64,000 nucleotides of DNA from Nitratireductor basaltis. Lineage in GTDB: Bacteria > Pseudomonadota > Alphaproteobacteria > Rhizobiales > Rhizobiaceae. The notes under the pieces were generated by a model. It searched no databases, was not told where the DNA came from, and saw only the letters and a program-made list of their open reading frames with translations. A program made the position numbers and the translations under genes. Positions within the stretch are counted from its first letter, which is position 1, and every line of letters begins with the position of its first letter. This document shows positions 1-64,000 of the stretch, piece after piece. The stretch is taken from the NCBI RefSeq assembly GCF_000733725.1, contig NZ_JMQM01000001.1:434001-498000 (forward strand), read 5' to 3'.

Positions 1-2
1 CC

Positions 3-97
3 TTTTGAACGGATATGTTCGTAATAGAACGACTGTAATTATCAGGGGTTGTCAATCCAAATCATGGACAAAAATTTTTTTTGAACGATATTGTTTA
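3..97. promoter_or_regulatory. Two copies of a candidate ROK-repressor operator upstream of the TRAP operon
   Basis: Two related words lie upstream of the dctP-type gene: TTTTGAACGGATATGTTC at 3-20 and TTTTGAACGATATTGTTTA at 79-97. Each contains GAAC followed after a short AT-rich spacer by GTT(C/T), so each is an imperfect inverted repeat. The ROK-family regulator at 2976 belongs to the same gene run, so these are candidate binding sites for it. The assignment is inference from position and repetition. Confidence 0.4.
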
Positions 98-160
98 AAT
101 ATCTTGACGGCCTGTGTGAGACGCGGGATTGTTGCCCCAACAAGAAATGAAAAGGGGAAC

Positions 161-1147
161 ATGAAGATGAAACTACGTCACGCAATGCTTGGTCTGTTGG
201 CTGGTGCAGCCCTGATGCCGTTCGTTGGGGTTCAGGCCGCAGATGCCCAAATTGTCATGCGCCTGGCCGAAAACCAGCCCGAGACCAATCCTGTCACCGT
301 CGCAATGTACCGCTTTGCTGATCTGGTGAAGGAGTACTCCAACGGCGAGATAGAAGTTCAGGTTTTTCCCGGTGCGCAGTTGGGTCAGGAGCCCGAGACC
401 ATTGAGCAGGCACAGGCTGGGATCATTGATTTCACCCGTGTGAATTCCGTCGGACTCGCCAATGTGAGTCCCTCCATGGGCGCATTCACCTTGCCCTATG
501 TCTTCGCCGACTGGGATCACAAGTACCGCGTACTTGACGGCGAGATCGGCACGGAAGTGTTGGCAGACCTCGAAGAGGTCGGTCTGAAGGGCTTTGCGTA
601 TATGGATGCCGGCTCCCGGTCATTCTATACGACCGAAGGGAATGCGATCGAGAGCATCGAGGACCTCAAGGGAAAGAAGATTCGCGTACAGCCGGCACCG
701 ATTTCGATCCGGATGATGGAGCTGCTCGGCGCAGTCCCGACCCCCATGAACTATGGTGAGGTATATTCCGCGTTGCAGACGGGTGTGATCGATGGCGCGG
801 AGAACGACTTCGTCAGCTATCATACATCCGCGCATTACGAAGTCGCACCCAACTACGTCGTTGACGCGCATCTCAGCCCGCCGGCGCTGCTGCTGATGAA
901 CAAGGCGAAGTTCGACAGCCTGTCGCCCGAGCTGCAGGATGCGGTCACCCGTGCAGCCGTGGATGCTTCGATGTATGAGCGCGAGATCATGCGTGAGGCA
1001 AATGAAAAGGCGCGTCAGACGGTCATTGATGGCGGGGCGACCGTGACGGAAATCGACAATGCTCCGTTTCAGGCGGCTGTGCAGCCGATCTATGAGGAGT
1101 TCCCGGATCTGATGCCGCTTCTGGATCGCATCCAGGCCGCAAAGTAA
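161..1147 (+). CDS. TRAP transporter solute-binding protein, DctP family
   Basis: Periplasmic substrate-binding protein of a tripartite ATP-independent transporter, 328 residues, the usual size for DctP proteins. The ATG at 161 follows a GGGG-type ribosome site. It gives a clean signal peptide: a basic MKMKLRH start, a hydrophobic stretch, and a likely cleavage after an AxA-like site near residue 27. An upstream in-frame extension lacks these properties and was not used. The mature part begins with the family pattern MRLAENQPETNP and keeps the FPGAQLGQEPE stretch and a conserved IRVQPAPI region. In this family that Arg normally binds the ligand carboxylate. The membrane genes dctQ and dctM follow directly. 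The substrate is probably an acidic sugar or other organic acid, but the sequence does not identify it. Confidence 0.9.
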   Translation: MKMKLRHAMLGLLAGAALMPFVGVQAADAQIVMRLAENQPETNPVTVAMYRFADLVKEYSNGEIEVQVFPGAQLGQEPETIEQAQAGIIDFTRVNSVGLANVSPSMGAFTLPYVFADWDHKYRVLDGEIGTEVLADLEEVGLKGFAYMDAGSRSFYTTEGNAIESIEDLKGKKIRVQPAPISIRMMELLGAVPTPMNYGEVYSALQTGVIDGAENDFVSYHTSAHYEVAPNYVVDAHLSPPALLLMNKAKFDSLSPELQDAVTRAAVDASMYEREIMREANEKARQTVIDGGATVTEIDNAPFQAAVQPIYEEFPDLMPLLDRIQAAK

Positions 1148-1168
1148 ACACTTGTCCAGGGACGGAAC

Positions 1169-1684
1169 ATGGCTTGGCATCGCACGCTGGCAGTTGCGCT
1201 GAACCGTATCAATGGCCTGGCTGCGCTTGCCTGCCATGTTCTGTTAATGGTGATCACGGGTATTACCGTTGCGCAGGTTTTCCTGCGCTTCGTGCTGAAC
1301 AATCCCACGAGTTGGTCCGAAGAGATCGCGCTGCTCTGCCTGATCTGGTTCGGTCTTCTGGCGGTTGCCGTCGGCATCCGACGGCACGAGCACGTGGCCA
1401 TCACCTTTTTCCGCGACCTGCTTCCAGGGCGGATCGCCTTGGCTCTTGATTACGTCGCACAACTGGCGATGGCCTGCTTCATGTTCACGGTCATGTATTA
1501 CGGCGCGGATCTGATCGCATTGTCGGGCGTGCAGGTTTTGCCCGCCTCGGGCCTGGCGAAGTCGCTGCTTTACCTGCCAGCTATCGTTGGAGGCGTGTTG
1601 GGCATGATCAATGCATTCGGGAACATGGTGCTGCGCGACGTGACATTGGCCGAGCATGCAGTCGAGGTGACGAATGTCGGTTGA
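1169..1684 (+). CDS. TRAP transporter small membrane subunit, DctQ family
   Basis: 171-residue integral membrane protein with about four hydrophobic segments and the typical DctQ pattern FVLNNPTSWSEEIALL near residues 45-60. With the large subunit it forms the sodium-coupled membrane part of the TRAP transporter. It lies 21 bases after the binding-protein gene, and its 3' end overlaps the start of dctM by 11 bases, which indicates translational coupling. The ATG at 1169 was chosen because it follows a GGGACGG-like ribosome site and gives a normal-length protein. Confidence 0.9.
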   Translation: MAWHRTLAVALNRINGLAALACHVLLMVITGITVAQVFLRFVLNNPTSWSEEIALLCLIWFGLLAVAVGIRRHEHVAITFFRDLLPGRIALALDYVAQLAMACFMFTVMYYGADLIALSGVQVLPASGLAKSLLYLPAIVGGVLGMINAFGNMVLRDVTLAEHAVEVTNVG

Positions 1685-2966
1685 TTGGATCGGGATCACC
1701 CTTTTGCTGGGAGGCTTTCTCGGACTTATGCTCCTGAGGGTGCCGATCGCCTTTGCTCTTGGGCTCGCATCGCTCGCTACTGCACTTCATCTCAACCTGC
1801 CGCTGTTACTCGTCGCCCAGCGCATGATCAATGGACTTAATTCCTTTACCTTCCTGGCCGTGCCTTTCTTCATCCTGGTCGGAAACATCATGACCGAGGG
1901 GGGCATCTCCGACCGGCTGGTTCGACTGGCTGATGTGCTGGTTGGAAGGCTACGCGGCGGGCTGGCGCATGGCAATGTGGTCGCCAGCACCATGTTTGGC
2001 GGTATTTCCGGCTCTTCGGTTGCCGATGTGGCTTCGATCGGATCATTCCTTATTCCCGCAATGCGCAAGGCAGGCTACCCCGCTGGCTACTCCGTTGCCG
2101 TGACGGTCACTTCGTCCGTGCAGGGAGTGCTGATCCCGCCGAGCCAGAACATGATCTTCTATGCCCTCGCTGCCGGGGGGCTCCCGATTTCGACCCTGTT
2201 TCTTGCCGGCTATATCCCGGGCCTGATGCTTGGCATCGCGTTGATGGTTCTTTGTGCCGTCATGGCCAAGCGCCACAATCACCCGCTTGGCGCGCGCTAC
2301 ACGCTGAATGAGGGTTTGCGGGTGGTCGCCGATGCCGCGATCGGGTTGTTCACGATCGTCATCATCATCGGCGGGATCTTGAGCGGCGTGTTCACGGCAA
2401 CGGAATCTGCCGCAGTCGCCGTGGTCTATGCGCTGCTCGTGACCGTGTTCTGGTACCGAAGCCTTTCGCGTGCTGCGGTCGCCCGGATTTTTTCAACGAC
2501 GCTGACCACATTAGCGATGGTTACGGCCATCATCATGACCTCATCGGTCTTCGGTTTCCTGCTGTCCTATCTACGCATACCGGCGCTGCTGGCTGAAGGC
2601 ATCTTCCTGATTTCCGAAAACAAGATCTTCGTTCTCATGGCGATCAACATTCTCCTGCTGATCCTGGGGATGCTGATGGATATGGGAGTGTTGATCCTTC
2701 TGCTCACGCCGATCCTGTTGCCGATTGTTTCGAAGGTCGGTGTGGATCCCATCCATTTTGGCGTGATGATGATCCTGAATCTCGGCATCGGGCTTTGCAC
2801 GCCGCCCGTTGGCACATCGCTGCTCGTCGGGAGCGGCATCGCCCGGATACGCCTTGGGTCGGCGATAGGCAGCATGTGGGGCTTCTATATTGCCATGATT
2901 GTAGTTTTGCTCCTCGTGACGTATTTTCCGGCGCTCACATTGACCCTCCCAGCCATGATGAACTGA
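1674..2966 (+). CDS. TRAP transporter large permease, DctM family
   Basis: 430-residue, highly hydrophobic protein with about a dozen membrane segments, the standard size for DctM. Family signatures seen include NGLNSFTFLAVPFFILVGN near residue 55, a GGISGSSVADVASIG loop, a VLIPPSQNMI segment and a C-terminal GLCTPPVGTSLLVG segment. The last two carry the paired sodium/substrate-site sequences of the family. The start overlaps the end of dctQ. It completes a three-gene TRAP operon that continues into a ROK regulator nine bases downstream. Confidence 0.92.
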   Translation: MSVDWIGITLLLGGFLGLMLLRVPIAFALGLASLATALHLNLPLLLVAQRMINGLNSFTFLAVPFFILVGNIMTEGGISDRLVRLADVLVGRLRGGLAHGNVVASTMFGGISGSSVADVASIGSFLIPAMRKAGYPAGYSVAVTVTSSVQGVLIPPSQNMIFYALAAGGLPISTLFLAGYIPGLMLGIALMVLCAVMAKRHNHPLGARYTLNEGLRVVADAAIGLFTIVIIIGGILSGVFTATESAAVAVVYALLVTVFWYRSLSRAAVARIFSTTLTTLAMVTAIIMTSSVFGFLLSYLRIPALLAEGIFLISENKIFVLMAINILLLILGMLMDMGVLILLLTPILLPIVSKVGVDPIHFGVMMILNLGIGLCTPPVGTSLLVGSGIARIRLGSAIGSMWGFYIAMIVVLLLVTYFPALTLTLPAMMN

Positions 2967-2975
2967 TAGCGACAG

Positions 2976-4133
2976 ATGGATACAGCCCGAACCCATGATC
3001 TTCTGGCGATCGCGGATCTGGTGCGGACTGGACGGGCTACAAGTCGAGGCATGATCGGGCGTGAACTGGGTATCCGGTCCACCACTATATCCGATCTGGT
3101 CGGTCAACTGGTCGCGCGCGACCTTGTCCATGAGAATACGCCACGCAGCCGCACAAAGGGGCGGCCAACCTCCATCCTGTCGTTCAATGCGCAGCGCCTT
3201 GGCGCGGTGTATGTCACGGTTACCGATCAGTCGCTTGTGGCAAGCGCTGTCGATTTGAACATGCGCACGATCGGGCAGGTAATCGCAAATCCGCCACCTG
3301 AAGCCGACAACAACAATCTGGTGCAGAGCCTGCGCCAGCTGATCAAAGATGCTGCGCGGTATTTTCCTCCCGGAATGGAGAATGGCGCGATCGTTTTCTC
3401 GCTATCGGGTCTGCTGGATGTTCCAGGCAAGATCTGGTGCGTGTCGTCGCGCTGGCCGCGGATGCGCAATCTCGATCTTGGTCAGGCTTTCGGTGATCTC
3501 GGACCCAAGATCTGGCTTATCCGCAATCTTGATGCGGAGTTGACCGGGATAAGCCAGGCAGAGCAGCATGGCGAGGAGGAGACCTCGCTGCTACTGCATT
3601 GGGGGCATGGTATCGGTGCTGCTTACGCCGTTGGCCGCGAAGTGGTGAACCGCAATCGTGGCAGGTTTTGTGAAATCGGGCACTGGATGTTGGGCAACGG
3701 CCAGAACCGACAGTGCACCTGCGGCAACAAGGATTGCCTGGAAACGGTCGCTGCACTTTGGGCTATCGGGCCTAGGCTGGCCGAGGAATTTCCAGGGCTG
3801 CCGCAGAACGAACGTGAGGCCGCGATAACCTTGGCGCGACTCGATCTCCTAGACTCGCCCGTGATCAAATCCGCGCTTTCCGACATGCTCCGCTTGACTG
3901 CAAACCTGTGCCGCCTGCTGTTTCCCGATCGGGTTGTTCTCACGGGCCCCTTCGTCCAGAACCCCGACATCTTCCGGAAGTTCGTAGATACGCTGGCGGT
4001 CGCGCCCATGTTGCGATCCGTCGACAAGGTACGTGTGTCAACCGGAGACGCACATCAATCAGCAGAGGTTTCGGGAGCCTTGTCTGGACCATTCGAGGAG
4101 TGCCTGGCAGCTCTTGTATCACGCGAGGTGTAA
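2976..4133 (+). CDS. ROK-family transcriptional regulator
   Basis: 385 residues. The N-terminal ~80 residues form a winged helix-turn-helix (ATSRGMIGRELGIRSTTISD), followed by a ROK sugar-kinase-like fold. The ROK zinc signature is present: EIGHWML, then CTCGNKDCLE near residue 250. A HWGHGIGAA segment resembles the nucleotide/sugar-binding loop. Proteins with the HTH are usually repressors of the NagC/XylR type that respond to a sugar or derivative. It lies nine bases after dctM and so is probably co-transcribed and autoregulatory. Two repeated GAAC...GTT words upstream of the operon are candidate operators. The effector is unknown. Confidence 0.88.
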   Translation: MDTARTHDLLAIADLVRTGRATSRGMIGRELGIRSTTISDLVGQLVARDLVHENTPRSRTKGRPTSILSFNAQRLGAVYVTVTDQSLVASAVDLNMRTIGQVIANPPPEADNNNLVQSLRQLIKDAARYFPPGMENGAIVFSLSGLLDVPGKIWCVSSRWPRMRNLDLGQAFGDLGPKIWLIRNLDAELTGISQAEQHGEEETSLLLHWGHGIGAAYAVGREVVNRNRGRFCEIGHWMLGNGQNRQCTCGNKDCLETVAALWAIGPRLAEEFPGLPQNEREAAITLARLDLLDSPVIKSALSDMLRLTANLCRLLFPDRVVLTGPFVQNPDIFRKFVDTLAVAPMLRSVDKVRVSTGDAHQSAEVSGALSGPFEECLAALVSREV

Positions 4134-4316
4134 TCGCGTGTGCCTACGCGACACCAACAGATGATCGCGCTGTGGTTGCCACGAAGGTTGAAGCAGATTC
4201 ATTCCAGCGATCATCAGATCCTGCGCAAGCAAAACGCGATGTGGCACATTGCGAAGCCTACCGCATCACGGACAGATGTAGCCGCAAATCTCGCTGAGTG
4301 TCTGTTCAATGGAAGG

Positions 4317-4511
4317 TTAGAGCTTCCAGGTGTAATAGAGCCCCTGCGCGATCCCCTCACGCCGACACTGTTCGGCGATCGAATACTCCTCACGCAAGCC
4401 CTCCAGCACAATGTGGATCTTCTCCTCGGCCGAGAATCTGCGCCGGGTCTTGCGGCGAATGTCTTTCACATGTTTGTCGGCCGATCCTTCCGGCACGGAT
4501 TTCTGTCTCAT
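4317..4511 (-). pseudogene. IS3-family transposase OrfA fragment
   Basis: 64 residues matching the N-terminal helix-turn-helix part of IS3-type OrfA proteins: KTRRRFSAEEKIHIVLEGL followed by SIAEQCRREGIAQGLYYTW. Intact OrfA proteins run to about 90-100 residues and are followed by orfB with the DDE catalytic domain. Here the frame stops right after the YYTW position, and no orfB is present on either side. It is therefore a deletion remnant, not a functional element. No terminal inverted repeats could be recognised around it. Confidence 0.8.
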
Positions 4512-4710
4512 CTTCGCTCCCTTGGCGGGCTACGATGTGAGCAAAATCTGGATTGGGCGCAGGTTAACCGTAGCATTGTAGGTCAACGCGGTCTTGGTGC
4601 CTCGAAGCTTGCAGTGCCCGTAAGAGTTCTCCTTCGAGCATCATCGGCCAGTAGGAGAACTGTTTCGACAGCCGAATTCCAATTGTAAGCGCAGATACAT
4701 TTCGTGAGTG

Positions 4711-4748
4711 AAAAGCGCCCGCGCAGTTTAAGGAAGCTGCGCAGGCGC
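4711..4748 (-). terminator. Candidate intrinsic terminator downstream of the dehydrogenase gene
   Basis: On the minus strand an imperfect hairpin (GCGCC and GCGCAG arms at 4715-4726 and 4737-4748, one mismatch, 10-base loop) is followed directly by TTTT. It lies about 165 bases past the stop of the minus-strand dehydrogenase gene. Confidence 0.45.
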
Positions 4749-4911
4749 GTGCGGGTCTCGTTATGCCTGCACACAGATAGAAGCTGCCGTTAAATAGTCG
4801 GCTCCCATCAAAATTGAGATGCCAAGGCTTCGGCTGGAGGGTGAGCGCAAAGACTAGTTGACTAAGTAATGCTGACGAACGGTCGCATCGGATCAGCAAC
4901 CGATTCTCGCA

Positions 4912-5985
4912 TTAGATGTTCTCGCCGCGTATCGCCTCGCAAACGGCTTCTGTAACTTCTTTCGTGGTTGCTTTGCCTCCGATATCTGGCGTTACAATGC
5001 CTTCTTCGGTGACCTTTTCGACAGCACGCATAAGGCGGATTGCGGCCTTGTTTTCCCCCAGATGATCAAGCATTTGCGATGCGGTCCAGAAGGTGGCTAC
5101 TGGATTGGCAATGCCCTTGCCGGTGATGTCAAAAGCCGAACCGTGGATCGGTTCGAACATGGAGGGGTAACGTCGTTCCGGATCGATGTTACCCGTTGGT
5201 GCCACACCCAAACTGCCGGCAAGTGCGCCTGCGAGATCCGACAGGATGTCAGCGTGCAAATTGGTGGCAACGATCGTGTCCAGGCTCTGCGGCTTGAGTG
5301 TCATGCGCACGGTCATGGCATCGACAAGCATCTTGTCCCAGGTCACATCAGGGAATTCCTTCGAAACTTCCGCGGCAATTTCATCCCACATGACCATGCC
5401 GTGGCGCTGCGCGTTGGACTTCGTCACGACTGTCAGAAGCTTGCGCGGGCGTGACTGCGCGAGCTTGAACGCGTAACGCATGATGCGCGTCACACCCACG
5501 CGGGTGAAGATCGCAACCTCGGTGCCAACTTCTTCCGGCAATCCGCGATGCGCACGACCGCCATGACCAGAATATTCACCCTCGGAGTTCTCGCGCACGA
5601 TGACCCAGTCCAGGTCACCCGGTCCGACCCCGGCCAATGGGGACTGGATCCCGGGAAGGATCTTGGTCGGGCGAACATTGGCATATTGGTCGAAGCCCTG
5701 GCAGATTGGCAGTCGCAGCCCCCAAAGGGTGATGTGATCCGGCACGTCCGGCGCGCCCACAGCGCCAAAGAAGATTGCATCGAAGTCCTTCAGCTGGTCC
5801 GTGCCGTTCTCCGGCATCATCATGCCGTGCTTCTTGTAGTAGTCCGAACCCCAATCGAAGGATGTGACGTCCACGTTGAACCCGCCATCGCGGCGCGCCA
5901 CCGCTTCCAGGGCCTGAAGGCCAGCTGCAATGACTTCCGGGCCGATCCCATCAGCCGGTATGGCGGCAATCTTGTAATTCTTCAT
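4912..5985 (-). CDS. Tartrate dehydrogenase / D-malate dehydrogenase-like enzyme (isopropylmalate dehydrogenase family)
   Basis: 357 residues, the length of the TtuC/DmlA group of metal- and NAD-dependent beta-decarboxylating dehydrogenases. Visible are the N-terminal IPADGIGPEV, the substrate-binding run LPICQGFDQYANVRP, IVRENSEGEYSGHGG, the catalytic Lys in VTKSNAQRHG, metal-binding Asp residues in TNLHADILSDLAG, and the NAD-site sequence FEPIHGSAFDITGKGIANP. The ENSEGEYSGHGGR wording fits tartrate/D-malate dehydrogenases better than true LeuB. The reaction would be oxidation of D-malate, tartrate or a similar 2-hydroxy diacid, with decarboxylation in some cases. A divergent LysR gene lies 217 bases away and is the likely regulator. 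Confidence 0.85.
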   Translation of the reverse strand: MKNYKIAAIPADGIGPEVIAAGLQALEAVARRDGGFNVDVTSFDWGSDYYKKHGMMMPENGTDQLKDFDAIFFGAVGAPDVPDHITLWGLRLPICQGFDQYANVRPTKILPGIQSPLAGVGPGDLDWVIVRENSEGEYSGHGGRAHRGLPEEVGTEVAIFTRVGVTRIMRYAFKLAQSRPRKLLTVVTKSNAQRHGMVMWDEIAAEVSKEFPDVTWDKMLVDAMTVRMTLKPQSLDTIVATNLHADILSDLAGALAGSLGVAPTGNIDPERRYPSMFEPIHGSAFDITGKGIANPVATFWTASQMLDHLGENKAAIRLMRAVEKVTEEGIVTPDIGGKATTKEVTEAVCEAIRGENI

Positions 5986-6126
5986 GGAACAATACTCCCG
6001 GTATCCCTGATGCCGGAGAATGCGCGACAGCCGATGCGAGCTGCATAATTGCAGCCGCAGACATGCGAGCTTCCTCCCGTTTTCATCGGCAAGTTAGATC
6101 AGCAGCGTGTCCGGGAACAATTAGTT

Positions 6127-6141
6127 GATGTTTATACAATT
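6127..6141 (-). promoter_or_regulatory. Candidate LysR site, copy 1 of 3
   Basis: Read on the minus strand this is AATTGTATAAACATC, matching 12 of 15 positions of ATTTGTATAATCTTC found at 10674. It lies in the divergent space between the dehydrogenase gene and the LysR gene. Assignment to the LysR protein at 6203 is inference. Confidence 0.35.
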
Positions 6142-6202
6142 AAAAGCAATAATGGGGCATTGATTGGTGGCGGGTGCCGATCTGTAATAACGGGAGAGGC
6201 TG

Positions 6203-7117
6203 GTGGAGCTTGTACAACTCAGATGTTTTCTGGCGGTCGCAGATACGTTGCATTTCGGAAAGGCGGCGCAGCAGCTCGACATTCTTCCCTCGTCGCTCGG
6301 ACGCCATATCCGCAACCTTGAAGACTCCCTCGGTTCCAGGCTGGTCGCGCGTACCACCCGACATGTGACCTTGACGGAAGCCGGCTCCGAGCTTTTGGAC
6401 GATGCACGTGAGTTGCTGGAGCGCGCTGAGCAGCTGGAAGAGAAGGCACGCAGCCGCGAGCGGCAGGCGGCGACCTTGCTGCGGGTCGGTGCCATCGACA
6501 GCGCTGCCGCAGGGCTGATACCTCAGCTGCTCAACCATTTCCGTGCCGCTCATCCGGAAATCCAGGTCAGCCTGCATGAGCAAAAGACGATCCGTCTGCT
6601 GCCGAGACTGCTTTCCGGGCGCATTGACCTGGCCATAGTTCGCCCGCCGGAGGTGAGAAGTCCAAAGCTCGTTTTTCGCAATCTGTTTCATGAGACAGCC
6701 GTCGTGGCCATGCCTGAGAGCCACCCTCTGGCTGGTCGCTCGTCCGTCACTGTAGAGGAACTTGCCGATGAGCCTCTGATCGTGCCCGACCGGCGTTCGC
6801 GACCGCACAGCCATGATCTGACAATGAACCTTTTCCTTAGCGCCGGGCTAACTGCCCGCGTGGCGCAGATCGCGGAAGAGAAGCAGACGATCATCAACAT
6901 AGTCGGTGCCGGGCTGGGGCTGGCAATCGTACCGCGCTGGACACAGAATCTTGCTGTGCCAGGGGTGAGTTTCGTTCGCATCGACATGCCCGCGGATCGG
7001 ATACTCAACAAGTTGTCGTTGGCCGCTGCCTGGGTTCGGGGAACGCGCGATCCGGCTCGCGATGCCCTGATGGAATGTCTCATGAAAAACCTGAAGCAGA
7101 TATCAGCATCCGCTTAA
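6203..7117 (+). CDS. LysR-family transcriptional regulator
   Basis: 304 residues with an N-terminal winged helix-turn-helix (LRCFLAVADTLHFGKAAQQL) and a C-terminal periplasmic-binding-protein-like effector domain from about residue 90. Translation appears to start at GTG (6203), preceded by GGGAGAGG. It is divergent from the tartrate/D-malate dehydrogenase-like gene and is followed at 7245 by the TAXI TRAP operon on the same strand. Similar AT-rich words occur before the dehydrogenase gene, before the TAXI gene and at 10674, so it may control both units. The effector is likely the transported acid or a product of it. Confidence 0.88.
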   Translation: MELVQLRCFLAVADTLHFGKAAQQLDILPSSLGRHIRNLEDSLGSRLVARTTRHVTLTEAGSELLDDARELLERAEQLEEKARSRERQAATLLRVGAIDSAAAGLIPQLLNHFRAAHPEIQVSLHEQKTIRLLPRLLSGRIDLAIVRPPEVRSPKLVFRNLFHETAVVAMPESHPLAGRSSVTVEELADEPLIVPDRRSRPHSHDLTMNLFLSAGLTARVAQIAEEKQTIINIVGAGLGLAIVPRWTQNLAVPGVSFVRIDMPADRILNKLSLAAAWVRGTRDPARDALMECLMKNLKQISASA

Positions 7118-7133
7118 CCGAATTATTCAACAA

Positions 7134-7153
7134 AGTTATATAATCTTCTGCAG
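7134..7153 (+). promoter_or_regulatory. Candidate LysR site / promoter element, copy 2 of 3
   Basis: AGTTATATAATCTTCTGCAG lies about 110 bases upstream of the TAXI binding-protein start. It matches 13 of 15 positions of ATTTGTATAATCTTC at 10674, and both copies continue into GCAG. The TATAAT core could alternatively be a -10 element. Confidence 0.35.
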
Positions 7154-7244
7154 ATTGTCGCCTTGCCGCAACCAGCGCTAGCGTCGTGAGAAGTCGGAAC
7201 AGAACCTCCGGCTTGGTGACAATCATCCTTGGGAGGAGGATCAC

Positions 7245-8219
7245 ATGTTTTCTGTAAAGACTCTCATCATGTCTGCAGCGCTCAGCGTTGCCATGGTTGG
7301 CGCATCCAGCGCCCAGGACCGCGAAGGCTGGCCCGACAGCATCACCATCGGTACCGGGAGCCAGGGCGGCACCTACTTCGTTTATGGCAGCGGCTTCGCA
7401 TCCATGATCGGCGAGGAACTTGACGTGAACACCAGCGTCGAGATCACGGGCGGACCAGTCCAGAACGTCACCCTCGTGGAGACGGGTGAACACAATCTTG
7501 GGTTCGTGACCCTTGGTCCGGCAGATGAGGCACGCAAGGGCGAGAGCCAGCTCATGCCCGGTGTGAAGCATGAGGCGGTGCGCGCGCTGTTCCCCATGTA
7601 CCAGACGCCGCTTCAGGCGGCCGTCCTCGCCAGCTCAGACATCCAATCGATCTCTGATCTCGGCGGCAAGCGTGTGGGTGTAGGGCCTGCTGGCGGTACG
7701 TCTGCGACCTACTGGCCGCGTTATTTCGAAGCTGCAGAAATGGACGTCACCCTCAGCTATGCTGGCGGGTCTGACACGGCAGGGCAGCTCAAGGATGGTC
7801 TCATCGATGCTTTTGTCTATGCCGCGGGCCTTCCAACAGGTGCCTATAGCCAGCTTGCCGTTGAAAACGATGTGCGCTTCCTTTCCATGTCCGAGGAAGA
7901 GCTGAAGACGATGACGGAAGCCGTTCCGGCCATGTCTCCCTTCACCATTCCGGCGAACACTTACGAAGACCAGCCGGAAGACGTGCAGACGACTTCGCTT
8001 TGGAACTTTGCGATCGTTCACGAAAGCATGCCAGATGAGCTTGCTTACCAGATCACGAAGCTCGCGATGGAAAACCCGGACCGCATGAAGCAGGTCCATG
8101 CCGCTGCCAAGGAAACCCTTCCGGAAAATGCAGCGAACAACAAGGTCATTCCGTTCCATCCGGGTGCGGTTCGCTGGTTCAAGGAAAACGGCATCGAAGT
8201 GCCCGGTTCTGACGGCTAG
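7245..8219 (+). CDS. TAXI-family TRAP transporter solute-binding protein
   Basis: 324 residues with a signal peptide (MFSVKTLIMSAALSVAMVG, cleavage near the ASSAQ site). The mature start ITIGTGSQGGTYFVYGS is the hallmark of the TAXI family, followed by a conserved GKRVGVGPAGGTSA segment. It is the periplasmic receptor for the fused permease encoded 88 bases downstream. TAXI systems generally take up dicarboxylates, amino acids or related acids. A hairpin lies in the gap before the permease gene, a common device for making more receptor than permease. Confidence 0.92.
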   Translation: MFSVKTLIMSAALSVAMVGASSAQDREGWPDSITIGTGSQGGTYFVYGSGFASMIGEELDVNTSVEITGGPVQNVTLVETGEHNLGFVTLGPADEARKGESQLMPGVKHEAVRALFPMYQTPLQAAVLASSDIQSISDLGGKRVGVGPAGGTSATYWPRYFEAAEMDVTLSYAGGSDTAGQLKDGLIDAFVYAAGLPTGAYSQLAVENDVRFLSMSEEELKTMTEAVPAMSPFTIPANTYEDQPEDVQTTSLWNFAIVHESMPDELAYQITKLAMENPDRMKQVHAAAKETLPENAANNKVIPFHPGAVRWFKENGIEVPGSDG

Positions 8220-8250
8220 GCCCGCAGACAAAATTACCAGTCATCAAGGC

Positions 8251-8276
8251 GGGCGACTGCATACCAGCGGTCGCCC
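8251..8276 (+). promoter_or_regulatory. Intercistronic hairpin between TAXI receptor and permease genes
   Basis: GGGCGACTGC (8251-8260) pairs with GCGGTCGCCC (8267-8276) over ten positions including one T-G wobble, with a six-base loop. There is no T run after it. The likely role is 3'-end stabilisation of the receptor message or partial termination. Confidence 0.5.
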
Positions 8277-8307
8277 GAATTGCAGGAGACTCCCGGAGTA
8301 GGCGGCT

Positions 8308-10509
8308 ATGGCAAAAGAACACATCCGATCAACACCTGAATCCGCTGTCGCAGCTGGCGCGTCCCTTATCGAGCAGCAGACCGCAAGTGCAAGTGTCGAC
8401 AGCGAGCCGGCGGCCATCAATGAACGCTCGTTCTTTGGGGGGCGGCATGTGGCGATCGCTGCCATGTGCATCGCTTACACCGTATTCCACCTTTTGGTCA
8501 TGAACGTCTATCCGCTGGAAACGTGGACCTATCGTCTGGTGCATGTTGGGGGCGGATTGGTTCTGGGCTTCCTGCTTGTCGGTTCCGCCGACGTCTCGCC
8601 TGACGGCTCGGCACGCCGCAACCTCGTGGAACGCATCCTCTTCCTGCTAGCTGCAGCGGGTGTTGCCTATGGCGCTTTCGGCGTGGCGACTGTGTGGTTC
8701 AATGGATGGTTCGGCAGTTCGCCGATCCCGCCCGCATGGGCCATGAACACGCTCGGCCTGCCGCTTGCTGCAGGTACGGCACTCGCCTGCATCCATGGCT
8801 ACATGTTTCCCGATACGCGCGCACACCGGTTTGCGCCCGGCGACGTGCTTCTCGCTCTGGCCGCCATTGCGTCTACCTTCTACCTGATCTTTTTCGCGCC
8901 GCAGCTCCAGCTTCGTGCAGGCATGCCGATGGCGCTTCCAGCCGATATGTGGGCTGCCATCACGGGCGTTATCCTGATCGTCGAGCTGACCAGGCGTCTA
9001 GCGGGTATGGCGCTGGTCATAATCGCCGGCGTCTTCGTTGCCTATGCGTTTCTCGGTCCCTGGCTGCCGGGCATCTTCGCCCATCGCGGTTACGATGCGA
9101 AGCGCTTCTTCTCCTACATCTATACGGATAACGGGATACTGGGCGCGCCGATTGCCATCTCGTCCACCTATATCATTCTCTTCGTGGTCTTCGCTGCATT
9201 CCTGCAGGCAAGCCGGGTCGGCGAATATTTCGTCAACCTCGCCTTTGCTGCAGCAGGGCATCGGCGTGGCGGACCTGCCAAGGTCGCCATCTTCGCATCC
9301 GGCCTCATGGGCATGATCAACGGCACCTCGGCTGGCAACGTGGTTGCGACCGGCAGCCTCACGATCCCGCTGATGAAAAAAGTCGGCTACAAGCCGCAAA
9401 CCGCGGCAGCCGTCGAGGCGGCTTCCTCCTCGGGCGGCCAGATCATGCCACCAATCATGGGTGCCGGCGCCTTCATCATGGCCGAGATCACCGGCATCCC
9501 GTATATGGAGATCGTCTGGGCCGCCGTGATCCCTGCGGTCGTCTACTTCGCCTCGATCTATTTCATGGTCGACCTGGCGGCACAGAAATTCAACATGAAG
9601 GGTCTGCCACGCGCAGAGCTTCCAAAGCTCGGCAAGCTGCTGCGTCAGATCTATCTGTTCACCCCGATCATCGTTCTGATCTACTCGCTCTTTTCCGGCT
9701 ACTCTGTCATTCGCTCGGGTACACTGGCGATGGTGACGGCCATGGTCGTCTCGTGGCTTACGCCGCATCGCATGGGACCGCGCCAGCTTCTGCTTGCGCT
9801 CGAGCTTGGCGCGCGCATGGTTCTGCAGCTTGTCGCTGTTTGCGCTACCGCCGGCATCATCGTTGGCGTGATCGCGCTGACTGGCATCGGCTCACGCTTC
9901 TCATCGGTGCTGTTGAGCCTTGCCGATCAGAGCCAGTTCCTTGCGCTCTTCTTTGCGATGGTCGTCTCCGTTGTGCTGGGCATGGGAATGCCAACCACTG
10001 CAGCCTACGCTGTTGCTGCGAGTGTGATTGCGCCCGGCATTGTTGCGCTCGGTGTTGAGCCTCTCACCGCTCACTTTTTCATCTTCTACTTTGCTGTGAT
10101 GTCGGCCATCACGCCGCCCGTCGCGCTGGCAGCTTATGCAGGATCCGCGTTATCCGGCTCGGACCCCCTCAAAACGAGCGTCGAAAGCTTTGTCATCGGC
10201 CTGGCCGCCTTCGTGGTGCCCTACATGTTCTATCTTTCGGATGCGATGCTGATGAAGGGCAGCATGGCCGAGATCGTACATGTAACTGCTACGGCCATTG
10301 TTGGAGTCTATCTTCTTTCGGGTGCAGTGCAGGGCTATTTCTGGGGGCATGCAAACATCCTTCAGCGGCTGGCGCTCCTGATAGCGGGTCTCACGATGAT
10401 CGAAGGATCGTGGACCACGGATGCTGTCGGGCTTGCAGTGGGGGCGATGGTAATATTTTCCCAGCGCCTGATCCATCGCGGGAAAGCTGCGGAAGGCACG
10501 GGGGGCTGA
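8308..10509 (+). CDS. TRAP transporter fused permease (4TM/12TM, DctQM type)
   Basis: 733 residues, in which the small and large TRAP membrane subunits are joined. The N-terminal ~200 residues carry several membrane helices (DctQ-like). The rest is DctM-like, with GLMGMINGTSAGNVVATGS, a SSGGQIMPPIMGAGAFIMA segment near residue 375, GMGMPTTAAY near residue 560 and ITPPVALAAYAGSALSG near residue 605. This architecture goes with TAXI receptors, and the receptor gene is directly upstream. An N-terminal hydrophilic tail of about 45 residues precedes the first helix. Translation starts at ATG 8308 after a GGAG site slightly upstream. Confidence 0.93.
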   Translation: MAKEHIRSTPESAVAAGASLIEQQTASASVDSEPAAINERSFFGGRHVAIAAMCIAYTVFHLLVMNVYPLETWTYRLVHVGGGLVLGFLLVGSADVSPDGSARRNLVERILFLLAAAGVAYGAFGVATVWFNGWFGSSPIPPAWAMNTLGLPLAAGTALACIHGYMFPDTRAHRFAPGDVLLALAAIASTFYLIFFAPQLQLRAGMPMALPADMWAAITGVILIVELTRRLAGMALVIIAGVFVAYAFLGPWLPGIFAHRGYDAKRFFSYIYTDNGILGAPIAISSTYIILFVVFAAFLQASRVGEYFVNLAFAAAGHRRGGPAKVAIFASGLMGMINGTSAGNVVATGSLTIPLMKKVGYKPQTAAAVEAASSSGGQIMPPIMGAGAFIMAEITGIPYMEIVWAAVIPAVVYFASIYFMVDLAAQKFNMKGLPRAELPKLGKLLRQIYLFTPIIVLIYSLFSGYSVIRSGTLAMVTAMVVSWLTPHRMGPRQLLLALELGARMVLQLVAVCATAGIIVGVIALTGIGSRFSSVLLSLADQSQFLALFFAMVVSVVLGMGMPTTAAYAVAASVIAPGIVALGVEPLTAHFFIFYFAVMSAITPPVALAAYAGSALSGSDPLKTSVESFVIGLAAFVVPYMFYLSDAMLMKGSMAEIVHVTATAIVGVYLLSGAVQGYFWGHANILQRLALLIAGLTMIEGSWTTDAVGLAVGAMVIFSQRLIHRGKAAEGTGG

Positions 10510-10673
10510 CGAGGGAGATCCGCTATCCGAATAAGCTCGTAGACGAAGTCGCTAAAGGCCGACCGATCACGAAGATCCTGCGTTAGCACGTCAGACACGC
10601 TTGCGCACCAGTCCGGCCGGATGTCATCCGCATGAGCTTTCTCCCGAAATGCAGTACTTCAGTTATTGCAAAT

Positions 10674-10692
10674 ATTTGTATAATCTTCGCAG
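10674..10692 (+). promoter_or_regulatory. Candidate LysR site, copy 3 of 3
   Basis: ATTTGTATAATCTTCGCAG resembles the words at 7134 and (inverted) 6127. No gene follows on the plus strand for thousands of bases, so if it is a promoter/operator it is an orphan. Confidence 0.3.
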
Positions 10693-10856
10693 CGTGGCGC
10701 GTTTGTCCTATAAATGGGTAGCCTCTCAGTCAGATAGGAACGGTCAGCGCCTGCTGCAGAGGAGGAACGGTTTAACCGTTTTTGCAGCCGCCGGACCTCA
10801 CAGATTGGACCTGCGTATCATTAGGGTCCGGGAGGAGGATAGATGCGACATGGTTC

Positions 10857-10882
10857 GCTCTGCTTGCACGTGCAAGCAGAGC
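10857..10882. repeat. Perfect 26-bp palindrome
   Basis: Thirteen-base arms meet without a spacer: the left arm is GCTCTGCTTGCAC at 10857-10869 and the right arm its exact complement at 10870-10882. The core is GCACGTGC. No T run follows within 25 bases in either direction, so it is not an obvious terminator. It may be a binding site for a dimeric regulator or part of a lost mobile element. Confidence 0.7.
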
Positions 10883-10980
10883 CGCTGCCCGTATTGAAGA
10901 TGTGCTGATCGCCGTTTTTTGTCGTTTGAATGTGTGGTCGGAAAGCATCCGCCTTCCTGATTGCTTGTGGTGCCGGTTCT

Positions 10981-11697
10981 TCAGCGATCCGATTTCACGT
11001 CGGATGCGAAGCGCGCAGCATTTTCTTTCGCGAAGGCGCTGGCATCGGCTTTCTCATCCCAAAAGTGCGGGTTGGCCTTGGGAATGGTCAGCGCCTTCTG
11101 CACGGCAGGGCGGGCGTCGATGCGGTCGAACCAGCCTTTGAGATTATCGAGACCTTCGACCGACACTCGTGCCCAGACATAAGCGCGCGCCCAGGGATAG
11201 ATCATCATGTCTGCGATCGTGTATTGGCCTGCAGCGATCCATTCGCGACCCTCCAGGTGCGTGTCGAGCACTTCGAGCAAGCGCCTGCTTTCATCGACAT
11301 AGCGCTTGATCGAGAAGGGTTCTTCGTGCCCGTTGGGCGCGGCAATGTGCTGGAAATACATCGCCTGTCCCATCATCGGGCCAATATGGCCGACCTGGAA
11401 AAACAGCCATTGCATGACCTCGGAGCGACCAACCGGATCGGAGGGCAAGAACTGGCCGTATTTTTCTGCCAGATGCCACAGGATCGCGCCGGACTCGAAT
11501 ATCGGTCGGCCTTCGAACCGGTCCACGATGGTCGGGATCTTCCCGTTCGGATTGAGCTTCAGATAGTCAGGCGCTTTTTGCTCCTGATTTGCGAAGTCGA
11601 CGAAGGTCAGATCGTAAGGAACACCTGCTTCTTCGAGAAAGATGACCGGCTTGTATCCGTTCATCGTAGCGGCGGTATAGAGATGGATGTCAGCCAT
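10981..11697 (-). CDS. Glutathione S-transferase family protein
   Basis: 238 residues. The N-terminal thioredoxin-like domain begins IHLYTAATMNGYKPVIFLEE and contains LNPNGKIPTIVD and the glutathione-binding FESGAILWHLAE; an all-helical C-terminal domain follows. The pattern resembles GstA/YfcG-like (Nu/beta) enzymes. It probably conjugates or reduces electrophiles with glutathione in the cytoplasm. Its ATG at 11697 overlaps the end of the upstream cupin gene by eight bases, and the pair lies behind an mdaB-like quinone reductase gene. The order fits an electrophile/quinone defence operon under the divergent HxlR regulator. Confidence 0.88.
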   Translation of the reverse strand: MADIHLYTAATMNGYKPVIFLEEAGVPYDLTFVDFANQEQKAPDYLKLNPNGKIPTIVDRFEGRPIFESGAILWHLAEKYGQFLPSDPVGRSEVMQWLFFQVGHIGPMMGQAMYFQHIAAPNGHEEPFSIKRYVDESRRLLEVLDTHLEGREWIAAGQYTIADMMIYPWARAYVWARVSVEGLDNLKGWFDRIDARPAVQKALTIPKANPHFWDEKADASAFAKENAARFASDVKSDR

Positions 11698-12049
11698 TGT
11701 CTGCTCCTTCAATATCGTTGTCGAGGCGCTCGAAGATGATTGCTTCGATCTCGTTTTCACCGGCATTGGTCACTTGATGAGTCCACGGCCCGTTGTGCAT
11801 GACCTCGCCATCGGCCACTTCCTTCTCGACCGACGTCCCGTCCTCGAGCCGGATCGAAAGCGTCCCGCCGCGGATGAAGTAAACGATCTCTTCGGGGAGA
11901 CGGTGGGGTGCGTCGGTAGCGCCTGGCGGCATGACCATGCGCGCCAAGCGCGATACGCCGGTATTGACGAGTTCGGCATACATGTCTGGCGATGCCTGAT
12001 CTGCCAGCGGCGCGATGGTGTCGGGTTCGGTGAGAGCTTGCTTGGTCAT
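11690..12049 (-). CDS. Small cupin-domain protein
   Basis: 119 residues forming a single cupin: a PPGATDAPHRLPEEIVYFIRGG first motif and a VADGEVMHNGPWTHQVTNAG second motif. The usual metal-binding His/Glu positions are only partly evident (His, Glu, Glu, then His). The exact activity cannot be assigned; small cupins often bind metals and act on small oxidised molecules. The ATG at 12049 was chosen because the upstream in-frame extension runs into the neighbouring gene and lacks cupin character. It sits between mdaB-like and GST genes on the same strand. Confidence 0.75.
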   Translation of the reverse strand: MTKQALTEPDTIAPLADQASPDMYAELVNTGVSRLARMVMPPGATDAPHRLPEEIVYFIRGGTLSIRLEDGTSVEKEVADGEVMHNGPWTHQVTNAGENEIEAIIFERLDNDIEGADNG

Positions 12050-12071
12050 CGTAATACTTCTGTCCCCGCGG

Positions 12072-12671
12072 TCATGCGGCCTGTGCCGCTGCGAAGGTGT
12101 CTTCCAGGTGCGCGTCGAAACGGGCGAAGTCCTTCTCGACTTCCGCATTCTTCATCACGTCGAATGCCCCGAAGGTGGGTAGCGGCTCCATTGCGAAGAA
12201 CTTGGCATTGAGGTGGACCGGGCGCAGCAGATCATCGAGTGACATGCCTTCGAAAAAGGGCTCACTGGGATCGTCGAGCGATTCTGCCGGCGCGTTGAGC
12301 GTGGCCGAGATCATGTACTTGGTGCCGGCGAGCGTGCCCCCCATGCCGTAGTTAGCTTTTGGTGCCTCGGGCGAGCGGCCATCGCCAACGCAAAGGCGGC
12401 CATCCATCCCCGCGGTGTAGACTTCGTCCATGTATCTCTTGAACGACCAGGGAACGCCCATCCAGTTTACCGGGAACTGCATGAAGACGAGGTCGGCCCA
12501 ACGGTGGTTTTCGACTTCCTCATCGACGTCATAGCCATCAGAAACCTTCGTGACGCGCACTTCATCTCCGCGCGCCTCGAAGAAATCGCGAGCCTTGGTG
12601 GCAAACGCTGCGTTGAGTTCGCCCTTGGCAAATTCGTAGGGCTGGTGACCGTTGAGGATCAGGACTTTCAT
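12072..12671 (-). CDS. mdaB: NAD(P)H:quinone reductase, MdaB-like flavodoxin-fold protein
   Basis: 199 residues. It starts MKVLILNGHQPYEFAKGELN and contains FMQFPVNWMGVPWSFKRYMDEV, which is the flavin/quinone-site signature of MdaB and the Kef-type quinone reductases, and a later GTLAGTKYMISATLNAP segment. It should reduce quinones by two electrons at the expense of NAD(P)H and so limit redox cycling. It is the first gene of a three-gene minus-strand set (then cupin and GST) and is divergent from an HxlR regulator with conserved Cys residues. A GTTACC-TTTT-GGTAAC inverted repeat lies between them. Confidence 0.9.
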   Translation of the reverse strand: MKVLILNGHQPYEFAKGELNAAFATKARDFFEARGDEVRVTKVSDGYDVDEEVENHRWADLVFMQFPVNWMGVPWSFKRYMDEVYTAGMDGRLCVGDGRSPEAPKANYGMGGTLAGTKYMISATLNAPAESLDDPSEPFFEGMSLDDLLRPVHLNAKFFAMEPLPTFGAFDVMKNAEVEKDFARFDAHLEDTFAAAQAA

Positions 12672-12759
12672 GGTTTCGCTCCTTGCTGATTTGTCGCCGA
12701 CCCTTGACGGATCAGCGTGTGCAGGCGAAATAAGGGAAGTAGGCTACGAATATCAACCA

Positions 12760-12775
12760 GTTACCTTTTGGTAAC
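12760..12775. promoter_or_regulatory. Candidate HxlR operator
   Basis: GTTACCTTTTGGTAAC is a perfect 6-4-6 inverted repeat in the 133-base space between the divergent mdaB-like and HxlR genes. GTAAC/GTTAC dyads are typical of HxlR-family binding sites, so this is the probable operator controlling both directions. Confidence 0.6.
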
Positions 12776-12804
12776 CTGCTAGTCAGTCTTTCAAGGAGGC
12801 GCCC

Positions 12805-13191
12805 ATGCGCGCGAAAGTCATCGAGAGTGGAAATGGGCGCCGCGTGGCGGTGGAAGCCTGCGTCGAACCGTGTGCGATCGAGCGCGGAATGCGGATCATC
12901 GGCGGCAAGTGGACTGGCTCGATCCTTTATCACCTCAAGGATGGCCCCGTGCGCTTCAACGACCTTGCACGCATGGTTGGCGGGGCGAGCAAGAAGATGA
13001 TCACCGAACGCCTGCGCCATCTCGAAGATCACGGGATGATCAAACGCGAGGTCGTTGCGACATCTCCAGTGTCTGTCGAATACCAAATTACCGACTTCGG
13101 AAGCACCGCGATCTGTATTCTCGACGAGCTCCGCCAATGGAGCGAGAACGTCCCATCAGATCTGACTGGCGATGGCAAAGCAGACGGCTAG
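12805..13191 (+). CDS. HxlR-family (QorR/YodB-like) redox-sensing regulator
   Basis: 128 residues with the HxlR core: a conserved Cys (C23, plus C19) just before the IERGMRIIGGKWTGSILYHL helix, then the winged helix RFNDLARMVGGASKKMITERL and EDHGMIKREV. In YodB/HypR/QorR proteins the corresponding N-terminal Cys senses diamide, quinones or hypochlorite. The neighbouring divergent operon (quinone reductase, cupin, GST) is what such a sensor would control. Redox sensing here is inferred from family and context. Confidence 0.88.
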   Translation: MRAKVIESGNGRRVAVEACVEPCAIERGMRIIGGKWTGSILYHLKDGPVRFNDLARMVGGASKKMITERLRHLEDHGMIKREVVATSPVSVEYQITDFGSTAICILDELRQWSENVPSDLTGDGKADG

Positions 13192-13226
13192 GCTAACCTC
13201 ACTTCACTTAAACGACATATCCGCAG

Positions 13227-13640
13227 ATGAACTCCAGCAAGCTTCTCGATTGGGGCCTATGGGCCTGCGTCGCGTATTTCTGCTGCATGGCGGCTGCCCA
13301 CTTCTTCGGCATCAAAGTGCCTGTGCTGTTCGTCTACTACGACACCCCGTTCTTCGCTTACCAGGACAAGATTATCTCGTTCGCGGTCGTGGCGTATATT
13401 GCGCTGTTCTACAGCGCGGCCAGAGTGCGCGAAGTCGTGCCTGCGGCCTTGTTTACGCTGTGGATTACCGCAGCCGGCCTCGCGCACGTAAATCTATCCG
13501 ACGCGCTCGGTGGCCTTGAAGGCGAAAAATCGATGACTGCCTATTGGGCGCAGACTGCGCTGATTGGCGGGATCGCGATGTGTCTGACGGCTCTCTATCT
13601 CAAAGCACACAGAGGCACGTCCGATGTTCCCAAACCTTAG
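13227..13640 (+). CDS. Small membrane protein of unknown function
   Basis: 137 residues with about four hydrophobic segments (residues 8-25, 45-65, 70-90 and 105-125) and short polar loops. I do not recognise a family; there is a faint resemblance to DoxX-like four-helix proteins. It starts 35 bases after the HxlR gene on the same strand and may be co-transcribed with it. Confidence 0.6.
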   Translation: MNSSKLLDWGLWACVAYFCCMAAAHFFGIKVPVLFVYYDTPFFAYQDKIISFAVVAYIALFYSAARVREVVPAALFTLWITAAGLAHVNLSDALGGLEGEKSMTAYWAQTALIGGIAMCLTALYLKAHRGTSDVPKP

Positions 13641-13934
13641 CCCTCGCTACATCGTCTATTTGCCTAGACCCGTCGAATGTTTCGTCCTGCGGCGCTTTTC
13701 TGGATCGATTGGCATCTGACTGAACGGCCGCATCCATGCATAGCGTCCAGATACCGGAATGGCGGGAATGGGGGCACTTATTGCAACGACCGCCCAAAAG
13801 CTGAGGTAAAGTTTGCCTGTCTATCTGAGAAGCGGATGATCCAGATCACGAGCTGCAACTGTCGCCAATGGCACGGACAACTTGTATCCGCGCGTTTAGG
13901 AAAAAGCTTTGGGCTTTCGGAGCAGCGACAGGCA
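13641..13934. other. Non-coding, possibly decayed junction
   Basis: No convincing gene in 294 bases. It contains the 21-mer GCTGAGGTAAAGTTTGCCTGT (13800-13820), repeated with one change at 27168-27188. The adjoining 3' end of the enolase-superfamily gene looks unlike its family, so a rearrangement may have ended here. Confidence 0.45.
13800..13820 (+). repeat. 21-bp dispersed repeat, copy A
   Basis: Identical at 20 of 21 positions to 27168-27188. Both copies lie in gene-poor decayed DNA, which suggests the remains of mobile-element ends. Confidence 0.4.
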
Positions 13935-15110
13935 TTACACAAAGCAAAAACGTACCAAAGATGCTGTAGTCAACACAGCATCGGGGAGCGAGGTGATGCC
14001 AATCCCCGGTTCGCTTCCTATCGCCCAAAATCCGTTATTGATGCGTTCCGGAACCTGGCTGAACCCTGTGCGCAAAATATTCGGATTGAAATCGACCTCC
14101 AGCAGTCCCGAGCCGCCGACGGCTGCCAAGAGATGGGCTGATGCGACTAGACCGATGCCCCCACCCAGGAAATGCGGGCAATAGATTCTGCCGGCCTGGA
14201 CGATGTCCCGGGCTACTTCGTGGCAACCGGTAATACCTCCCCATTTGGCGACGTCCGGCTGCAGAAAGCTATATGAGCCAGAGGCGAGGGCGTTTGCGAA
14301 TTCGCGCTTCCCAGCCATGTTCTCGCCGCCCGCCAAGGGCACACCAAGGGCTGCAAGCTCTGCCCAGTTTTGTGGCGTATCGTCCACCCTTAAGGGCTCT
14401 TCCACCCAGCCGAGCGAAACCGAGTGTGTCGACTGAAGGAATGCTTTGGCTTCCGCGAGTGCCCATGCCTGATTTGCGTCTGCGAAAAGCCGCTCCGTGG
14501 CATATATGGTTTTAGATAGTTCCATGAGGCGGTTCGCGTCATCCGTGCCGAAACCGACCTTCACCTTGAAAGCATCGAAACCCGCTTTCCTGGCCTTTTC
14601 GATCTCAGCTTGCGCCGTACCGATCTGTATGCCGCTCGCATAGATGGGGACATGCTGGTGCGCATTGGCATTTATGGCCTTGGCAAGTGGAAGCCCTGCG
14701 CGTCTTGAGACGAGGTCCCAGGCGGCAATATCAAGCCCGGCAATGGCATGGGCGAAAGGTCCCTGCTCACCACACTGTATTGCGCGCACCTGCGTTTTCG
14801 CATCAAGAGACCAGAACATCTCCTCAGGCGCTTGCCATAGCTGGCCGATTGCGAGATCCGCAATGTCATCCATAAGCAGATTGACGCGGTGCTCGGCTCC
14901 GGCTGCTGGCCAGTTCGCGAAGATCTCACCCCAGCCAAAACAGCCCTGATCATCTTCTATGCGTACGAACACGGCAGGGCGGTCACGCATGATCCCGAAG
15001 GATGTGGTTACCGAGCCGCTTGTTATGGGCGCTCGACATGCCCATGCATCAATGCGCTTGATCGTAAATGCGCTGTCATAGGGGCGTTTGATGATCTGTT
15101 TTTCCATCAT
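13935..15110 (-). CDS. Mandelate racemase / muconate lactonizing enzyme (enolase superfamily) protein
   Basis: 391 residues. An N-terminal capping domain is followed by a TIM-barrel from about residue 135. Active-site features visible are the KxK acid/base pair in FDAFKVKVGFG, metal ligands in FADANQAW, WVEEPL and AGGENMAG, and a His in YCPHFLGGGIGLVAS. Members with a KxK and a late His act on acid sugars, hydroxy acids or amino-acid derivatives by dehydration or epimerisation. D-tartrate dehydratase is one example, but the substrate here cannot be read off. The last ~25 residues (after SEPGIGI) do not look like the usual family end. It is the last gene of the minus-strand catabolic run, 22 bases after the ThDP enzyme. 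Confidence 0.85.
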   Translation of the reverse strand: MMEKQIIKRPYDSAFTIKRIDAWACRAPITSGSVTTSFGIMRDRPAVFVRIEDDQGCFGWGEIFANWPAAGAEHRVNLLMDDIADLAIGQLWQAPEEMFWSLDAKTQVRAIQCGEQGPFAHAIAGLDIAAWDLVSRRAGLPLAKAINANAHQHVPIYASGIQIGTAQAEIEKARKAGFDAFKVKVGFGTDDANRLMELSKTIYATERLFADANQAWALAEAKAFLQSTHSVSLGWVEEPLRVDDTPQNWAELAALGVPLAGGENMAGKREFANALASGSYSFLQPDVAKWGGITGCHEVARDIVQAGRIYCPHFLGGGIGLVASAHLLAAVGGSGLLEVDFNPNILRTGFSQVPERINNGFWAIGSEPGIGITSLPDAVLTTASLVRFCFV

Positions 15111-15132
15111 GTCGAATATTGGTAAGCCCGAA

Positions 15133-16737
15133 CTAGTGTGATGGGCCGGAGGGTGCGGGAAACCCTTCGATCAGGACATTCACGCAAGCCACTTTTCCCG
15201 AATTTACGGCGCGTTCCAATGCTCCGTCGAGCTCGGAGAGTTCCCTCACGAATTCGCCATGCCCACCAAGGGCCGTGGCGACAAGGTCGTAGCGCCCATC
15301 ACTCAGTTCACAGCCGATCAAGCGGTCGGGACCGTAGTCCCGCAACTGGATCTGATGCTCGGCGTTCCAGCGCATGTCATTGCCAATGACGAGAACATAG
15401 GGCGCGCCGACACGCGCTGCCGTTTCGAGCTCGCTGAGATGGAAGCCAGCGGTGCCGTCGCCCATCATGGAGAAGATGGTCGACTGGGGAAACAGTTTGG
15501 CAGCGGCGAGGCCATAGCAGAGGCCCCCGCCGATCGCGCCCGACACACCATTGACCACACGCCGCTTCGCAGTAATGCTCGCCTGTGCCCATTGGCCAAA
15601 TTCGCCGCCATCACTGATGAAGATTGCGTCATCGGCGGCATCGATCCTGCGCTGGACAGCCGCACATAGCTGATCCGGCGTGATAGGCCCGCTGGACTTG
15701 GGCGGCGCGGCGCGGCGCGAGAGCTTGTGGGCCACATCTCCAAGCCATTGGCCAGGCTGATCGCCACCGGTCGCGAACTGGATGAGCGTTTCTGCAGCGT
15801 CCCGCGGGTCAGCATGGAAGTTCATCTTCAACCGCTTGCCGAGATTTAGATGGGCGCGGTCGCGCTCCTTCATGTCCGGTTGGATGCTGATCCAAAGGGT
15901 AGAGGGATTGAACGCACCTGCCTTGCCAAAGCCCAGCGTGAAGTCAACGCGCTTGCCGAGCGTCACGACGAGGTCGGCTTCTTGCAGTATTTCTGCCAAT
16001 GCTCCCAATGACGGATCCTTCAGACCGCGCGGGCTCTCCATGGCGATGACGGGCGCGCAGAGCGCCTTCTGCAATCTTTCCTTGAGGTCGCCGCTGCGCG
16101 TGGCATTCATCACCGGCCCGCAGAGGACGACGGGCTTTTGAGCAGCAGCAATTGCCTGGGCGATCAGGCGAGCATCGCCTTCTCGTAGAGCCATCGTATC
16201 GCGGGCCAGTTCGTGCACGGTCGGTATGCTTGCCTCACCGGCATCGTCCTCGACGACGTCGAAGGGGAGTGCGATGTGAACTGGCCCCGGACGGCCAGAT
16301 GTGGCAGTTCTCACGGCCTTCGCAACGGCAGATCCCAACAGGTCAGCAGAACGTGGCCGCAACGAAAGCTTCGTCAACGGCGCTGTCATCGGCACCTGAT
16401 CCATTTCCTGGAACGCACCACGACCGTCCTGTGAAACCGGGCTGTCGCCCGTGAGAAGGAGTACCGGTGTCTCGGATTCGGAGGCCGTGAAAAGAGGGCC
16501 CAAAGCATTCGCAGCCCCGGCACCCGCCGTTACCATCGCGACACCAATGGTGCCTGTCAGCTGGGCATGGGCTTCGGCCATGTAGACGGCAGCGGCCTCG
16601 TGCCGCGTGTGCACGATCTCGACACCGGCTTCAAAACAGGCATCGTAAACCGGCATTATCTGGTTACCCGACAGGGAATAGATGCGCGTTACTCCCGCTG
16701 CCTTCAGTGCCTCAACAAGCAGATCCGCTCCGCGCAT
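15133..16737 (-). CDS. Thiamine-diphosphate-dependent enzyme, acetolactate-synthase-like
   Basis: 534 residues with the three-domain ThDP layout. The N-terminal PYR domain has the catalytic Glu (HTRHEAAAVYMAEA, near residue 48), a central domain lies at about 190-330, and the C-terminal PP domain has MMGDGTAGFHLSELETAAR as the ThDP/Mg motif. A Glu at the activating position argues against glyoxylate carboligase, which lacks it. It could cleave or decarboxylate a 2-oxo acid or join 2-oxo acids; the substrate is unknown. The ATG at 16737 was chosen because the longer frame has 65 extra residues that run through the intergenic space. It lies within the fumarase/SDH-like operon. Confidence 0.85.
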   Translation of the reverse strand: MRGADLLVEALKAAGVTRIYSLSGNQIMPVYDACFEAGVEIVHTRHEAAAVYMAEAHAQLTGTIGVAMVTAGAGAANALGPLFTASESETPVLLLTGDSPVSQDGRGAFQEMDQVPMTAPLTKLSLRPRSADLLGSAVAKAVRTATSGRPGPVHIALPFDVVEDDAGEASIPTVHELARDTMALREGDARLIAQAIAAAQKPVVLCGPVMNATRSGDLKERLQKALCAPVIAMESPRGLKDPSLGALAEILQEADLVVTLGKRVDFTLGFGKAGAFNPSTLWISIQPDMKERDRAHLNLGKRLKMNFHADPRDAAETLIQFATGGDQPGQWLGDVAHKLSRRAAPPKSSGPITPDQLCAAVQRRIDAADDAIFISDGGEFGQWAQASITAKRRVVNGVSGAIGGGLCYGLAAAKLFPQSTIFSMMGDGTAGFHLSELETAARVGAPYVLVIGNDMRWNAEHQIQLRDYGPDRLIGCELSDGRYDLVATALGGHGEFVRELSELDGALERAVNSGKVACVNVLIEGFPAPSGPSH

Positions 16738-16778
16738 GAATTCCCCTCCGATTGCGTGTCTTTTTTTGCTGCCTGCGT

Positions 16779-17099
16779 TCAAGGCACCGTGAAAAACGGT
16801 GCCGGGATCAGGATCTTGTTTTCGATATTGTCCACGAGAGGACGCATCTGAACCGCGTAGGCCTGCCATTCCGGTGAGGCCTGTAGCGCCTTTCGGCGTT
16901 CCCATCGGTCGTCCATGCTGGAGTATCCCCACATATGAACAATCTGGTTCAGCGGGCCGATATCGGTGAAATAGTATCCGACCATCTTGCCCAATATGCG
17001 CTTTTGAACTTCCATTCCTTCCTCTTCATAGAGCTTCAGGAATTTCTGCACGTTCCCGTTCTTGAGCGTGTAGGTGCGCTGGTCCACGAATTTCGTCAT
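16779..17099 (-). CDS. NIPSNAP-family protein
   Basis: 106 residues. The sequence VDQRTYTLKNGNVQKFLKLYEEEGMEVQ, HMWGYSSMDDRWERRKALQASPEW and a C-terminal NKILIPAPF fit the ferredoxin-like NIPSNAP fold. Bacterial members often sit in catabolic operons, but their biochemical role is not established. The ATG at 17099 is preferred; a TTG at 17123 overlapping the upstream stop would add eight residues. It is encoded between the hydratase beta subunit and the ThDP enzyme on the same strand. Confidence 0.82.
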   Translation of the reverse strand: MTKFVDQRTYTLKNGNVQKFLKLYEEEGMEVQKRILGKMVGYYFTDIGPLNQIVHMWGYSSMDDRWERRKALQASPEWQAYAVQMRPLVDNIENKILIPAPFFTVP

Positions 17100-17119
17100 G
17101 AAGTTTTCCACTCGCCCGC

Positions 17120-17785
17120 TCAAATCAGCTCATCGCTGCGGTCGTCGGTCTCGCCAAAGCGCTTGAGAACAGAAGGTTTCAGCCCCTCGTAGAGACGGCC
17201 GATATTTTCCGACGTGCGGGCGTTTTCGCGTTCGAACAGGCAGTGGCCTTCGAGATCGGAGGCGACGATGAAAGGCCCCATGCGATTGCATTTTAGCACC
17301 CACATCGCCTGCGCCAGCCCAAGCTCCTCGTGCCAGTGAACGGCTTCCACATTTTCGACCCCACGGCCCAGCAAGGCGCCGGTGCCGTAGCCGACGGTGG
17401 TCAGATAGACCGCACCATTGGGCACGAAATATTCCCTGTAGTCGCGCGAGGTCATTCCGCCCTTGCCGATGATCAGCTTGGCGCCTGTCTTGGCCATCCA
17501 TTCGGGCAGCCATTTCGCAAAGCGAAAGCTCGCCGTGGCGGTCACCGCACCCATATTGTAGGTGCCATCGGAGCGAATGCTGGCGGCGGGCGAGCAATGG
17601 AAATTCGCCGCGCTGTGGGCAGGCAGTTCCATCGGAATATTCGCCTTCTGCTCCAGCGCGCGCATATAGACGCCTTCGCGGGCTGTGTACATCAACCCGT
17701 CAAGATAAACGACGTCGCCCAGCTTCAATGACGCGATGTCTTCAGCCGAAGGTGTGGTCGAAAGGCGGATTTCGCGCGGTTTCAT
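17120..17785 (-). CDS. Class I fumarase / L-tartrate dehydratase-like beta subunit
   Basis: 221 residues. The beta (C-terminal) domain of two-subunit class I hydro-lyases is recognisable from LKLGDVVYLDGLMYTAREGVY, the SIRSDGTYNMGAVTATAS region, KTGAKLIIGKGGM and NGAVYLTTVGYGTGALLGRGV. With the alpha subunit it would form an [4Fe-4S] enzyme adding or removing water on fumarate, mesaconate, tartrate or a related diacid. The start overlaps the end of the alpha gene by ATGA, implying coupled translation and a 1:1 complex. Confidence 0.9.
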   Translation of the reverse strand: MKPREIRLSTTPSAEDIASLKLGDVVYLDGLMYTAREGVYMRALEQKANIPMELPAHSAANFHCSPAASIRSDGTYNMGAVTATASFRFAKWLPEWMAKTGAKLIIGKGGMTSRDYREYFVPNGAVYLTTVGYGTGALLGRGVENVEAVHWHEELGLAQAMWVLKCNRMGPFIVASDLEGHCLFERENARTSENIGRLYEGLKPSVLKRFGETDDRSDELI

Positions 17786-18738
17786 TCGGCGGCCTCCATC
17801 ATTGGCTCCCATTCGACCGTCTCGCGCCGCTGGTAGGGTGTGAACCAGTCGGGGTCAGTTCGATATTCAACACGACCATCCGCGTGTATGCGGGCTACCG
17901 CGCGCCTGGAGGACAGGCAGAACGCGTGCACACTCATCTGCATGCCGCCGGTGTGGCAGTAGCCGACCTCGATATGCGTATCGATCACCATGTTCTTGCC
18001 GACGAATCCCATTGCACCCATGCCGATGGAATTGCCCAGTTCCTTGAACTCCTCCTCAAGGGCGGCGATGCGCGGATCGGAATTGCGGCTTCCGACAACA
18101 CGCAGACAGGCGGCACGCTTGCCCAGCACCATGCAGGTGTCCTTGCAGCCGCCAAGGCCAATCCCGATGATGGCTGGCTGACAGGCGAGGCCACGTTTGC
18201 CGAAGGCGACCAGGCAATCGAGATAGAAGCGCTTGATACCCTCGATTCCGTCCGAGGGGAAAAGCATGCGGTAGTCGGTGCCGAAGAGACCGCCCTTGTG
18301 AACGGTGATCAGGTCGATCCATTCCCCACCCGGCTCATAGCCATATTCGATTTCGGGGGCGCCAATTCCCACATTGTTGTTGTGGTCGGTTCGCCATAGC
18401 GGGTGAACTCGGTTCGGCCGCAGCGGCACACCATTGGTGCTGTTGGCGGTAGCGCGGCGAAGGGCTGCCTCCAGCGCGACGGGGCCTCCTTCGACCTGGG
18501 TCTCGTTTCCCATTTTCACATACCAGCGCGGCGTTCCGGTATCGCCACACATGGCTCTACGGTCCTCCTTCGCCGCTTCGTAGTTCTCCAGCATCGCCTG
18601 AAGAACGAAAGCGGACAGGTCGCCATCTTCCGTGCTGGCTGCTCCCTTGAGGCCCTCGAGATAATCTTCGGGGATCTCGATGGCAGCCTTGTCCATTAGG
18701 GTTTCAGCCGTGGACTGGATGAGGTCGATCGGTATCAT
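17782..18738 (-). CDS. Class I fumarase / L-tartrate dehydratase-like alpha subunit, [4Fe-4S]
   Basis: 318 residues, the size of the alpha subunit in two-subunit class I fumarases and TtdA. The three cluster-ligand Cys are visible: one in RAMCGDTGTPRWYV (near residue 64) and two in GIGLGGCKDTCMVLGKRA (near residues 203 and 207). Also present are NVGIGAPEIEYGYEP and the GSRNSDPRIAALEEE end of the domain. Substrate choice among fumarate, mesaconate, L-tartrate and others cannot be told from motifs. Its start codon overlaps the stop of the flavoprotein gene, linking it to the dehydrogenase complex. Confidence 0.9.
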   Translation of the reverse strand: MIPIDLIQSTAETLMDKAAIEIPEDYLEGLKGAASTEDGDLSAFVLQAMLENYEAAKEDRRAMCGDTGTPRWYVKMGNETQVEGGPVALEAALRRATANSTNGVPLRPNRVHPLWRTDHNNNVGIGAPEIEYGYEPGGEWIDLITVHKGGLFGTDYRMLFPSDGIEGIKRFYLDCLVAFGKRGLACQPAIIGIGLGGCKDTCMVLGKRAACLRVVGSRNSDPRIAALEEEFKELGNSIGMGAMGFVGKNMVIDTHIEVGYCHTGGMQMSVHAFCLSSRRAVARIHADGRVEYRTDPDWFTPYQRRETVEWEPMMEAAE

Positions 18739-20498
18739 GCTGAGGCCACCAATGTTTCAGGTTCATCTTCGGACAGGACAGTCTGGCCGGGCTTGACGAT
18801 GGTGAAACGGACTTGCTCGCGCTGCACCTCGACATCTCCGCCTTTCATGGCCGCGACCGTGAAATAGGATTCGTCGAGATTGCCTTCGTCCGGGAAGTCT
18901 TCGCGATAATGCGCGCCCCGGGAATTTTCTCGGGACAGTGCCGCCTTGGTGATCACTTCCGATATCTCAGTCAGCGATGCCACGTTCAGCCAGTCGTGCC
19001 AGGTGAGATTGAAAGCGAGGTTGGAGGAGTCGACGCCAGTCTCCGCGAGTTCTTCGCGGATTGTTTCCAGTCGACCGAGCCCGCGCTTCATGCCGGTCGC
19101 GGTACGAATGACGCCAACATCCTCCCACATCATTTCCTGAAGCTGGTTGCGGATATCCTGAACCTTGCCGGGCTTCTTGGCGAAGGGACGTTGTGCGCGT
19201 TCTATCTCGGCGGCCAGTATGTCTTCATCCGGTTCGCGCAAGGCGGCCATGCGACGAATATCGGAACCCATTGTTTCGCCTGCGACACCGCCGAAGACGG
19301 TCGAATTGGCAACGCCGTTGCCGCCGAGGCGGTTAGATCCGTGGGCGCCGCCCGCGTCTTCGCCTGCAACATAGAGGCCTTCGATCATGGTCCGCGTATC
19401 GGGATCAACGATTACGCCGCCCATGAAATAGTGAGCGGTCGGTACAACCTCGACGAGCCCGCCGGCAAGATCGAAGCCGCAATCAGCGCAGCGCTTGACC
19501 ATCCCCGAAAACTTCCGGCGCACCAGATCGGGACCCAGATGCTTCATCGAAATATACATGCCCACCTGGGCGGGGTCGTTGTTCTTGCGCATTTCGGCAT
19601 AGATACCGCGGCTGACAACGTCGCGCGTGGCACGCTCACCGCGCTGGTCATAGTCGAACATGAACCGTTTGCCATGTGCGTTCAGGAGCTGACCGCCTGC
19701 TCCGCGCAGGCCTTCTTCCAGAACGGTGCCGGTCATGCGCGTATGTTCACCTGCGAGCAGGCCGGTGGGGTGAAACTGCACCATCTCCATGTCGCGTAGC
19801 GGCAGGCCGAGGCGAAGCGCCATGGCCAGACCATCCATGGTCTTGTCGCCAGATGGCGTATGATACTTATACATCGTGGGACCGCCGCCGGTGCCCATCA
19901 TGACGGTCTTGGCGCGAACGAAGCGGAACGTGCCGGTGCGCATGTCGATGAAGAGAACGCCGGATATTGCACTCCCATCACGGCTTGGAACCAAGCCGAT
20001 GGCGCGATGTTCCTCCAGCCTTTCGATCGGTCGGGAGAGCACCTGTTCCATGAGCCGGTTGATGATTTCGATGCCGGTCAAATCCCCCTTGTGGACCGTG
20101 CGATCCGCGGTCTGACCGGCGAAAGCCTTGTGATGCAGGCTGCCATCGGGCTCGCGGTCGAAGAAGCAACCGATCTCGTTCTCCAGCTCGCGCACGCGCT
20201 CGACCGCGAGTTGGCACAGTTTCCAGGCCATGTCCTGATCCGGCAGCCACTTGCCGCCGATGATGGTGTCCATGAAATGGCGCTCGACGCTGTCACCATG
20301 GCCGAGAGCGACGTTGTATCCGCCCTGGACCATGCGCGTGCAGCCGCATTTGCCGAGTAGTCCCTTCACTGCGATGGAGATCCTGGTGCCTTCGGGAGCG
20401 GACTGTTGGGCGTGTAGTGCGGCGAACAGACCAGCACCGCCCGAGCCCAGGATGAGGATGTCCGTATCGTGTCTTTCGATATCCACTTTCAGGGGCAT
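18735..20498 (-). CDS. Succinate dehydrogenase / fumarate reductase-like flavoprotein subunit
   Basis: 587 residues. FAD-binding GSGGAGLFAALHAQQ lies near residue 18. Catalytic features present are FHPTG, TGTVLEEGLRGAGGQLLN, the Arg in GERATRDVVSRGI, and PTAHYFMGGV with its active-site His; GEDAGGAHGSNRLGGNGVA closes the FAD site. The place where SdhA/FrdA proteins carry the His that covalently binds FAD (SHTVxAxGG) reads GCTRMVQGG here, so that His appears replaced by Cys53. Non-covalent FAD or an altered redox potential would follow. The ATG at 20498 gives the normal N-terminus; a 65-residue upstream extension was rejected. The gene lies between the anchor genes and the class I hydratase, coupled to the latter by ATGA. 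Confidence 0.9.
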   Translation of the reverse strand: MPLKVDIERHDTDILILGSGGAGLFAALHAQQSAPEGTRISIAVKGLLGKCGCTRMVQGGYNVALGHGDSVERHFMDTIIGGKWLPDQDMAWKLCQLAVERVRELENEIGCFFDREPDGSLHHKAFAGQTADRTVHKGDLTGIEIINRLMEQVLSRPIERLEEHRAIGLVPSRDGSAISGVLFIDMRTGTFRFVRAKTVMMGTGGGPTMYKYHTPSGDKTMDGLAMALRLGLPLRDMEMVQFHPTGLLAGEHTRMTGTVLEEGLRGAGGQLLNAHGKRFMFDYDQRGERATRDVVSRGIYAEMRKNNDPAQVGMYISMKHLGPDLVRRKFSGMVKRCADCGFDLAGGLVEVVPTAHYFMGGVIVDPDTRTMIEGLYVAGEDAGGAHGSNRLGGNGVANSTVFGGVAGETMGSDIRRMAALREPDEDILAAEIERAQRPFAKKPGKVQDIRNQLQEMMWEDVGVIRTATGMKRGLGRLETIREELAETGVDSSNLAFNLTWHDWLNVASLTEISEVITKAALSRENSRGAHYREDFPDEGNLDESYFTVAAMKGGDVEVQREQVRFTIVKPGQTVLSEDEPETLVASA

Positions 20499-20500
20499 GG

Positions 20501-20839
20501 TTACACCGCGTTCAGAAAAAATGCGCCGGAGACGAGGAAGGCACCAGCAATGCTGGCTGCCGCCAATGTCTTGTGGCGGCTTGGCCAGGGGAGGAATTCG
20601 AGGGCCAGCAGCCGCAATCCACCGAAGAAGTGCACGGCCAGCAGAAATACCAGCCCGAACTCCGCAAATTTCACCAGCGGATGATCCGTCCATAGGGCAA
20701 ACTGGTCAAAACTTTCGGGGTTTGTCAGAACGAGGGACAACATCCAGAAATGCACAGGCAGGAAGAATGCCAACCCGATGCCAGAAAGCCGGTGCAACAA
20801 GAACGCGAACCAGAGCGGATGATTGCGATATCTGCTCAT
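20501..20839 (-). CDS. Succinate dehydrogenase-like membrane anchor subunit (cytochrome b, first type)
   Basis: 112 residues with three membrane helices. The motif LLHRLSGIGLAFFLPVHFW near residue 17 is like the SdhC region next to quinone and heme, and a later VHFFGGLRLL supplies another His. It should anchor the catalytic subunits and pass electrons to or from quinone. It begins at ATG 20839, overlapping the stop of the companion anchor gene (20836). Confidence 0.83.
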   Translation of the reverse strand: MSRYRNHPLWFAFLLHRLSGIGLAFFLPVHFWMLSLVLTNPESFDQFALWTDHPLVKFAEFGLVFLLAVHFFGGLRLLALEFLPWPSRHKTLAAASIAGAFLVSGAFFLNAV

Positions 20840-21171
20840 GGCGCCACCGTGACGGCTATGACCGCGGATGCACCCAGCAGGAGAAACAGGAAGAAGGCGG
20901 CTGTACCGACCAGACACAAAGCAAGGCCGCGCAGGCCAGTTATCTCGCTCAGGACAACCCGCACACCGATAGCGGCATGCACTGACACTGCGGCGACAAA
21001 CATGCCGTAAAACACGAACCAGAACAGCGAACCTTGGGTGCGTCCAAGGATTTCCGCTGCACTCAGGCCACCCTGTATCGCATAGATCATCACCGCGATG
21101 TGGGTGATGACGAATGGCACCATGATCATGGCGCTGATGCGCTGCGCTAGATAGAGGCGAAGATCAAGCAT
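20836..21171 (-). CDS. Succinate dehydrogenase-like membrane anchor subunit (second type)
   Basis: 111 residues, three membrane helices. AQRISAMIMVPFVITHIAVM contains a Ser-rich first helix and a His suited to heme b ligation; VHAAIGVRVVL supplies a second. It pairs with the next gene to form the membrane part of the complex. The ATG at 21171 overlaps the end of the iron-sulfur subunit gene (stop at 21164) by eight bases. A start seven residues upstream is possible but lies deeper in that gene. Confidence 0.82.
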   Translation of the reverse strand: MLDLRLYLAQRISAMIMVPFVITHIAVMIYAIQGGLSAAEILGRTQGSLFWFVFYGMFVAAVSVHAAIGVRVVLSEITGLRGLALCLVGTAAFFLFLLLGASAVIAVTVAP

Positions 21172-21901
21172 CGCGAGCCCTCTTGAACGCATTTCGCGCG
21201 GTAAGGCGCTTCAGATTTGCAATCGCGCCCATCGGGTCGAGGCCATTGGGACAGTGGAATGTGCAGCTGCCCATGGAATGACAGTTGTGGCAGCCACCAC
21301 CTTGGGAGACAGCTTCTAGAACGCCTTCGCGATTGGCGTGCTTTTCATCGTTCACGATCGTCCAGGCGCGCTGCAACGCAGCCGGACCGAGATAGTCGGG
21401 ATTGGCACTGACCGTGTCACAAGCAGAGTAGCAGACCGAGCAGTTGATGCATTCAATGCCGGCATTTGCGGCGCTGCGCTCTTTGCCATCCGGCTTGACC
21501 TGGGCGATAGGCTCGTGCCTTGAGGCGCTGGGCTGATGTCGACCGCCCGCCTTCACCCATTTGTCGAAGAACGGCGCCATGTCGGCAGCAAGGTCCTTGA
21601 TGACCGGCAGATTGCGCAAAGGTGCGATCGTGACCTTGCGGGTCTTGCCGAGTACCTTCTTGACATGCGTGCGGCAGGTCCAACGCGGAGCACCATTGAC
21701 CATCATCGCGCAAGACCCGCACATGCCGACGCGGCATGCGAAACGGTAGGTCAGCGTCGGATCGGCATTTTGCTGGATCCAGGACACCACGTCGAGCACC
21801 GTCTGGCTTTCATATTGAGGCACCTGGAAGGTCTGGTAATTGCCTCCATCCGCATCGCCCCGCCAGACTGATATCTCGAGATATTCCTGCTTCTCGGACA
21901 C
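21164..21901 (-). CDS. Succinate dehydrogenase / fumarate reductase-like iron-sulfur subunit
   Basis: 245 residues. The N-terminal [2Fe-2S] domain has FACRVGMCGSCAMMVNG followed by a fourth Cys in RWTCRT. The C-terminal part has ECINCSVCYSAC and GGGCHNCHSMGSCTFHCP for the [4Fe-4S] and [3Fe-4S] centres. It passes electrons between the flavoprotein and the quinone-reactive anchors. It is the first gene of the minus-strand run: iron-sulfur, two anchors, flavoprotein, hydratase alpha and beta, NIPSNAP, ThDP enzyme, enolase-superfamily enzyme. Housekeeping sdh order is normally C-D-A-B, so this is a separate, specialised locus. Confidence 0.9.
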   Translation of the reverse strand: MSEKQEYLEISVWRGDADGGNYQTFQVPQYESQTVLDVVSWIQQNADPTLTYRFACRVGMCGSCAMMVNGAPRWTCRTHVKKVLGKTRKVTIAPLRNLPVIKDLAADMAPFFDKWVKAGGRHQPSASRHEPIAQVKPDGKERSAANAGIECINCSVCYSACDTVSANPDYLGPAALQRAWTIVNDEKHANREGVLEAVSQGGGCHNCHSMGSCTFHCPNGLDPMGAIANLKRLTARNAFKRARDA

Positions 21902-21974
21902 GAGATCTCCAACCCCTGATCTTTCTCCTGCTCTTGGTATAAATGATAGTTTGCTTTACAAAAAAGCGGATTAT

Positions 21975-21992
21975 TCTAACGGTTTATTGTAG
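21975..21992. promoter_or_regulatory. Candidate LysR half-site upstream of the SDH-like operon
   Basis: TTCTAACGGTTTATTGTAG (19 bases with the preceding T) shares the word TTCTAACG with the minus-strand reading of the dyad at 25253-25269, and TAG at the same spacing. It lies about 75-90 bases before the iron-sulfur subunit start, a usual position for activator binding. Confidence 0.35.
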
Positions 21993-22027
21993 CTAGACTT
22001 ACATATCCCGAGGGGGATAAATACGAG

Positions 22028-22056
22028 AAAAAGGCGGCTACGCATTCGTAGCCGCC
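22028..22056 (-). terminator. Intrinsic terminator after tctA
   Basis: A perfect ten-base stem, GGCGGCTACG (22033-22042) with CGTAGCCGCC (22047-22056), and a four-base loop. On the minus strand it is followed by TTTTT. It ends the tctCBA transcript and means the SDH-like operon downstream needs its own promoter in 21902-22027. Confidence 0.85.
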
Positions 22057-22095
22057 CTGTCAGTAAACCCTTGTCGCAGCTTTGGTTTTCGCCCC

Positions 22096-23619
22096 TCAGC
22101 TCTCGTTCTGCGTCGCGAGTTCGGGCTGTTTCAACGCCGGTTTTGGCTTGGACATTCCCGTTTTCAGGATCGCAAAGACGGTAATTGCTGTCAGCCCCCA
22201 GAAGAACCATGTTATCGGCCCGCGCATGAGGATGGTGGGATTGCCACCCGACATCAGCATCGCCTGCCGGAAATTGTCTTCCAGGAGGGGCCCAAGGATG
22301 AAGGCGATGAGGAAGGGTGGGGCTGGCACGTCGAGGCGCATCATCAGATAGCCGACCCAACCCATGACAAGCATGACACCAACATCAAACACATTGTTGT
22401 TGACGGCAAAGACACCGTAGATGCTGAGAATGAGCACTGTGGGTATCAGGATGCGGCGTGGAATGTCTGCGACATATTTGAAGCCGCGGATGGCCGCAGA
22501 ACCGATGAACAGCAAGAGCACGGAACTGACGATCAGACCGATGAAAAGGCCGTAGATCAGGTCGACATTAATGACGAACATCATCGGACCCGGTTGCAGT
22601 CCGTGGACCATGAAGGCGCCGATGATGATTGCGGTAATCACGTCGCCGGGCACGCCGAGTGCCAATAGCGGAATCAGGGTCGCGCCTGCCACGCCATTGT
22701 TCCCAGCCTCGGCCGCTGCAACGCCTTCGACCTCGCCCTTGCCGAAATTCTCCTTGTTCTTCGACTTGCGGCGCGCCTCCGAGTAGGAAAGGAAGGCGGC
22801 CGGGGCAGCGCCGATCCCGGGAATCGACCCCAGAAACACGCCGATGAAACTTCCGCGAATGATCGAGCGGAAAGACTTCTTGTAATCGGCGAAGGTGACC
22901 TTGTTCTTGCCCAGGCTGCGGGTCTTGCCTAGATGCCCGGTCGGATGCCAGGCCATGGCCAGCACTTCCGGTATGGCAAACAGACCGATCAGTACCGCAA
23001 TGAAGTTCAGGCCGCCCATCATGTTGGGATCACCGAAGGTGAAGCGGTTCGTCCCGTAGATCAGATCCAGCCCCACCGTTGCGAAAAGCAGACCGAGCAG
23101 AGCGGAAAGCGCACCGCGCAGCAGGCTGTTGCCCGAAACGCCGGCTATGATCGTCAGTGAGAAAAGGATCAGGGTGAAGAATTCCGGCGGACCAAAGTTC
23201 AGGGCGAATGAGGCGAGCCAACCTGCAAACAGGATTAGGGAAAGATTGGATACCAGATCGGCCGTACAGGACGCCCACAGCGCCATGCCGAGAGCACGTC
23301 CAGCCTCGCCCCGTTCTGCCATGGGATGACCGTCCATGACGGTGGCAGATGAGGCCGGCGTTCCCGGTGTCTTGATCAGGATGGCCGGAATGGAGCCGCC
23401 GAAAATCCCGCCCTTATAAACGCCCAGCAGAAGCAAAATGCCGGTCACCGGCTGCAAGGTGAAGGTGAAGGGGAGGGTCAGTGCCACCGCCATCGTGGCC
23501 GACATGCCGGGGATGGCCCCGGCTACAACACCAATGGCCACGCCCACTGCGAGCGCAAGGAACACCTCGAAATTGGAAACAAGTGAAAGGCCTGCAAGCA
23601 GGCTGTCGACAAAGCTCAT
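22096..23619 (-). CDS. tctA: Tripartite tricarboxylate transporter large permease, TctA family
   Basis: 507 residues, about 11-12 membrane helices. Signatures include GVAIGVVAGAIPGMSATMAV near residue 28, IFGGSIPAILIKTPGTPASS near residue 72, and a second inverted-repeat copy GVFLGSIPGIGAAPAAFLSY in the middle. This is the main transport channel for a di- or tricarboxylate, driven by an ion gradient. It overlaps the tctB gene (start 23619, tctB stop 23616). Being next to the SDH-like and fumarase-like operon, it probably imports that pathway's substrate. Confidence 0.93.
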   Translation of the reverse strand: MSFVDSLLAGLSLVSNFEVFLALAVGVAIGVVAGAIPGMSATMAVALTLPFTFTLQPVTGILLLLGVYKGGIFGGSIPAILIKTPGTPASSATVMDGHPMAERGEAGRALGMALWASCTADLVSNLSLILFAGWLASFALNFGPPEFFTLILFSLTIIAGVSGNSLLRGALSALLGLLFATVGLDLIYGTNRFTFGDPNMMGGLNFIAVLIGLFAIPEVLAMAWHPTGHLGKTRSLGKNKVTFADYKKSFRSIIRGSFIGVFLGSIPGIGAAPAAFLSYSEARRKSKNKENFGKGEVEGVAAAEAGNNGVAGATLIPLLALGVPGDVITAIIIGAFMVHGLQPGPMMFVINVDLIYGLFIGLIVSSVLLLFIGSAAIRGFKYVADIPRRILIPTVLILSIYGVFAVNNNVFDVGVMLVMGWVGYLMMRLDVPAPPFLIAFILGPLLEDNFRQAMLMSGGNPTILMRGPITWFFWGLTAITVFAILKTGMSKPKPALKQPELATQNES

Positions 23620-24107
23620 GGAAGCCTCACGAAGTCACCTTGCGGGATCGCGACGCCTGCGACATGCGCAAAGAATGCATAGAGAATAAGGGGAATGGTC
23701 ACGGCGCAGATCAGAGCCGCGACAGGATAGCGTGTCCTCAATATGAAGATCGAGGCGATGAAGATCAGCATGGATGTCCAGACCATCCCCAGTCGCGACA
23801 TCAGCAACATCGCCGCAATCATCACCACGGCCATTGCGGCAAGCCGCATATAGCCTTTTCTCCTATCAGTGATGGCATCACCGACCACTTCACCGCCAGT
23901 ACTTTGCGACAGTCCGTTTGCGAAAAGGCCGAGACCGGTGAGGCCCATGAGAGCACTCAGGGTGTATGGCCAGAAAGTGGGAGAAAGAACGAGGTGGGGT
24001 ACATTGCTGGGCTCGGAGACCCAGTTTGGAATCGCAGCCAAGATCAGAAAGAGGGAGAGTGCCATCGCGCCCAGCCCCAACCTCGTTTGAACCTGTTTAT
24101 TGTCCAT
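23616..24107 (-). CDS. tctB: Tripartite tricarboxylate transporter small permease, TctB family
   Basis: 163 residues with four hydrophobic segments, beginning after a short N-terminal helix and including PTFWPYTLSALMGLTGLGLF, a typical TctB stretch. TctB proteins are poorly conserved; the call rests on length, topology and position between tctC and tctA. The stop overlaps the tctA start. Confidence 0.85.
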   Translation of the reverse strand: MDNKQVQTRLGLGAMALSLFLILAAIPNWVSEPSNVPHLVLSPTFWPYTLSALMGLTGLGLFANGLSQSTGGEVVGDAITDRRKGYMRLAAMAVVMIAAMLLMSRLGMVWTSMLIFIASIFILRTRYPVAALICAVTIPLILYAFFAHVAGVAIPQGDFVRLP

Positions 24108-24127
24108 CTCGCTCCTCCCAAAGCGAA

Positions 24128-24152
24128 GCGCCGGGAGGATTTCCCGGCGCTG
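24128..24152 (-). promoter_or_regulatory. Intercistronic hairpin between tctC and tctB
   Basis: AGCGCCGGGA (24128-24137) pairs perfectly with TCCCGGCGCT (24143-24152), with a five-base loop. There is no strong T run. Like the hairpins at 8251 and 41885 it follows a binding-protein gene and probably sets receptor excess over permease. Confidence 0.55.
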
Positions 24153-24161
24153 TTCTGTAAA

Positions 24162-25139
24162 TCAGCCTTCGACGCGCATGCCCAGCTTGTCGACGAGATT
24201 CTTGAAAGTCTCATACTGGCGCTGAATGAACTCGCCAGCTTCCTGCGGAGACATCAGGTCGATGATCGAACCGGCGGATGTCAAAGTCTTGCGGAAGCGT
24301 TCGTCTGCAATTGCTGCGTTCATCCATTCTGCCCATTTATCTGCCACGTCATCGGGAAGATCCTTGGGCCCGGCGATGCCGGTCCAGCCGACAAGCTCGT
24401 TCAGGCTGGGCTTGCCAAGTTCGGAGGCGGTCGGAGCATCGAAGCCATCCAACCGTTCCTCTGAAGTTACGAGGATTGGCTTTAGCTGCTTGTTGCTGAC
24501 CAGATTGGACAATGTGGAAGAGTTGGTGCAGATAAACGTCACGGTGCCGTTGAGAACGGCGGTTGCTGCTTCGCCGCCGCCTTTCTGAGGGATGTGGGTC
24601 ACCGTCTTGTGCGGGTCCTTCACGCCAAACTCATCAAGGACCATCACCGCGGCAAGCTGGAGCATCGAGCCGACGCCCGATGAACTGTAGCTGACATTGC
24701 CTTCACCAGCTTTCTTGACCAGATCTTCAACCGAGTTGATGTCTGAATCGGCCTTAACCGCACAGGCCACAGGGTTGATCTCGTAGACCGTCACGAAGCG
24801 AAAGTCGTCGAGGGTGTAGGGCAGGGTTGCCTTCATGGCCGGATTTACAGTGTGCGACCCCACACGGGCAAAAAGCATCGTATAGCCGTCGGGTTTAGCA
24901 TTCTTGACGACCACGCTACCGGTTGCGCCACCGGCGCCAGTCACGTTCGACATGACCAGCGTAGCGTCGGCTTCCTTGCTCAGCGGTTCTGAGAGAGCAC
25001 GGGCCGAAATGTCGGTCGCGCCACCCGCGCCATAGGGAATGATCATATTGATCGGCCGCTCTGGGTAGTCTGCCATGGCACTGCCTGACATCAGGCCAAG
25101 CAATAGCGCGTTCGTGAGAATTGGCAGTCTGAATCTCAT
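24162..25139 (-). CDS. tctC: Tripartite tricarboxylate transporter substrate-binding protein, TctC (Bug) family
   Basis: 325 residues with a signal peptide (MRFRLPILTNALLLGLMSGSAMA, cleavage before DYP). The mature start YPERPINMIIPYGAGGATDISAR is the classical Bug-family signature, followed by NVTGAGGATGS and KPDGYTMLF. Family members bind carboxylates through main-chain and Asp contacts in two loops. It is first in the tctCBA operon and divergent from the LysR gene at 25301. Confidence 0.93.
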   Translation of the reverse strand: MRFRLPILTNALLLGLMSGSAMADYPERPINMIIPYGAGGATDISARALSEPLSKEADATLVMSNVTGAGGATGSVVVKNAKPDGYTMLFARVGSHTVNPAMKATLPYTLDDFRFVTVYEINPVACAVKADSDINSVEDLVKKAGEGNVSYSSSGVGSMLQLAAVMVLDEFGVKDPHKTVTHIPQKGGGEAATAVLNGTVTFICTNSSTLSNLVSNKQLKPILVTSEERLDGFDAPTASELGKPSLNELVGWTGIAGPKDLPDDVADKWAEWMNAAIADERFRKTLTSAGSIIDLMSPQEAGEFIQRQYETFKNLVDKLGMRVEG

Positions 25140-25252
25140 AGTTTTCTCCTCCCGAGAGATTTGTTTGGCCTAATCGACGGCTTCCTCCCAGCCATATCGG
25201 ATCGGCTTGACAATTGTTATGGGAAAGGCATTCTTAAAAAAAGATGGTTTTC

Positions 25253-25269
25253 CTAACAATTTTCGTTAG
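25253..25269. promoter_or_regulatory. Candidate LysR operator between tctC and lysR
   Basis: CTAAC-N7-GTTAG is a perfect dyad of 17 bases with LysR-box geometry (T-N11-A), in the 161-base divergent space 32 bases before the LysR start. Part of it recurs before the SDH-like operon (21975-21992). Confidence 0.55.
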
Positions 25270-25300
25270 AAAAACTGAAATAAGCCTTGGGTGCAACTTC

Positions 25301-26215
25301 ATGTCGATCCGGTCGCTTAGAACTCTTGTTGCCGTGCATGACCACGGTACCTTTAGTGCTGCAGCTGAAGCGGTATTCGTGACATATTCTGCCGTTTCCC
25401 AGCAGATGAAGGCACTCGAGGAAGAGTATCAGATCACGATCTTCGACCGCAGCAAGCGAACGCCGGAACTGACGCCGCTGGGCTTGGCAATGGTCGCGAA
25501 GGCACGCGACATCATCCAAACCTATGACGATTTGGTCCCATCGATCCTGGGGGAGGGGGCGCTGAAAGGGGAGATAACGCTCGCTGCCGTGCCAACGACG
25601 CTAACGGGGCTTGTCCCGCTCGGTATATCGATACTGAAGCGCAACTGCCCTGATCTGCACATCCGGGTGGGGCTGGGGCTGACCACTTCGCTTCTCACGC
25701 AGATCAAGCGGGGGATGCTTGAAGCCGCAATCCTCACCGTGCCCTCGATCGCTCCTGAGGATCTGGTGATTCAGGAGATTGTCACCGAACCACTCGAGCT
25801 TCTGGTCTCCGACCAGCTTTCCGAAGATGATCCCATCGCACTTTTGCGCTCGCAGCCCTTCATTCGCTTCAACCGTGAAGCTGTGGTGGGCGAGATCATA
25901 GAGCGTTGGCTCCAGGCCAAATCGGTCACGGTGAACGAAGCGATGGAATTACAGGGGCTTGATGCCATCACCAGCATGGTCGCAGCAAATCTTGGCGTTT
26001 CCATCTGCCCACGCCGCTGCATTGAGACACAAGCGCCGCCAGGTGTGCGCTCGCTGTCACTGGGGCCTGACGCACCGACACGCCGTCTTTGCCTGGTCAC
26101 ACGGAAGAACAGTGCAAAGCGGCTCGTGATCGACAAGATCCACGAATCGTTTCTGGAAGCGGTCGAAGTGGGTGTCTTCCCACCCAAATTGCATCCGCAA
26201 AGAGTATCGGCATGA
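25301..26215 (+). CDS. LysR-family transcriptional regulator
   Basis: 304 residues. The N-terminal HTH is MSIRSLRTLVAVHDHGTFSAAAEAV...SAVSQQMKALE; the effector domain starts near residue 90 (GEITLAAVPTTL). The ATG at 25301 gives the normal start; a 19-residue upstream extension lacks family similarity. It is divergent from tctCBA, and its stop overlaps the ATG of a TauE/SafE permease gene, so regulator and permease are made together. It is the best candidate regulator of tctCBA, the permease and the SDH-like operon. Confidence 0.9.
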   Translation: MSIRSLRTLVAVHDHGTFSAAAEAVFVTYSAVSQQMKALEEEYQITIFDRSKRTPELTPLGLAMVAKARDIIQTYDDLVPSILGEGALKGEITLAAVPTTLTGLVPLGISILKRNCPDLHIRVGLGLTTSLLTQIKRGMLEAAILTVPSIAPEDLVIQEIVTEPLELLVSDQLSEDDPIALLRSQPFIRFNREAVVGEIIERWLQAKSVTVNEAMELQGLDAITSMVAANLGVSICPRRCIETQAPPGVRSLSLGPDAPTRRLCLVTRKNSAKRLVIDKIHESFLEAVEVGVFPPKLHPQRVSA

Positions 26216-26970
26216 CGGGTGAAATGGCTGCAATGCTTGTTGCCGGAGCTGCTGCCGGCGGGTTTATCAACGGGCTCGCTGGTTTCGGCACGGCACTGTT
26301 CGCACTCGGCTTCTTTCTCGAAGCGATGACAGCGATGCAGGCCGTCTCGCTGGTCGTGATCCTGTCTGTGGTCAGTGGCATACAGGGGGTGGTTCTTGTA
26401 CGTCGCGAGATGATGGCAAACCAGCGGCGCCTGATGCGCTTCCTCCTGCCTGCAATCATCGGCATTCCCATCGGCATCGCCTCACTGGATTATCTTGAGG
26501 CAGGGACGCTGAAGCTGGTCATCGGCTTCTTCCTGGTTCTCTACGGAGGCTTCTTCGCGCTGCGGCGCAATCTGCCGCAAATTGCGGGAGATCGACACAA
26601 GACCGATATGTCCGTCGGGTTCTTGGGCGGTCTGCTTGGAGGGGCGGCATCTCTTTCCGGTGCGCTTCCCACCATGTGGTGCTCCATGCGTCCTTGGCCC
26701 AAGGGAGAAACACGTGCGGTTTTGCAGCCCTATAACGTCGCGGTGCTGATGATCGCGATAATCCTCTTCTGGTTCCGCGGCGCATATACTGTCGAAACGC
26801 TTTATCATCTTGCGGTCGCAGTGCCGGCATCCTTGATAGCTGCGCAGCTGGGCATCACCGTCTTCAAGCGCCTGAACGACGGTCTATTCCGTCGGCTGCT
26901 TGTTGTCATGACCTTCATCGCTGGCACGGTGCTCTTAAGCCGTGAGGCCGTGGCAATGCTGCATTTCTGA
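26212..26970 (+). CDS. TauE/SafE-family membrane permease
   Basis: 252 residues, about eight hydrophobic segments, with the paired repeats typical of the family (AAGGFINGLAGFGTALFALG near residue 14 and FLGGLLGGAASLSGALPTMW near residue 145). Family members export sulfite, sulfoacetate or other organic anions. The ATG overlaps the LysR stop (ATGA). A possible role is release of an inorganic or organic anion produced by the neighbouring pathway; the substrate is not known. Confidence 0.85.
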   Translation: MTGEMAAMLVAGAAAGGFINGLAGFGTALFALGFFLEAMTAMQAVSLVVILSVVSGIQGVVLVRREMMANQRRLMRFLLPAIIGIPIGIASLDYLEAGTLKLVIGFFLVLYGGFFALRRNLPQIAGDRHKTDMSVGFLGGLLGGAASLSGALPTMWCSMRPWPKGETRAVLQPYNVAVLMIAIILFWFRGAYTVETLYHLAVAVPASLIAAQLGITVFKRLNDGLFRRLLVVMTFIAGTVLLSREAVAMLHF

Positions 26971-27343
26971 AACGACGAATTCCCGCATTGGCAGAACTAC
27001 CATCATCTCCAAGGTGGGCTTCCGTCGCAGGACCAGGCGCAACTTTTAGTCATGCGCTCGCACTGGGGGCTCGATCCTGGCCTCGTCGCAGGTGCGAGGA
27101 TGCTCGTTCAGCGGATGCTTGAAACGCGGGACGTCCATCTTGTATCCAAGCTAGTGTCCGCTCCTGGGCTGAGGCAAAGTTTGCCTGTAGGTCCAATTTG
27201 GGGCGCTGAGCTGCTGCTCCTGATCTTAAATCGCGCACCCTATTCGAGGTCCGGACAAAGTTTGACCAACCACGCGGGGAACGGCAGCAATTTTCGCGCC
27301 GAATGCATCGGCAACAATCAGTGGAGCTCTGTTCACCATCTCT
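26971..27343. other. Gene-poor stretch before the integrase remnant
   Basis: No recognisable gene in about 370 bases. It carries the second copy of the 21-mer repeat (27168-27188), which includes the palindrome GGCAAAGTTTGCC. Short minus-strand frames at 27050-27240 match no family I recognise. Confidence 0.5.
27168..27188 (+). repeat. 21-bp dispersed repeat, copy B
   Basis: GCTGAGGCAAAGTTTGCCTGT, one base different from 13800-13820. In this copy the centre GGCAAA-G-TTTGCC is a perfect inverted repeat. Confidence 0.4.
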
Positions 27344-28085
27344 CTACGCAATCGACAGCGAGTTCTGCTCTATCATCTTATCCAGATAGTACGCCGACCA
27401 GTTCCGCTTTTGCAGCCAAGGTTTCAGCACGATTAGTCCACCCGCATCTGCCTTCCCCTTTGCTTCCAGCAGAATTGGCGTGATGGTATCCAGCGCAGGA
27501 GACGCTGCCTGCTCAAAGCGCGCCAGGTCGCGCGTGGTAAGGTGGTTCTTACCTCCGTAGCGCGCGGGAATATTCGACTTGCGCGAGTGCCCCATCAGAC
27601 GCTTGCGCGTCGCATCCTTCAGGTCCGTGTTGTCAATGAGATCCGCGAACCAGTGGCGTGTCGAGTAGAGCGTGACTTCGCTCCTCGTGATGCCAAGCTT
27701 TTCCTTAAGATGCTGCCAGCTCTTGGTGATAGGCTGCCCCCAAGCGAATTTCCCCGTCGGGCTTTAGATAGGGCTCCCATTCCGGAAAAAGATATGGACA
27801 CGTTTTAGGTTCAGGTTTGTGCTTGAACATGGGCACGTTCTTCCTGTTGGGAATGTCCGGAAGCATGCGATCGAGCTGGAGGAGCGAGGCGTAGTCGACG
27901 CTGTCATTCATTCTGTGGATCCAGCCCAGATGCTCGGAAAGACGGATGCGAGCTTGGCGATAATTGCTGGTCCTTAACGAGACTCTATAGAGCTGCTTGC
28001 CGAGCAGGCGGGCAGGCGTACGGCTAAGCCGAACCTGCAGATAGTAACGGCCATCACGGCGGGAAAGATAGGAAGCACAAGCCAT
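27344..28085 (-). pseudogene. Decayed tyrosine-recombinase (phage-type integrase) gene with internal deletion
   Basis: The first frame starts at 28085 (MACASYLSRRDGRYYLQVRL). It carries the N-terminal DNA-binding (DUF6538-like) part of an integrase and stops after 126 codons at 27705. A second minus-strand frame overlaps its end and runs to 27344. It contains ITKSWQHLKEKLGI, then LYSTRHWFADLI with an Arg-His pair, and RLMGHSRKSNIPARYGG with the His and the likely nucleophilic Tyr. Both ends of one recombinase are therefore present in different frames, and the middle is missing (junction near 27735-27750). The remnant begins 91 bases 3' of a tRNA gene on the same strand, a usual attachment position for such integrases. 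Confidence 0.82.
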
Positions 28086-28175
28086 GACATTCTCACCAAC
28101 AGTAATGCGAGATGTCTCACAGTCATCGGAACCTCCGTTCCTCGTAACTGCTTGATGTTACTAGCGTGCTTCTAG

Positions 28176-28252
28176 TGGTAGCGGAGGAGGGACTCGAACC
28201 CCCGACACAAGGATTATGATTCCTCTGCTCTAACCGACTGAGCTACTCCGCC
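28176..28252 (-). tRNA. tRNA-Met (anticodon CAU)
   Basis: 77 bases including an encoded CCA. Seven-base acceptor stem with a G1-U72 wobble, D arm GCTC/GAGC, anticodon stem GAGGA/TCCTT with loop ATCATAA (anticodon CAT), and T arm GGGGG-TTCGAGT-CCCTC. The G1-U72 pair argues against initiator tRNA. Elongator Met is most likely; the lysidine-type tRNA-Ile(CAU) cannot be excluded by eye. Confidence 0.93.
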
Positions 28253-28461
28253 TTCCCAGGCTTCTGGTGCGTCGCTTGGGTGCGGCGCGGAAGACGGGCG
28301 GATATAAGGTTCTGGGTGTTCGCGTGTCAACCCGCCTCATGCGCCAATTAGCCAAAAAACAATAAGCAGCTTTGCGCGGCGCCATGTCACCCGTTCCCGG
28401 GCTTGAGTTGAACGGCTTGCACCGATATGTCTCTGCACCATCGAACCAGTGTGACCATTGT

Positions 28462-29415
28462 ATGAAACCGCGTATTGCAGTTCTTGGATGCGGGTATTGG
28501 GGTTCCAATCACATCCGCACACTCAAATCATTGGGCGCGCTCGCTGCCGTCTCGGATGCCAACAGCGCGCGTGCCGAAGGCTTTGCGAGCGAGCACGACT
28601 GTAGGGCCGTCGCGCCGGACGCGCTTTTCGAGCGCGAGGATGTCGATGCCATCGTCATGGCGCTTCCTCCCCAGTTTCACGCCGAATATGCGCAGCGCGC
28701 CGCGGCTGCCGGCAAGGACATGCTGGTGGAAAAGCCGATCGCGCTGACGGTTGACGACGCGGAGAAATCCGTGGCTGCCGCACATGAGGCGGGCACCATC
28801 TTCATGGTCGGGCATGTTCTTCGCTTCCACCCGGCCTTCGAGAAACTCAAATCCCTCATCGATCAGGGCGAACTGGGCGAGGTGCGCTACATCCATTCGC
28901 ACCGCCTTGGTCTTGGCAAGTTCCATACGGAAAATGACGCCCTGTGGGATCTGGCGCCACATGACCTGTCGATGATTCTCGCCATCACCGGCTCTGCGCC
29001 GGTGGAAGTGCGCGGGGAGGGGGCTGCTCTCCTCGACAATCTGAGCGATTTCGCCCATCTCCATATGCGTTTTGCCAACGGGCTGCGCAGCCATCTCTTC
29101 ACCTCGAGGCTCAACCCCTATCGTGAGCGGCGCCTGACGGTTGTCGGCGACAAGGCGATGGCCGTTTTCGATGATGTGGAACCATGGGGCCGCAAGCTTG
29201 CCGTCTACCGCCACGCAGTCTGGCAGGATTCGGGCCAGTGGGCGTTCACGACCAACGAGCCGACCTATGTGCCCGTGGAAGACGGGATGCCGCTCACGCG
29301 GGAGCTGGAGCATTTCATCTCCTGCATCGAAACACGCCAGAAGCCGCGCACGACGGGCGAAGAAGCCATCGACGTTCTGCGCATTCTCACCGCGGGCACG
29401 ATATCTCACAATTGA
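28462..29415 (+). CDS. Gfo/Idh/MocA-family oxidoreductase
   Basis: 317 residues. The N-terminal Rossmann fold starts RIAVLGCGYWGSNHIRTL. LVEKPIALTVDDAEK holds the conserved EKP, and the C-terminal alpha/beta domain has a DLAPHDLSMILAI segment with the His used in catalysis in many members. It resembles UDP-GlcNAc 3-dehydrogenase / WlbA-like enzymes that oxidise nucleotide sugars, but related proteins act on inositols and other sugars. The ATG at 28462 matches the family start; the in-frame extension upstream runs toward the tRNA. It appears to be a single-gene unit. Confidence 0.85.
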   Translation: MKPRIAVLGCGYWGSNHIRTLKSLGALAAVSDANSARAEGFASEHDCRAVAPDALFEREDVDAIVMALPPQFHAEYAQRAAAAGKDMLVEKPIALTVDDAEKSVAAAHEAGTIFMVGHVLRFHPAFEKLKSLIDQGELGEVRYIHSHRLGLGKFHTENDALWDLAPHDLSMILAITGSAPVEVRGEGAALLDNLSDFAHLHMRFANGLRSHLFTSRLNPYRERRLTVVGDKAMAVFDDVEPWGRKLAVYRHAVWQDSGQWAFTTNEPTYVPVEDGMPLTRELEHFISCIETRQKPRTTGEEAIDVLRILTAGTISHN

Positions 29416-29445
29416 TCAGGGGCGCGTTATCAGCGCCTCTGATTT
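29415..29445 (+). terminator. Hairpin between convergent genes
   Basis: ATCAGGGGCGC (29415-29425) pairs with GCGCCTCTGAT (29433-29443) with one G-T wobble, right after the oxidoreductase stop. Only a short T run follows. It probably ends the plus-strand transcript before the convergent mnmA gene. Confidence 0.55.
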
Positions 29446-29466
29446 CGTTCCGATCAGAGGTTTTTC

Positions 29467-30639
29467 TCAGGCCGTCTGCGCGAGCCTGGCAAGCTGGGCT
29501 TCTGCGGTGCTCGAGCGTTCCGAGCGTTCGATGAAGCCGCCACCATAGACGCGGGCCTCATTGCCCTCATCGGAATAGAGCACGCAGGCCTGCCCGGGTG
29601 CCACGCCTGCCTCGCCTTCCTGCAAATCGACAAAGGTCTGCCCGTCCTTGTGATAAACGGTGGCCGGGGAGGGCGGGCGCGTGGAGCGCACCTTGGCGAA
29701 AACTTCCATTCCCTCTGCGGGGATTTCGGCAAGAGAGCCGTCGCCCAGCCAGTTCACGTCACGCAGATAAAGCCGACGCGTTTCCAGCGCCTCGCGCGGT
29801 CCGACGATAACACGTGCATTGGCGGCATCCAGATGAACGACATAGAGGGGCTCGCCAGCCGCCACGCCGATGCCGCGACGCTGGCCGATCGTGTAATGCA
29901 TGATACCTTCATGTCGGCCAAGCTTGCGCCCGTCGATATGAACGATCTCGCCCGCGCGCGCCGCATCGGGGCGCAGCTTGGCGATTATGTCGGAATATTT
30001 TCCCTGGGGCACGAAGCAGATGTCCTGGCTGTCCTGCTTGTTTGCGACCGACAGACCCATTTCCTCGGCAATCTTGCGCACTTCCGGCTTGGAAAGTTCG
30101 CCGAGCGGAAAACGCAGATAGTCGATCTGCTCCTGCGTGGTCGCGAACAGGAAATAGCTCTGGTCGCGATCGGCATCGACGGGGCGCATAAGGGCGCGGT
30201 GGGCGCCATTCTGGCGGCTGCGGATATAGTGCCCGGTGGCCAGTGCATCGGCACCAAGATCGCGTGCGGTGGCCAGCAGATCGGCAAATTTTACCGTCTG
30301 GTTGCACGCTACGCACGGAATGGGGGTTTCCCCGGCCACATAGCTTTCAGCGAACGGATTGATCACCGCATCGCGAAAGCGCTGTTCGTAATCGAGAACA
30401 TAGTGGGCGATACCAAGCGTCTCCGACACGCGGCGCGCATCCTCGATATCCTGACCCGCACAGCAGGAGCCGGGGCGATGTGTGGCTGCGCCATGATCGT
30501 AAAGCTGCAGTGTCACGCCGACGACTTCATAGCCCTGTTTGGCCAGAATGCCGGCAACAACCGAGGAATCCACGCCACCGGACATTGCCACGACGATGCG
30601 TGTGTCCTCCGGGCGTCCAGGCAGGTCCAGACTATTCAT
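29467..30639 (-). CDS. mnmA: tRNA-specific 2-thiouridylase MnmA
   Basis: 390 residues, normal for MnmA. The PP-loop [15 protein letters not shown] binds ATP. The two catalytic Cys are in [11 protein letters not shown] (C112) and [11 protein letters not shown] (C208), and the C-terminal beta-barrel contains [20 protein letters not shown]. It transfers sulfur to U34 of tRNAs for Lys, Glu and Gln. The ATG at 30639 is used; the longer frame has 60 extra, poorly conserved residues. It is convergent with the oxidoreductase gene and divergent from sciP. Confidence 0.96.
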
Positions 30640-30832
30640 GATCGGGCTTTCCGTCTTTGCAAAGATCTTTTGGCGCTCAAGGCTCGCGGGTTCATGCCAA
30701 TGCGTGCGCGCCGGGTCAAGCTGCGCCCCAATATAGGCACTGGCGAGGCTTCGTGCCAGCCAGGCAGCGGGCAAGCAGTCCAAACGGACTATCCGGCATT
30801 TGAAGAAAACTCCAAACAAATCCCTAACGCGG

Positions 30833-30837
30833 GATTC
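30833..30837. promoter_or_regulatory. GANTC (CcrM) methylation site upstream of sciP
   Basis: GATTC about 100 bases before the sciP start. CcrM methylates GANTC in Alphaproteobacteria, and such sites in promoters often time expression in the cell cycle. A single site may be chance. Confidence 0.3.
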
Positions 30838-30934
30838 AGAAGTCTTACCTTACTGTTACCGGGCGTTTAGGCAAATCTTAAAACCGCGGCGCTAATGTGA
30901 CGTTGATTGGGTCTTGGTTAGTGTAGAGAGTACG

Positions 30935-31210
30935 ATGACCGATCTGGTACGACCACGTGTAAAATATGTCATTGGGCCTGACGGCAGCCCACTGACGGTT
31001 GCCGACCTGCCGCCGACGAATACTCGCCGGTGGGTCATCCGTCGCAAGGCGGAAGTGGTTGCAGCCGTCCGTGGCGGGCTGTTGAGCCTGGAGGAAGCGT
31101 GCCAGCGTTATCGTCTGACGGTGGAGGAGTTCCTGTCCTGGCAGGCCTCCATCGAAGATCATGGTCTGCAGGGGCTGCGTACCACGCGCATCCAGCAATA
31201 CAGGCACTGA
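30935..31210 (+). CDS. sciP: CtrA inhibitor SciP (DUF1153)
   Basis: 91 residues, very characteristic: VRPRVKYVIGPDGSPLTVAD, then RRKAEVVAAVRGGLLSLEEA and CQRYRLTVEEFLSWQ, which form a helix-turn-helix. In Caulobacter SciP binds CtrA and DNA and blocks CtrA-activated promoters in early cell-cycle phases. Start at ATG 30935; a TTG seven codons upstream is less likely. It has its own strong terminator and lies next to the fliJ-like and ctrA genes. Confidence 0.94.
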   Translation: MTDLVRPRVKYVIGPDGSPLTVADLPPTNTRRWVIRRKAEVVAAVRGGLLSLEEACQRYRLTVEEFLSWQASIEDHGLQGLRTTRIQQYRH

Positions 31211-31235
31211 TCGCAAAACGATACGCGACGAAGAG

Positions 31236-31270
31236 AAAAAGCCCTGCCGGTTCAGCCGGCAGGGCTTTTT
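31236..31270. terminator. Bidirectional intrinsic terminator after sciP
   Basis: GCCCTGCCGG (31241-31250) and CCGGCAGGGC (31256-31265) form a perfect ten-base stem with a five-base loop, flanked by AAAAA on the left and TTTTT on the right. It can act on both strands. Confidence 0.92.
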
Positions 31271-31319
31271 GCTATAGCTCGCCAGATGTCAAACGCGCGA
31301 ATTGCAGCGTAAAACGACA

Positions 31320-31347
31320 AAAAAAAGCGGGCACTGCTGCGCCCGCT
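31320..31347 (-). terminator. Intrinsic terminator after the fliJ-like gene
   Basis: AGCGGGC (31326-31332) pairs with GCCCGCT (31341-31347). On the minus strand a run of seven T residues (31326 to 31320) starts at the foot of the stem. It lies 30 bases past the stop of the minus-strand fliJ-like gene. Confidence 0.85.
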
Positions 31348-31376
31348 CGCCTGGCATTCCGTGTGATTTGTGCAGG

Positions 31377-31751
31377 TCAGCCCACCATTGCGCGGGAGGC
31401 TTCGCCGTCACCGGCGCGTTTTCCGTCGCGCATCTCCAGCGCTTCGGCCTTCTTCAGTTCCGCTTCGCTCTCGGCGAGATCGGCCTCGGCCTGGGCCTTC
31501 TGTTCTGCCAGTTCGTTTTGCGAGGTGCGAAGATTGTCGCGGCGCAGGCGCGCAGCTTTTGCGAATGTCGGATAGGCGAAGTGGCTTTGATCGGTAATGC
31601 CGGCCTTTGTCTCTTCTGAGACGATCTGCGCATCCAGTTCATCTGCCATACGTTCGAATTCGGCGATCATCGTGTCCAGCTGTGTCAGCCGACGCCGCTT
31701 CTCGTTGACCTGGAATTGCTTGAGCCGGACAAGATTTTCACGCGATTTCAT
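31377..31751 (-). CDS. fliJ: Flagellar export protein FliJ-like coiled-coil protein
   Basis: 124 residues, almost entirely helical and charged: MKSRENLVRLKQFQVNEKRR at the start and a long heptad-rich C-terminal half rich in Glu, Ala and Lys. FliJ is a soluble coiled-coil stalk-like subunit of the flagellar export ATPase complex. Length, the SRENLVRLKQFQVNEK opening and the position beside ctrA match the FliJ-like protein I recall next to ctrA in other Hyphomicrobiales. Sequence conservation in FliJ is low, so confidence is moderate. A degenerate CtrA box lies about 130 bases upstream. Confidence 0.78.
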   Translation of the reverse strand: MKSRENLVRLKQFQVNEKRRRLTQLDTMIAEFERMADELDAQIVSEETKAGITDQSHFAYPTFAKAARLRRDNLRTSQNELAEQKAQAEADLAESEAELKKAEALEMRDGKRAGDGEASRAMVG

Positions 31752-31879
31752 GACACAACTCCCACACCGCTTACACACAAGGCCGATCATCGGCCGATAC
31801 ATGATCCCCCACCGCCGAACCCTCGTCAGAGCTGCCCACGCGGAAATGGGAAACAAATCCCTAAATTTCTTACTGCCCG

Positions 31880-31894
31880 GTAACCATTCGTTTA
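31880..31894 (-). promoter_or_regulatory. Degenerate CtrA box upstream of the fliJ-like gene
   Basis: GTAA-CCATTCG-TTTA matches six of the eight fixed positions of TTAA-N7-TTAA and contains the TAACCAT word. It lies between the fliJ-like gene and ctrA, about 130 bases before the fliJ-like start. Confidence 0.4.
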
Positions 31895-32011
31895 CGGGCA
31901 TCGTTAATCATACGGGTCATCACTTAAGGCCCGGTAAAAATCGTGAGGCAGTTTCGAGTTACCTCGCACGGGCTCGGTGAAAGACACATTTTCTGGGGAT
32001 GCAGCGAAAGT

Positions 32012-32119
32012 GATTCAATATTTGGATTCAACGATGTGCCCGGACATTCTCAAAAGCGATGTTAGCGCTTGCAAGGATGAAACAGATTTTGTTAACCATT
32101 AACTGGCAGCCTCCGATTC
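32012..32119. promoter_or_regulatory. Three GANTC sites in the ctrA upstream region
   Basis: GATTC occurs at 32012-32016, 32025-32029 and 32115-32119, 67 to 174 bases before the ctrA ATG. In Caulobacter the ctrA P1 promoter is silenced by full CcrM methylation at GANTC. A cluster of three in about 110 bases is well above the chance rate of roughly one per 256 bases. Confidence 0.6.
32092..32102 (+). promoter_or_regulatory. CtrA-type site in the ctrA promoter region
   Basis: TTAACCATTAA, containing the TTAACCAT half-site favoured by CtrA, 84 bases before the ctrA ATG. It fits CtrA autoregulation. Confidence 0.6.
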
Positions 32120-32185
32120 AGGCGACACACGTCGCAGTTTCCGGTGGTCTGGCGACCCGGGGCGGCGGCGGAGAAGGGGAAAGAC

Positions 32186-32881
32186 ATGCGCGTTCTGTTG
32201 ATTGAAGACGACAGTGCAACCGCACAAAGCATCGAGTTGATGCTGAAATCGGAGAGCTTCAACGTTTACACCACCGATCTGGGTGAGGAAGGCGTCGATC
32301 TCGGAAAGCTCTACGACTACGACATCATCCTGCTGGATCTCAATCTGCCGGACATGTCGGGTTATGAAGTGCTTCGTACACTGCGCCTTTCGAAGGTGAA
32401 GACCCCGATCCTGATCCTGTCCGGCATGGCTGGCATCGAGGACAAGGTTCGCGGCCTGGGCTTCGGCGCAGACGACTATATGACCAAGCCTTTCCACAAG
32501 GATGAGCTGGTCGCACGTATCCATGCGATCGTCCGCAGGTCCAAGGGGCATGCCCAGTCGATCATCACGACCGGTGACCTGGTGGTCAATCTCGATGCCA
32601 AGACCGTGGAAGTTGGCGGGCAGCGCGTACATCTGACCGGCAAGGAATATCAGATGCTGGAGCTGCTCTCGCTGCGCAAGGGCACCACGCTCACCAAGGA
32701 AATGTTCCTCAACCACCTTTATGGCGGAATGGACGAGCCGGAACTGAAGATCATCGACGTCTTCATCTGCAAGCTTCGCAAGAAGCTCGACACTGCATCC
32801 GGCGGTCAGAATTACATCGAGACAGTCTGGGGCCGTGGCTATGTGCTGCGCGAACCCGAAGAGGTTCGCCAGAGCGCCTGA
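32186..32881 (+). CDS. ctrA: Cell-cycle response regulator CtrA
   Basis: 231 residues, an OmpR-type response regulator with the unmistakable CtrA opening [20 protein letters not shown]. The receiver domain (1-120) has acidic pocket E7/D8/D9, phospho-acceptor D51 in [13 protein letters not shown], and K in [11 protein letters not shown]. The C-terminal winged helix (130-231) has [20 protein letters not shown] and [20 protein letters not shown]. CtrA is the master regulator of division, motility and envelope genes. The final residues (VRQSA) lack the Ala-Ala end that CtrA proteins use for ClpXP recognition in Caulobacter. The ATG at 32186 follows a GGGGAAAG site. Three GANTC sites and a TTAACCAT box lie upstream. 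Confidence 0.97.
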
Positions 32882-32911
32882 TCTCGATCAACTTCTGAGA
32901 CCAAGTCCAAG

Positions 32912-32940
32912 ACCCGGCCTGATCCGCCGGGTTTTGCTGT
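32912..32940 (+). terminator. Intrinsic terminator after ctrA
   Basis: ACCCGGC (32912-32918) pairs with GCCGGGT (32926-32932), with a seven-base loop and then TTTTGCTGTTTTT. It lies 31 bases past the ctrA stop. Confidence 0.85.
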
Positions 32941-32971
32941 TTTTGCACGATGGGCTGAAAGGCCCGCGTGA

Positions 32972-33346
32972 TCAGGCCGCGTCGGTCAGCTTCAATTCGC
33001 GGAAATTCTCCAGAAGCTGCGCGCGGGTAAAGGGCTTGAGCATGTAACCGCTGGCACCGGCACGCTTTGCGCGCATTATGGGGCCGATATCCAGCTCGCT
33101 GCAGCAAAGCAGGATGTGGGGTTTGTTGGCGGGATCCAGCGCGAGGATGCGGCCAATCAGTTCTGCCGACTCCACGTCCGGCAACAGACTGTCGAGGATG
33201 ATGATCTCCGGCATTTCGTGCAGGCAGATCTCATAAGCTTCCTGGCCGGTTGCCGCTTCGGCCACCAGCATGTCCGATGCCGTCAGGATGCGCTTGGCTA
33301 CTTTACGGATGACGCTTGAATCATCGACGATCAGGCAGCGCTTCAT
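32972..33346 (-). CDS. Single-domain response regulator (CheY-like) linked to chpT
   Basis: 124 residues forming one receiver domain with no output domain. It has acidic pocket D8/D9, phospho-acceptor D52 in IIILDSLLPDV, the switch Ser in LLCCSELD and K104 in YMLKPFTRAQL. It is not close to CpdR or DivK by eye. It may take phosphate from ChpT as a side branch or act as a phosphate sink. It is transcribed in the same direction as chpT, 105 bases downstream. A canonical CtrA box (33441-33455) overlaps the chpT stop and may give it its own promoter. Confidence 0.85.
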   Translation of the reverse strand: MKRCLIVDDSSVIRKVAKRILTASDMLVAEAATGQEAYEICLHEMPEIIILDSLLPDVESAELIGRILALDPANKPHILLCCSELDIGPIMRAKRAGASGYMLKPFTRAQLLENFRELKLTDAA

Positions 33347-33366
33347 GGTCCCAGGTCCCTTCTTCG

Positions 33367-33388
33367 ACGGCGGGGGCTTACCCGCCGT
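33367..33388. other. Hairpin between chpT and the response-regulator gene
   Basis: ACGGCGGG (33367-33374) pairs with CCCGCCGT (33381-33388), with a six-base loop. A short T run follows only on the plus strand, so a terminator for chpT (minus strand) is doubtful. It could affect read-through. Confidence 0.35.
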
Positions 33389-33440
33389 TTCCGAAAAGTA
33401 AGGTACCAGAACGTTGTAAAGCGAAGGCGAACGAGCTTGG

Positions 33441-33455
33441 TTAAATTCTGCTTAA
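33441..33455 (-). promoter_or_regulatory. Canonical CtrA box before the single-domain response regulator
   Basis: TTAA-ATTCTGC-TTAA matches TTAA-N7-TTAA exactly. It spans the last codons and stop of chpT and lies 95 bases before the response-regulator start. Confidence 0.65.
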
Positions 33456-34102
33456 ATACCTGATTTCTGAGCTGGAGCTGCAGAAAGCAGAATCTCTTCC
33501 GCACTCGCGCGAATGGAAATTTCAAGCCCCGTTTCGCGTGCCAGAAGCAGCGTGTAGTAGAACTGTACGCTGTGCGCATCCACGCCGTCTTCCAATTCCC
33601 GACCGCTGTGGAGCTCGAGGAATTTCGGTGGAACGCGAACCATCGGGCCATGGGCCCGGATCTCAAAGCGCGGTTCCGTCTCGACATCTTTCAGTCGTAC
33701 GGTCAACTTGCCGCCACGCGGGATCGCGGCATTTGCCACCAGCAACAGGTTGAGCAGAAGCTTCACCTTGTTCTTTGGCAGCAATGCGCGTGTGCCGATC
33801 CATTCCAGATCAGGCTTTTCGTTGCGGATGAAGGCGGTTGCAACGGCTTCCGCATCGCCGGTGTCGATCTGCATGCCCGCCGAGCCGGCTGCGCCAAAGG
33901 CAATGCGTGCGAATTGCAGTCGGGCCGAGGCGTTGACCGCACTTGCACGGATCAGCTGCATCGCATCTTCGTCTGCGCCGCCCTCATCGAGAAGCTCGAG
34001 TCCGTTATTGATTGCACCAACCGGTGAGATGATGTCGTGGCAGACCCGGCTGCACAGCAGGGCGCCGAGGTCCGTCGCGCTGAGGGTGAGAATGTCGTTC
34101 AT
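33452..34102 (-). CDS. chpT: Histidine phosphotransferase ChpT
   Basis: 216 residues. The first helical hairpin has the phospho-accepting His22 in LCSRVCHDIISPVGAINNGLE. The C-terminal part is a degenerate histidine-kinase-like ATPase fold (LLNLLLVANAAIPRGGKLTV) without ATP-binding boxes, as in ChpT. ChpT passes phosphate from CckA to CtrA and CpdR. The ATG at 34102 was chosen by the match to the family start; an upstream extension of 23 residues has no similarity. It is divergent from eipA. Confidence 0.93.
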   Translation of the reverse strand: MNDILTLSATDLGALLCSRVCHDIISPVGAINNGLELLDEGGADEDAMQLIRASAVNASARLQFARIAFGAAGSAGMQIDTGDAEAVATAFIRNEKPDLEWIGTRALLPKNKVKLLLNLLLVANAAIPRGGKLTVRLKDVETEPRFEIRAHGPMVRVPPKFLELHSGRELEDGVDAHSVQFYYTLLLARETGLEISIRASAEEILLSAAPAQKSGI

Positions 34103-34160
34103 GGTCTGGCCATCCCGTCTGGGGTGAAAAACTTGCGTTTGGCGGCGTGCAGGCAATAGC

Positions 34161-34265
34161 GAATCAGTCAATCCGCTTTCAGGAAACCCTGATTACACAA
34201 GGCAGCGGAAGCAGCAAGAATTCGGCTCCGTCAGCCCTGCCTTTAGGGGAAGCTTTAATGGTTGA
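34161..34265. promoter_or_regulatory. GANTC and CtrA-like site in the chpT-eipA divergent region
   Basis: GAATC at 34161-34165, and TTAATGGTTGA at 34255-34265, the latter one base away from the inverse of the TTAACCATTAA in the ctrA promoter. As I recall, eipA in Brucella is under CtrA and CcrM control, which this arrangement would repeat. Confidence 0.45.
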
Positions 34266-34370
34266 AAAAGGATTACGGCCTATTCTCCAATTCGAGATAT
34301 CCGTCCCGGGCGGGGTTGCGGAAGCCGCTGCGGCGCCCCAGCGCGCTGTTGCTTCACAACGGAGAGTACG

Positions 34371-34952
34371 ATGTTTTCTACCCTGAGCTCTTTTACCCGT
34401 GCAATTGCTGCACTTTCGCTGCTTTTGACCGTCTGTGCCTTCAATGTAGGACCGGCCAAGGCGCAGCAGAACGGCTACACGATGGACGAGATCGTGGACG
34501 CCGGTGACAATTTCTTCGGCGCCACCACCGGAGGCCTTGCCACGGTCGTAGAGAAGATCTTCTCCATGTATGGTCTGCCCAACGGTTATGTCCTCGGTTC
34601 GGAGGGCTCGGGGGCCATCATCGGCGGTCTGACTTACGGCGAAGGCACACTCTACACCAAGAATGCAGGCGACCACCCGGTTTACTGGCAGGGGCCCTCA
34701 GTGGGCTGGGATTTCGGCGCGCAAGGGTCGCGCGTGATGGTGCTGGTCTACAATCTCGATCAGGTCGGCAGTCTTTACCGCCGCTATGGCGGCGTGGCCG
34801 GTTCGGCCTATGTCGTGGCAGGCCTCGGCTTCAACGTCCTGAAGAACCAGAATGTCCTCGTCGTGCCGATCCGCACGGGTGTCGGCGCGCGTCTGGGTGT
34901 CAATCTCGGCTATCTCAAGATGACGGCGCGTCCGACCTGGAACCCGTTTTGA
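34371..34952 (+). CDS. eipA: Envelope integrity protein EipA (DUF1134)
   Basis: 193 residues with a signal peptide (hydrophobic core AIAALSLLLTVCAF, cleavage after AKA). The DUF1134 domain follows: FFGATTGGLATVVEKIFSMYG, GSGAIIGGLTYGEGTLYTK and VGARLGVNLGYLKMT. In Brucella and Caulobacter this periplasmic beta-barrel-like protein supports envelope integrity and division. It is divergent from chpT and preceded by a GANTC site and a CtrA-like site. Confidence 0.93.
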   Translation: MFSTLSSFTRAIAALSLLLTVCAFNVGPAKAQQNGYTMDEIVDAGDNFFGATTGGLATVVEKIFSMYGLPNGYVLGSEGSGAIIGGLTYGEGTLYTKNAGDHPVYWQGPSVGWDFGAQGSRVMVLVYNLDQVGSLYRRYGGVAGSAYVVAGLGFNVLKNQNVLVVPIRTGVGARLGVNLGYLKMTARPTWNPF

Positions 34953-35067
34953 ACCTGTCGGGCCACCAATCGTTATGCCGGCGACACCTGCCGGCATGAC
35001 TCCACTGGATTTGTGGCGGCCAGGCATGCGAAACTGAACTCGTTCCTTTGAGCCCGGTCCTGATCAC

Positions 35068-36258
35068 GTGATCCAGAATATACTCGTTTTCGCCCTCGGA
35101 TTTCTCGCAGCCGCATTGCTGGCGGTGCTTGTTGCGCCCGCCCTTTGGCGTCGGGCGGGCGAGCTTGCGCGCAAGCGGCTGGAAGCCCAGCTTCCCCTGT
35201 CTCGCGACGAGCTGAATGCAGCCATTGACGCCCAGCGCGCCGAGCAGGCCATGGCGGTGCGCCGTCTTGAGATGCAGGTCGAGGCGCAAAAGAAGAAAGC
35301 GGCCAGTGATCTGGTCACGATCAACCAGCAACGGGTTGACCTTACGGAGGCGGGGGAGCGCGAGGCTGCGCTTGCAGAAAGCCTTGCAACGCGCGAAGCG
35401 GAACTGTCCGAGACAAGGGAACAGCTGTCCGCTGCGCAGGCCGAAGCTGCATCGCTTAAGCTCAGCCTCGAGCAGGCGGAAGCAAGGGCCAGGGAACAGG
35501 CAACCGAGATCGAGAGCCTTTCGGGTTCCTACGAGGAGGCGAGCCTCAAGCTCAGCCGACTGGAACTGGACCTGGTATCTCGCGACAGCGACATTGAGCG
35601 ATTGAAAAATTCCGTTGGCGTTCTTCGCGAGGAGCGCAAACAGGCCCGTGCTGATCTGCGCGAGGCGAGTAGCAGGCGCAAGCAGGTCGAGAATGCGCTG
35701 AAGCTCGCCGAGAAGAGAGCCAAGGACCTCGAACGTCGCAATGAGCGGATGATGTCTCAGGCATCGACGCGCGAAGAGGCGCTGGAGCGCAAGCAGCGCG
35801 AAATCGCGCTTCTCAAGACGAGGCTGCGGGAGAACACCATGGCAGATGACGGTGGAGCGGCCAAGATGGCGGCGCTTGAAGAAGAAAATGCTCGCCTGGA
35901 GACGAAGGCGGCCGATCTTTCCCTGCAGATTTCGAGCCTGCTTGGTTCGGATCAGGAAAGCGAAGACCCGGTCCAGGGGCGTCTGAAGGCGCGGCTTGAA
36001 GCCGTGGTGGAAGAGAACCGCAAGCTGCGTGCCGCTCTTTCGCAAAAAGATGCCGATCCTTCCGGCGATGCGGAGCTTCGTGAACAGATCGCGGCACTTG
36101 CCGCCGAGGTGGTGACGATAACAGCTGCGCTTGAGGGCCCGGAGTCGCCCATCATATCCGCCATCGAAAGCGAGGTCGCTCAGGACCCCCAGGCGGCAAG
36201 CGTCAGCCTTGCCGAACGCGTCAAGGCATTGCGCCGCGCGACCGCGCCAGCCGAATGA
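35068..36258 (+). CDS. Membrane-anchored coiled-coil protein of unknown function
   Basis: 396 residues, probably starting at GTG 35068. One N-terminal membrane helix (ILVFALGFLAAALLAVLVAP) is followed by about 330 residues of nearly continuous coiled coil rich in Glu, Arg, Ala and Leu, then a short helical tail. The topology resembles envelope or division scaffold proteins, with a long cytoplasmic rod tied to the membrane. I do not recognise a named family. It ends exactly where the convergent methyltransferase gene ends (36258/36259). Confidence 0.75.
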   Translation: MIQNILVFALGFLAAALLAVLVAPALWRRAGELARKRLEAQLPLSRDELNAAIDAQRAEQAMAVRRLEMQVEAQKKKAASDLVTINQQRVDLTEAGEREAALAESLATREAELSETREQLSAAQAEAASLKLSLEQAEARAREQATEIESLSGSYEEASLKLSRLELDLVSRDSDIERLKNSVGVLREERKQARADLREASSRRKQVENALKLAEKRAKDLERRNERMMSQASTREEALERKQREIALLKTRLRENTMADDGGAAKMAALEEENARLETKAADLSLQISSLLGSDQESEDPVQGRLKARLEAVVEENRKLRAALSQKDADPSGDAELREQIAALAAEVVTITAALEGPESPIISAIESEVAQDPQAASVSLAERVKALRRATAPAE

Positions 36259-37065
36259 TCAGCGTTTGAGCCAGATGTGATGCAGCGCGATGGCCGAGGC
36301 TGTCGCGACATTCAGGCTGTCGAAATCCTCCCGCATCGAGATTTTCACGGTCGGCCATTGCTCCAGAAGACCTGAATCGAGCCCCGGCCCCTCCGCACCC
36401 AGCAAAAGTGCCGTTCGCGGGCCGAGGCTAACTTCGCTCACATCGCGTTCTCCCTGTGGCGTCATGGCCAGCACGTCAAAACCGCGCGCATGAAGAAGTG
36501 CAGTCATCTCCTGTGCTTTTCCCGCCTGGGCGAAGGGGACTTTCAGGGCAGCGCCTACCGAAACGCGGATGGCCTTGCGGTAGAGCGGATCGCAGCAATC
36601 GCTGTCCAGGAGCACCGCATCCGCGCCGAAGGCTGCCGCATTGCGAAAGATCGCGCCCATATTGTCATGGTTGGCGATGGCGCTCAGCGCCACCACGAGT
36701 GCATTCTCCGGCAGGCTGTCGAGCAGTTCTTCCGCGGTCTGGCTGCTGCACCTTTCACCCACCGCGATTATGCCGCGATGAATGTTGAAGCCGGCGATCT
36801 CATCCATGATCTCGCCGCCGGCCACATAGACGGGGATATCAGCCGGAACACGCTCAAGCAGGTCGCGTGCGCCTTGGACGCGGTTGTCGCGCAGAAACAG
36901 TGATTGCGCGCGAAACCGGCTCGTCGAGAACAGCACATTCAGCACGACACGGCCTTCAGCAATGAAAAGTCCCTGGCGTCCGACCAGGTCGCGCTCGCGA
37001 ATATCGCGATAGGGCGCAATGCGCTCGTCATACGGATCGGTGATCTCGATCAGCTCACGGTTCAT
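36259..37065 (-). CDS. TrmH/SpoU-family RNA methyltransferase
   Basis: 268 residues. An N-terminal substrate-binding region (FIAEGRVVLNVLF) is followed by a SPOUT domain with the conserved motifs IANHDNMGAIFRNAAAFGAD, LLLGAEGPGLDSGLL and ISMREDFDSLNVATASAIAL, which form the knotted SAM site. It 2'-O-methylates a tRNA or rRNA ribose; the target cannot be read. Its ATG overlaps the stop of the upstream HugZ-like gene (37062). Confidence 0.92.
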   Translation of the reverse strand: MNRELIEITDPYDERIAPYRDIRERDLVGRQGLFIAEGRVVLNVLFSTSRFRAQSLFLRDNRVQGARDLLERVPADIPVYVAGGEIMDEIAGFNIHRGIIAVGERCSSQTAEELLDSLPENALVVALSAIANHDNMGAIFRNAAAFGADAVLLDSDCCDPLYRKAIRVSVGAALKVPFAQAGKAQEMTALLHARGFDVLAMTPQGERDVSEVSLGPRTALLLGAEGPGLDSGLLEQWPTVKISMREDFDSLNVATASAIALHHIWLKR

Positions 37066-37796
37066 GTCCTGTCTGCCTGGGTCTGCAAGGCGGCGAGCGC
37101 CTTGGGGAGGTCGGTTGCAATTCGGACCGGATTTGCAAATGGCACCCGTTCCACCCGATCGCCCGCAACGAGATCCACGCCTTCCGGGTCGATGCCGCCG
37201 ATCCGGAACGTGTCGTGTGAATGGCGCACGCGGTCCGGTATCAGTTGCTGGATAGCCTCGTCGCTCAACATATCGCGCGCGATGCGCTCCGCTTTCTCGA
37301 AACCGGATGGCACCGGTACGAGAAGTTCTTCCCGGCCAAGTTCATAGGCCTTGCCGAACCCGCCATTCAGCAGGGCTGAAACAGGTTCGAGCCGGTAGAA
37401 GGCGAAATCCGCAAAGTCGATATAAAGCGCGGCCTTGGGCTGGCGCGCCAGATAGCGCAGGCGGACAGACGCGTTCCGCGTTGCATCCACTTTTCGTGCC
37501 TCTGCCTTGAGGCTCAGGCGGGGATGGGCGAGAGGGTCTCCCTTCCCGGGCTCCCCCACAAGCAGGGCGCAGGCCGGATTGGCAGCAAGCGCCCTGGTAT
37601 GCGCGGCAAGCTCGGAGATCAGCAGGAGAGGTGCGGCGTCGTACTCCGTTGCCAAGGCAACTCTCGTGGCTTGGGGTAGGCCGTTCTCATCAAGTGTGGC
37701 CAAAGCGCCGAAGCGAGCCATGCGCAGGATGCGGCGGGCGAGCGCGATCGCTTCGGCATCGGTTGGCCTGATGGGGCTTGGCTTTTCGTTCGTCAC
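37062..37796 (-). CDS. HugZ-like pyridoxamine-5'-phosphate-oxidase-fold protein
   Basis: 244 residues. The N-terminal split-barrel domain has FGALATLDENGLPQATRVAL and ALLVGEPGKGDPLAHPRLSL. The C-terminal ~80-residue DUF2470-like region has DPEGVDLVAGDRVERVPF. Members of this group bind flavin or heme, and HugZ degrades heme. The exact reaction is uncertain. It overlaps the downstream methyltransferase gene by ATGA. Confidence 0.87.
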   Translation of the reverse strand: MTNEKPSPIRPTDAEAIALARRILRMARFGALATLDENGLPQATRVALATEYDAAPLLLISELAAHTRALAANPACALLVGEPGKGDPLAHPRLSLKAEARKVDATRNASVRLRYLARQPKAALYIDFADFAFYRLEPVSALLNGGFGKAYELGREELLVPVPSGFEKAERIARDMLSDEAIQQLIPDRVRHSHDTFRIGGIDPEGVDLVAGDRVERVPFANPVRIATDLPKALAALQTQADRT

Positions 37797-37833
37797 TCGT
37801 GGCTCCCGGCGCTTTCCTACGCGCTCCAGAAAC

Positions 37834-38967
37834 TCAATCGCCGATCACGCCCGACTGCACAAGTTCCTCAAGCTCATTTGCATCTATGCCGAAAGCGGAA
37901 AGATCTTTGACAGGCTCTGCTATGCCGGCAACGCTTGCCTTGTCGGTCGAAAAGCGCGGAGCGGGTGCCGGACGCATCATGTCGCCGACCTTTACGTGCG
38001 CCTGGCGCGCGCGATTGTGAGGGTGCTCCGGTGCCTCGCAGAGCGACAGGACCGGCGCCACGCAGGCATCGGTGGGCGCAAAAAGCGCGTCCCACTCATC
38101 CCGTGTCTTCGTCTTCAGCCGGGCTGCAATGGCCTTGCGCATTTCAGGCCACAGCTTGCGGTCATACTGGTTGGAAGCAAATGGTTCTTCGAGCGGCAAC
38201 AGGCGTGAAAATTCGGCGAAGAATTGCGGCTCCAGGCAGGCGACGGCAAGTTGCCCGCCGTCTGCGGTCTCGTATGTGTCGTAGAATGGTGCGCCGCTGT
38301 CGAGCAGGTTTTCGCCCCGCTTTTCCTGCCAGATTCCGGCCTTCATGAAGCCGAAAAAGGAGAGGGCAAGCATGGAGGCGCCGTCGACCATGGCTGCGTC
38401 CACCACCTGTCCCTTGCCTGTGCGGCCGCGCTCTATAAGTGCGGCCAGCAGACCGGTCAGCAGGAACATGGTCCCGCCGCCATAGTCGCCGACAAGGTTG
38501 AGCGGCGGGACGGGTTTCTCATCCCTCGGGCCGATCATCGACAGCACGCCTGAAAGTGCCAGATAGGTCAGGTCGTGACCGGCACGCTTGCTGAGTGGTC
38601 CCTCCTGGCCGAAGCCGGTCATGCGACCATAGATGAGTGCGGGATTTCGGGCGGCGAAGTCCTGCGGGCCCAGTCCCAGCCGCTCCATCACTCCCGGCCT
38701 GAACCCTTCCATCAGGATATCGGCTTTCCCGCCCATGCGAAGAAGCAGGTCGCGACCGGCTTCGCTTTTCAGGTCCACGCGCAGAATGCGGCGGCCGTGA
38801 CGGTCGAGGTCATGCTCGGGCTTCATGTCCAGAAAGGCGCGGGTTGCATTGATCCGCTCCACGCGCACCACCTCCGCACCCATTTCCGAAAGCATCAGCC
38901 CAGCCAACGGCACCGGGCCGAGCCCCGCCATCTCGATCACGCGGATCCCTTGGAGCGGCCCTGCCAT
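37834..38967 (-). CDS. CaiB/BaiF-family CoA transferase or alpha-methylacyl-CoA racemase
   Basis: 377 residues. The family III start GIRVIEMAGLGPVPLAGLMLSEMGAEVVRVER is clear, followed by GRRILRVDLKSEAGRDL and a conserved central TGFGQEGPLSKRAGHDLTYLALSG. That segment, with the His-Asp region DLTYLALSGVLSMIG, fits alpha-methylacyl-CoA racemases. It would epimerise 2-methyl branched acyl-CoA or transfer CoA between acids. It is encoded four bases after an SDR of the hydroxyacyl-CoA dehydrogenase type, suggesting branched acyl-CoA breakdown. Confidence 0.87.
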   Translation of the reverse strand: MAGPLQGIRVIEMAGLGPVPLAGLMLSEMGAEVVRVERINATRAFLDMKPEHDLDRHGRRILRVDLKSEAGRDLLLRMGGKADILMEGFRPGVMERLGLGPQDFAARNPALIYGRMTGFGQEGPLSKRAGHDLTYLALSGVLSMIGPRDEKPVPPLNLVGDYGGGTMFLLTGLLAALIERGRTGKGQVVDAAMVDGASMLALSFFGFMKAGIWQEKRGENLLDSGAPFYDTYETADGGQLAVACLEPQFFAEFSRLLPLEEPFASNQYDRKLWPEMRKAIAARLKTKTRDEWDALFAPTDACVAPVLSLCEAPEHPHNRARQAHVKVGDMMRPAPAPRFSTDKASVAGIAEPVKDLSAFGIDANELEELVQSGVIGD

Positions 38968-38971
38968 GGGT

Positions 38972-39733
38972 TCAGCGCGGTGCCATGCGGATCGCGCCGT
39001 CAAGGCGGATCGTCTCGCCGTTCAGCATCTGGTTTTCCACGATATGGCAGGCAAGCTGCGCATATTCGGACGGCTCGCCAAGGCGGGGCGGGAAGGGGAC
39101 CTGCTGTCCGAGCGAGGCCTGCGCGTCCTCTGGCAGGCCGGCCATCATCGGTGTCTTGAAAATGCCCGGTGCGATTGTGCAGACGCGGATGCCGGACCGG
39201 GACAAATCACGCGCTATGGGAAGCGTCATTCCTACGACACCCCCCTTGGAAGCGGAGTAGGCGACCTGGCCGACCTGCCCGTCAAAGGCCGCAACCGATG
39301 CCGTGTTGACGATCACGCCACGCTCGCCACCCTCCAGCGGGTCGAGGTCCTGCGCTGCAGCAGCGAAAAGGCGGATCATGTTGAAGGTGCCAAGCAGGTT
39401 GATCTCGATGACCTTGCGGTAGAGGTCAAGCGAGTGCGGGCCATCCTTGCCGACAGTCTTCACCGCAACCGCGATGCCGGCGCAATTTACGAGAATGCGC
39501 GGGGCGCCAAGTTTCTCCGCTGCCGCAAGAATGGCTGCCTGTCCATCTTCTTCGCTGGTCACATCGCATTTGACGGCAATGCCGCCAATTTCTTCAGCCA
39601 CCTGCGTTGCCCGCTCGACCTGGATATCGGCAAGAGCGACCTTCGCGCCCCTGGCTGCAAGCGCGCGGGCGGTTGCCTCGCCAAGGCCGGAGCCGCCGCC
39701 GGTGACCAATGCTACATGGCCTGATGGATTCAT
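38972..39733 (-). CDS. SDR-family 3-hydroxyacyl-CoA dehydrogenase-like enzyme
   Basis: 253 residues. Cofactor site [16 protein letters not shown] with D at the NAD-selecting position ([10 protein letters not shown]), NCAGIA, and the catalytic Ser-Tyr-Lys set in [21 protein letters not shown]. The sequence is close in style to 3-hydroxy-2-methylbutyryl-CoA dehydrogenase (type II, HSD17B10). ATG 39733 was chosen from the GHVALVTGG start. It is paired with the downstream AMACR-like gene. Confidence 0.9.
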
Positions 39734-39754
39734 GCTGTAACGCCTCCCGAATGG

Positions 39755-39795
39755 TACAAACCAAAGCGGCACCCTAGCTGGTCGCCGGGTGCCGC
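39755..39795 (-). terminator. Candidate terminator after choV
   Basis: GCGGCACCC (39766-39774) pairs perfectly with GGGTGCCGC (39787-39795). On the minus strand TTTGGTTTG follows. It separates the choline transporter operon from the SDR gene. Confidence 0.6.
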
Positions 39796-39818
39796 GAAAG
39801 GTTCAGGTGTGGTCGTTA

Positions 39819-41006
39819 TCAGCGGCGCAAAACGGCTTTGAGCGCGTCGCGGATACCGATGGCGCCAACAAAGCGGGACTTCTCGTCGAACAGCGCAACC
39901 GGTGCCGTTTGCGACTGGTGCATGGCCTGCATCACCGTTTTGAGCGGTGTGCCAGCGGTCGCCCAATAGACCTTCGGCTTGTCCTCCGGCAGCCGCTCCA
40001 TGTTGTCGCACGAGACCCAGATCGCGGGCTTGCCATTGCGCTCGGCATCCACCACCAGCATGTTCTCGTCGAACTTGAAGCGGGTCGTGCGTCTGCGGTC
40101 GAGCCACAGCCAGCCGTCTCCCGCATTTTCCAGATCACGCGCATCGCGCATCACGTTCCATGCCGTCAGCACCGAGAGCGGGTTCACATTGGCGATGAAG
40201 TCGCGCACGTAATCCGTCTGGGGATTGAGCACGATGTCTTCCGGCGCGCCGGTCTGGATGATGCGTCCGCCTTCCATGATGGAGATGCGGTTGCCGATTT
40301 TCAGCGCTTCCTCCAGATCGTGGCTGACGAAGAGGATCGTCTTTTTCAGCCTTGACTGGAGCTCCATCAACTCATCCTGCAACTTCGTGCGGATCAACGG
40401 ATCGAGCGCGGAGAAGGGCTCGTCCATGAGCAGGATCGGCGCTTCGGTCGCGAAGGCGCGGGCAAGGCCGACACGCTGCTGCATGCCGCCGGAAAGCTCA
40501 TGGGCATATTTGTCGGCCCAGTCTTCCAGATGAACCAGCTCCAGCTGTGCCATGATGCGCTCGCGGCGCTCTTTCGCAGGCACGCCTGCAAGCTCGAGCC
40601 CGAAGCCGACATTTTCGGCCACGGTTCGCCAGGGCAGGAGGGCAAATTGCTGGAACACCATGGCCACGCATTCGCGCCGGATGCGGCGCAATTCGCCGGC
40701 GTTTGCGCTTGTGACCTTGGCCTGCCAGTCGCCATCATTGACGATCACTTCGCCGCGGGTCGTCTCGTTCAGCCGGTTCACCGCACGCAGAAGCGTGGAT
40801 TTGCCGGAGCCGGAAAGACCCATCAGCACGGAGATCTCGCCGCGTTCGACGGTGAGATTGCAGCCGGCGCAGCCGAGAACCGCTCCAGTCTGCGCTATTA
40901 TTTCCTCGCGTGACTTGCCTGCATCCACCAGCGGAAGGGCTTCCTGCTGCTCACGTTGGGTGCCGAAAATGATGTCGACATCCTTGAAGTCGATTGCCGT
41001 ACTCAT
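39819..41006 (-). CDS. choV: Choline/glycine betaine ABC transporter ATP-binding protein
   Basis: 395 residues. ABC domain with Walker A GLSGSGKSTLLRAVNRL, Q-loop FQQFALLPWRTV, signature LSGGMQQRVGLARAF and Walker B ILLMDEPFSALDP, then His in VSHDLEEALKIG. A C-terminal extension of about 120 residues holds a degenerate CBS-like pair that senses osmolarity in ProV/OpuAA-type proteins. It couples ATP hydrolysis to choline or betaine uptake. The start overlaps the choW stop (41003). Confidence 0.92.
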   Translation of the reverse strand: MSTAIDFKDVDIIFGTQREQQEALPLVDAGKSREEIIAQTGAVLGCAGCNLTVERGEISVLMGLSGSGKSTLLRAVNRLNETTRGEVIVNDGDWQAKVTSANAGELRRIRRECVAMVFQQFALLPWRTVAENVGFGLELAGVPAKERRERIMAQLELVHLEDWADKYAHELSGGMQQRVGLARAFATEAPILLMDEPFSALDPLIRTKLQDELMELQSRLKKTILFVSHDLEEALKIGNRISIMEGGRIIQTGAPEDIVLNPQTDYVRDFIANVNPLSVLTAWNVMRDARDLENAGDGWLWLDRRRTTRFKFDENMLVVDAERNGKPAIWVSCDNMERLPEDKPKVYWATAGTPLKTVMQAMHQSQTAPVALFDEKSRFVGAIGIRDALKAVLRR

Positions 41007-41854
41007 TTGCCTTGCCCCCCGATGCGCGCGATGCGGTCAAGAATGATGGCAAGCACGACGATGGCCAGGCCCGCTTCAAGCCCGAGCGGAATGTTCACCG
41101 TATTCAGCGCTCGTACCACCGGCTTGCCGAGGCCATCGGCACCGATCAGAGCAGCGATCACGACCATGGAAAGCGAAAGCATGATGCATTGCGTAAGGCC
41201 TGCCATGATGGAAGGCATGGCGGCGGGCAGTTCCACCTTGCGCAGAAGCTGCATCTTGGTCGCGCCAAAGGCCTGACCGGCTTCAAGCATCGGCTTCGGC
41301 ACCGAGGTGATGCCCAGATAGGTGAGGCGGATCGGAGCGGGCGAGGCGAAGATCACCGTGACGATCACGCCTGGCGCCGCACCAAGACCAAAAAGGATGA
41401 GAACCGGGATCAGATAGACAAAGGTCGGCAGTGTCTGCATCAGGTCCAGCACGGGCTGGAGAATGCGATAGACGCGCGCATTGTGTGCAGCCCAGATGCC
41501 TACCGGCACACCGATGGCCATGGAGACGAATGTGGCGGCCACGACGAGCACAAGTGTCTCGACGGTTTCTTCCCAAAGGTCCTGGTTGATGATGAAGAGC
41601 AGGCCCAGAAACACGCCGAGGCTGAGTTTCCACGAGCGCTGCAGCGCATAGGCCAATGCAGCTATTGCAAGCGCGACGACCAATGCGGGCACGGCCATGA
41701 GAAGGTCGGTCAGACCTTCCAGAACGGTTGCCAGACCTTCAGCCAGGCCGTCAAAGGCCCAGGCGAAATTGGTGGTGAGAAAATCGAAGAGGTCCTGGCC
41801 CCAGCGACCTATGGGAATTTTCCGGTCGGCGAGCCAGTCGGATACGGGATCCAT
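41003..41854 (-). CDS. choW: Choline/glycine betaine ABC transporter permease
   Basis: 283 residues, about six to seven membrane helices, with the permease EAA-like loop GAAPGVIVTVIFASPAPIRLTYLGI. The ATG at 41854 is preferred: it is preceded by AGAAGGA, whereas the ATG at 41890 lies inside a perfect hairpin (41885-41909). It is the middle gene of the choXWV order. Confidence 0.9.
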   Translation of the reverse strand: MDPVSDWLADRKIPIGRWGQDLFDFLTTNFAWAFDGLAEGLATVLEGLTDLLMAVPALVVALAIAALAYALQRSWKLSLGVFLGLLFIINQDLWEETVETLVLVVAATFVSMAIGVPVGIWAAHNARVYRILQPVLDLMQTLPTFVYLIPVLILFGLGAAPGVIVTVIFASPAPIRLTYLGITSVPKPMLEAGQAFGATKMQLLRKVELPAAMPSIMAGLTQCIMLSLSMVVIAALIGADGLGKPVVRALNTVNIPLGLEAGLAIVVLAIILDRIARIGGQGK

Positions 41855-41884
41855 AAGGTTGTTTGCGTCCTTCTGTTGTTGAAA

Positions 41885-41909
41885 GGGCATCCGGTGATCC
41901 CGGATGCCC
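41885..41909 (-). promoter_or_regulatory. Intercistronic hairpin between choX and choW
   Basis: GGGCATCCGG (41885-41894) pairs perfectly with CCGGATGCCC (41900-41909), with a five-base loop. There is no T run. It follows the binding-protein gene, so it probably sets the receptor-to-permease ratio. Confidence 0.6.
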
Positions 41910-41928
41910 GTAGTTCAGTCAGCCTGGA

Positions 41929-42876
41929 TCAGAGGCCAAGCTCTGCCTTGACGGCAGCCATGCCATCTTCGCCCTCGAAGGTGGTCACGCCTTCAAGCCA
42001 CGGACCAAGCGCGTCCGGATTGGCCTTCAGCCATTCGCTTGCCGCGTCACCGGGCTTCTTGCCGTCGTCGAGGATGGCGCCCATGATCTCGTTTTCCATC
42101 TCGAGCGAGAAGACCATGTTCTTCAGAAGCTTGCCCAGGTTCGGGCATTCTTCGACGAGACCCTTGCGGGTGTTGGTGTGGACCGTCGCACCGCCATAGT
42201 TCGGGCCGAACACGTCGTCACCGCCGGAAAGATATGCCATCTCCACATTGGCGTTCATCGGATGCGGCTCCCAGCCGAGGAAGACGATCGGCTCTTCCTT
42301 CTGCACCGCACGGCGGACCTGCGAAAGCATGCCGGCTTCGGAGCTTTCCACCACCTCGAATTCGCCAAGGCCGAACTTGTCTTCCTCGATCATGGAGAGG
42401 ATCAGGCGGTTGCCGTCATTGCCCGGCTCGATGCCATAGATCTTGCCGTCGAGCTCTTCCTGGAACTTCGCGATGTCCTCGAAGCTCTTCAGGCCGGCAT
42501 CAAAGGCGTATTGGGGAACGGCGAGCGTGTATTTCGCGCCTTCCAGATTGGTGACGATGGTCTCGACCGAGCCATCCTCGCGATATTTCGCGATGTCGGC
42601 TTCCATGGTCGGCATCCAGTTGCCGAGGAACACGTCGACGTCACCATTGGCCAGCGAAGCATAGGTCACCGGTACGGAAAGAACCTGTGTCTCCGGCTCG
42701 TATCCAAGCGCCTCCAGCACGACCGATGCGGTCGCGGTGGTGGCGGTGATGTCCGTCCAGCCCACATCGGAGAACGTCACTTCCTGGCAGGCTTCGGAAT
42801 CTTGCGCATGGGCCTGGCTCGTCAGAATGGCGGCGGTTGCTGCAAGCGCGAGGGTCGTCGCACGCTTCAGGATCAT
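41929..42876 (-). CDS. choX: Choline-binding periplasmic protein
   Basis: 315 residues with a signal peptide (MILKRATTLALAATAAILTS, cleavage after AHA). EVTFSDVGWTDITATTATAS and FLGNWMPTMEADIAKY supply Trp and acidic residues of the aromatic box that binds the quaternary amine in ChoX. EPIVFLGWEPHPMNANVEM and FGPNYGGATVHTNTRKG match the family. ATG 42876 gives a normal signal peptide; six extra residues upstream are possible. It is first in the operon. Confidence 0.92.
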   Translation of the reverse strand: MILKRATTLALAATAAILTSQAHAQDSEACQEVTFSDVGWTDITATTATASVVLEALGYEPETQVLSVPVTYASLANGDVDVFLGNWMPTMEADIAKYREDGSVETIVTNLEGAKYTLAVPQYAFDAGLKSFEDIAKFQEELDGKIYGIEPGNDGNRLILSMIEEDKFGLGEFEVVESSEAGMLSQVRRAVQKEEPIVFLGWEPHPMNANVEMAYLSGGDDVFGPNYGGATVHTNTRKGLVEECPNLGKLLKNMVFSLEMENEIMGAILDDGKKPGDAASEWLKANPDALGPWLEGVTTFEGEDGMAAVKAELGL

Positions 42877-43075
42877 TATGGTTCTCCCTGTCATTGTTGC
42901 TTTGAGCGGGTGCTTTTAGACGCATAATGCCCTGTTTGGAAGGCGAGCACCACTTTCGAGCCATCTTGGCGCTGTCTGGGTGGTATGTTGCCCGTTATCG
43001 GTGGAAGAATGGGCATTGATGCTTTTCCCCCTGTCTATCGCTGTTAAAGAGTTAGGCAAAAGACAGCGAAAAGCC

Positions 43076-43690
43076 ATGGCCAAGCTCTATTTTCACTACG
43101 CCACCATGAATGCCGGCAAGACGACCATGCTCCTGCAGGCGTCCTACAACTACCGTGAGCGCGGCATGAACACGATGCTGTTCGTGGCGGGACACTACCG
43201 CAAGCACGACGGAGGCTATGTCTCCTCGCGCATCGGTCTGGAGGCGGATGCGGAGATGTTCGTCTCGGGCGATGATCTCTTTGCGCGGATCGCCGAGCAC
43301 CACGACCATACCACCACGCATTGCGTCTTCGTGGACGAGGCACAATTCCTGCAGGAAGAGCAGGTCTGGCAGCTTGCGCGCGTGGCCGACCGGCTGGGCA
43401 TTCCCGTGATGTGCTACGGCCTGCGCACCGATTTTCAAGGCAATCTGTTCGAAGGGTCGCAGGCGCTTCTCGCCATCGCCGACGAGTTGCGCGAAGTGCG
43501 CACCATCTGCCGCTGCGGGCGCAAGGCCAACATGGTCGTGCGGCTGGGCCCCGACGGCAAGGTGGCCAAGCAGGGCGAGCAGGTCGCCATCGGCAAGGAT
43601 GTCTATGTCTCGCTGTGCCGCAAGCACTGGGAAGAAGAGATGGGTCGCTGGAAACCGGAGGATCTGGTGGGCTTCGCTGCGGCTGAGTAG
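43076..43690 (+). CDS. tdk: Thymidine kinase (class II)
   Basis: 204 residues. The P-loop is TMNAGKTTMLLQASYNYRE, the Mg site VFVDEAQFLQ, and a lasso region is present. A zinc-binding domain has Cys in RTICRCGRKANMV and a later CRKHW. It phosphorylates thymidine for DNA synthesis. ATG 43076 fits the family start; the in-frame upstream 32 residues are not conserved. Confidence 0.95.
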   Translation: MAKLYFHYATMNAGKTTMLLQASYNYRERGMNTMLFVAGHYRKHDGGYVSSRIGLEADAEMFVSGDDLFARIAEHHDHTTTHCVFVDEAQFLQEEQVWQLARVADRLGIPVMCYGLRTDFQGNLFEGSQALLAIADELREVRTICRCGRKANMVVRLGPDGKVAKQGEQVAIGKDVYVSLCRKHWEEEMGRWKPEDLVGFAAAE

Positions 43691-43814
43691 CCCCGCGAGG
43701 AGAACTGGCATCCCGGCTGCCCATGAGCAGTCAGCGGTTGTAGAAGATCGCCAAACCGCCTATCTCACCCAAAGGAAGCGCGGCGGCGCTGGATCAGTCT
43801 GACGGAGGCACGCG

Positions 43815-44936
43815 GTGCTCGAACCGATCGTGGAATTCTTCACCCGCATTTTTCACTGGATCGGCGTCGGCATTGGCTGGCTTTTCGCGTGGCTTGCATG
43901 GCCGTTTCTGGCGCTGGGCCGCTGGTACCGCCATAGGGGCTGGATACTGCAGGCGGTCGTTGGCTCCCTCGTCCTGCTCTTCGCTGGTCTCTATATCTAT
44001 TTCATGTGGCAGACGCAGGTCTGGACGAATTTCAATCCGGATTATCCCGCAGCCTACAAGTTCGATGAGCGCACGGTTACTGCCGGCGAACAGGTCAATG
44101 CGACCGAAGGCGGCGAAACCCGCACTTGCGGGCGTTCTGCCATTGTCGAAGTCGCAGCCGATCTGACGGATTTCAATGTCAACGAGAATGCCTGGATTTC
44201 CTCCATGCTTCTCTACAAGACCGGCTTCTTCTTCATCGATTGGGACAACACGCCCTTCTTCGACAACAAGGCTGCCTTCCAGCGTGGCGTGAACCAGGGC
44301 GTTCGCCGTATTGCTGTCGAACTTGTGGATGCTCTTGGACGTGTGCGCGGCACCTCACAGATCGATGCGCGCTTGCAGAAGGCGCGCGAAAGCATCCAGT
44401 TCTCGGAAGACACCTGGTATTTCGGCCTCAACCCGTTTGGCCCGAAGGCGCCCACACCGAGTTTCTATCGCCAGTCGATCAAGAATTTTCGTGAGTTCAA
44501 CGATGCGCTGGCCAATTGCGAAGCCGTCTTCGATGCCCGCGCGGATAATCTGATCCAGCTTCTGGACCGCATCTCAAGCGATATCGGCTCGACCTCGGCG
44601 ATCCTGCGTGAGCGGTCGGAAAATTACAATGGCGGCTGGTTCGATACGCGTGCCGATGACCGCTTCTGGTTCGCCTATGGCCAGCTCTATGCCTATTACG
44701 GCCTTCTGGATGCCGCCGGTGCGGACTTTGCCGACGTCATCCGCCAGCGTTCACTGGAATCGCTGTGGGAAGCGACCGAAGGCCAGTTTCGTGCAGCACT
44801 CACGATTACACCGGCCATCATCTCCAATGGCCGCGAGGATGGATGGATCATGCCAACCCACCTCGCAACCATGGGCTTCTACGTCCTGCGCGTACGCTCC
44901 AATCTCGTGGAACTGCGGCAGGTTCTGGACCGGTAG
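43815..44936 (+). CDS. DUF2333 membrane-anchored protein
   Basis: 373 residues. Two hydrophobic stretches in the first 65 residues (IGVGIGWLFAWLAWPFLAL and WILQAVVGSLVLLFAGLYI) are followed by a soluble, probably periplasmic domain with WFDTRADDRFWFAYGQLYAY and ISSDIGSTSAILRERSENYN. It matches the general pattern of DUF2333 proteins of unknown function in Proteobacteria. It is convergent with the Rnk-like gene, one base apart. Confidence 0.8.
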   Translation: MLEPIVEFFTRIFHWIGVGIGWLFAWLAWPFLALGRWYRHRGWILQAVVGSLVLLFAGLYIYFMWQTQVWTNFNPDYPAAYKFDERTVTAGEQVNATEGGETRTCGRSAIVEVAADLTDFNVNENAWISSMLLYKTGFFFIDWDNTPFFDNKAAFQRGVNQGVRRIAVELVDALGRVRGTSQIDARLQKARESIQFSEDTWYFGLNPFGPKAPTPSFYRQSIKNFREFNDALANCEAVFDARADNLIQLLDRISSDIGSTSAILRERSENYNGGWFDTRADDRFWFAYGQLYAYYGLLDAAGADFADVIRQRSLESLWEATEGQFRAALTITPAIISNGREDGWIMPTHLATMGFYVLRVRSNLVELRQVLDR

Positions 44937-44937
44937 A

Positions 44938-45339
44938 TCAATCCTTCTCCAGCGACAGCACGGTCAGCTTGTGAAGCTGGCCGTTTCGGGCTTTCCAGTT
45001 GATGGATTGCCCGACCGACAGGCCGATCAGTGCTGTGCCGACGGGCGTGGTGATTGAAATGCGGCCGGCTTCGATATCCGCTTCGGCGGGGAAGACGAGC
45101 GTGACGGTCTTCGGCTCGCCATCGTCGGCGCTGTAGGTGAGTCGCGAGCCCATGCGCACCGCCTTTGGCGGCAGGCGATCATCCTCGACAACGCGCGCGC
45201 GTTCGAGCTCGGTGAACAGCGTTTCCGAAACGGCGGGATCGCGCTCTTCCAGCTTTTCGGCGAGGGCCAGAAGGCGGTCATGATCGCTTTGGGCAATCGT
45301 TATGCGCGGCTTGCGAAGCGTCTGTGTCTTGTTGTCCAT
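44938..45339 (-). CDS. Rnk / GreA-GreB C-terminal domain protein
   Basis: 133 residues. A short N-terminal coiled coil (DHDRLLALAEKLEERDPAVSE) is followed by the GreA/GreB C-terminal FKBP-like domain (GSRLTYSADDGEPKTVTLVF and TPVGTALIGLSVGQSINW). This is the arrangement of Rnk, which binds RNA polymerase and was named regulator of nucleoside diphosphate kinase. The short coiled coil lacks the acidic tip needed for GreA/B transcript cleavage. Confidence 0.87.
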   Translation of the reverse strand: MDNKTQTLRKPRITIAQSDHDRLLALAEKLEERDPAVSETLFTELERARVVEDDRLPPKAVRMGSRLTYSADDGEPKTVTLVFPAEADIEAGRISITTPVGTALIGLSVGQSINWKARNGQLHKLTVLSLEKD

Positions 45340-45679
45340 TGTTCAAAATCCTGATGCCGCGCCAAGCATCTGTCGGCGCCGGCATGTTGCCTTCATGTCG
45401 GGAAAAACTTGCGTCCTGGTCTTGGCGAACAGCTTCATTCGAAAAGCTGTTGTGCGTCCCCTGGATCCGGGGACGCAGCCGAATCCGGGGTCACTCTCCT
45501 GCGATGGGAGAGACCTTGAAATGGTTGCAGCGGGTTCGGTTGCCAGTCGTCATGGGTGAAAGGTGGGGGTGTTCGTGCACTCTGTCAAGCGGTTGCGCCA
45601 CAAGGAGATGGAGCCAATCGGGTAGATGATGCGTTAGCTTTCCTCAATTGCCGCCAAATTTCGCCGGAGGGAGCAAGTC
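45340..45679. other. Intergenic space with a hairpin
   Basis: 340 bases without a recognisable gene. A perfect nine-base stem, TGCGTCCCC (45453-45461) with GGGGACGCA (45469-45477) and a TGGATCC loop, stands out. It lacks a T run, so it is not a typical terminator. The rest shows nothing I can name. Confidence 0.45.
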
Positions 45680-46414
45680 TTGCATAGGAGATCGGCTGTT
45701 GCCGAAACCGTTACCAGCCTTGTGAAAGGCATTCGCCACCGACCCGCTAACATCATCCCTATCATTATGGCTGCCATTCTCGGGCTCGGGGTCTATGGCT
45801 TTGTCGCCATCGCTGACGAGGTTGCCGAAGGCGAGATGGCGCAGATAGACGAGCGGCTGTTCCTGCTGTTTCGCGAGGCGGACGATCCCGGAGAACCATT
45901 GGGGCCGCCCTGGCTGGAGGAAACCGCGGTCGAGGTGACGGCCATTGGCGGTTATCCGCTGATCGTGCTCACGCTTGCTGCGGTCGTCGGCTTGTTCTTG
46001 GTCACCAAGCGGTACGGACCGGCGCTTTATGCCGTGCTTGCGGTGGGGTCGGGTGCTCTGCTCACCCACTATCTGAAGCTTTACTACGCGCGGCCGCGAC
46101 CCGATCTCGTCGACCACCTGGATGCCATTCACACGCTGAGTTTTCCCAGCGGGCACGCCATGGTAACCACCATTGCCTATCTGACGCTCGCCGCATTGGT
46201 CGTGCGTTTCGTGGATGACCGGCGCGTGCGCATCTATGTGCTCTCGGTCGCCGTTTTCGTTGCCATTATCGTAGGGCTCAGCCGCATCTATGTAGGCGTT
46301 CACTGGCCCAGTGACGTCGCCGCTGGCTGGGCGCTCGGAGCTGCCTGGGCAAGTCTTTCCTGGCTGGTTGTCCAGCTCCTCCAATACTGGCGCTCAAGGA
46401 GCCGAAACGGATGA
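45680..46414 (+). CDS. PAP2-family phosphatase
   Basis: 244 residues with about five to six membrane helices. The three PAP2 motifs are KLYYARPRPD, FPSGHAM, and SRIYVGVHWPSDVAAG with the catalytic His and Asp. It probably dephosphorylates a lipid such as undecaprenyl diphosphate or phosphatidic acid at the outer face of the inner membrane. The start may be TTG 45680 (GGAGG upstream). The stop overlaps the ATG of the DUF1206 gene. Confidence 0.87.
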   Translation: MHRRSAVAETVTSLVKGIRHRPANIIPIIMAAILGLGVYGFVAIADEVAEGEMAQIDERLFLLFREADDPGEPLGPPWLEETAVEVTAIGGYPLIVLTLAAVVGLFLVTKRYGPALYAVLAVGSGALLTHYLKLYYARPRPDLVDHLDAIHTLSFPSGHAMVTTIAYLTLAALVVRFVDDRRVRIYVLSVAVFVAIIVGLSRIYVGVHWPSDVAAGWALGAAWASLSWLVVQLLQYWRSRSRNG

Positions 46415-47214
46415 ACACGCCCGACAAGCAAGATATGCACGAAGCCTTCAGGCCCTTCGCCCGGGCGGGCTATGCCGCACGCGGTCTGGTCTACACGGTT
46501 CTGGCCTTCTTTGCCGCCACGGCCGCGCTTGGTACGGGCGAGGGGGGTGATACGCGTGACGCCATCCGGTTTCTGACCGATACCACTGCCAGCGACATTC
46601 TCAGCCTTGTTCTGGTCGTCAGTCTTGCCGGCTATGCGCTGTGGCGGGTCATACAATCGGTCTTTGATACGGATGATCACGGCTACAAGCCCACGGGGCT
46701 CGTCATCCGCGCAGGGTTGCTGGCCTCGGCCTTCACCTATGGGGTCCTGACACTCTTCACCTTCTCACTTCGATGGGGAGGGGGCGGCAGCAGTGGCAGC
46801 TCCGGTGGCGAAGGGTTCTCTGGCTTCATCGCGAGCATCGCAGGCGCGCAGCTGGCCGCCACATTGATTGCAGCCGTTTTCACGGGCGTGGCCTTCGCCC
46901 ACATATGGAAGGCAGTGCGCCGCAAATATCGCGAGCATTTCAAGGCATCCGAGCAGGTGATGCAATATGTCGACATCGCTGCCATCGGTGGGCTCATGGC
47001 GCGCGGCGTTATCTTCCTGCTCATCGCCTATCTGTTCTGGCGCCAGGGCGTCTCGGACAGCGATCAGGCAAGCCTCTCGGATGCGCTCGACTTCATTGCC
47101 GGCCTGCCATTCGGGCGCTGGCTGCTGGGTGCCACGGCGCTTGGCCTGCTGCTCTTCGCGATCTACTCCTTCTGCGAAGCCATCTGGCGACGCATCAATG
47201 TGGAAGATGCGTGA
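46411..47214 (+). CDS. DUF1206 membrane protein
   Basis: 267 residues built of three similar two-helix repeats, each starting with an (A)RG(V/L)(V/I) motif: GYAARGLVYTVLAF, then VIRAGLLASAFTYG, then MARGVIFLLIAYLFW. A Gly/Ser-rich loop (GGGGSSGSSGGEGF) lies between repeats two and three. This is typical of DUF1206, whose function is unknown. It is translationally coupled to the PAP2 gene. Confidence 0.85.
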   Translation: MNTPDKQDMHEAFRPFARAGYAARGLVYTVLAFFAATAALGTGEGGDTRDAIRFLTDTTASDILSLVLVVSLAGYALWRVIQSVFDTDDHGYKPTGLVIRAGLLASAFTYGVLTLFTFSLRWGGGGSSGSSGGEGFSGFIASIAGAQLAATLIAAVFTGVAFAHIWKAVRRKYREHFKASEQVMQYVDIAAIGGLMARGVIFLLIAYLFWRQGVSDSDQASLSDALDFIAGLPFGRWLLGATALGLLLFAIYSFCEAIWRRINVEDA

Positions 47215-47265
47215 GGTTGCGCATCCCCCTTGCCGCGGGGCTGGATCGCCTGTATTGAAACGCTC

Positions 47266-47310
47266 ATGAGCATGATCGCAAACACGATTGCATGGTGGTG
47301 GGTCCGCTAA
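47266..47310 (+). CDS. trpL: trp leader peptide
   Basis: 14 codons: MSMIANTIAWWWVR, with three consecutive Trp codons just before the end. Rhizobial trpE(G) genes are known to be controlled by such a leader, where ribosome stalling at Trp codons favours an antiterminator. The leader is followed at once by the pairing segments of the attenuator. Confidence 0.9.
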   Translation: MSMIANTIAWWWVR

Positions 47311-47311
47311 C

Positions 47312-47382
47312 AGCGGCCGGCATCAATCTCGTGCGCGATTGAAAAGGTGGCCGCTGGTGAAAGCCGGACGGCCATTTTCTTT
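47312..47382 (+). promoter_or_regulatory. trp attenuator (antiterminator and terminator hairpins)
   Basis: AGCGGCC (47312-47318) can pair with GGCCGCT (47349-47355) as antiterminator. The alternative terminator pairs GGCCG (47349-47353) with CGGCC (47369-47373), extended by CTGG/CCGG, and is followed by ATTTTCTTT. The two structures share 47349-47355 and exclude each other. Confidence 0.85.
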
Positions 47383-47423
47383 ATCGGCTTCCGGTCAGGA
47401 CCTGAAAAGTCGGGATAGGGAAG

Positions 47424-49613
47424 ATGAGCGTGGAAGTTCTGGAAAACGGTGCCGAGCGGTTCAAGACCGCGGGTGGAATCGCGATCACGCGTCAGCGGCA
47501 TGAAACGCCCTATGAGGGCGCGATCGAAGCCTATGTGGATGCGCTGGATTCGCGCCGCGGCGCAGTCTTCTCGTCCAATTATGAATATCCCGGGCGCTAC
47601 ACGCGTTGGGACACGGCAATTGTCGATCCCCCAGTCGTCATTTCCGCGCGCGGGCGCGACATGAAGATTGAGGCGCTGAACAAGCGCGGCGAAGTCATGT
47701 TGCCGACCATCATGCGTGCGGTGGAGGCGCTCGAGCCGGTCGCGGTCCTGGAGCATTCTGCCGAACGCGCCCTGTTGCAGGTCGCCGAGCCATCGGGCGT
47801 CATTACCGAGGAAGAACGTTCACGCGCGCCTTCCGTTTTCACGGTGCTGCGTGCGATTACCGACCTTTTCCGCACCCATGACGACGCCAATCTCGGCCTG
47901 TACGGTGCTTTCGGCTACGACCTCGCCTTCCAGTTCGATCCGGTGAAGCTCAAGCTCGACCGCCCTGAAAGCCAGCGCGATGTCGTGCTCTATCTTCCCG
48001 ACGAGATCCTCGTGGTCGACCACCATGCCGCCCAGGCCTGGCATGACCGCTACGATTATGCAGGCGAGGGGTTTTCGACCGAGGGGCTTGAGCGCTCTGG
48101 TGAAGCGGCACCCTTCAAGCCTTCGGATCGTGTTCCCCCGCGCTGCGACCACGAAAAAGGCGAATATGCCCGGCTGGTCGAGAGGGCTAAGGAAAGCTTC
48201 AAGCGCGGCGATCTTTTCGAAGTCGTTCCGGGCCAGATGTTCTTCGAGCGCTGCGAGAGCAAACCTTCAGCGATCTCGCGCAGGCTGAAGCAGATCAATC
48301 CGTCGCCCTATTCGTTCTTCATCAATCTGGGTGAACAGGAATTCCTGATCGGTGCATCGCCGGAGATGTTCGTGCGGGTCAATGGCCGCCGCGTCGAGAC
48401 CTGTCCGATCTCCGGCACGATCCAGCGCGGTGACGATGCCATCGCGGATTCAGAACAGATCCTGAAGCTTCTCAATTCCAAGAAGGACGAGTCGGAGCTG
48501 ACCATGTGCTCCGATGTCGACCGCAACGACAAGAGCCGGGTCTGCGAGCCCGGCTCGGTTCGTGTCATCGGGCGCCGTCAGATCGAGATGTATTCGCGCC
48601 TCATCCACACGGTCGACCATATCGAGGGGCGTTTGCGCGAAGGCATGGACGCCTATGACGCGTTTCTGTCTCACGCCTGGGCGGTGACGGTCACAGGCGC
48701 GCCCAAATTATGGGCCATGCGCTTCATCGAACAGAACGAGAAGAGCCCACGCGCCTGGTATGGCGGTGCGGTCGGTATGGTCCACTTCAATGGTGACATG
48801 AATACCGGTCTGACATTGCGCACCATCCGCATCAAGGATGGAATTGCGGAGGTCCGGGCGGGCGCGACTTTGCTCTATGATTCCAATGGCGAAGAAGAGG
48901 AAGCGGAGACGGAACTGAAGGCTTCCGCAATGCTTTCGGCCATTCGCGATGCAGGCAAGAAGAATATAATGAACGACAAGAACGAGAGCGAGAAAGTGGG
49001 TGCGGGGACCCGCATCCTGCTGGTGGATCACGAGGATTCCTTCGTCCACACGCTCGCCAATTATTTCCGCCAGACCGGCGCGGAAGTGACCACGGTACGC
49101 ACACCGGTGGCCGACGAGGTGTTCGAGAAGGTCGATCCGCATCTGGTTGTCCTCTCACCGGGCCCCGGCACACCGAAGGATTTCGACTGTGCGGCAACGA
49201 TCGCAAAGGCGCGCTCCCGCCATCTGCCGCTGTTTGGCGTGTGCCTGGGCTTGCAGGCTCTGGTGGAAGCCTGCGGGGGTGAGCTCCGCCAGCTTCGTGA
49301 GCCTGTTCACGGCAAGCCTTCACGCATCCGCGCCGGGGGCAACAGCCTGGTCTTCGCCGGCCTGCCCAACGAGATCACCGTTGGCCGCTATCATTCCATT
49401 TTCGCGGATCCGTCCAGCATGCCGGATGGTTTCGTCATCACCGCGGAGACCGATGACGGAATTGTCATGGGGATAGAGAGCGAGAAAGAGCCGATTGCGG
49501 CTGTTCAATTCCATCCCGAATCGATCATGACGCTGGGACAGAATGCCGGTATGCGCATGATCGAGAATGTAGTGGCACATCTTCCGCGCAAGGCGCGGGA
49601 ACAGGCCGCCTGA
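47424..49613 (+). CDS. trpE(G): Anthranilate synthase, fused components I and II
   Basis: 729 residues. Residues 1 to ~510 form TrpE with the chorismate-binding core: [57 protein letters not shown] and [17 protein letters not shown]. Residues ~525-729 form the glutamine amidotransferase TrpG, with oxyanion site [11 protein letters not shown], catalytic Cys607 in [16 protein letters not shown] and the His-Glu pair in VQFHPESIM. It converts chorismate and glutamine to anthranilate, the first step of tryptophan synthesis. The fusion is typical of rhizobia. Expression is controlled by the leader peptide and attenuator upstream. Confidence 0.97.
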
Positions 49614-49657
49614 GCACGGTGCAGCGGGGCCTGAACCCGCTGGCAATCTGATTCACC

Positions 49658-49691
49658 TTCTGCCTGCATGTCGTTGTACTTGCAGGCAGAA
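49658..49691 (+). terminator. Long hairpin after trpE(G)
   Basis: TTCTGCCTGCA (49658-49668) pairs perfectly with TGCAGGCAGAA (49681-49691), with a 12-base loop. Only a weak T tract follows. It probably ends or stabilises the trpE(G) message. Confidence 0.5.
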
Positions 49692-49740
49692 TGCTGTTCA
49701 GCCTTCCCTTGCGGGAGCAGTCGAGGAGAAATGAAGCCCG

Positions 49741-50622
49741 ATGCCCGGTAGTGGAAGAGTACGCCGCCTGACTGTCTGGACCATTGTTATCGGCGTGGCG
49801 ATTTTCGCGCTGAAGGCGCTCGCCTGGTGGTTGACCGGCTCGGTCGCGCTGTTCTCGGACGCAATGGAATCCATCGTCAATGTCGTGGCATCGGTCGCGG
49901 CCTGGTATGCGATCCGGCTTTCCTACACGCCAGCCGACGACAACCATCCCTATGGGCATCACAAGGCCGAATATCTCTCTGCCGTCCTTGAGGGCGTGCT
50001 GATCGTCGTTGCGGCACTGCTCATCATGCGTGAAGCAGCTCTCGCCTTTCAGGCATCGGAACTTCATGCCATGCCGGTTCTGGGCCTCGTGATCAATGGC
50101 ATCGCCGGCATTGGCAACGCGATCTGGGCCTATGTGCTCATCAAGGTGGGACGCGAGGCACGCTCTCCCGCACTCATCGCGGATGGGCGGCATTTGTGGA
50201 CCGACGTGGTAACTTCGGCCGGCGTCATAGTCGGCCTCATCCTGGCGCTTGCCACGGGCTGGCTGTGGCTTGATCCGCTCATGGCGATCGTGGTCGCTCT
50301 CAACATTCTCTATCACGGCTGGAAGATGGTTTCCGCGTCCGTTCAGGGCCTGATGGATACTTCGGTTGATCCTCAGGACCTGGTGGAGATCGAGAAGCTG
50401 GTTGCCGCAAATTGCAAGGGTGCGATCGAATTTCACGACCTGAAGACGCGTGAGGCGGGCAGGGCGCGCTTCATCGAATTTCATCTCGTGGTGCCTTCGG
50501 ACATGAGTGTAGAGGCGGCCCATCGCATCTGTGACCGGATCGAGGAGGCCTTTCGACGCGACATGTCGGACGCGAAGGTTACCATCCATGTCGAGCCGGA
50601 ATACAAGGCCAAGCACGGCTGA
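49741..50622 (+). CDS. Cation diffusion facilitator family metal transporter
   Basis: 293 residues with six membrane helices. Metal-site residues are seen in the second helix (LFSDAMESIVNVV) and in the fifth (LIADGRHLWTDVVTSAGV, an HxxxD pair). HPYGHHKAEY provides the conserved His/Lys loop, and a C-terminal cytoplasmic domain has EFHDLKTREAGRARFIEFHL. It exports Zn, Fe, Mn or Co by proton antiport; the metal is not determined. Confidence 0.92.
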   Translation: MPGSGRVRRLTVWTIVIGVAIFALKALAWWLTGSVALFSDAMESIVNVVASVAAWYAIRLSYTPADDNHPYGHHKAEYLSAVLEGVLIVVAALLIMREAALAFQASELHAMPVLGLVINGIAGIGNAIWAYVLIKVGREARSPALIADGRHLWTDVVTSAGVIVGLILALATGWLWLDPLMAIVVALNILYHGWKMVSASVQGLMDTSVDPQDLVEIEKLVAANCKGAIEFHDLKTREAGRARFIEFHLVVPSDMSVEAAHRICDRIEEAFRRDMSDAKVTIHVEPEYKAKHG

Positions 50623-50727
50623 TCTCACGGGTCGCGAGATGCTGGCCGCATGGTTGGGGTGCAACAGGCCTTTTGCCTCTGCGCAACCGAGAGGTTATTC
50701 CTCATTGCCAGAAGAATTGGAGATTGC

Positions 50728-51822
50728 ATGAGCGAGGACAGCGAGACGATAGCTGCGTCGAATGGCTTTTTCGCCAACCGGTCCCGGCTCCTTCAGTGGT
50801 CAGCGCTCATTCTTCTGTCTTCAATCATCGCCGGTGCCATGATCCTGTGGCGCCTGCCGGCTGCCCTCCTTGTGGGGCCGATGCTCGGAGCAATCGCGCT
50901 TGGCGGGTGGGGCGGGTCAATCCGCTTTCCAAAAACCGCATTCGGCGCCGCGCAGAGCATGGTTGGACTGCTGATCGGGGGCTCCCTTGAAATGTCGGTC
51001 CTGCTGTCCTTCTTCGATATCTGGCCGATTCTCGCCCTTGCCGTCATTGCCACCGTCAGCGCCAGCAGCTTTCTTGGCTGGCTGGTCAGCCGCCTGAAAG
51101 TGCTGCCCGGCTCGACAGCGATTTGGGGGTCGGCACCCGGTGCTGCAACCGCCATGGTGCTGATGGCCGGTGCATTTGGCGCCGATCAGCGGCTCGTCGC
51201 CTTCATGCAATATCTGCGGGTGATCTTTGTCAGCGTCGGCGCAGCGCTTATCGCGCGCATCTGGGTGGACTTTTCAGGCGAAGAGGTGGCGGCAACCAGC
51301 TATTTCCCGGCTTTTGACGGGCTGCCGCTTCTGATAGCCGTGACCATAGGGCTTGCCGGTGCCGCCTTCGGGCGGTTGGTTCGCCTGCCTGCGCCCTATT
51401 TCCTCGGCGCTTTTCTCGCCGGTGCCGTCGCGCATCTGGGTTTCGGCCTGCCCGTCGATCTCCCGCCATGGCTTCTTGGCATCTGCTTTACGGTCATTGG
51501 CTGGAGGATCGGCCTCGAATTCGATCGGGCGCTCCTGCTTGTGGCGTTGAAGGCTCTGCCGCAGATTGTCCTCTCGATCCTGGCGCTCATGGCATTTTGC
51601 GGCGGCGTTGCCTGGTTCCTTCACTGGGAGTGGGGCATTGATCCGCTCACCGCCTATCTCGCCACCAGCCCCGGAGGCATGGATACGGTGGCGGTGATTG
51701 CCGCAGCCTCGCCTGACGTGAACATCTCCCTGATCATGGCAGTGCAGCTTGCACGCTTCCTGTTCGTGCTGCTGCTCGGCCCCGCCATCAGTCGCATGGT
51801 GGCGGGGACGGTGAAAGCCTGA
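50728..51822 (+). CDS. AbrB-family membrane permease/regulator
   Basis: 364 residues with about ten hydrophobic segments arranged as two similar halves. The family word LLVGPMLGAIALGGWG (near residue 50) recurs in variant form as GRLVRLPAPYFLGAFLAGAV, with ATSPGGMDTVAVIAA near the end. This is the AbrB/DUF445-like duplicated membrane family (ammonia monooxygenase-named, misleadingly). Transport function is inferred. ATG 50728 was chosen; the longer frame has no similarity. Confidence 0.83.
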   Translation: MSEDSETIAASNGFFANRSRLLQWSALILLSSIIAGAMILWRLPAALLVGPMLGAIALGGWGGSIRFPKTAFGAAQSMVGLLIGGSLEMSVLLSFFDIWPILALAVIATVSASSFLGWLVSRLKVLPGSTAIWGSAPGAATAMVLMAGAFGADQRLVAFMQYLRVIFVSVGAALIARIWVDFSGEEVAATSYFPAFDGLPLLIAVTIGLAGAAFGRLVRLPAPYFLGAFLAGAVAHLGFGLPVDLPPWLLGICFTVIGWRIGLEFDRALLLVALKALPQIVLSILALMAFCGGVAWFLHWEWGIDPLTAYLATSPGGMDTVAVIAAASPDVNISLIMAVQLARFLFVLLLGPAISRMVAGTVKA

Positions 51823-51829
51823 GCAGCGC

Positions 51830-52243
51830 TCAGTTCCTGCCCATCTCCAGCCCGCCGGCCTTTTCCACCACATCCTGAACTTCAGGCGAGTAGTCATCCA
51901 TCTCCTGGATGCGGCGGACCTCGATGGTCTCGTTGGGGGAGCCGGGGCAGCGTTTGGCCCATTCGATGGCCTCTTCACGCGAGTTCACTTCGATGATCCA
52001 GTAGCCGCCGATCACTTCCTTGGCCTCGGCAAAGGGTCCGTCAGTGACAACGGGGGAGCCGCTGGCAAAGGAGACGCGTGCGCCGGTGGAAGGCGGATGG
52101 AGGCCATTGAGTTCGCGCAGGATGCCAGCCTCTTCCAGTTCCTTGTTATAGGCCATCATGGCCTCGACCGCCTTGGGGTCGAGATCGATTTCGGGGCCTG
52201 CCTTCTCGTATCCGGCGGGTATCATCAACATCATGAAGCGCAT
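51830..52243 (-). CDS. YciI-like (DGPF domain) protein
   Basis: 137 residues. MRFMMLMIPAGYEKAG, VTDGPFAEAKEVIGGYWIIE and SREEAIEWAKRCPG are the DGPF/YCII domain, a ferredoxin-like fold. Such proteins often accompany ECF sigma factors; none is seen here. The biochemical role is not known. It is the downstream neighbour of a serine hydrolase gene on the same strand. Confidence 0.88.
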   Translation of the reverse strand: MRFMMLMIPAGYEKAGPEIDLDPKAVEAMMAYNKELEEAGILRELNGLHPPSTGARVSFASGSPVVTDGPFAEAKEVIGGYWIIEVNSREEAIEWAKRCPGSPNETIEVRRIQEMDDYSPEVQDVVEKAGGLEMGRN

Positions 52244-52327
52244 GTCCGTTCCTTTCGTGTCAGCTCGCTTCGAAAACCAAAGGACGTGCAGCCTACACGC
52301 GATCCGACACGGAAGCCGCAGAAAAGG

Positions 52328-53650
52328 TCACGGCACGGCACGATAGGCATGGGACCAGAAGTCGCGATGCGCTTCCGGGGCGCTCGGCGAAGACATGATC
52401 TGCTGGCTGAAGAAGGCGCCGATCAGCCGCTTTTCCGGATCGACATAGGCGGTTGTACCGTATCCGCCATTCCAGCCGTAGCGTCCAGGTGTCATCCATG
52501 GATGCACGCGGTCAAGCGTGACGCTCACGCCCAGCCCCCAGCTCGCGCCGCCATCTTCCATGAAGAAGGCCGCATGCGGGTCATTGCGATGCTGCGGCTG
52601 AAGCTGATCCCGTGTCATTTCCGCCAGTGAGGCCTCGCTGATCAGCCGCTTTCCCTCATGCACGCCGCCATTCAGCATCAGGCGCTGGAAGGCGAGATAG
52701 TCGTCAATCGTGGTGACAAGCCCACCTGCGCCGGATTCCAGCGGTGGCGGGGCGGCAAAATTTATCCCGCGTTCGGGGCCGTATTTTACCGTTTCGCCGG
52801 TTCCGGCGGCGAAATCGGGACCATATTGCGGTGGCAGGCGGTCCAGCTTTTCGCGGGGCACCCAGAAGCCGGTGTCGACCATGCCGAGCGGCTCGAAAAT
52901 GCGCTCTCGCATCACCTCGCCTAGGGAGCGCCCCTCCGCTCGCTCGATGAGGATACCAGCGACATCCAGGCCGTTATTGTATAAAAAGCGTTCGCCGGGA
53001 TGGGCAGCCAGCGGCAGCTCGCCGAGGCGGGTCATATACTCGTCTGCCGTCAATCTGGGCAGAACCCAGTTCGGTGCAATGCCCGCTTCCTGCATGGCCA
53101 ATTGGATCGGATAGCGCGGCGGAAATTCCATGATGGCGCCAAGACCGAAGGTCATGGTGAGCAAATGGCGCAGCGTTATCGGACGGTGGGCCGGCTGCGT
53201 GTCGTCGAGCTCCCCGTCAATGCTGCGCAGGACACGCGGCTCGGCGAGTTCCGGGAGAAGGTCCTTGACGGGCCCGTCCAGCGAGAGCCTTCCTTCCTCC
53301 ACCAGCATCATGGCCAGCAAGGCCGTGACCGGCTTGGTGATGGAGGCGACGCGGAAGATGGTGTCGCGTGCCATGGGGCGACCCTCGCCCATCTCGAACG
53401 TGCCTGCCGTTGCGACATGCAACTCTCCGTCCTGTTCGATCGCCCAGACTGCGCCCGACATCAGCCGGGCTTCCACATGGCGGTCCATCGCCGCCGCTAG
53501 GTGGCGAAGCACGTCTTCATCAAGGCCGGGTTGTCGCATCTCTGCTCCTGCTGAACTTGCTGCTAGGATTCGGCTGGAGGGGATGGTTGCGAGGAGCGCC
53601 GCAGAGCCGATGAGAAGGCGGCGCCTGTGCATGATCATGGAAGGGGGCAT
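52328..53650 (-). CDS. Serine hydrolase, class C beta-lactamase-like
   Basis: 440 residues. An N-terminal signal with twin Arg (HRRRLLIGSAALLAT) suggests export. The beta-lactamase/DD-peptidase fold has catalytic SITK (S103, K106) in FRVASITKPVTALLAMM, the second motif YNNG in RFLYNNGLDVAGILIE, and a likely third box GWNGGYG near residue 400. Such proteins are usually esterases or peptidases rather than true beta-lactamases. The ATG at 53650 was chosen. It is divergent from an HxlR regulator with a dyad between them. Confidence 0.87.
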   Translation of the reverse strand: MPPSMIMHRRRLLIGSAALLATIPSSRILAASSAGAEMRQPGLDEDVLRHLAAAMDRHVEARLMSGAVWAIEQDGELHVATAGTFEMGEGRPMARDTIFRVASITKPVTALLAMMLVEEGRLSLDGPVKDLLPELAEPRVLRSIDGELDDTQPAHRPITLRHLLTMTFGLGAIMEFPPRYPIQLAMQEAGIAPNWVLPRLTADEYMTRLGELPLAAHPGERFLYNNGLDVAGILIERAEGRSLGEVMRERIFEPLGMVDTGFWVPREKLDRLPPQYGPDFAAGTGETVKYGPERGINFAAPPPLESGAGGLVTTIDDYLAFQRLMLNGGVHEGKRLISEASLAEMTRDQLQPQHRNDPHAAFFMEDGGASWGLGVSVTLDRVHPWMTPGRYGWNGGYGTTAYVDPEKRLIGAFFSQQIMSSPSAPEAHRDFWSHAYRAVP

Positions 53651-53749
53651 GGCGAGCCTCCTTGAAGGAAACTGAGGCTGTTTCTCTGACGGCTCAACAT
53701 CTCGTCCTCCGGTGACCAGACATTCGCGGTTGAAAGAACAGATTGCAGT

Positions 53750-53765
53750 ATGCAACTGGTTGCAT
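53750..53765. promoter_or_regulatory. Candidate HxlR operator between serine hydrolase and hxlR genes
   Basis: ATGCAAC-TG-GTTGCAT is a perfect 7-2-7 inverted repeat in the divergent intergenic space, 46 bases before the HxlR start. Confidence 0.5.
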
Positions 53766-53811
53766 CTTGATATTAGTTATCCTATTTTGCAAGCTGTTTC
53801 TGGAGGTGCTT

Positions 53812-54360
53812 GTGAACCAAACTGCGAAGGGCGGCTTAAACCGCCGCTCAGGCTGCCCGATCAATCTCACGCTGGAGGTGCTCGGCGACAAATGGAGCCT
53901 GATCGTGCTGCGAGACATGATGTTCGGCAACCGCCGTCACTTTCGCGAGCTGCTGACGAATTCGCAGGAGGGCATTGCTTCCAACATTCTGTCCGACAGG
54001 CTGCGCCGGCTTGCCGCTGAAGGCGTTATTACGCGCGAAGGAGATGCAAGCCACAAGCAGAAGGCAATCTACAGCCTGACCGAGATGGGCATTCAGCTCG
54101 TCCCCGTCTTCGCGATGGTCGGAGATTGGGGCAGCCGCTGGCTGCCGGTGACGGAAGAGCTTTCCATCCGAGCGACGATACTTTCCGAAGGTGGGCCGGA
54201 GCTCTGGGAGGCTTTCATGGAGGATCTCCGCGGCGAGCATCTTGGTAAAGAGATGCCGGATCGGAAGGGGCCTTCAGTGCGCGAACAGCTTCAGGTCGCC
54301 TATGAGCGAGTGGTTGCCGCCAAATCCGATCCGGAAGCGCCGGTGTCCAGCGCTTCGTGA
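53812..54360 (+). CDS. HxlR-family transcriptional regulator
   Basis: 182 residues from GTG 53812, preceded by TGGAGG. The winged HTH spans residues ~15-110 with GCPINLTLEVLGDKWSLIVL, HFRELLTNSQEGIASNILSDRL and RRLAAEGVITR. A C-terminal helical tail of about 70 residues is longer than usual. A conserved Cys (near residue 16) sits at the family's sensor position. It probably represses itself and the divergent serine hydrolase. Confidence 0.87.
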   Translation: MNQTAKGGLNRRSGCPINLTLEVLGDKWSLIVLRDMMFGNRRHFRELLTNSQEGIASNILSDRLRRLAAEGVITREGDASHKQKAIYSLTEMGIQLVPVFAMVGDWGSRWLPVTEELSIRATILSEGGPELWEAFMEDLRGEHLGKEMPDRKGPSVREQLQVAYERVVAAKSDPEAPVSSAS

Positions 54361-54665
54361 ATCGCGTCAATGGCTTGCCGGCGAATGCTCCCACGCAGAA
54401 TCATGATCCTGCAGAGCCATTGCCTGAGGTTGGTCGGCTGCTCGGTATCTCCTTTGGAACGCGCTCTAGACTCCTGAAGGGCGGTTCCCAGCCCCAGGCG
54501 TGACAGTCGCTTCGCCCTCCCAAATCAGCGCTCAAGGGGGGCGGTGCGGTTGTTGCTCGCGCTCATTTGTTTCGCGGTTCGGGTATTAGTTGTTCGATTG
54601 GTTGCATGTCGCGGGCGTGTCATTCGCGCTTGCACGTTCAATCCCGCTCGGCTATCAAGCTGGCC

Positions 54666-54785
54666 ATGTCCAGGAAAGAACGCAAGAAACTGTCCAGCCC
54701 CGTCGCCTTTTTCGGCGCGACGGCGCGTGCGTTCAACTCCAGCCTCCTTCTACTCGGCCTTATCGGCGATCGCCGGGTCCGCTGA
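54666..54785 (+). CDS. leuL: Candidate leu leader peptide
   Basis: 39 codons from ATG 54666, ending in SSLLLLGLIGDRRVR. Four consecutive Leu codons plus one more and an Ile are placed just before alternative RNA structures and 123 bases before leuA. This is the classical layout of transcription attenuation by leucine supply. The basic N-terminal half (MSRKERKK) is unusual for a leader peptide, so the true start may be internal. Confidence 0.75.
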   Translation: MSRKERKKLSSPVAFFGATARAFNSSLLLLGLIGDRRVR

Positions 54786-54816
54786 AGGGGCGCCTGGCGA
54801 TCGACATCGCCGCGCC
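54767..54816 (+). promoter_or_regulatory. leuA attenuator structures
   Basis: CGATCGCC (54767-54774) can pair with GGCGATCG (54796-54803) as antiterminator. The competing hairpin joins GGCGC (54789-54793) with GCGCC (54812-54816) and GGCGAT (54796-54801) with ATCGCC (54806-54811). The T tract after it is weak (CTCCTTCT), so the terminator may be inefficient. Confidence 0.65.
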
Positions 54817-54908
54817 TGGTACAGCTCCTTCTGCCTCAAAATCCGTATGCAAGCCTTGACAGGCGGCAGCTCGCATTGAACCAAATAGCGGCCCGCCGGG
54901 AGTAGAAA

Positions 54909-56621
54909 ATGGACGCCAAGATCAACAGCCAGATCGCCAATGCCGGACCGAAGGGCATGGGCGATGCTGCCGTGAAATATCAAGCCTATCCGCAAGTCGA
55001 CATTCCTGACCGAACCTGGCCATCCAAGCGCATCGAAAAAGCACCGATCTGGTGTTCGGTCGATCTCCGTGACGGCAACCAGGCGCTGATCGATCCGATG
55101 GGGCAGGAGCGCAAGGCGCGCATGTTCCAGTTGCTGCTCGACATGGGCTTCAAGGAAATAGAGATCGGTTTTCCCTCCGCCTCGCAGACGGATTTCGATT
55201 TCGCCCGCTGGTGCATCGAGCAGGGGGGCGTGCCGGATGACGTATCGCTCCAGGTCCTGGTGCAGTGCCGGCCCGAACTGATCACGCGCACCTTCGAGGC
55301 GCTGGAAGGTGCAAAGCGCCCGATCGTCCACTTCTACAATTCCACGAGCGAATTGCAGCGTCGCGTGGTCTTCGGCAAGGATGTCGCCGGCATCAAGCAG
55401 ATCGCGACCGATGCGGCCAAGATGATCACCGACATGGCCGCCAAGGCGGGCGGTGGCTATCGCTTTGAATATTCGCCGGAAAGTTTCACCGGAACCGAGC
55501 TGGAAGTGGCGCTCGAGATCTGCAACGCGGTCATCGAGATCGTGCAGCCGACGCCTGACAACAAGCTGATCATCAACCTGCCCTCCACGGTGGAGATGTC
55601 GACGCCCAACATCCATGCCGACCAGATCGAGTGGATGTGCCGCAATCTCGACAATCGCGAGAACCTGATCGTCTCGCTGCATCCGCACAATGACCGTGGA
55701 ACCGGCATCGCCGCCACTGAGCTCGGCTTGATGGCGGGTGCGGACCGTGTCGAAGGCACCTTGTTTGGAAATGGCGAGCGCACCGGCAATGTCGATCTCG
55801 TGACGCTGGCGCTCAACATGTATACGCAGGGCGTCGATCCAATGCTGGACTGCCGTGACATCAATCGCATGAAGGATGTCTACGAATACTGCAACCAGCT
55901 CGTCATCCCTGAGCGCCACCCTTATGTCGGCGAACTGGTCTACACGGCATTCTCCGGCTCGCATCAGGACGCGATCAATAAGGGCATGAAGGCGATCAGG
56001 GCAGCCAACAAGCCGCTTTGGGAAGTGCCCTATCTGCCGATCGACCCGCAGGATGTGGGTCGCTCCTATGAAGCGATCATCCGCATCAATTCCCAGTCGG
56101 GCAAGGGCGGCATCGCCTATGTGCTGCAGGCCGATTACGGCCTGAACCTGCCGCGCAATCTGCAGGTGGAATTCCGCGAGGACATCCAGGACATCACCGA
56201 CCGCGAAGGCAAGGAACTGCCCGCCTCGCGCATCCACGAACGCTTCCAGGAGCTCTATGTCGAGCAGCCCGGTGCGCGGCTGAAATTTGTCGATCACCAG
56301 ACCTTCCCCGATGATTCCGCCAAGGGACGCCGTGTGGTGGAAGCGACCATCACGGATGGCGGAGTGGAAAAGACGATCACCGGCTCGGGTACGGGCCCAG
56401 TCGATGGCTTCATCGATGCGCTTTCCAAGCATATCGGCATTGACATGACCGTGCTGAACTATTCCGAGCACTCGTTGCAGCAGGGCTCGAATGCGGCAGC
56501 AGTCTGCTACATGGAAGTCGAGCATCCCGCGGGCAAACTGTTCGGGGTTGGAATCAACCACAATATCGTGACGGCCTCGCTGGAGGCTGTGGTTTCGGCA
56601 GCAAACAGGATCCTTTCGTGA
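54909..56621 (+). CDS. leuA: 2-isopropylmalate synthase
   Basis: 570 residues, the long (type 2) LeuA form. The catalytic barrel has SVDLRDGNQALIDPMGQERK, EIEIGFPSASQTDFDF, the metal-site His pair in SLHPHNDRGTGIAATELG and LFGNGERTGNVDLVTLALN. The C-terminal regulatory domain after residue ~430 binds leucine for feedback inhibition. It condenses 2-ketoisovalerate and acetyl-CoA, the first leucine-specific step. A Leu-rich leader peptide precedes it, and an alpha/beta hydrolase gene overlaps its stop (GTGA). Confidence 0.97.
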   Translation: MDAKINSQIANAGPKGMGDAAVKYQAYPQVDIPDRTWPSKRIEKAPIWCSVDLRDGNQALIDPMGQERKARMFQLLLDMGFKEIEIGFPSASQTDFDFARWCIEQGGVPDDVSLQVLVQCRPELITRTFEALEGAKRPIVHFYNSTSELQRRVVFGKDVAGIKQIATDAAKMITDMAAKAGGGYRFEYSPESFTGTELEVALEICNAVIEIVQPTPDNKLIINLPSTVEMSTPNIHADQIEWMCRNLDNRENLIVSLHPHNDRGTGIAATELGLMAGADRVEGTLFGNGERTGNVDLVTLALNMYTQGVDPMLDCRDINRMKDVYEYCNQLVIPERHPYVGELVYTAFSGSHQDAINKGMKAIRAANKPLWEVPYLPIDPQDVGRSYEAIIRINSQSGKGGIAYVLQADYGLNLPRNLQVEFREDIQDITDREGKELPASRIHERFQELYVEQPGARLKFVDHQTFPDDSAKGRRVVEATITDGGVEKTITGSGTGPVDGFIDALSKHIGIDMTVLNYSEHSLQQGSNAAAVCYMEVEHPAGKLFGVGINHNIVTASLEAVVSAANRILS

Positions 56622-57376
56622 CGACAGGCCTCTTCGTCGAAGACAGCGGCGAGGGGGCCATCCCCCTCGTTCTCCTTCATGGGTTTGGCGGCAGCCATCT
56701 GGACTGGCGCGAGGTGCAGCAGGCGCTGGGCGAGTTCGTCCGGTGCCTTTCCTATGACCTGCCGGGTCATGGCGGCTCGCTTGACTATCCGGATGCCGGA
56801 CCGGCCGCGACGGCGGCCCGCGCCGTACTCGATGATCTGCAAGCGCGCGGCATCAGTCGCGTGCACGTCGCGGGCCACTCCTTCGGGGGCGCAGTGGCCG
56901 TTCTCATGGCGTTGACGAAGCCCGAAAGCGTCGCCTCGCTCACTCTGTTGGCACCGGGTGGCTTCGGGGAGGAAATCAATTCCGCACTTCTGGCAGAGTT
57001 TGCCGCTGCCGATGATGAAGCCGCGCTGGGGCGCTGTCTGCGCCTCATGTCAGGCTTCGAGGCAGAACTGCCTGATCAGTTGGTGAAGGCTGCCAGCGCT
57101 TTGCGCCAGAAGCCGGGTCAGGCGGAAAAGCTGCGTGAGATCGCGTCTGTTCTCTCGAAGGACGGCAAGCAAGGGCGACTGCCGCCGCACAAACTATCCA
57201 GCCTTGACCTGCCGGTGCGCGTTGTCTGGGGTGATCTCGATACGGTCCTGCCCGTCCGCCATCTCGACAACGTGCCCCCGCATTTTGCCGTGCATCGCTA
57301 TCGCACGCTCGGCCACATGCTTCCGCATGAGGCTCCGGCCGAAATGGCGCGCATCCTGCGCTACAGCATGGGTTGA
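56618..57376 (+). CDS. Alpha/beta hydrolase
   Basis: 252 residues starting at GTG 56618 inside the leuA stop. LLHGFGGSHLDWREVQ holds the oxyanion region, nucleophile Ser88 sits in VAGHSFGGAVA, Asp in VWGDLDTVLP, and His in RTLGHMLPHEAP. It resembles the acetoin-dehydrogenase-E2-like (AcoC) or MhpC hydrolases by pattern. The natural substrate is unknown. Coupling to leuA suggests shared expression but not necessarily shared pathway. Confidence 0.87.
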   Translation: MTTGLFVEDSGEGAIPLVLLHGFGGSHLDWREVQQALGEFVRCLSYDLPGHGGSLDYPDAGPAATAARAVLDDLQARGISRVHVAGHSFGGAVAVLMALTKPESVASLTLLAPGGFGEEINSALLAEFAAADDEAALGRCLRLMSGFEAELPDQLVKAASALRQKPGQAEKLREIASVLSKDGKQGRLPPHKLSSLDLPVRVVWGDLDTVLPVRHLDNVPPHFAVHRYRTLGHMLPHEAPAEMARILRYSMG

Positions 57377-57455
57377 GAGGTTACGTCTCGCTTCAATCAG
57401 GTTCCGGAGTGGACGAATCCGGAACAAAGCAAGGTGCTTTCCACGTTTAGGCATG

Positions 57456-57470
57456 TTAACAATGGGTTAA
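57456..57470 (+). promoter_or_regulatory. Canonical CtrA box before the 57,497 gene
   Basis: TTAA-CAATGGG-TTAA matches TTAA-N7-TTAA exactly and runs into a second half-site, TTAACCA. It lies 26 bases before the ATG of an unknown membrane protein, close enough to overlap its promoter and either activate or block it. Confidence 0.65.
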
Positions 57471-57496
57471 CCAATGCCTTTGGCTGGAGAGTTGTA

Positions 57497-58111
57497 ATGA
57501 GTGAAGCCGAGCAGAATATCGGTCCGCATGATAATGTGCGCCGCCTGTCGGATGCCATCCGCGACATGAAGAATGCTGCTGCCGATCGCGAGGACGTGGT
57601 CGTCGACATGCGCGAGGCAAGTCGCACCCGGCTTGAACTGCTCGCACAGGAGTTGCAGCCGGTATTTGCGGAAGTGCCCGATGATGTGCCGCTGTTCGAT
57701 TTTTCCATATCCAATGGCGAAAATCCGCGTCTTTGGATCGATGCAGTGGCTCATGTGACAATGGGGCGCGACCGGCGAACCTATCGCTTCTTGCGCGATA
57801 CGCGTATGGGACGTGTCGTTCTGGCCGAATCGACCCATGCCGGCGAGGTTGCGGACAAGGTCACGCGCTATATTGCCGAACGCATGGTGGAACGTGAACG
57901 CATGATCGAAGGCGATGTGGAAGACCTGCCGCGGCATCTGAGCGACGGTGAGACGGAAGAGCAGATGGCTGCGCGACGCCTGCGTGCAAGGAAAAGCCGC
58001 AGGCGGGGTCTTCTGACCGGTTTCCTGTTGGTGCTGCTTGGCGCCGTGACCGGTGCGGTCGTGATGGGTTACGTGCTTTCAGAGCAGGTGCCGGGGCTGT
58101 CCTTGTTTTAG
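57497..58111 (+). CDS. Unknown C-terminally membrane-anchored protein, possibly CtrA-controlled
   Basis: 204 residues. A soluble N-terminal region (1-165) contains DNVRRLSDAIRDMKNAAADRED, a compact central part (FDFSISNGENPRLWIDAVAH, GRDRRTYRFLRDTRMGRVVL) and a charged stretch. One C-terminal helix (GLLTGFLLVLLGAVTGAVVMG) then leaves about ten residues at the end. The tail-anchored layout suggests a cytoplasmic protein held at the inner membrane. I do not recognise the family. The ATG at 57497 is preceded by GGAG, and a canonical CtrA box lies just upstream. Confidence 0.75.
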   Translation: MSEAEQNIGPHDNVRRLSDAIRDMKNAAADREDVVVDMREASRTRLELLAQELQPVFAEVPDDVPLFDFSISNGENPRLWIDAVAHVTMGRDRRTYRFLRDTRMGRVVLAESTHAGEVADKVTRYIAERMVERERMIEGDVEDLPRHLSDGETEEQMAARRLRARKSRRRGLLTGFLLVLLGAVTGAVVMGYVLSEQVPGLSLF

Positions 58112-58326
58112 TTGGGTCATACACCCACAGGTAGTTTTTTTGATTGGCTCTTTTGAACCGAAGTAGTCGCTTAAAATTGCATTTTATTCCAACTCCACGA
58201 GTACGCTATTCTGTTTATCAAGGGGTGAGCCAAAGCTGGTCAGGCTTTTTTAACGGCCTGGGAAGCATATTGTTTATACCCGCAAGGGTAGTATTTTCAT
58301 GAAGTTCATTTCGAGAGTTGCCAATT

Positions 58327-58590
58327 ATGAAAGCTTTGAGCATCACCGCAGCACTATTCATGTTCTGCGGCACCATCCTTGTCTTTTGCAGCACCTATTT
58401 CGATCTCATCACGATAAGGCCTGACGGCAGCATAAACGATCGACTCACCGCATTCCTGTTTGCCGGTGGATTGAACATGTTTGCTCTGGGTGCGCTGACG
58501 GCGCTTGCACTCATCTGTCTGCAGTTGAAAATCCTTCTGCAGGCCGAATATGCGAGAAAAACGCGCGCAGATCTCCCAACGTCAACCTGA
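58327..58590 (+). CDS. Small membrane protein of unknown function
   Basis: 87 residues with two membrane helices (SITAALFMFCGTILVFCS and MFALGALTALALICLQLKI) joined by a polar loop and a basic C-terminal tail. No family recognised. It starts at ATG 58327 with a weak ribosome site. A similar-sized two-helix protein follows at 58693. Confidence 0.6.
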   Translation: MKALSITAALFMFCGTILVFCSTYFDLITIRPDGSINDRLTAFLFAGGLNMFALGALTALALICLQLKILLQAEYARKTRADLPTST

Positions 58591-58692
58591 TCCCAAAAAA
58601 GAGATATCGCTGGAACAGGAACCCGCCACATGCGTCGCGGGAGCGGTTCCAATTCTGTTCTGCATCAAAATTGGTTAGAAGCGCACTTTGCC

Positions 58693-58914
58693 ATGAAAAT
58701 TCTTATCTTCAACGCCATCTTCTTTCTTGTGCTCGGCATTGTGTTTCTCATCGCGGTTATGCTGATAGGCAGCGAAATTGACAGTGACAATGTTCTGCGC
58801 GAGCCCATTCTGCTGATGGAGTTGACCGTTCTCTCCTTCATTGCTGCGGTCTTTTGGGCGTTCCTGGCGGTCGCGACCCGGCTCGTCAGATATGTGCGCG
58901 GCTCGCACCACTAA
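58693..58914 (+). CDS. Small membrane protein of unknown function
   Basis: 73 residues, two membrane helices (IFFLVLGIVFLIAVMLI and LSFIAAVFWAFLAVATRL) separated by an acidic loop. Its size and layout resemble the preceding small gene, so the two may act together. The stop overlaps the end of the convergent phosphoesterase gene by four bases. Confidence 0.6.
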   Translation: MKILIFNAIFFLVLGIVFLIAVMLIGSEIDSDNVLREPILLMELTVLSFIAAVFWAFLAVATRLVRYVRGSHH

Positions 58915-59825
58915 GGGCGCTGGAGGTAAAGCTCTTCGCTGGAAAGCAAAGTCGGCTCGAGCGTGCCTTCGCGTGCGCCGCGGCGGCTATGCCGGATGCT
59001 CCAGTTACCCGCTTCACCTTCGATCTCGAAGAGATTGTAGTGAGCAGGGGGCTTGGAGCCGCCATGGGCTTGGCCTGCGGCAGCCACGCCGACAACCGGC
59101 ACGCTTGTGCTGTCCGGTCCTTCGATATGGTGCACGGTCGGCAGATGTGTGTGGCCGTGCAGCACGAGTTCCGCGCCCACCTTGCGGATCATCTTCTGGA
59201 ACCGTCGGATGCCATATAGGCGTTTGTGAGCGCCTGTTGCCCCGCGGATGGGCGGGTGGTGGATCATGACCACGCGGAACAGCCCCTTCTCGCCAGCTTC
59301 CTCCAGAAGACGCCGGGTGGCCTTGGCCTGCTTCTTGGTGAAATATCCGCTCGCAAGGAAAGGCGCGGTTGCGCGTGCGGAGGATACGCCCACAAGGGCA
59401 ACAGTCCCGCGTTCACGCACAAAGGGGAACGTGTGCCGATCCTTCGGCGGCTTCTTGCCGTCACCTGCCATATAAGGGCCCCAGGCCTTCACGGCCTTGT
59501 CGAGGGCGCCGGGCACATAGGCATCATGATTGCCGGGCACGACCGTAACGTTTTCGGGCGATGACAGACCTTCCAGCCACAGCTTCGCCGCCTCGATCTC
59601 CTTGTCGAGCGCAAGGTTCACCAGATCACCGGTCAGGGCCACATGGTCGGGATCCTGCGCCAGCATGTCATCGGTGATGCGGTCGATAATGCCGTGATCA
59701 AGGTTCAGCCGGCGGTTGCGTCGCCAGTTGATATAGCCGGTAACCCGCTTGGAGGCGAGTTGGCGGAAGGTGACGTCGGGCAGTGGGCCCAGATGAATGT
59801 CGGAAAAATGAGCAAGCTTGAACAT
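58911..59825 (-). CDS. Calcineurin-like metallophosphoesterase
   Basis: 304 residues. The metal-binding set is complete: FSDIHLG, LTGDLVNLAL, VPGNHDAYVPG, a His pair in VMIHHPPIRG and HGHTHLP. It resembles the Icc/CpdA group of cyclic-nucleotide and other phosphodiesterases, but the substrate is open. ATG 59825 fits the start of the fold. It is divergent from a Nudix gene 70 bases away. Confidence 0.9.
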   Translation of the reverse strand: MFKLAHFSDIHLGPLPDVTFRQLASKRVTGYINWRRNRRLNLDHGIIDRITDDMLAQDPDHVALTGDLVNLALDKEIEAAKLWLEGLSSPENVTVVPGNHDAYVPGALDKAVKAWGPYMAGDGKKPPKDRHTFPFVRERGTVALVGVSSARATAPFLASGYFTKKQAKATRRLLEEAGEKGLFRVVMIHHPPIRGATGAHKRLYGIRRFQKMIRKVGAELVLHGHTHLPTVHHIEGPDSTSVPVVGVAAAGQAHGGSKPPAHYNLFEIEGEAGNWSIRHSRRGAREGTLEPTLLSSEELYLQRP

Positions 59826-59895
59826 TGCATTGGGTGTAGTGCACTGGGATGCTGCTTTCCAGCCCGTAGCACAAACACATGTTATCCGGAGCCAC

Positions 59896-60354
59896 ATGCA
59901 GAAGCTCAAGATCCGCCTGTTTCACCTCTGGTTCCTGCTTGCGCGCCCCATGACGCTGGGCGTGCGCGGGATCGTTCATGACCGCGGGAGAAACGCGGTG
60001 CTCCTGGTGCGCCATACTTATGTCTCGGGCTGGCATCTGCCCGGTGGCGGGGTCGAGGTTGGTGAGCCCATGGAAGAGGCATTGACGCGGGAGCTTGCGG
60101 AGGAGGGACGTGTGACGCTCACCGGCAAGCCAAACCTGTGCTCGGTCCATCTCAACAGGCAGGCAAGCAGGCGCGACCATGTCGCAGTCTATCTGATCGA
60201 GAATTTCACGGTTGACGGAACGCACCCCGGCGACAGCGAAATCGCCGAGGCGCGTTTCTTTGGGCTCGATGATCTTCCGGATGCGTTAAGCGAGGCAACA
60301 AGGCGCCGTCTCGCGGAAGCTTTCAGCGGCGCGGAGATTTCGCCCTACTGGTAG
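59896..60354 (+). CDS. Nudix hydrolase
   Basis: 152 residues. The Nudix box reads GGGVEVGEPMEEALTRELAE then EG, matching G-x5-E-x7-REUxEExGU. It would cleave a nucleoside diphosphate linked to another group; the substrate is unknown. The stop is one base from the convergent GST-like gene. Confidence 0.9.
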   Translation: MQKLKIRLFHLWFLLARPMTLGVRGIVHDRGRNAVLLVRHTYVSGWHLPGGGVEVGEPMEEALTRELAEEGRVTLTGKPNLCSVHLNRQASRRDHVAVYLIENFTVDGTHPGDSEIAEARFFGLDDLPDALSEATRRRLAEAFSGAEISPYW

Positions 60355-60355
60355 T

Positions 60356-61345
60356 TCAGGCCGCCCGTTTCAGCCGGTCGCGATCATGCGGGGCATCCAG
60401 ATGCAGTTCAGGCCCCTTGGGGATGACGCCGGTCGGATTGATCGTGCCGTGGCTGCCGTAATAATGCGCCTTGATATGGTGCATGTTCACAGTCTCTGCC
60501 ACGCCTTCGATCTGGTACAGCTCGCGCAGATAGTTCGACAGGTTCGGATAGTCGGCGATCCGCCGCAGATTGCATTTGAAGTGCCCGACATAGACTGCAT
60601 CAAAACGCACCAGTGTCGTGAACAGCCGCCAGTCGGCTTCGGTCAGCTTGTCACCTGCGAGATAGCGCTGGCGTGACAGACGGTCTTCCACCTGGTCCAG
60701 CGCGTCGAAGAGCGCGTCGAACGCTTCCTCATAGGCTTCCTGGGTGGTCGCGAAGCCGGCCTTGTAGACGCCGTTGTTGATGTTGTCATAGACGAGCGCA
60801 TTTATGTCGTCGATCTCTTCGCGCAGCTCTTGCGGGTAGAAGTCGAGCGACGCGTCGCCGAATTCATCAAAGGCGGTGTTGAGCATGCGGATGATTTCAG
60901 CAGACTCGTTGGAGACGATCGTCTCGGTCTTCTTGTCCCAGAGCACCGGTACCGTCACGCGGCCCGAATAGTTCGGGTCCGCCTTCGTGTAGATCTGGTG
61001 TAGATAGTCGAGACCGTAGAGGTCATCACCTGTCGCACCATCTTCTTCAAGGAACGTCCAGCCGTTTTTGCCCATGAAGTGATGGACAACCGAGACCGAG
61101 ATCACGTCTTCCAGCTTCTTCAGCTTGCGGAAGATCAGCGTGCGGTGCGCCCAGGGGCAGGCCAGCGAGACGTAAAGGTGATAGCGACCGGCTTCTGCCT
61201 TGAAACCACGCTCGCGCCCTTCTGCCGGTGCGCCGTCCGGTGTCACGAAATCGCGGAATTGCGACTTGGACCGCTGGAAGCGCCCCCCGGTCTTGGAGGT
61301 ATCATACCACTTGTCTTGCCACTTGCCGTCTACGAGCAGGCCCAT
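60356..61345 (-). CDS. Glutathionyl-hydroquinone reductase-like GST (YqjG/PcpF type)
   Basis: 329 residues, longer than ordinary GSTs and typical of this group. The redox-active Cys is in YVSLACPWAHRTLIF. VPVLWDKKTETIVSNESAEI forms the glutathione site, and GDKLTEADWRLFTTLVRFD marks the C-terminal domain. It removes glutathione from glutathionyl-hydroquinones. It appears to be a single-gene unit. Confidence 0.92.
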   Translation of the reverse strand: MGLLVDGKWQDKWYDTSKTGGRFQRSKSQFRDFVTPDGAPAEGRERGFKAEAGRYHLYVSLACPWAHRTLIFRKLKKLEDVISVSVVHHFMGKNGWTFLEEDGATGDDLYGLDYLHQIYTKADPNYSGRVTVPVLWDKKTETIVSNESAEIIRMLNTAFDEFGDASLDFYPQELREEIDDINALVYDNINNGVYKAGFATTQEAYEEAFDALFDALDQVEDRLSRQRYLAGDKLTEADWRLFTTLVRFDAVYVGHFKCNLRRIADYPNLSNYLRELYQIEGVAETVNMHHIKAHYYGSHGTINPTGVIPKGPELHLDAPHDRDRLKRAA

Positions 61346-61628
61346 CGGAATTCTCCTTGTCCATTTCTCATAAACCTAGTCACTGGCCGGTATAAGCCAA
61401 GCAATCCTTCTGTGAACGCATCGTTCAGCCGCAGCGAGCGGCCTGTATTTTCAAGTGGACTGCTTCTTCTTTTGGTGCTAGCGGATTTCACCGAATTTTT
61501 CAGGGATGGTTCCGACCATGGTCTTCCTGCGGGTGGAGCGACGACGACAGGTGTAAAGGCGCCGGCAGGCGCAGGCTGGCGCATGGCCGGTCGCAACTCC
61601 TGTTTCCTCCACCGAAAGACCACCTCCC

Positions 61629-62183
61629 ATGTCACATCTCGACATCGCATATCTGCCTGAAGCGCCGGCGCATGACGCAGAGATCGAACTCATCAATGAA
61701 GAAGCTTTCGGTCCGGGCCGTTTTGCCAAGGCCGCCTACAAGATCCGCGAAGGTGGCGGACATGATCGCGCGCTTTCCCATGTCGCAGTCGTCGACGGTC
61801 AGGTGATCGCCTCGGTCCGCCTGACACCGATCGCGGCAGGCGAGGGGGAGGCGCTGTTGCTCGGGCCACTTGCCGTGAGACCGGCCTTCAAGAATATGGG
61901 CATCGGGCGCAAGCTTGTGGCAATCGCTTTGGAGACCGCGCGCGAAGCGGGTGCGGGTGTGGTGCTTCTGGTCGGCGACCAGCCCTATTACGGCCCCCTT
62001 GGCTTCGAGATCGTGCCGCAGGGTCAGATCCGCATGCCGCGCCCAGTCGATGCGCGCCGGCTTCTGGCGGCGGAACTGGTGAAGGGCGCGCTTGCGCGGC
62101 TGCAGGGTGATGTCCTTCACGCAAGTCTGGTTCGCAAGCGTGACGGCGCCATGCTTCAGCAGAAGAGAGCAGCGCGCGGATAG
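61629..62183 (+). CDS. GNAT-family N-acetyltransferase
   Basis: 184 residues. LGPLAVRPAFKNMGIGRKLV is the acetyl-CoA-binding motif A of GNAT proteins, followed by VLLVGDQPYYGPLGFEIVPQ, typical of the YhbS-like group. The N-terminal part has DAEIELINEEAFGPGRFAKA. The acceptor is unknown. It is convergent with the large membrane-protein gene four bases away. Confidence 0.9.
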   Translation: MSHLDIAYLPEAPAHDAEIELINEEAFGPGRFAKAAYKIREGGGHDRALSHVAVVDGQVIASVRLTPIAAGEGEALLLGPLAVRPAFKNMGIGRKLVAIALETAREAGAGVVLLVGDQPYYGPLGFEIVPQGQIRMPRPVDARRLLAAELVKGALARLQGDVLHASLVRKRDGAMLQQKRAARG

Positions 62184-62187
62184 GGCG

Positions 62188-64000
62188 CTACCGCCCCTCG
62201 CGCCACCATGTGCTGCCCAACGCCATCAGAAGCAGGGCGAGGCCGAAGAAACCGGCGAACAGTGGTACGCGACGCACGGATTTGAGCACGCTGTCATTTG
62301 TCGTCTTCAGGCCCAGCCAGTCGCGACCTGACGCATTCGAGATAGAGTTGCGCACGGGCACGATATTCGGCAGCGAGAGACCCGAAAGCCCGCCTTCGAT
62401 GCGACGCACGCTTCCACCGCTGGCTTCAGCAACGGGGCGAAGAACCTCTTCGGTTGAAACCGTATCGGCAAATTCGGGCGCATTGACCGGACCGACATGA
62501 GCGAGCGCGCTCAAGTCGCCATTCTGTATCTCGTAGAGGCCGATCTCATCGGTCTCCATCTGCCCCTCGAACAATCCCGGTTCGCTTTCGTTCAAGCTCA
62601 ATTCACGCGTCTCGCCGCCGGGTGTGGTGATGACGGCAGTGGGGGCTTCATCCTCCATTGTCTGGCGACGAACCTCCAGAACCATGCCGCGCCCGTCAGC
62701 CGTCAGGCGCTCTTCCTCAAGTTCCGGTTCCTTCATCAGCCAGTGGGCTATGCGCCTGTAGAGCGCGACATGGGGGCCGCCGCCTTCGAAGCCTCGCGCC
62801 CAGAGCCAACCCTGGTCGGAGAGGAACATGCCGACGCGCCCTTCGCCGCGACGGTTGAGAACAAGCAGTGGGCGCTCGTCCGGACCTTCCATGACGGATT
62901 GCCCGTCCACATCATCGACGCCAATGATGCGGAACCACCGGCTCCACCGCGGCGGTTCGCTGGCGGACCCTTCCAGCCCGCGCGTGACAGGGTGGCGCTG
63001 TCCCGTTTCGCTGAGCCGCGGGAAGAAGCCTTCCTCGATGACCTCGCCGCTCGGCAAGGCAGGCAAGGCTCCGATCAGCGGTGTGCGCGCAACGGATTCC
63101 TCGCCCGAAAATTCAGGACCTGCCGCAATCAGCAGCGCGCCGCCATTTTCCACATATTCCGCGATATAGTCGTAATAGAGGATCGGCAGCACGTCGCGGT
63201 GCTGGTAGCGGTCGAAGATGATGAGATCGAAATCCTCGATCTTTTCCACGAAGAGTTCGCGGGTGGGGAAGGCGATCAGCGAGAGTTCGTTTATGGGTGT
63301 GCCGTCCTGCTTTTCCGGTGGGCGCAGGATCGTGAAATGCACGAGATCGACGGAAGCGTCCGACTTCAGCAGATTGCGCCAGGTGCGCTCGCCCGAATGC
63401 GGCTCGCCGGAAACGAGAAGCACGCGCAAATTTTCACGGATGCCGTCAACCAGCGCGACAGCGCGGTTGTTCGCATCGGTGAGTTCATCGGGTTCCGGCG
63501 CAATGGAAAGCTGGACAATGTTGCGTCCGGCGCGTGGGATGGTGACTTCCAGCGGCATTTCCTGGCCGATACTGGCCTGTTCGATCGCCACCAGCTCTCC
63601 ATTCACGAAGATCTCGACCTCCACCGGGCCGGTCTCATCACCGCTGGAAAGCACGCGGTAGGTCATCTCCAGCGGCTTGTCGACAATGCCAAAGCGTGGC
63701 GCGCGTTCAAACCGGATGCGGCGGTCCTTCTCGTCCTCCTCACCGGTGATGAGGGCGTGCAGCGGACCCGACAACCCGTTAGCGTTCTCGGGCACGTCAT
63801 GCACCTGGCCATCGGTGATCATGATGGAGCCGGCAACCCGCGAAGGCGGCACGTCGCGCAACAGACCTTCAAGCGCTTCGAAGGCGCGCGTCTGCGTTCG
63901 TTCCTGTGCATTGTCGCTGGTGGTCTCTGCCACGCGCAGCTCGAACTGGCCGAAGCGGGAAAGGCGCTCTTTCAGGCCTTCAAGTGCTGCACGCGCGGTC
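62188..64000 (-). CDS. Large membrane protein with amidotransferase-like fold (partial)
   Basis: At least 604 residues; the frame continues past the window end, so the N-terminus is missing. The visible part has an SIMITDGQVHDVPE stretch like the end of a VWA-type domain, a region (ELFVEKIEDFDLIIFDRYQH, YVENGGALLIAAGPEF) like the glutamine-amidotransferase-like domain of large membrane proteins, and one C-terminal helix (VPLFAGFFGLALLLMALGS). It fits the big conserved membrane protein usually found with MoxR/DUF58/DUF4159 genes. The substrate or role is unknown. Confidence 0.75.
   Translation of the reverse strand, partial: TARAALEGLKERLSRFGQFELRVAETTSDNAQERTQTRAFEALEGLLRDVPPSRVAGSIMITDGQVHDVPENANGLSGPLHALITGEEDEKDRRIRFERAPRFGIVDKPLEMTYRVLSSGDETGPVEVEIFVNGELVAIEQASIGQEMPLEVTIPRAGRNIVQLSIAPEPDELTDANNRAVALVDGIRENLRVLLVSGEPHSGERTWRNLLKSDASVDLVHFTILRPPEKQDGTPINELSLIAFPTRELFVEKIEDFDLIIFDRYQHRDVLPILYYDYIAEYVENGGALLIAAGPEFSGEESVARTPLIGALPALPSGEVIEEGFFPRLSETGQRHPVTRGLEGSASEPPRWSRWFRIIGVDDVDGQSVMEGPDERPLLVLNRRGEGRVGMFLSDQGWLWARGFEGGGPHVALYRRIAHWLMKEPELEEERLTADGRGMVLEVRRQTMEDEAPTAVITTPGGETRELSLNESEPGLFEGQMETDEIGLYEIQNGDLSALAHVGPVNAPEFADTVSTEEVLRPVAEASGGSVRRIEGGLSGLSLPNIVPVRNSISNASGRDWLGLKTTNDSVLKSVRRVPLFAGFFGLALLLMALGSTWWREGR

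Follow-up and report, generated by a model that had tools for sequence, protein, structure and literature searches.

A run of nine minus-strand genes in the genome of Nitratireductor basaltis joins a complex resembling succinate dehydrogenase (SDH) to a class I hydratase, and this raises the question of which acid its products oxidize and hydrate. We refer to the whole 64,000-nucleotide stretch of DNA that we analyzed as the window. The original prediction, made from the letters of the window, was that the run acts on a substituted C4/C5 diacid. Here we show where the gene set occurs and which genes accompany it, and propose a different substrate.

The gene run and its families

Our Pfam scan confirmed that the nine genes at 13935-21901 are real and belong to the families first assigned to them, and the features of this region are as follows.

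13935..15110, minus strand: enolase-superfamily (MR/MLE) enzyme, 391 aa (PF13378, E 1e-44)
15133..16737, minus strand: ThDP-dependent enzyme, 534 aa, ATG at 16737 (PF02776/PF02775/PF00205)
16779..17099, minus strand: NIPSNAP protein, 106 aa (PF07978, E 6e-30)
17120..17785, minus strand: HydB, class I Fe-S hydratase beta subunit, window type (PF05683, Fumerase_C)
17782..18738, minus strand: HydA, class I Fe-S hydratase alpha subunit, window type (PF05681, Fumerase, E 4e-64)
18735..20498, minus strand: SDH-like flavoprotein, 587 aa (PF00890/PF02910, FAD_binding_2 and Succ_DH_flav_C)
20501..20839, minus strand: SdhC-like cytochrome b anchor, ATG at 20839 (TIGR02970, 65.6 bits, cut-off 52.3)
20836..21171, minus strand: SdhD-like anchor, ATG at 21171 (PF01127, Sdh_cyt, 28.3 bits, cut-off 25.8)
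21164..21901, minus strand: SdhB-like iron-sulfur subunit, GTG start (TIGR00384, 179.5 bits, cut-off 88)
22031..22058, minus strand: terminator-like hairpin, 12 pairs, 8 of them G-C (pattern match only)
22096..23619, minus strand: TctA, tripartite tricarboxylate transporter large permease (by homology)
23616..24107, minus strand: TctB (by position and homology)
24162..25139, minus strand: TctC substrate-binding protein (PF03401, E 4e-35)
25244..26215, plus strand: divergent LysR regulator (PF00126/PF03466)
26212..26970, plus strand: TauE/SafE (TSUP) permease, ATG at 26212 (PF01925, E 9e-27)

The overlaps between gene ends described originally, from the iron-sulfur subunit through the anchors and from the flavoprotein through HydA to HydB, are present. 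Measured from ATG codons, the iron-sulfur and SdhD-like genes overlap by 8 nt and the two anchor genes by 4 nt; 2 nt separate the SdhC-like gene from the flavoprotein gene, flavoprotein/hydA and hydA/hydB each overlap by 4 nt, and the gaps after hydB are, in order toward the ThDP and enolase-superfamily end, 20, 41 and 22 nt. The tctCBA genes adjoin the run on the same strand, and since a terminator-like hairpin, identified by pattern match only, sits between tctA and the iron-sulfur gene, two transcription units are possible.

The encoded complex shares with the complex II superfamily a flavoprotein, a 2Fe-2S/4Fe-4S dicluster subunit and two Sdh_cyt anchors, both above the PF01127 cut-off, with the SdhD-like anchor below that of TIGR02968 (32.6 vs 41.8). 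It also shares four His/Arg positions: the equivalents of the catalytic and substrate-binding residues His242, Arg286, His354 and Arg399 of E. coli SdhA are kept in alignments with 1nek, 2b76 and 7d6v. Among flavoproteins free of stops and at least 80% of full length, 73 from clade A and 33 from more distant relatives, they are conserved in 95% or more. The window flavoprotein differs from the superfamily in that residue 53, aligned in 1nek and 2b76 to the histidine that carries the covalent FAD link of SDH, is a cysteine (the 7d6v alignment has a gap here), and in that a glutamate aligns to SdhA Thr254, a substrate-contact residue. Both replacements occur in at least 95% of the sequences of both clades. 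Its highest NCBIfam score is to TfrA, the CoM/CoB fumarate reductase subunit (468 vs a cut-off of 718). Judged by identity, the flavoprotein belongs to a group separate from the other complex II-type matches listed, with members at least 59% identical to it and the other listed matches at most 37%.

HydA and HydB score above the cut-offs of PF05681 and PF05683, which places them in the class I fumarase/TtdAB (FumA) family, and HydA, which was aligned to the fumarate hydratase chain 7xky_A, is also above that of TIGR00722. Shared with this family are the two-subunit Fe-S hydratase form, a mostly full-length alignment with 7xky, and motifs of the TTSxR and GKGGM types. HydB is below the TIGR00723 cut-off (108.4 vs 145.15), and HydAB missed the fumarase and L(+)-tartrate dehydratase equivalog cut-offs (PRK06246, 191.9 of 276; PRK08230, 143.9 of 365; PRK08228, 118.4 of 264; PRK06043, 113.4 of 269). 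HydB retains the Thr and Arg of TTSxR and the GKGGM motif, with the surrounding residues altered to VTATASFRF; the window-type hydratase further differs from the family in the stretches YTAREGVY and HTGGMQMSV, whereas a variant found at related loci, HydAB', is closer to the 7xky sequence at these places.

Distribution of the core and the genes around it

Confinement of the gene set to this one strain had been named as grounds for abandoning the original prediction, and we found the set well beyond it. The core, i.e., the iron-sulfur subunit, the two anchors, the flavoprotein and HydA/HydB, is conserved far beyond chance but is patchy: of 385 genomes from the class, 32, the window's own included, encode the flavoprotein at 59% identity or more, and within the family the distribution is likewise patchy, with 15 positive genomes of 199. 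Core genes occur on chromosomes and plasmids of Alphaproteobacteria and on some plasmids of Cupriavidus and Pseudomonas, and three Roseovarius loci (L041, L059 and L062) contain both flavoprotein and hydratase. Among loci selected through the ThDP enzyme (the best 80 of 378 confirmed relatives), 49 contain core genes, 43 of them flavoprotein and hydratase alpha and 6 the hydratase only. This patchy spread, together with a further flavoprotein match in the window's own genome, the separate flavoprotein group, and the altered FAD-link and substrate-contact residues, makes it very improbable that the run encodes an ordinary second succinate dehydrogenase with its fumarase, a reading that agrees with the Pfam assignments at the family level only. 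On these sequences, the SDH-like complex and the hydratase would not serve ordinary TCA chemistry.

Genes of sulfonate metabolism recur beside related cores, with neighbor names of the sulfite and sulfonate types assigned by homology. In Methylobacterium, pMRAD01 of M. radiotolerans and a plasmid of M. oryzae carry one cluster that reads FeS-SdhD-SdhC-HydA'-HydB'-flavoprotein (62%)-ThDP (44-45%)-SBP-TauE (opposite strand) and continues SuyA-like (57%)-SuyB-like (77%)-carboxylate transporter-SlcC-like (68%)-ComC-like (63-65%)-GntR; the M. oryzae plasmid additionally contains SorA-like (72%), cytochrome-c-like and YeiH-like (66%) genes. The flavoprotein also occurs together with SuyA/SuyB-, SlcC- and ComC-like genes in L134, L143 and L158. 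In Paracoccus versutus, about 35 kb of pTAV3 hold a window-type core, NIPSNAP, YeiH, TauE, SlcC/ComC-like, HpsN/O/P-like and SuyAB-like genes and an annotated sulfite oxidase, with the core 19 kb from the SuyAB-like genes; pFER3 of P. ferrooxidans matches pTAV3 over the stretch read, which ends before the SuyAB place. Several of these names stand below model cut-offs, namely the clade-A sulfite-dehydrogenase-like proteins tested (L023, 179.6, and L052, 160.5, of 600), the YeiH of L112 (132.9 vs 232.6), the pTAV3 sulfite oxidase (259 vs 600) and a ComC-like protein (203.9 vs 500), and the HpsN-like genes score as histidinol dehydrogenase, above the cut-off of that model.

We compared core loci that had not been chosen through ThDP with TctA control loci (40 hand-picked from the TctA matches listed, of which L205 was dropped for overlap with the case locus L150, leaving 39). 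Sulfite-type genes are present at 28 of 75 core loci and 1 of 39 controls (p 2e-5), YeiH or sulfite-dehydrogenase types alone at 9 of 75 and 0 of 39 (p 0.027), and, with sulfolactate/DHPS genes included, the counts are 17 of 55 and 1 of 39 (p 4e-4), these p values being optimistic because the genomes are related and the loci unequal in length. TSUP permeases, which are not specific to sulfite, underlie most of the 28 loci (25 of 75). A partial sulfite-oxidase match of 55 residues in L166 (genome G820) was excluded from the final counts by the coverage filter. The remaining 47 of the 75 core loci yielded no sulfite-type gene within the stretch read, although some may lie beyond contig ends or have escaped seed-based detection. 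Aldehyde dehydrogenases are not enriched, and are in fact more frequent in the controls (2 of 55 core loci vs 7 of 39).

Elsewhere in its genome, the window's strain contains a sulfolactate-type operon, GntR-SuyA-SuyB-Tct-SlcC-ComC-YeiH-like. It is homologous to the SuyAB-SlcC-ComC sulfolactate module described in PMC12421959, and homologues of that module cluster with related SDH-like and hydratase genes in other genomes, as above; in the window's genome, however, it lies apart from the run. Within 10 kb, SuyAB-like genes accompany none of 114 window-type cores (43 of these selected through ThDP), compared with 5 of 11 HydAB' cores. Across the window's family, SuyB-like or Xsc proteins are found in 12 of 15 genomes with the flavoprotein and 58 of 184 without it (p 3e-4), the three positive genomes with neither above cut-off being G744, G820 and G930. 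Xsc alone gives 7 of 15 vs 43 of 184 (p 0.06), or 8 of 15 if one match just below cut-off is included (p 0.026), and ComE gives 3 of 15 vs 9 of 184 (p 0.051). In a second family, the co-occurrence with SuyB-like proteins is not significant (6 of 21 vs 27 of 163, p 0.22).

Other neighbors would fit a non-sulfonated acid, e.g., methylsuccinate/mesaconate or another C4/C5 diacid, with the sulfonate genes nearby by coincidence. CoA-transferase-, CitE- (PF03328) and, by eye, MaoC-type genes adjoin the core in L121 and L124, and in L006, L227 and L240 the two hydratase genes are separated by a CoA-transferase III gene. We regard this reading as unlikely, since sulfite and sulfonate genes are commoner and recur in several forms, whereas MaoC- and CitE-type relatives are each limited to 2 of the 78 clade-A loci.

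A predicted route for 3-sulfopropanoate

We consider that the core probably serves the breakdown of 3-sulfopropanoate, a succinate analogue in which sulfonate takes the position of one carboxylate. The prediction draws on gene neighborhoods and sequence changes, from which we infer the substrate, the direction and both reactions. A sulfonate replacing one carboxylate is favored because the flavoprotein group clusters with SuyAB-, SlcC- and ComC-like genes and with sulfite-type genes. The membrane-bound, presumably quinone-linked complex II relative would oxidize 3-sulfopropanoate to 3-sulfoacrylate, which the two-subunit Fe-S hydratase HydAB would hydrate. The order originally proposed, in which a succinate-like acid is first oxidized and then hydrated, is retained, but the substituted C4/C5 diacid is less well supported than 3-sulfopropanoate; likewise, the suggestion of a modified succinate, which extended to a sulfo-substituted one, gains from the sulfonate context, but the clustering with SuyAB, SlcC and ComC points to replacement of a carboxylate.

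Hydration could proceed in two ways. In one, 3-sulfolactate would be made and SuyAB would then split it into pyruvate and sulfite, a step for which the sulfolactate-type operon elsewhere in the window's genome could provide; in the other, water would be added at the sulfo-carbon, and the resulting hydroxysulfonate would collapse to malonate semialdehyde and sulfite. We lean slightly toward the second for the window-type hydratase, because SuyAB-like genes are never local to it and sulfite-type genes often are. More tentatively, window-type HydAB may be a desulfonating hydratase fed by a complex II relative with FAD possibly linked through cysteine rather than histidine, so that self-collapse of the hydroxysulfonate would cleave the C-S bond with no sulfo-lyase. 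This possibility draws support from the motifs that set it apart from the HydAB' that accompanies SuyAB-like genes, and from the contrast in SuyAB proximity between the two types. Further support comes from P. versutus, where a YeiH gene and hydB share 4 nt, from Pseudomonas sp. MPC6, where hydB is immediately followed by an annotated CoA-acylating methylmalonate-semialdehyde dehydrogenase gene, and from the L224 and L225 genomes (99-100% complete), which contain the core with local YeiH-like/TSUP genes and in which no SuyB-like or Xsc match was found at the thresholds used. Non-covalent FAD at the cysteine site would argue against simple succinate-type oxidation.

The same parts would also fit a sulfosuccinate pathway, in which the complex would form sulfofumarate and HydAB would add water at the sulfo-carbon to give oxaloacetate and sulfite. 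This accounts for the SDH-like enzyme, the hydratase and the local sulfite-type genes without an extra enzyme, but leaves unexplained the clustering of the flavoprotein with SuyAB/SlcC/ComC-like genes and the route for 3-sulfopropanoate in a thesis cited in PMC11489063, and we rate it a little below even the non-sulfonated acid. Less likely still is the reductive direction, in which sulfoacrylate, formed from sulfolactate by HydAB in reverse, would be reduced to 3-sulfopropanoate by a fumarate-reductase analogue: the cysteine at the FAD-link position and the TfrA score would suit it, but the sulfite-type genes nearby imply that sulfite is the net product released, and the SdhC/SdhD-type anchors and adjoining uptake systems also argue against it.

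The predicted reactions match reported ones for 3-sulfopropanoate. According to PMC11489063, bacterial fermentation of sulfoquinovose (SQ) or DHPS yields 3-sulfopropionate, as in E. gilvus, Bilophila wadsworthia can respire it, and its bacterial degradation was previously unreported except in one thesis; this thesis reports degradation of homotaurine and 3-sulfopropanoate in Roseovarius nubinhibens ISM, the latter via sulfoacrylate and sulfolactate. The passages that cite the thesis give no gene names, and the match is one of reactions. The mechanism in B. wadsworthia is called unclear in a 2026 review (PMC12890257). Our search of the open-licence literature on this gene combination, sulfosuccinate and NIPSNAP found no gene assignment. 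If correct, the prediction would assign genes to an aerobic step that is missing from the organic sulfur cycle. Complex II and class I fumarase would then be redeployed in a sulfonate counterpart of TCA-cycle chemistry, possibly together with a new way of breaking the C-S bond.

Accessory enzymes, transporters and regulator

The ThDP enzyme, the NIPSNAP protein and the enolase-superfamily enzyme look accessory to the core. Of the 62 window-type cores chosen by means other than ThDP, 22, 6 and 6, respectively, have them within 10 kb, and among all 114 window-type cores the enolase-superfamily enzyme is found at 18 and NIPSNAP at 16. The solved structures nearest to the ThDP enzyme are 2-hydroxyacyl-CoA lyase and benzaldehyde lyase, and it reaches the cut-off of none of the 25 NCBIfam models listed. 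Two assignments were rejected: sulfoacetaldehyde acetyltransferase, Xsc (TIGR03457, 149.4 vs 676.4), and sulfopyruvate decarboxylase, for which the window's genome has no match above the TIGR03846 cut-off. We also rejected an upstream route from 2-hydroxy/2-oxo-4-sulfobutanoate by an LhgO- or GlcD-like oxidase, the ThDP enzyme as decarboxylase and SSADH, as these oxidase and SSADH genes are not enriched (within 4 kb of ThDP at 5 of 68 loci with the core and 4 of 33 without it; around TctA at 3 of 39 controls). Where ThDP occurs without the core, its neighbors are mixed in the 12 loci read out of 31. For the enolase-superfamily enzyme, whose nearest solved structure is the "putative" MR/MLE enzyme 3ddm, a 2-hydroxy-acid racemase or lyase is our guess; action on sulfolactate as racemase or lyase is chemically possible but finds no support in the gene distribution.

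Beyond tctCBA, the divergent LysR regulator and the TauE/SafE-type permease were absent from the reasoning of the original prediction. LysR relatives are found within 10 kb of 80 of the 114 window-type cores and TSUP genes within 10 kb of 61. The permease is a candidate sulfite or sulfonate transporter and would export sulfite or move a sulfonate; a TauE is labeled a probable 3-sulfopropionate exporter in PMC11489063. Import of the substrate by TctCBA, as first proposed, is plausible, but TctCBA does not define the system because the transporter type differs among core loci, which carry TTT, TRAP or DctA-type transporters. The window TctA is 69% identical to an annotated TTT permease in one such locus, L117.

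Layout and distribution of the nine-gene operon

The nine-gene run of the original prediction is genuine and conserved: gene positions and Pfam and NCBIfam profiles place nine minus-strand genes of the families named at 13935-21901. The close coupling claimed was confirmed too: between the iron-sulfur gene and hydratase beta, neighbouring genes overlap or stand a few bases apart, and gaps of 20 nt to the NIPSNAP gene, 41 nt to the ThDP gene and 22 nt to the enolase-superfamily gene follow. The tctCBA genes, described as adjoining, do lie upstream on the same strand, but at a distance of 194 nt and with a terminator-like hairpin in between. Genes for a LysR regulator and a TauE/SafE permease run divergently on the plus strand. 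Elsewhere, the window contains an Iso_dh-family dehydrogenase (PF00180, 4912-5985), a large TRAP-type DctM permease (8308-10509) and, ~2.2 kb downstream of the operon, a glutathione S-transferase gene (10981-11766).

The core, i.e., the iron-sulfur subunit, two anchors, flavoprotein and both hydratase subunits, is found together outside this strain, as the original prediction expected: core genes were seen in 49 of 80 loci, the best 80 of 378 relatives from a ThDP-based scan, with hydratase alpha mostly ~90% and the flavoprotein ~78% identical to the window. A flavoprotein search independent of this selection identified the protein in 32 of the 385 class genomes, the window's own among them (≥59% identity; other matches listed were ≤37%), in 11 of 398 genomes of the phylum sample, in 15 of 199 genomes from the family of the window, where the two other members of the genus were negative, in 21 of 184 from a second family, and on 15 plasmid records. 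Its occurrence is patchy, which suggests that the core is an accessory catabolic island. GST-family genes lie beside the core in 21 of 78 loci of clade A, the flavoprotein's close group.

A candidate 3-sulfopropanoate dehydrogenase and sulfoacrylate hydratase

Our preferred reading of the core is that of a candidate 3-sulfopropanoate dehydrogenase and sulfoacrylate hydratase, i.e., of known enzyme families in variant form. 3-Sulfopropanoate is the sulfonate isostere of succinate. Compared with succinate dehydrogenase, the flavoprotein (18735-20498) is complex II-like in retaining the aligned His/Arg/His/Arg positions, yet two features are missing, the FAD-linking histidine and Thr254 (E. coli SdhA numbering). 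Its residue 53, aligned with the FAD-linking histidine of E. coli SdhA and FrdA, is Cys, and a Glu is aligned with Thr254; among 73 clade A sequences and among 33 more distant ones, at least 95% have both residues. Judged from sequence, a cysteinyl-FAD is possible; against the sulfonate reading, an enzyme with this Cys could be a reductase that binds FAD non-covalently.

The hydratase is a member of the class I fumarase/tartrate dehydratase family, with alpha over TIGR00722 and beta under TIGR00723; among the NCBIfam equivalog models listed, it stays under the cut-offs for fumarase and for tartrate dehydratase. The ThDP enzyme scores highest, far under cut-off, with the NCBIfam acetolactate synthase and 2-hydroxyacyl-CoA lyase models, and the enolase-superfamily enzyme is nearest to 3ddm, a "putative" MR/MLE enzyme. 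An upstream route from 2-oxo-4-sulfobutanoate was proposed and set aside, its genes being found not enriched.

In the excerpts of PMC11489063 available, Enterococcus gilvus produces 3-sulfopropionate from sulfoquinovose or DHPS, Bilophila wadsworthia can respire it, and no earlier report of its degradation is noted apart from a cited Konstanz thesis, where Roseovarius nubinhibens is reported to break down homotaurine by way of 3-sulfopropionate, sulfoacrylate and sulfolactate. P. pantotrophus NKNCYSA breaks down homotaurine and sulfolactate (PMC12421959, in excerpt). In the available portions of the open-licence papers searched, we found no genes assigned to 3-sulfopropanoate oxidation.

Sulfite and sulfonate genes around the core

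The strongest contexts include single clusters of M. radiotolerans (strain JCM 2831) and M. oryzae, which contain the SDH-like complex, HydAB' (a hydratase related to the window-type HydAB), ThDP, TauE, SuyA-/SuyB-like, carboxylate transporter, SlcC-/ComC-like and GntR genes, with SorA-like, cytochrome-c-like and YeiH-like genes added in M. oryzae; three further loci (L134, L143, L158) show this combination in part. By SuyAB we mean two UxaA-family proteins, one short and one long, encoded next to SlcC/ComC-like and GntR genes, an arrangement described for Paracoccus (PMC12421959, in excerpt). On P. versutus pTAV3, a window-type core with NIPSNAP, YeiH and TauE genes is followed by SlcC/ComC-like and HpsNOP-like genes, a SuyA-like gene beginning 19 kb from the hydB end and, further on, an annotated sulfite oxidase; P. 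ferrooxidans pFER3 agrees over the stretch read. Provided that sulfolactate comes after the hydratase step in such clusters, this enzyme would act on sulfoacrylate and the SDH-like complex on 3-sulfopropanoate. An apparently truncated copy on P. pantotrophus DSM 11072 pPAN3 (L221:14962-19152) matched the flavoprotein without its first third, followed by hydratase, YeiH-type and NIPSNAP genes (the queries excluded iron-sulfur and anchor genes).

Recurring neighbours of the core are TauE/SafE permeases (TSUP), YeiH-type exporters and molybdenum sulfite-dehydrogenase-type proteins. Sulfite-dehydrogenase models exceeded cut-off in L116 (SoxC and SorA) and L117 (SorT), and in L023 and L052 the clade-A proteins are family members under cut-offs. 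HpsN/O/P-like genes also occur, named by arrangement because NCBIfam calls the first gene histidinol dehydrogenase. Sulfopyruvate decarboxylase subunits (L150) and, in Sulfitobacter sp. THAF37, a 3-sulfinopropanoyl-CoA desulfinase (L113:24745-25917, NCBIfam), ~3 kb away from a tctA-type gene in the core locus, are also over cut-off.

We compared 75 core loci selected independently of ThDP (55 + 20 from two samplings) with 39 TctA-centred control loci from core-positive genomes; all p-values here are optimistic, since the loci are related and unequal in length. A TSUP, YeiH or sulfite-dehydrogenase-type gene occurs in 28/75 core loci against 1/39 controls (p 2e-5), TSUP alone in 25/75 against 1/39, YeiH or sulfite dehydrogenase in 9/75 against 0/39 (p 0.027), and a sulfite or sulfolactate/DHPS marker in 17/55 against 1/39 (p 4e-4). 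The sulfite-type share is higher in ThDP-chosen (41/49) and plasmid (10/11) loci. Against the sulfonate reading, TSUP permeases have many substrates, and genes of the CoA-transferase and CitE types, with one judged by eye to be of MaoC type, adjoin the core in L121 and L124, an arrangement resembling an itaconate-type operon. Within the stretch available, 47 of the 75 core loci showed no sulfite-type gene.

The window's genome carries a separate operon of GntR, SuyA-/SuyB-like, TctC, TctA, TctB, SlcC-, ComC- and YeiH-like genes (TctC and TctB identified by eye):

G000:C1 ~2214600-2223000 (= L217:3103-11519), sulfolactate-type operon with its own Tct transporter and a YeiH-like gene

ComE and Xsc gave nothing over cut-off in this genome. 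Across its family, SuyB-like or Xsc proteins occur in 12/15 flavoprotein-positive against 58/184 negative genomes (p 3e-4), and SuyB-like alone in 8/15 against 32/184 (p 0.003). In the second family, SuyB-like proteins were not significantly enriched (6/21 against 27/163, p 0.22); Xsc, counted in positives only, is present in 13 of the 15 positives without SuyB-like.

Two hydratase types and their product

HydAB' of Methylobacterium is 33% and 26-27% identical to the window hydratase and is nearer in sequence to a solved fumarase, whereas the window type has altered motifs. SuyAB-like genes lie within 10 kb in 5/11 HydAB' loci against 0/114 window-type loci (p 2e-6); sulfite-type genes are nearby in 6/11 and 67/114, respectively. 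In P. versutus, YeiH overlaps hydB, and a methylmalonate-semialdehyde-type dehydrogenase begins where hydB ends in Pseudomonas sp. MPC6. Two near-complete genomes (L224, L225) have core, YeiH-like and TSUP genes, and at the thresholds applied neither SuyB-like nor Xsc proteins were matched there. These observations favour a window-type hydratase that releases sulfite directly, while the thesis route, as cited in excerpt, and the Paracoccus plasmid argue for sulfolactate as the product; we lean slightly towards direct release. A CoA-transferase III gene (PF02515) lies between hydratase alpha and beta at L006:17271-18431, and 64-68% relatives of it are likewise placed in L227 and L240.
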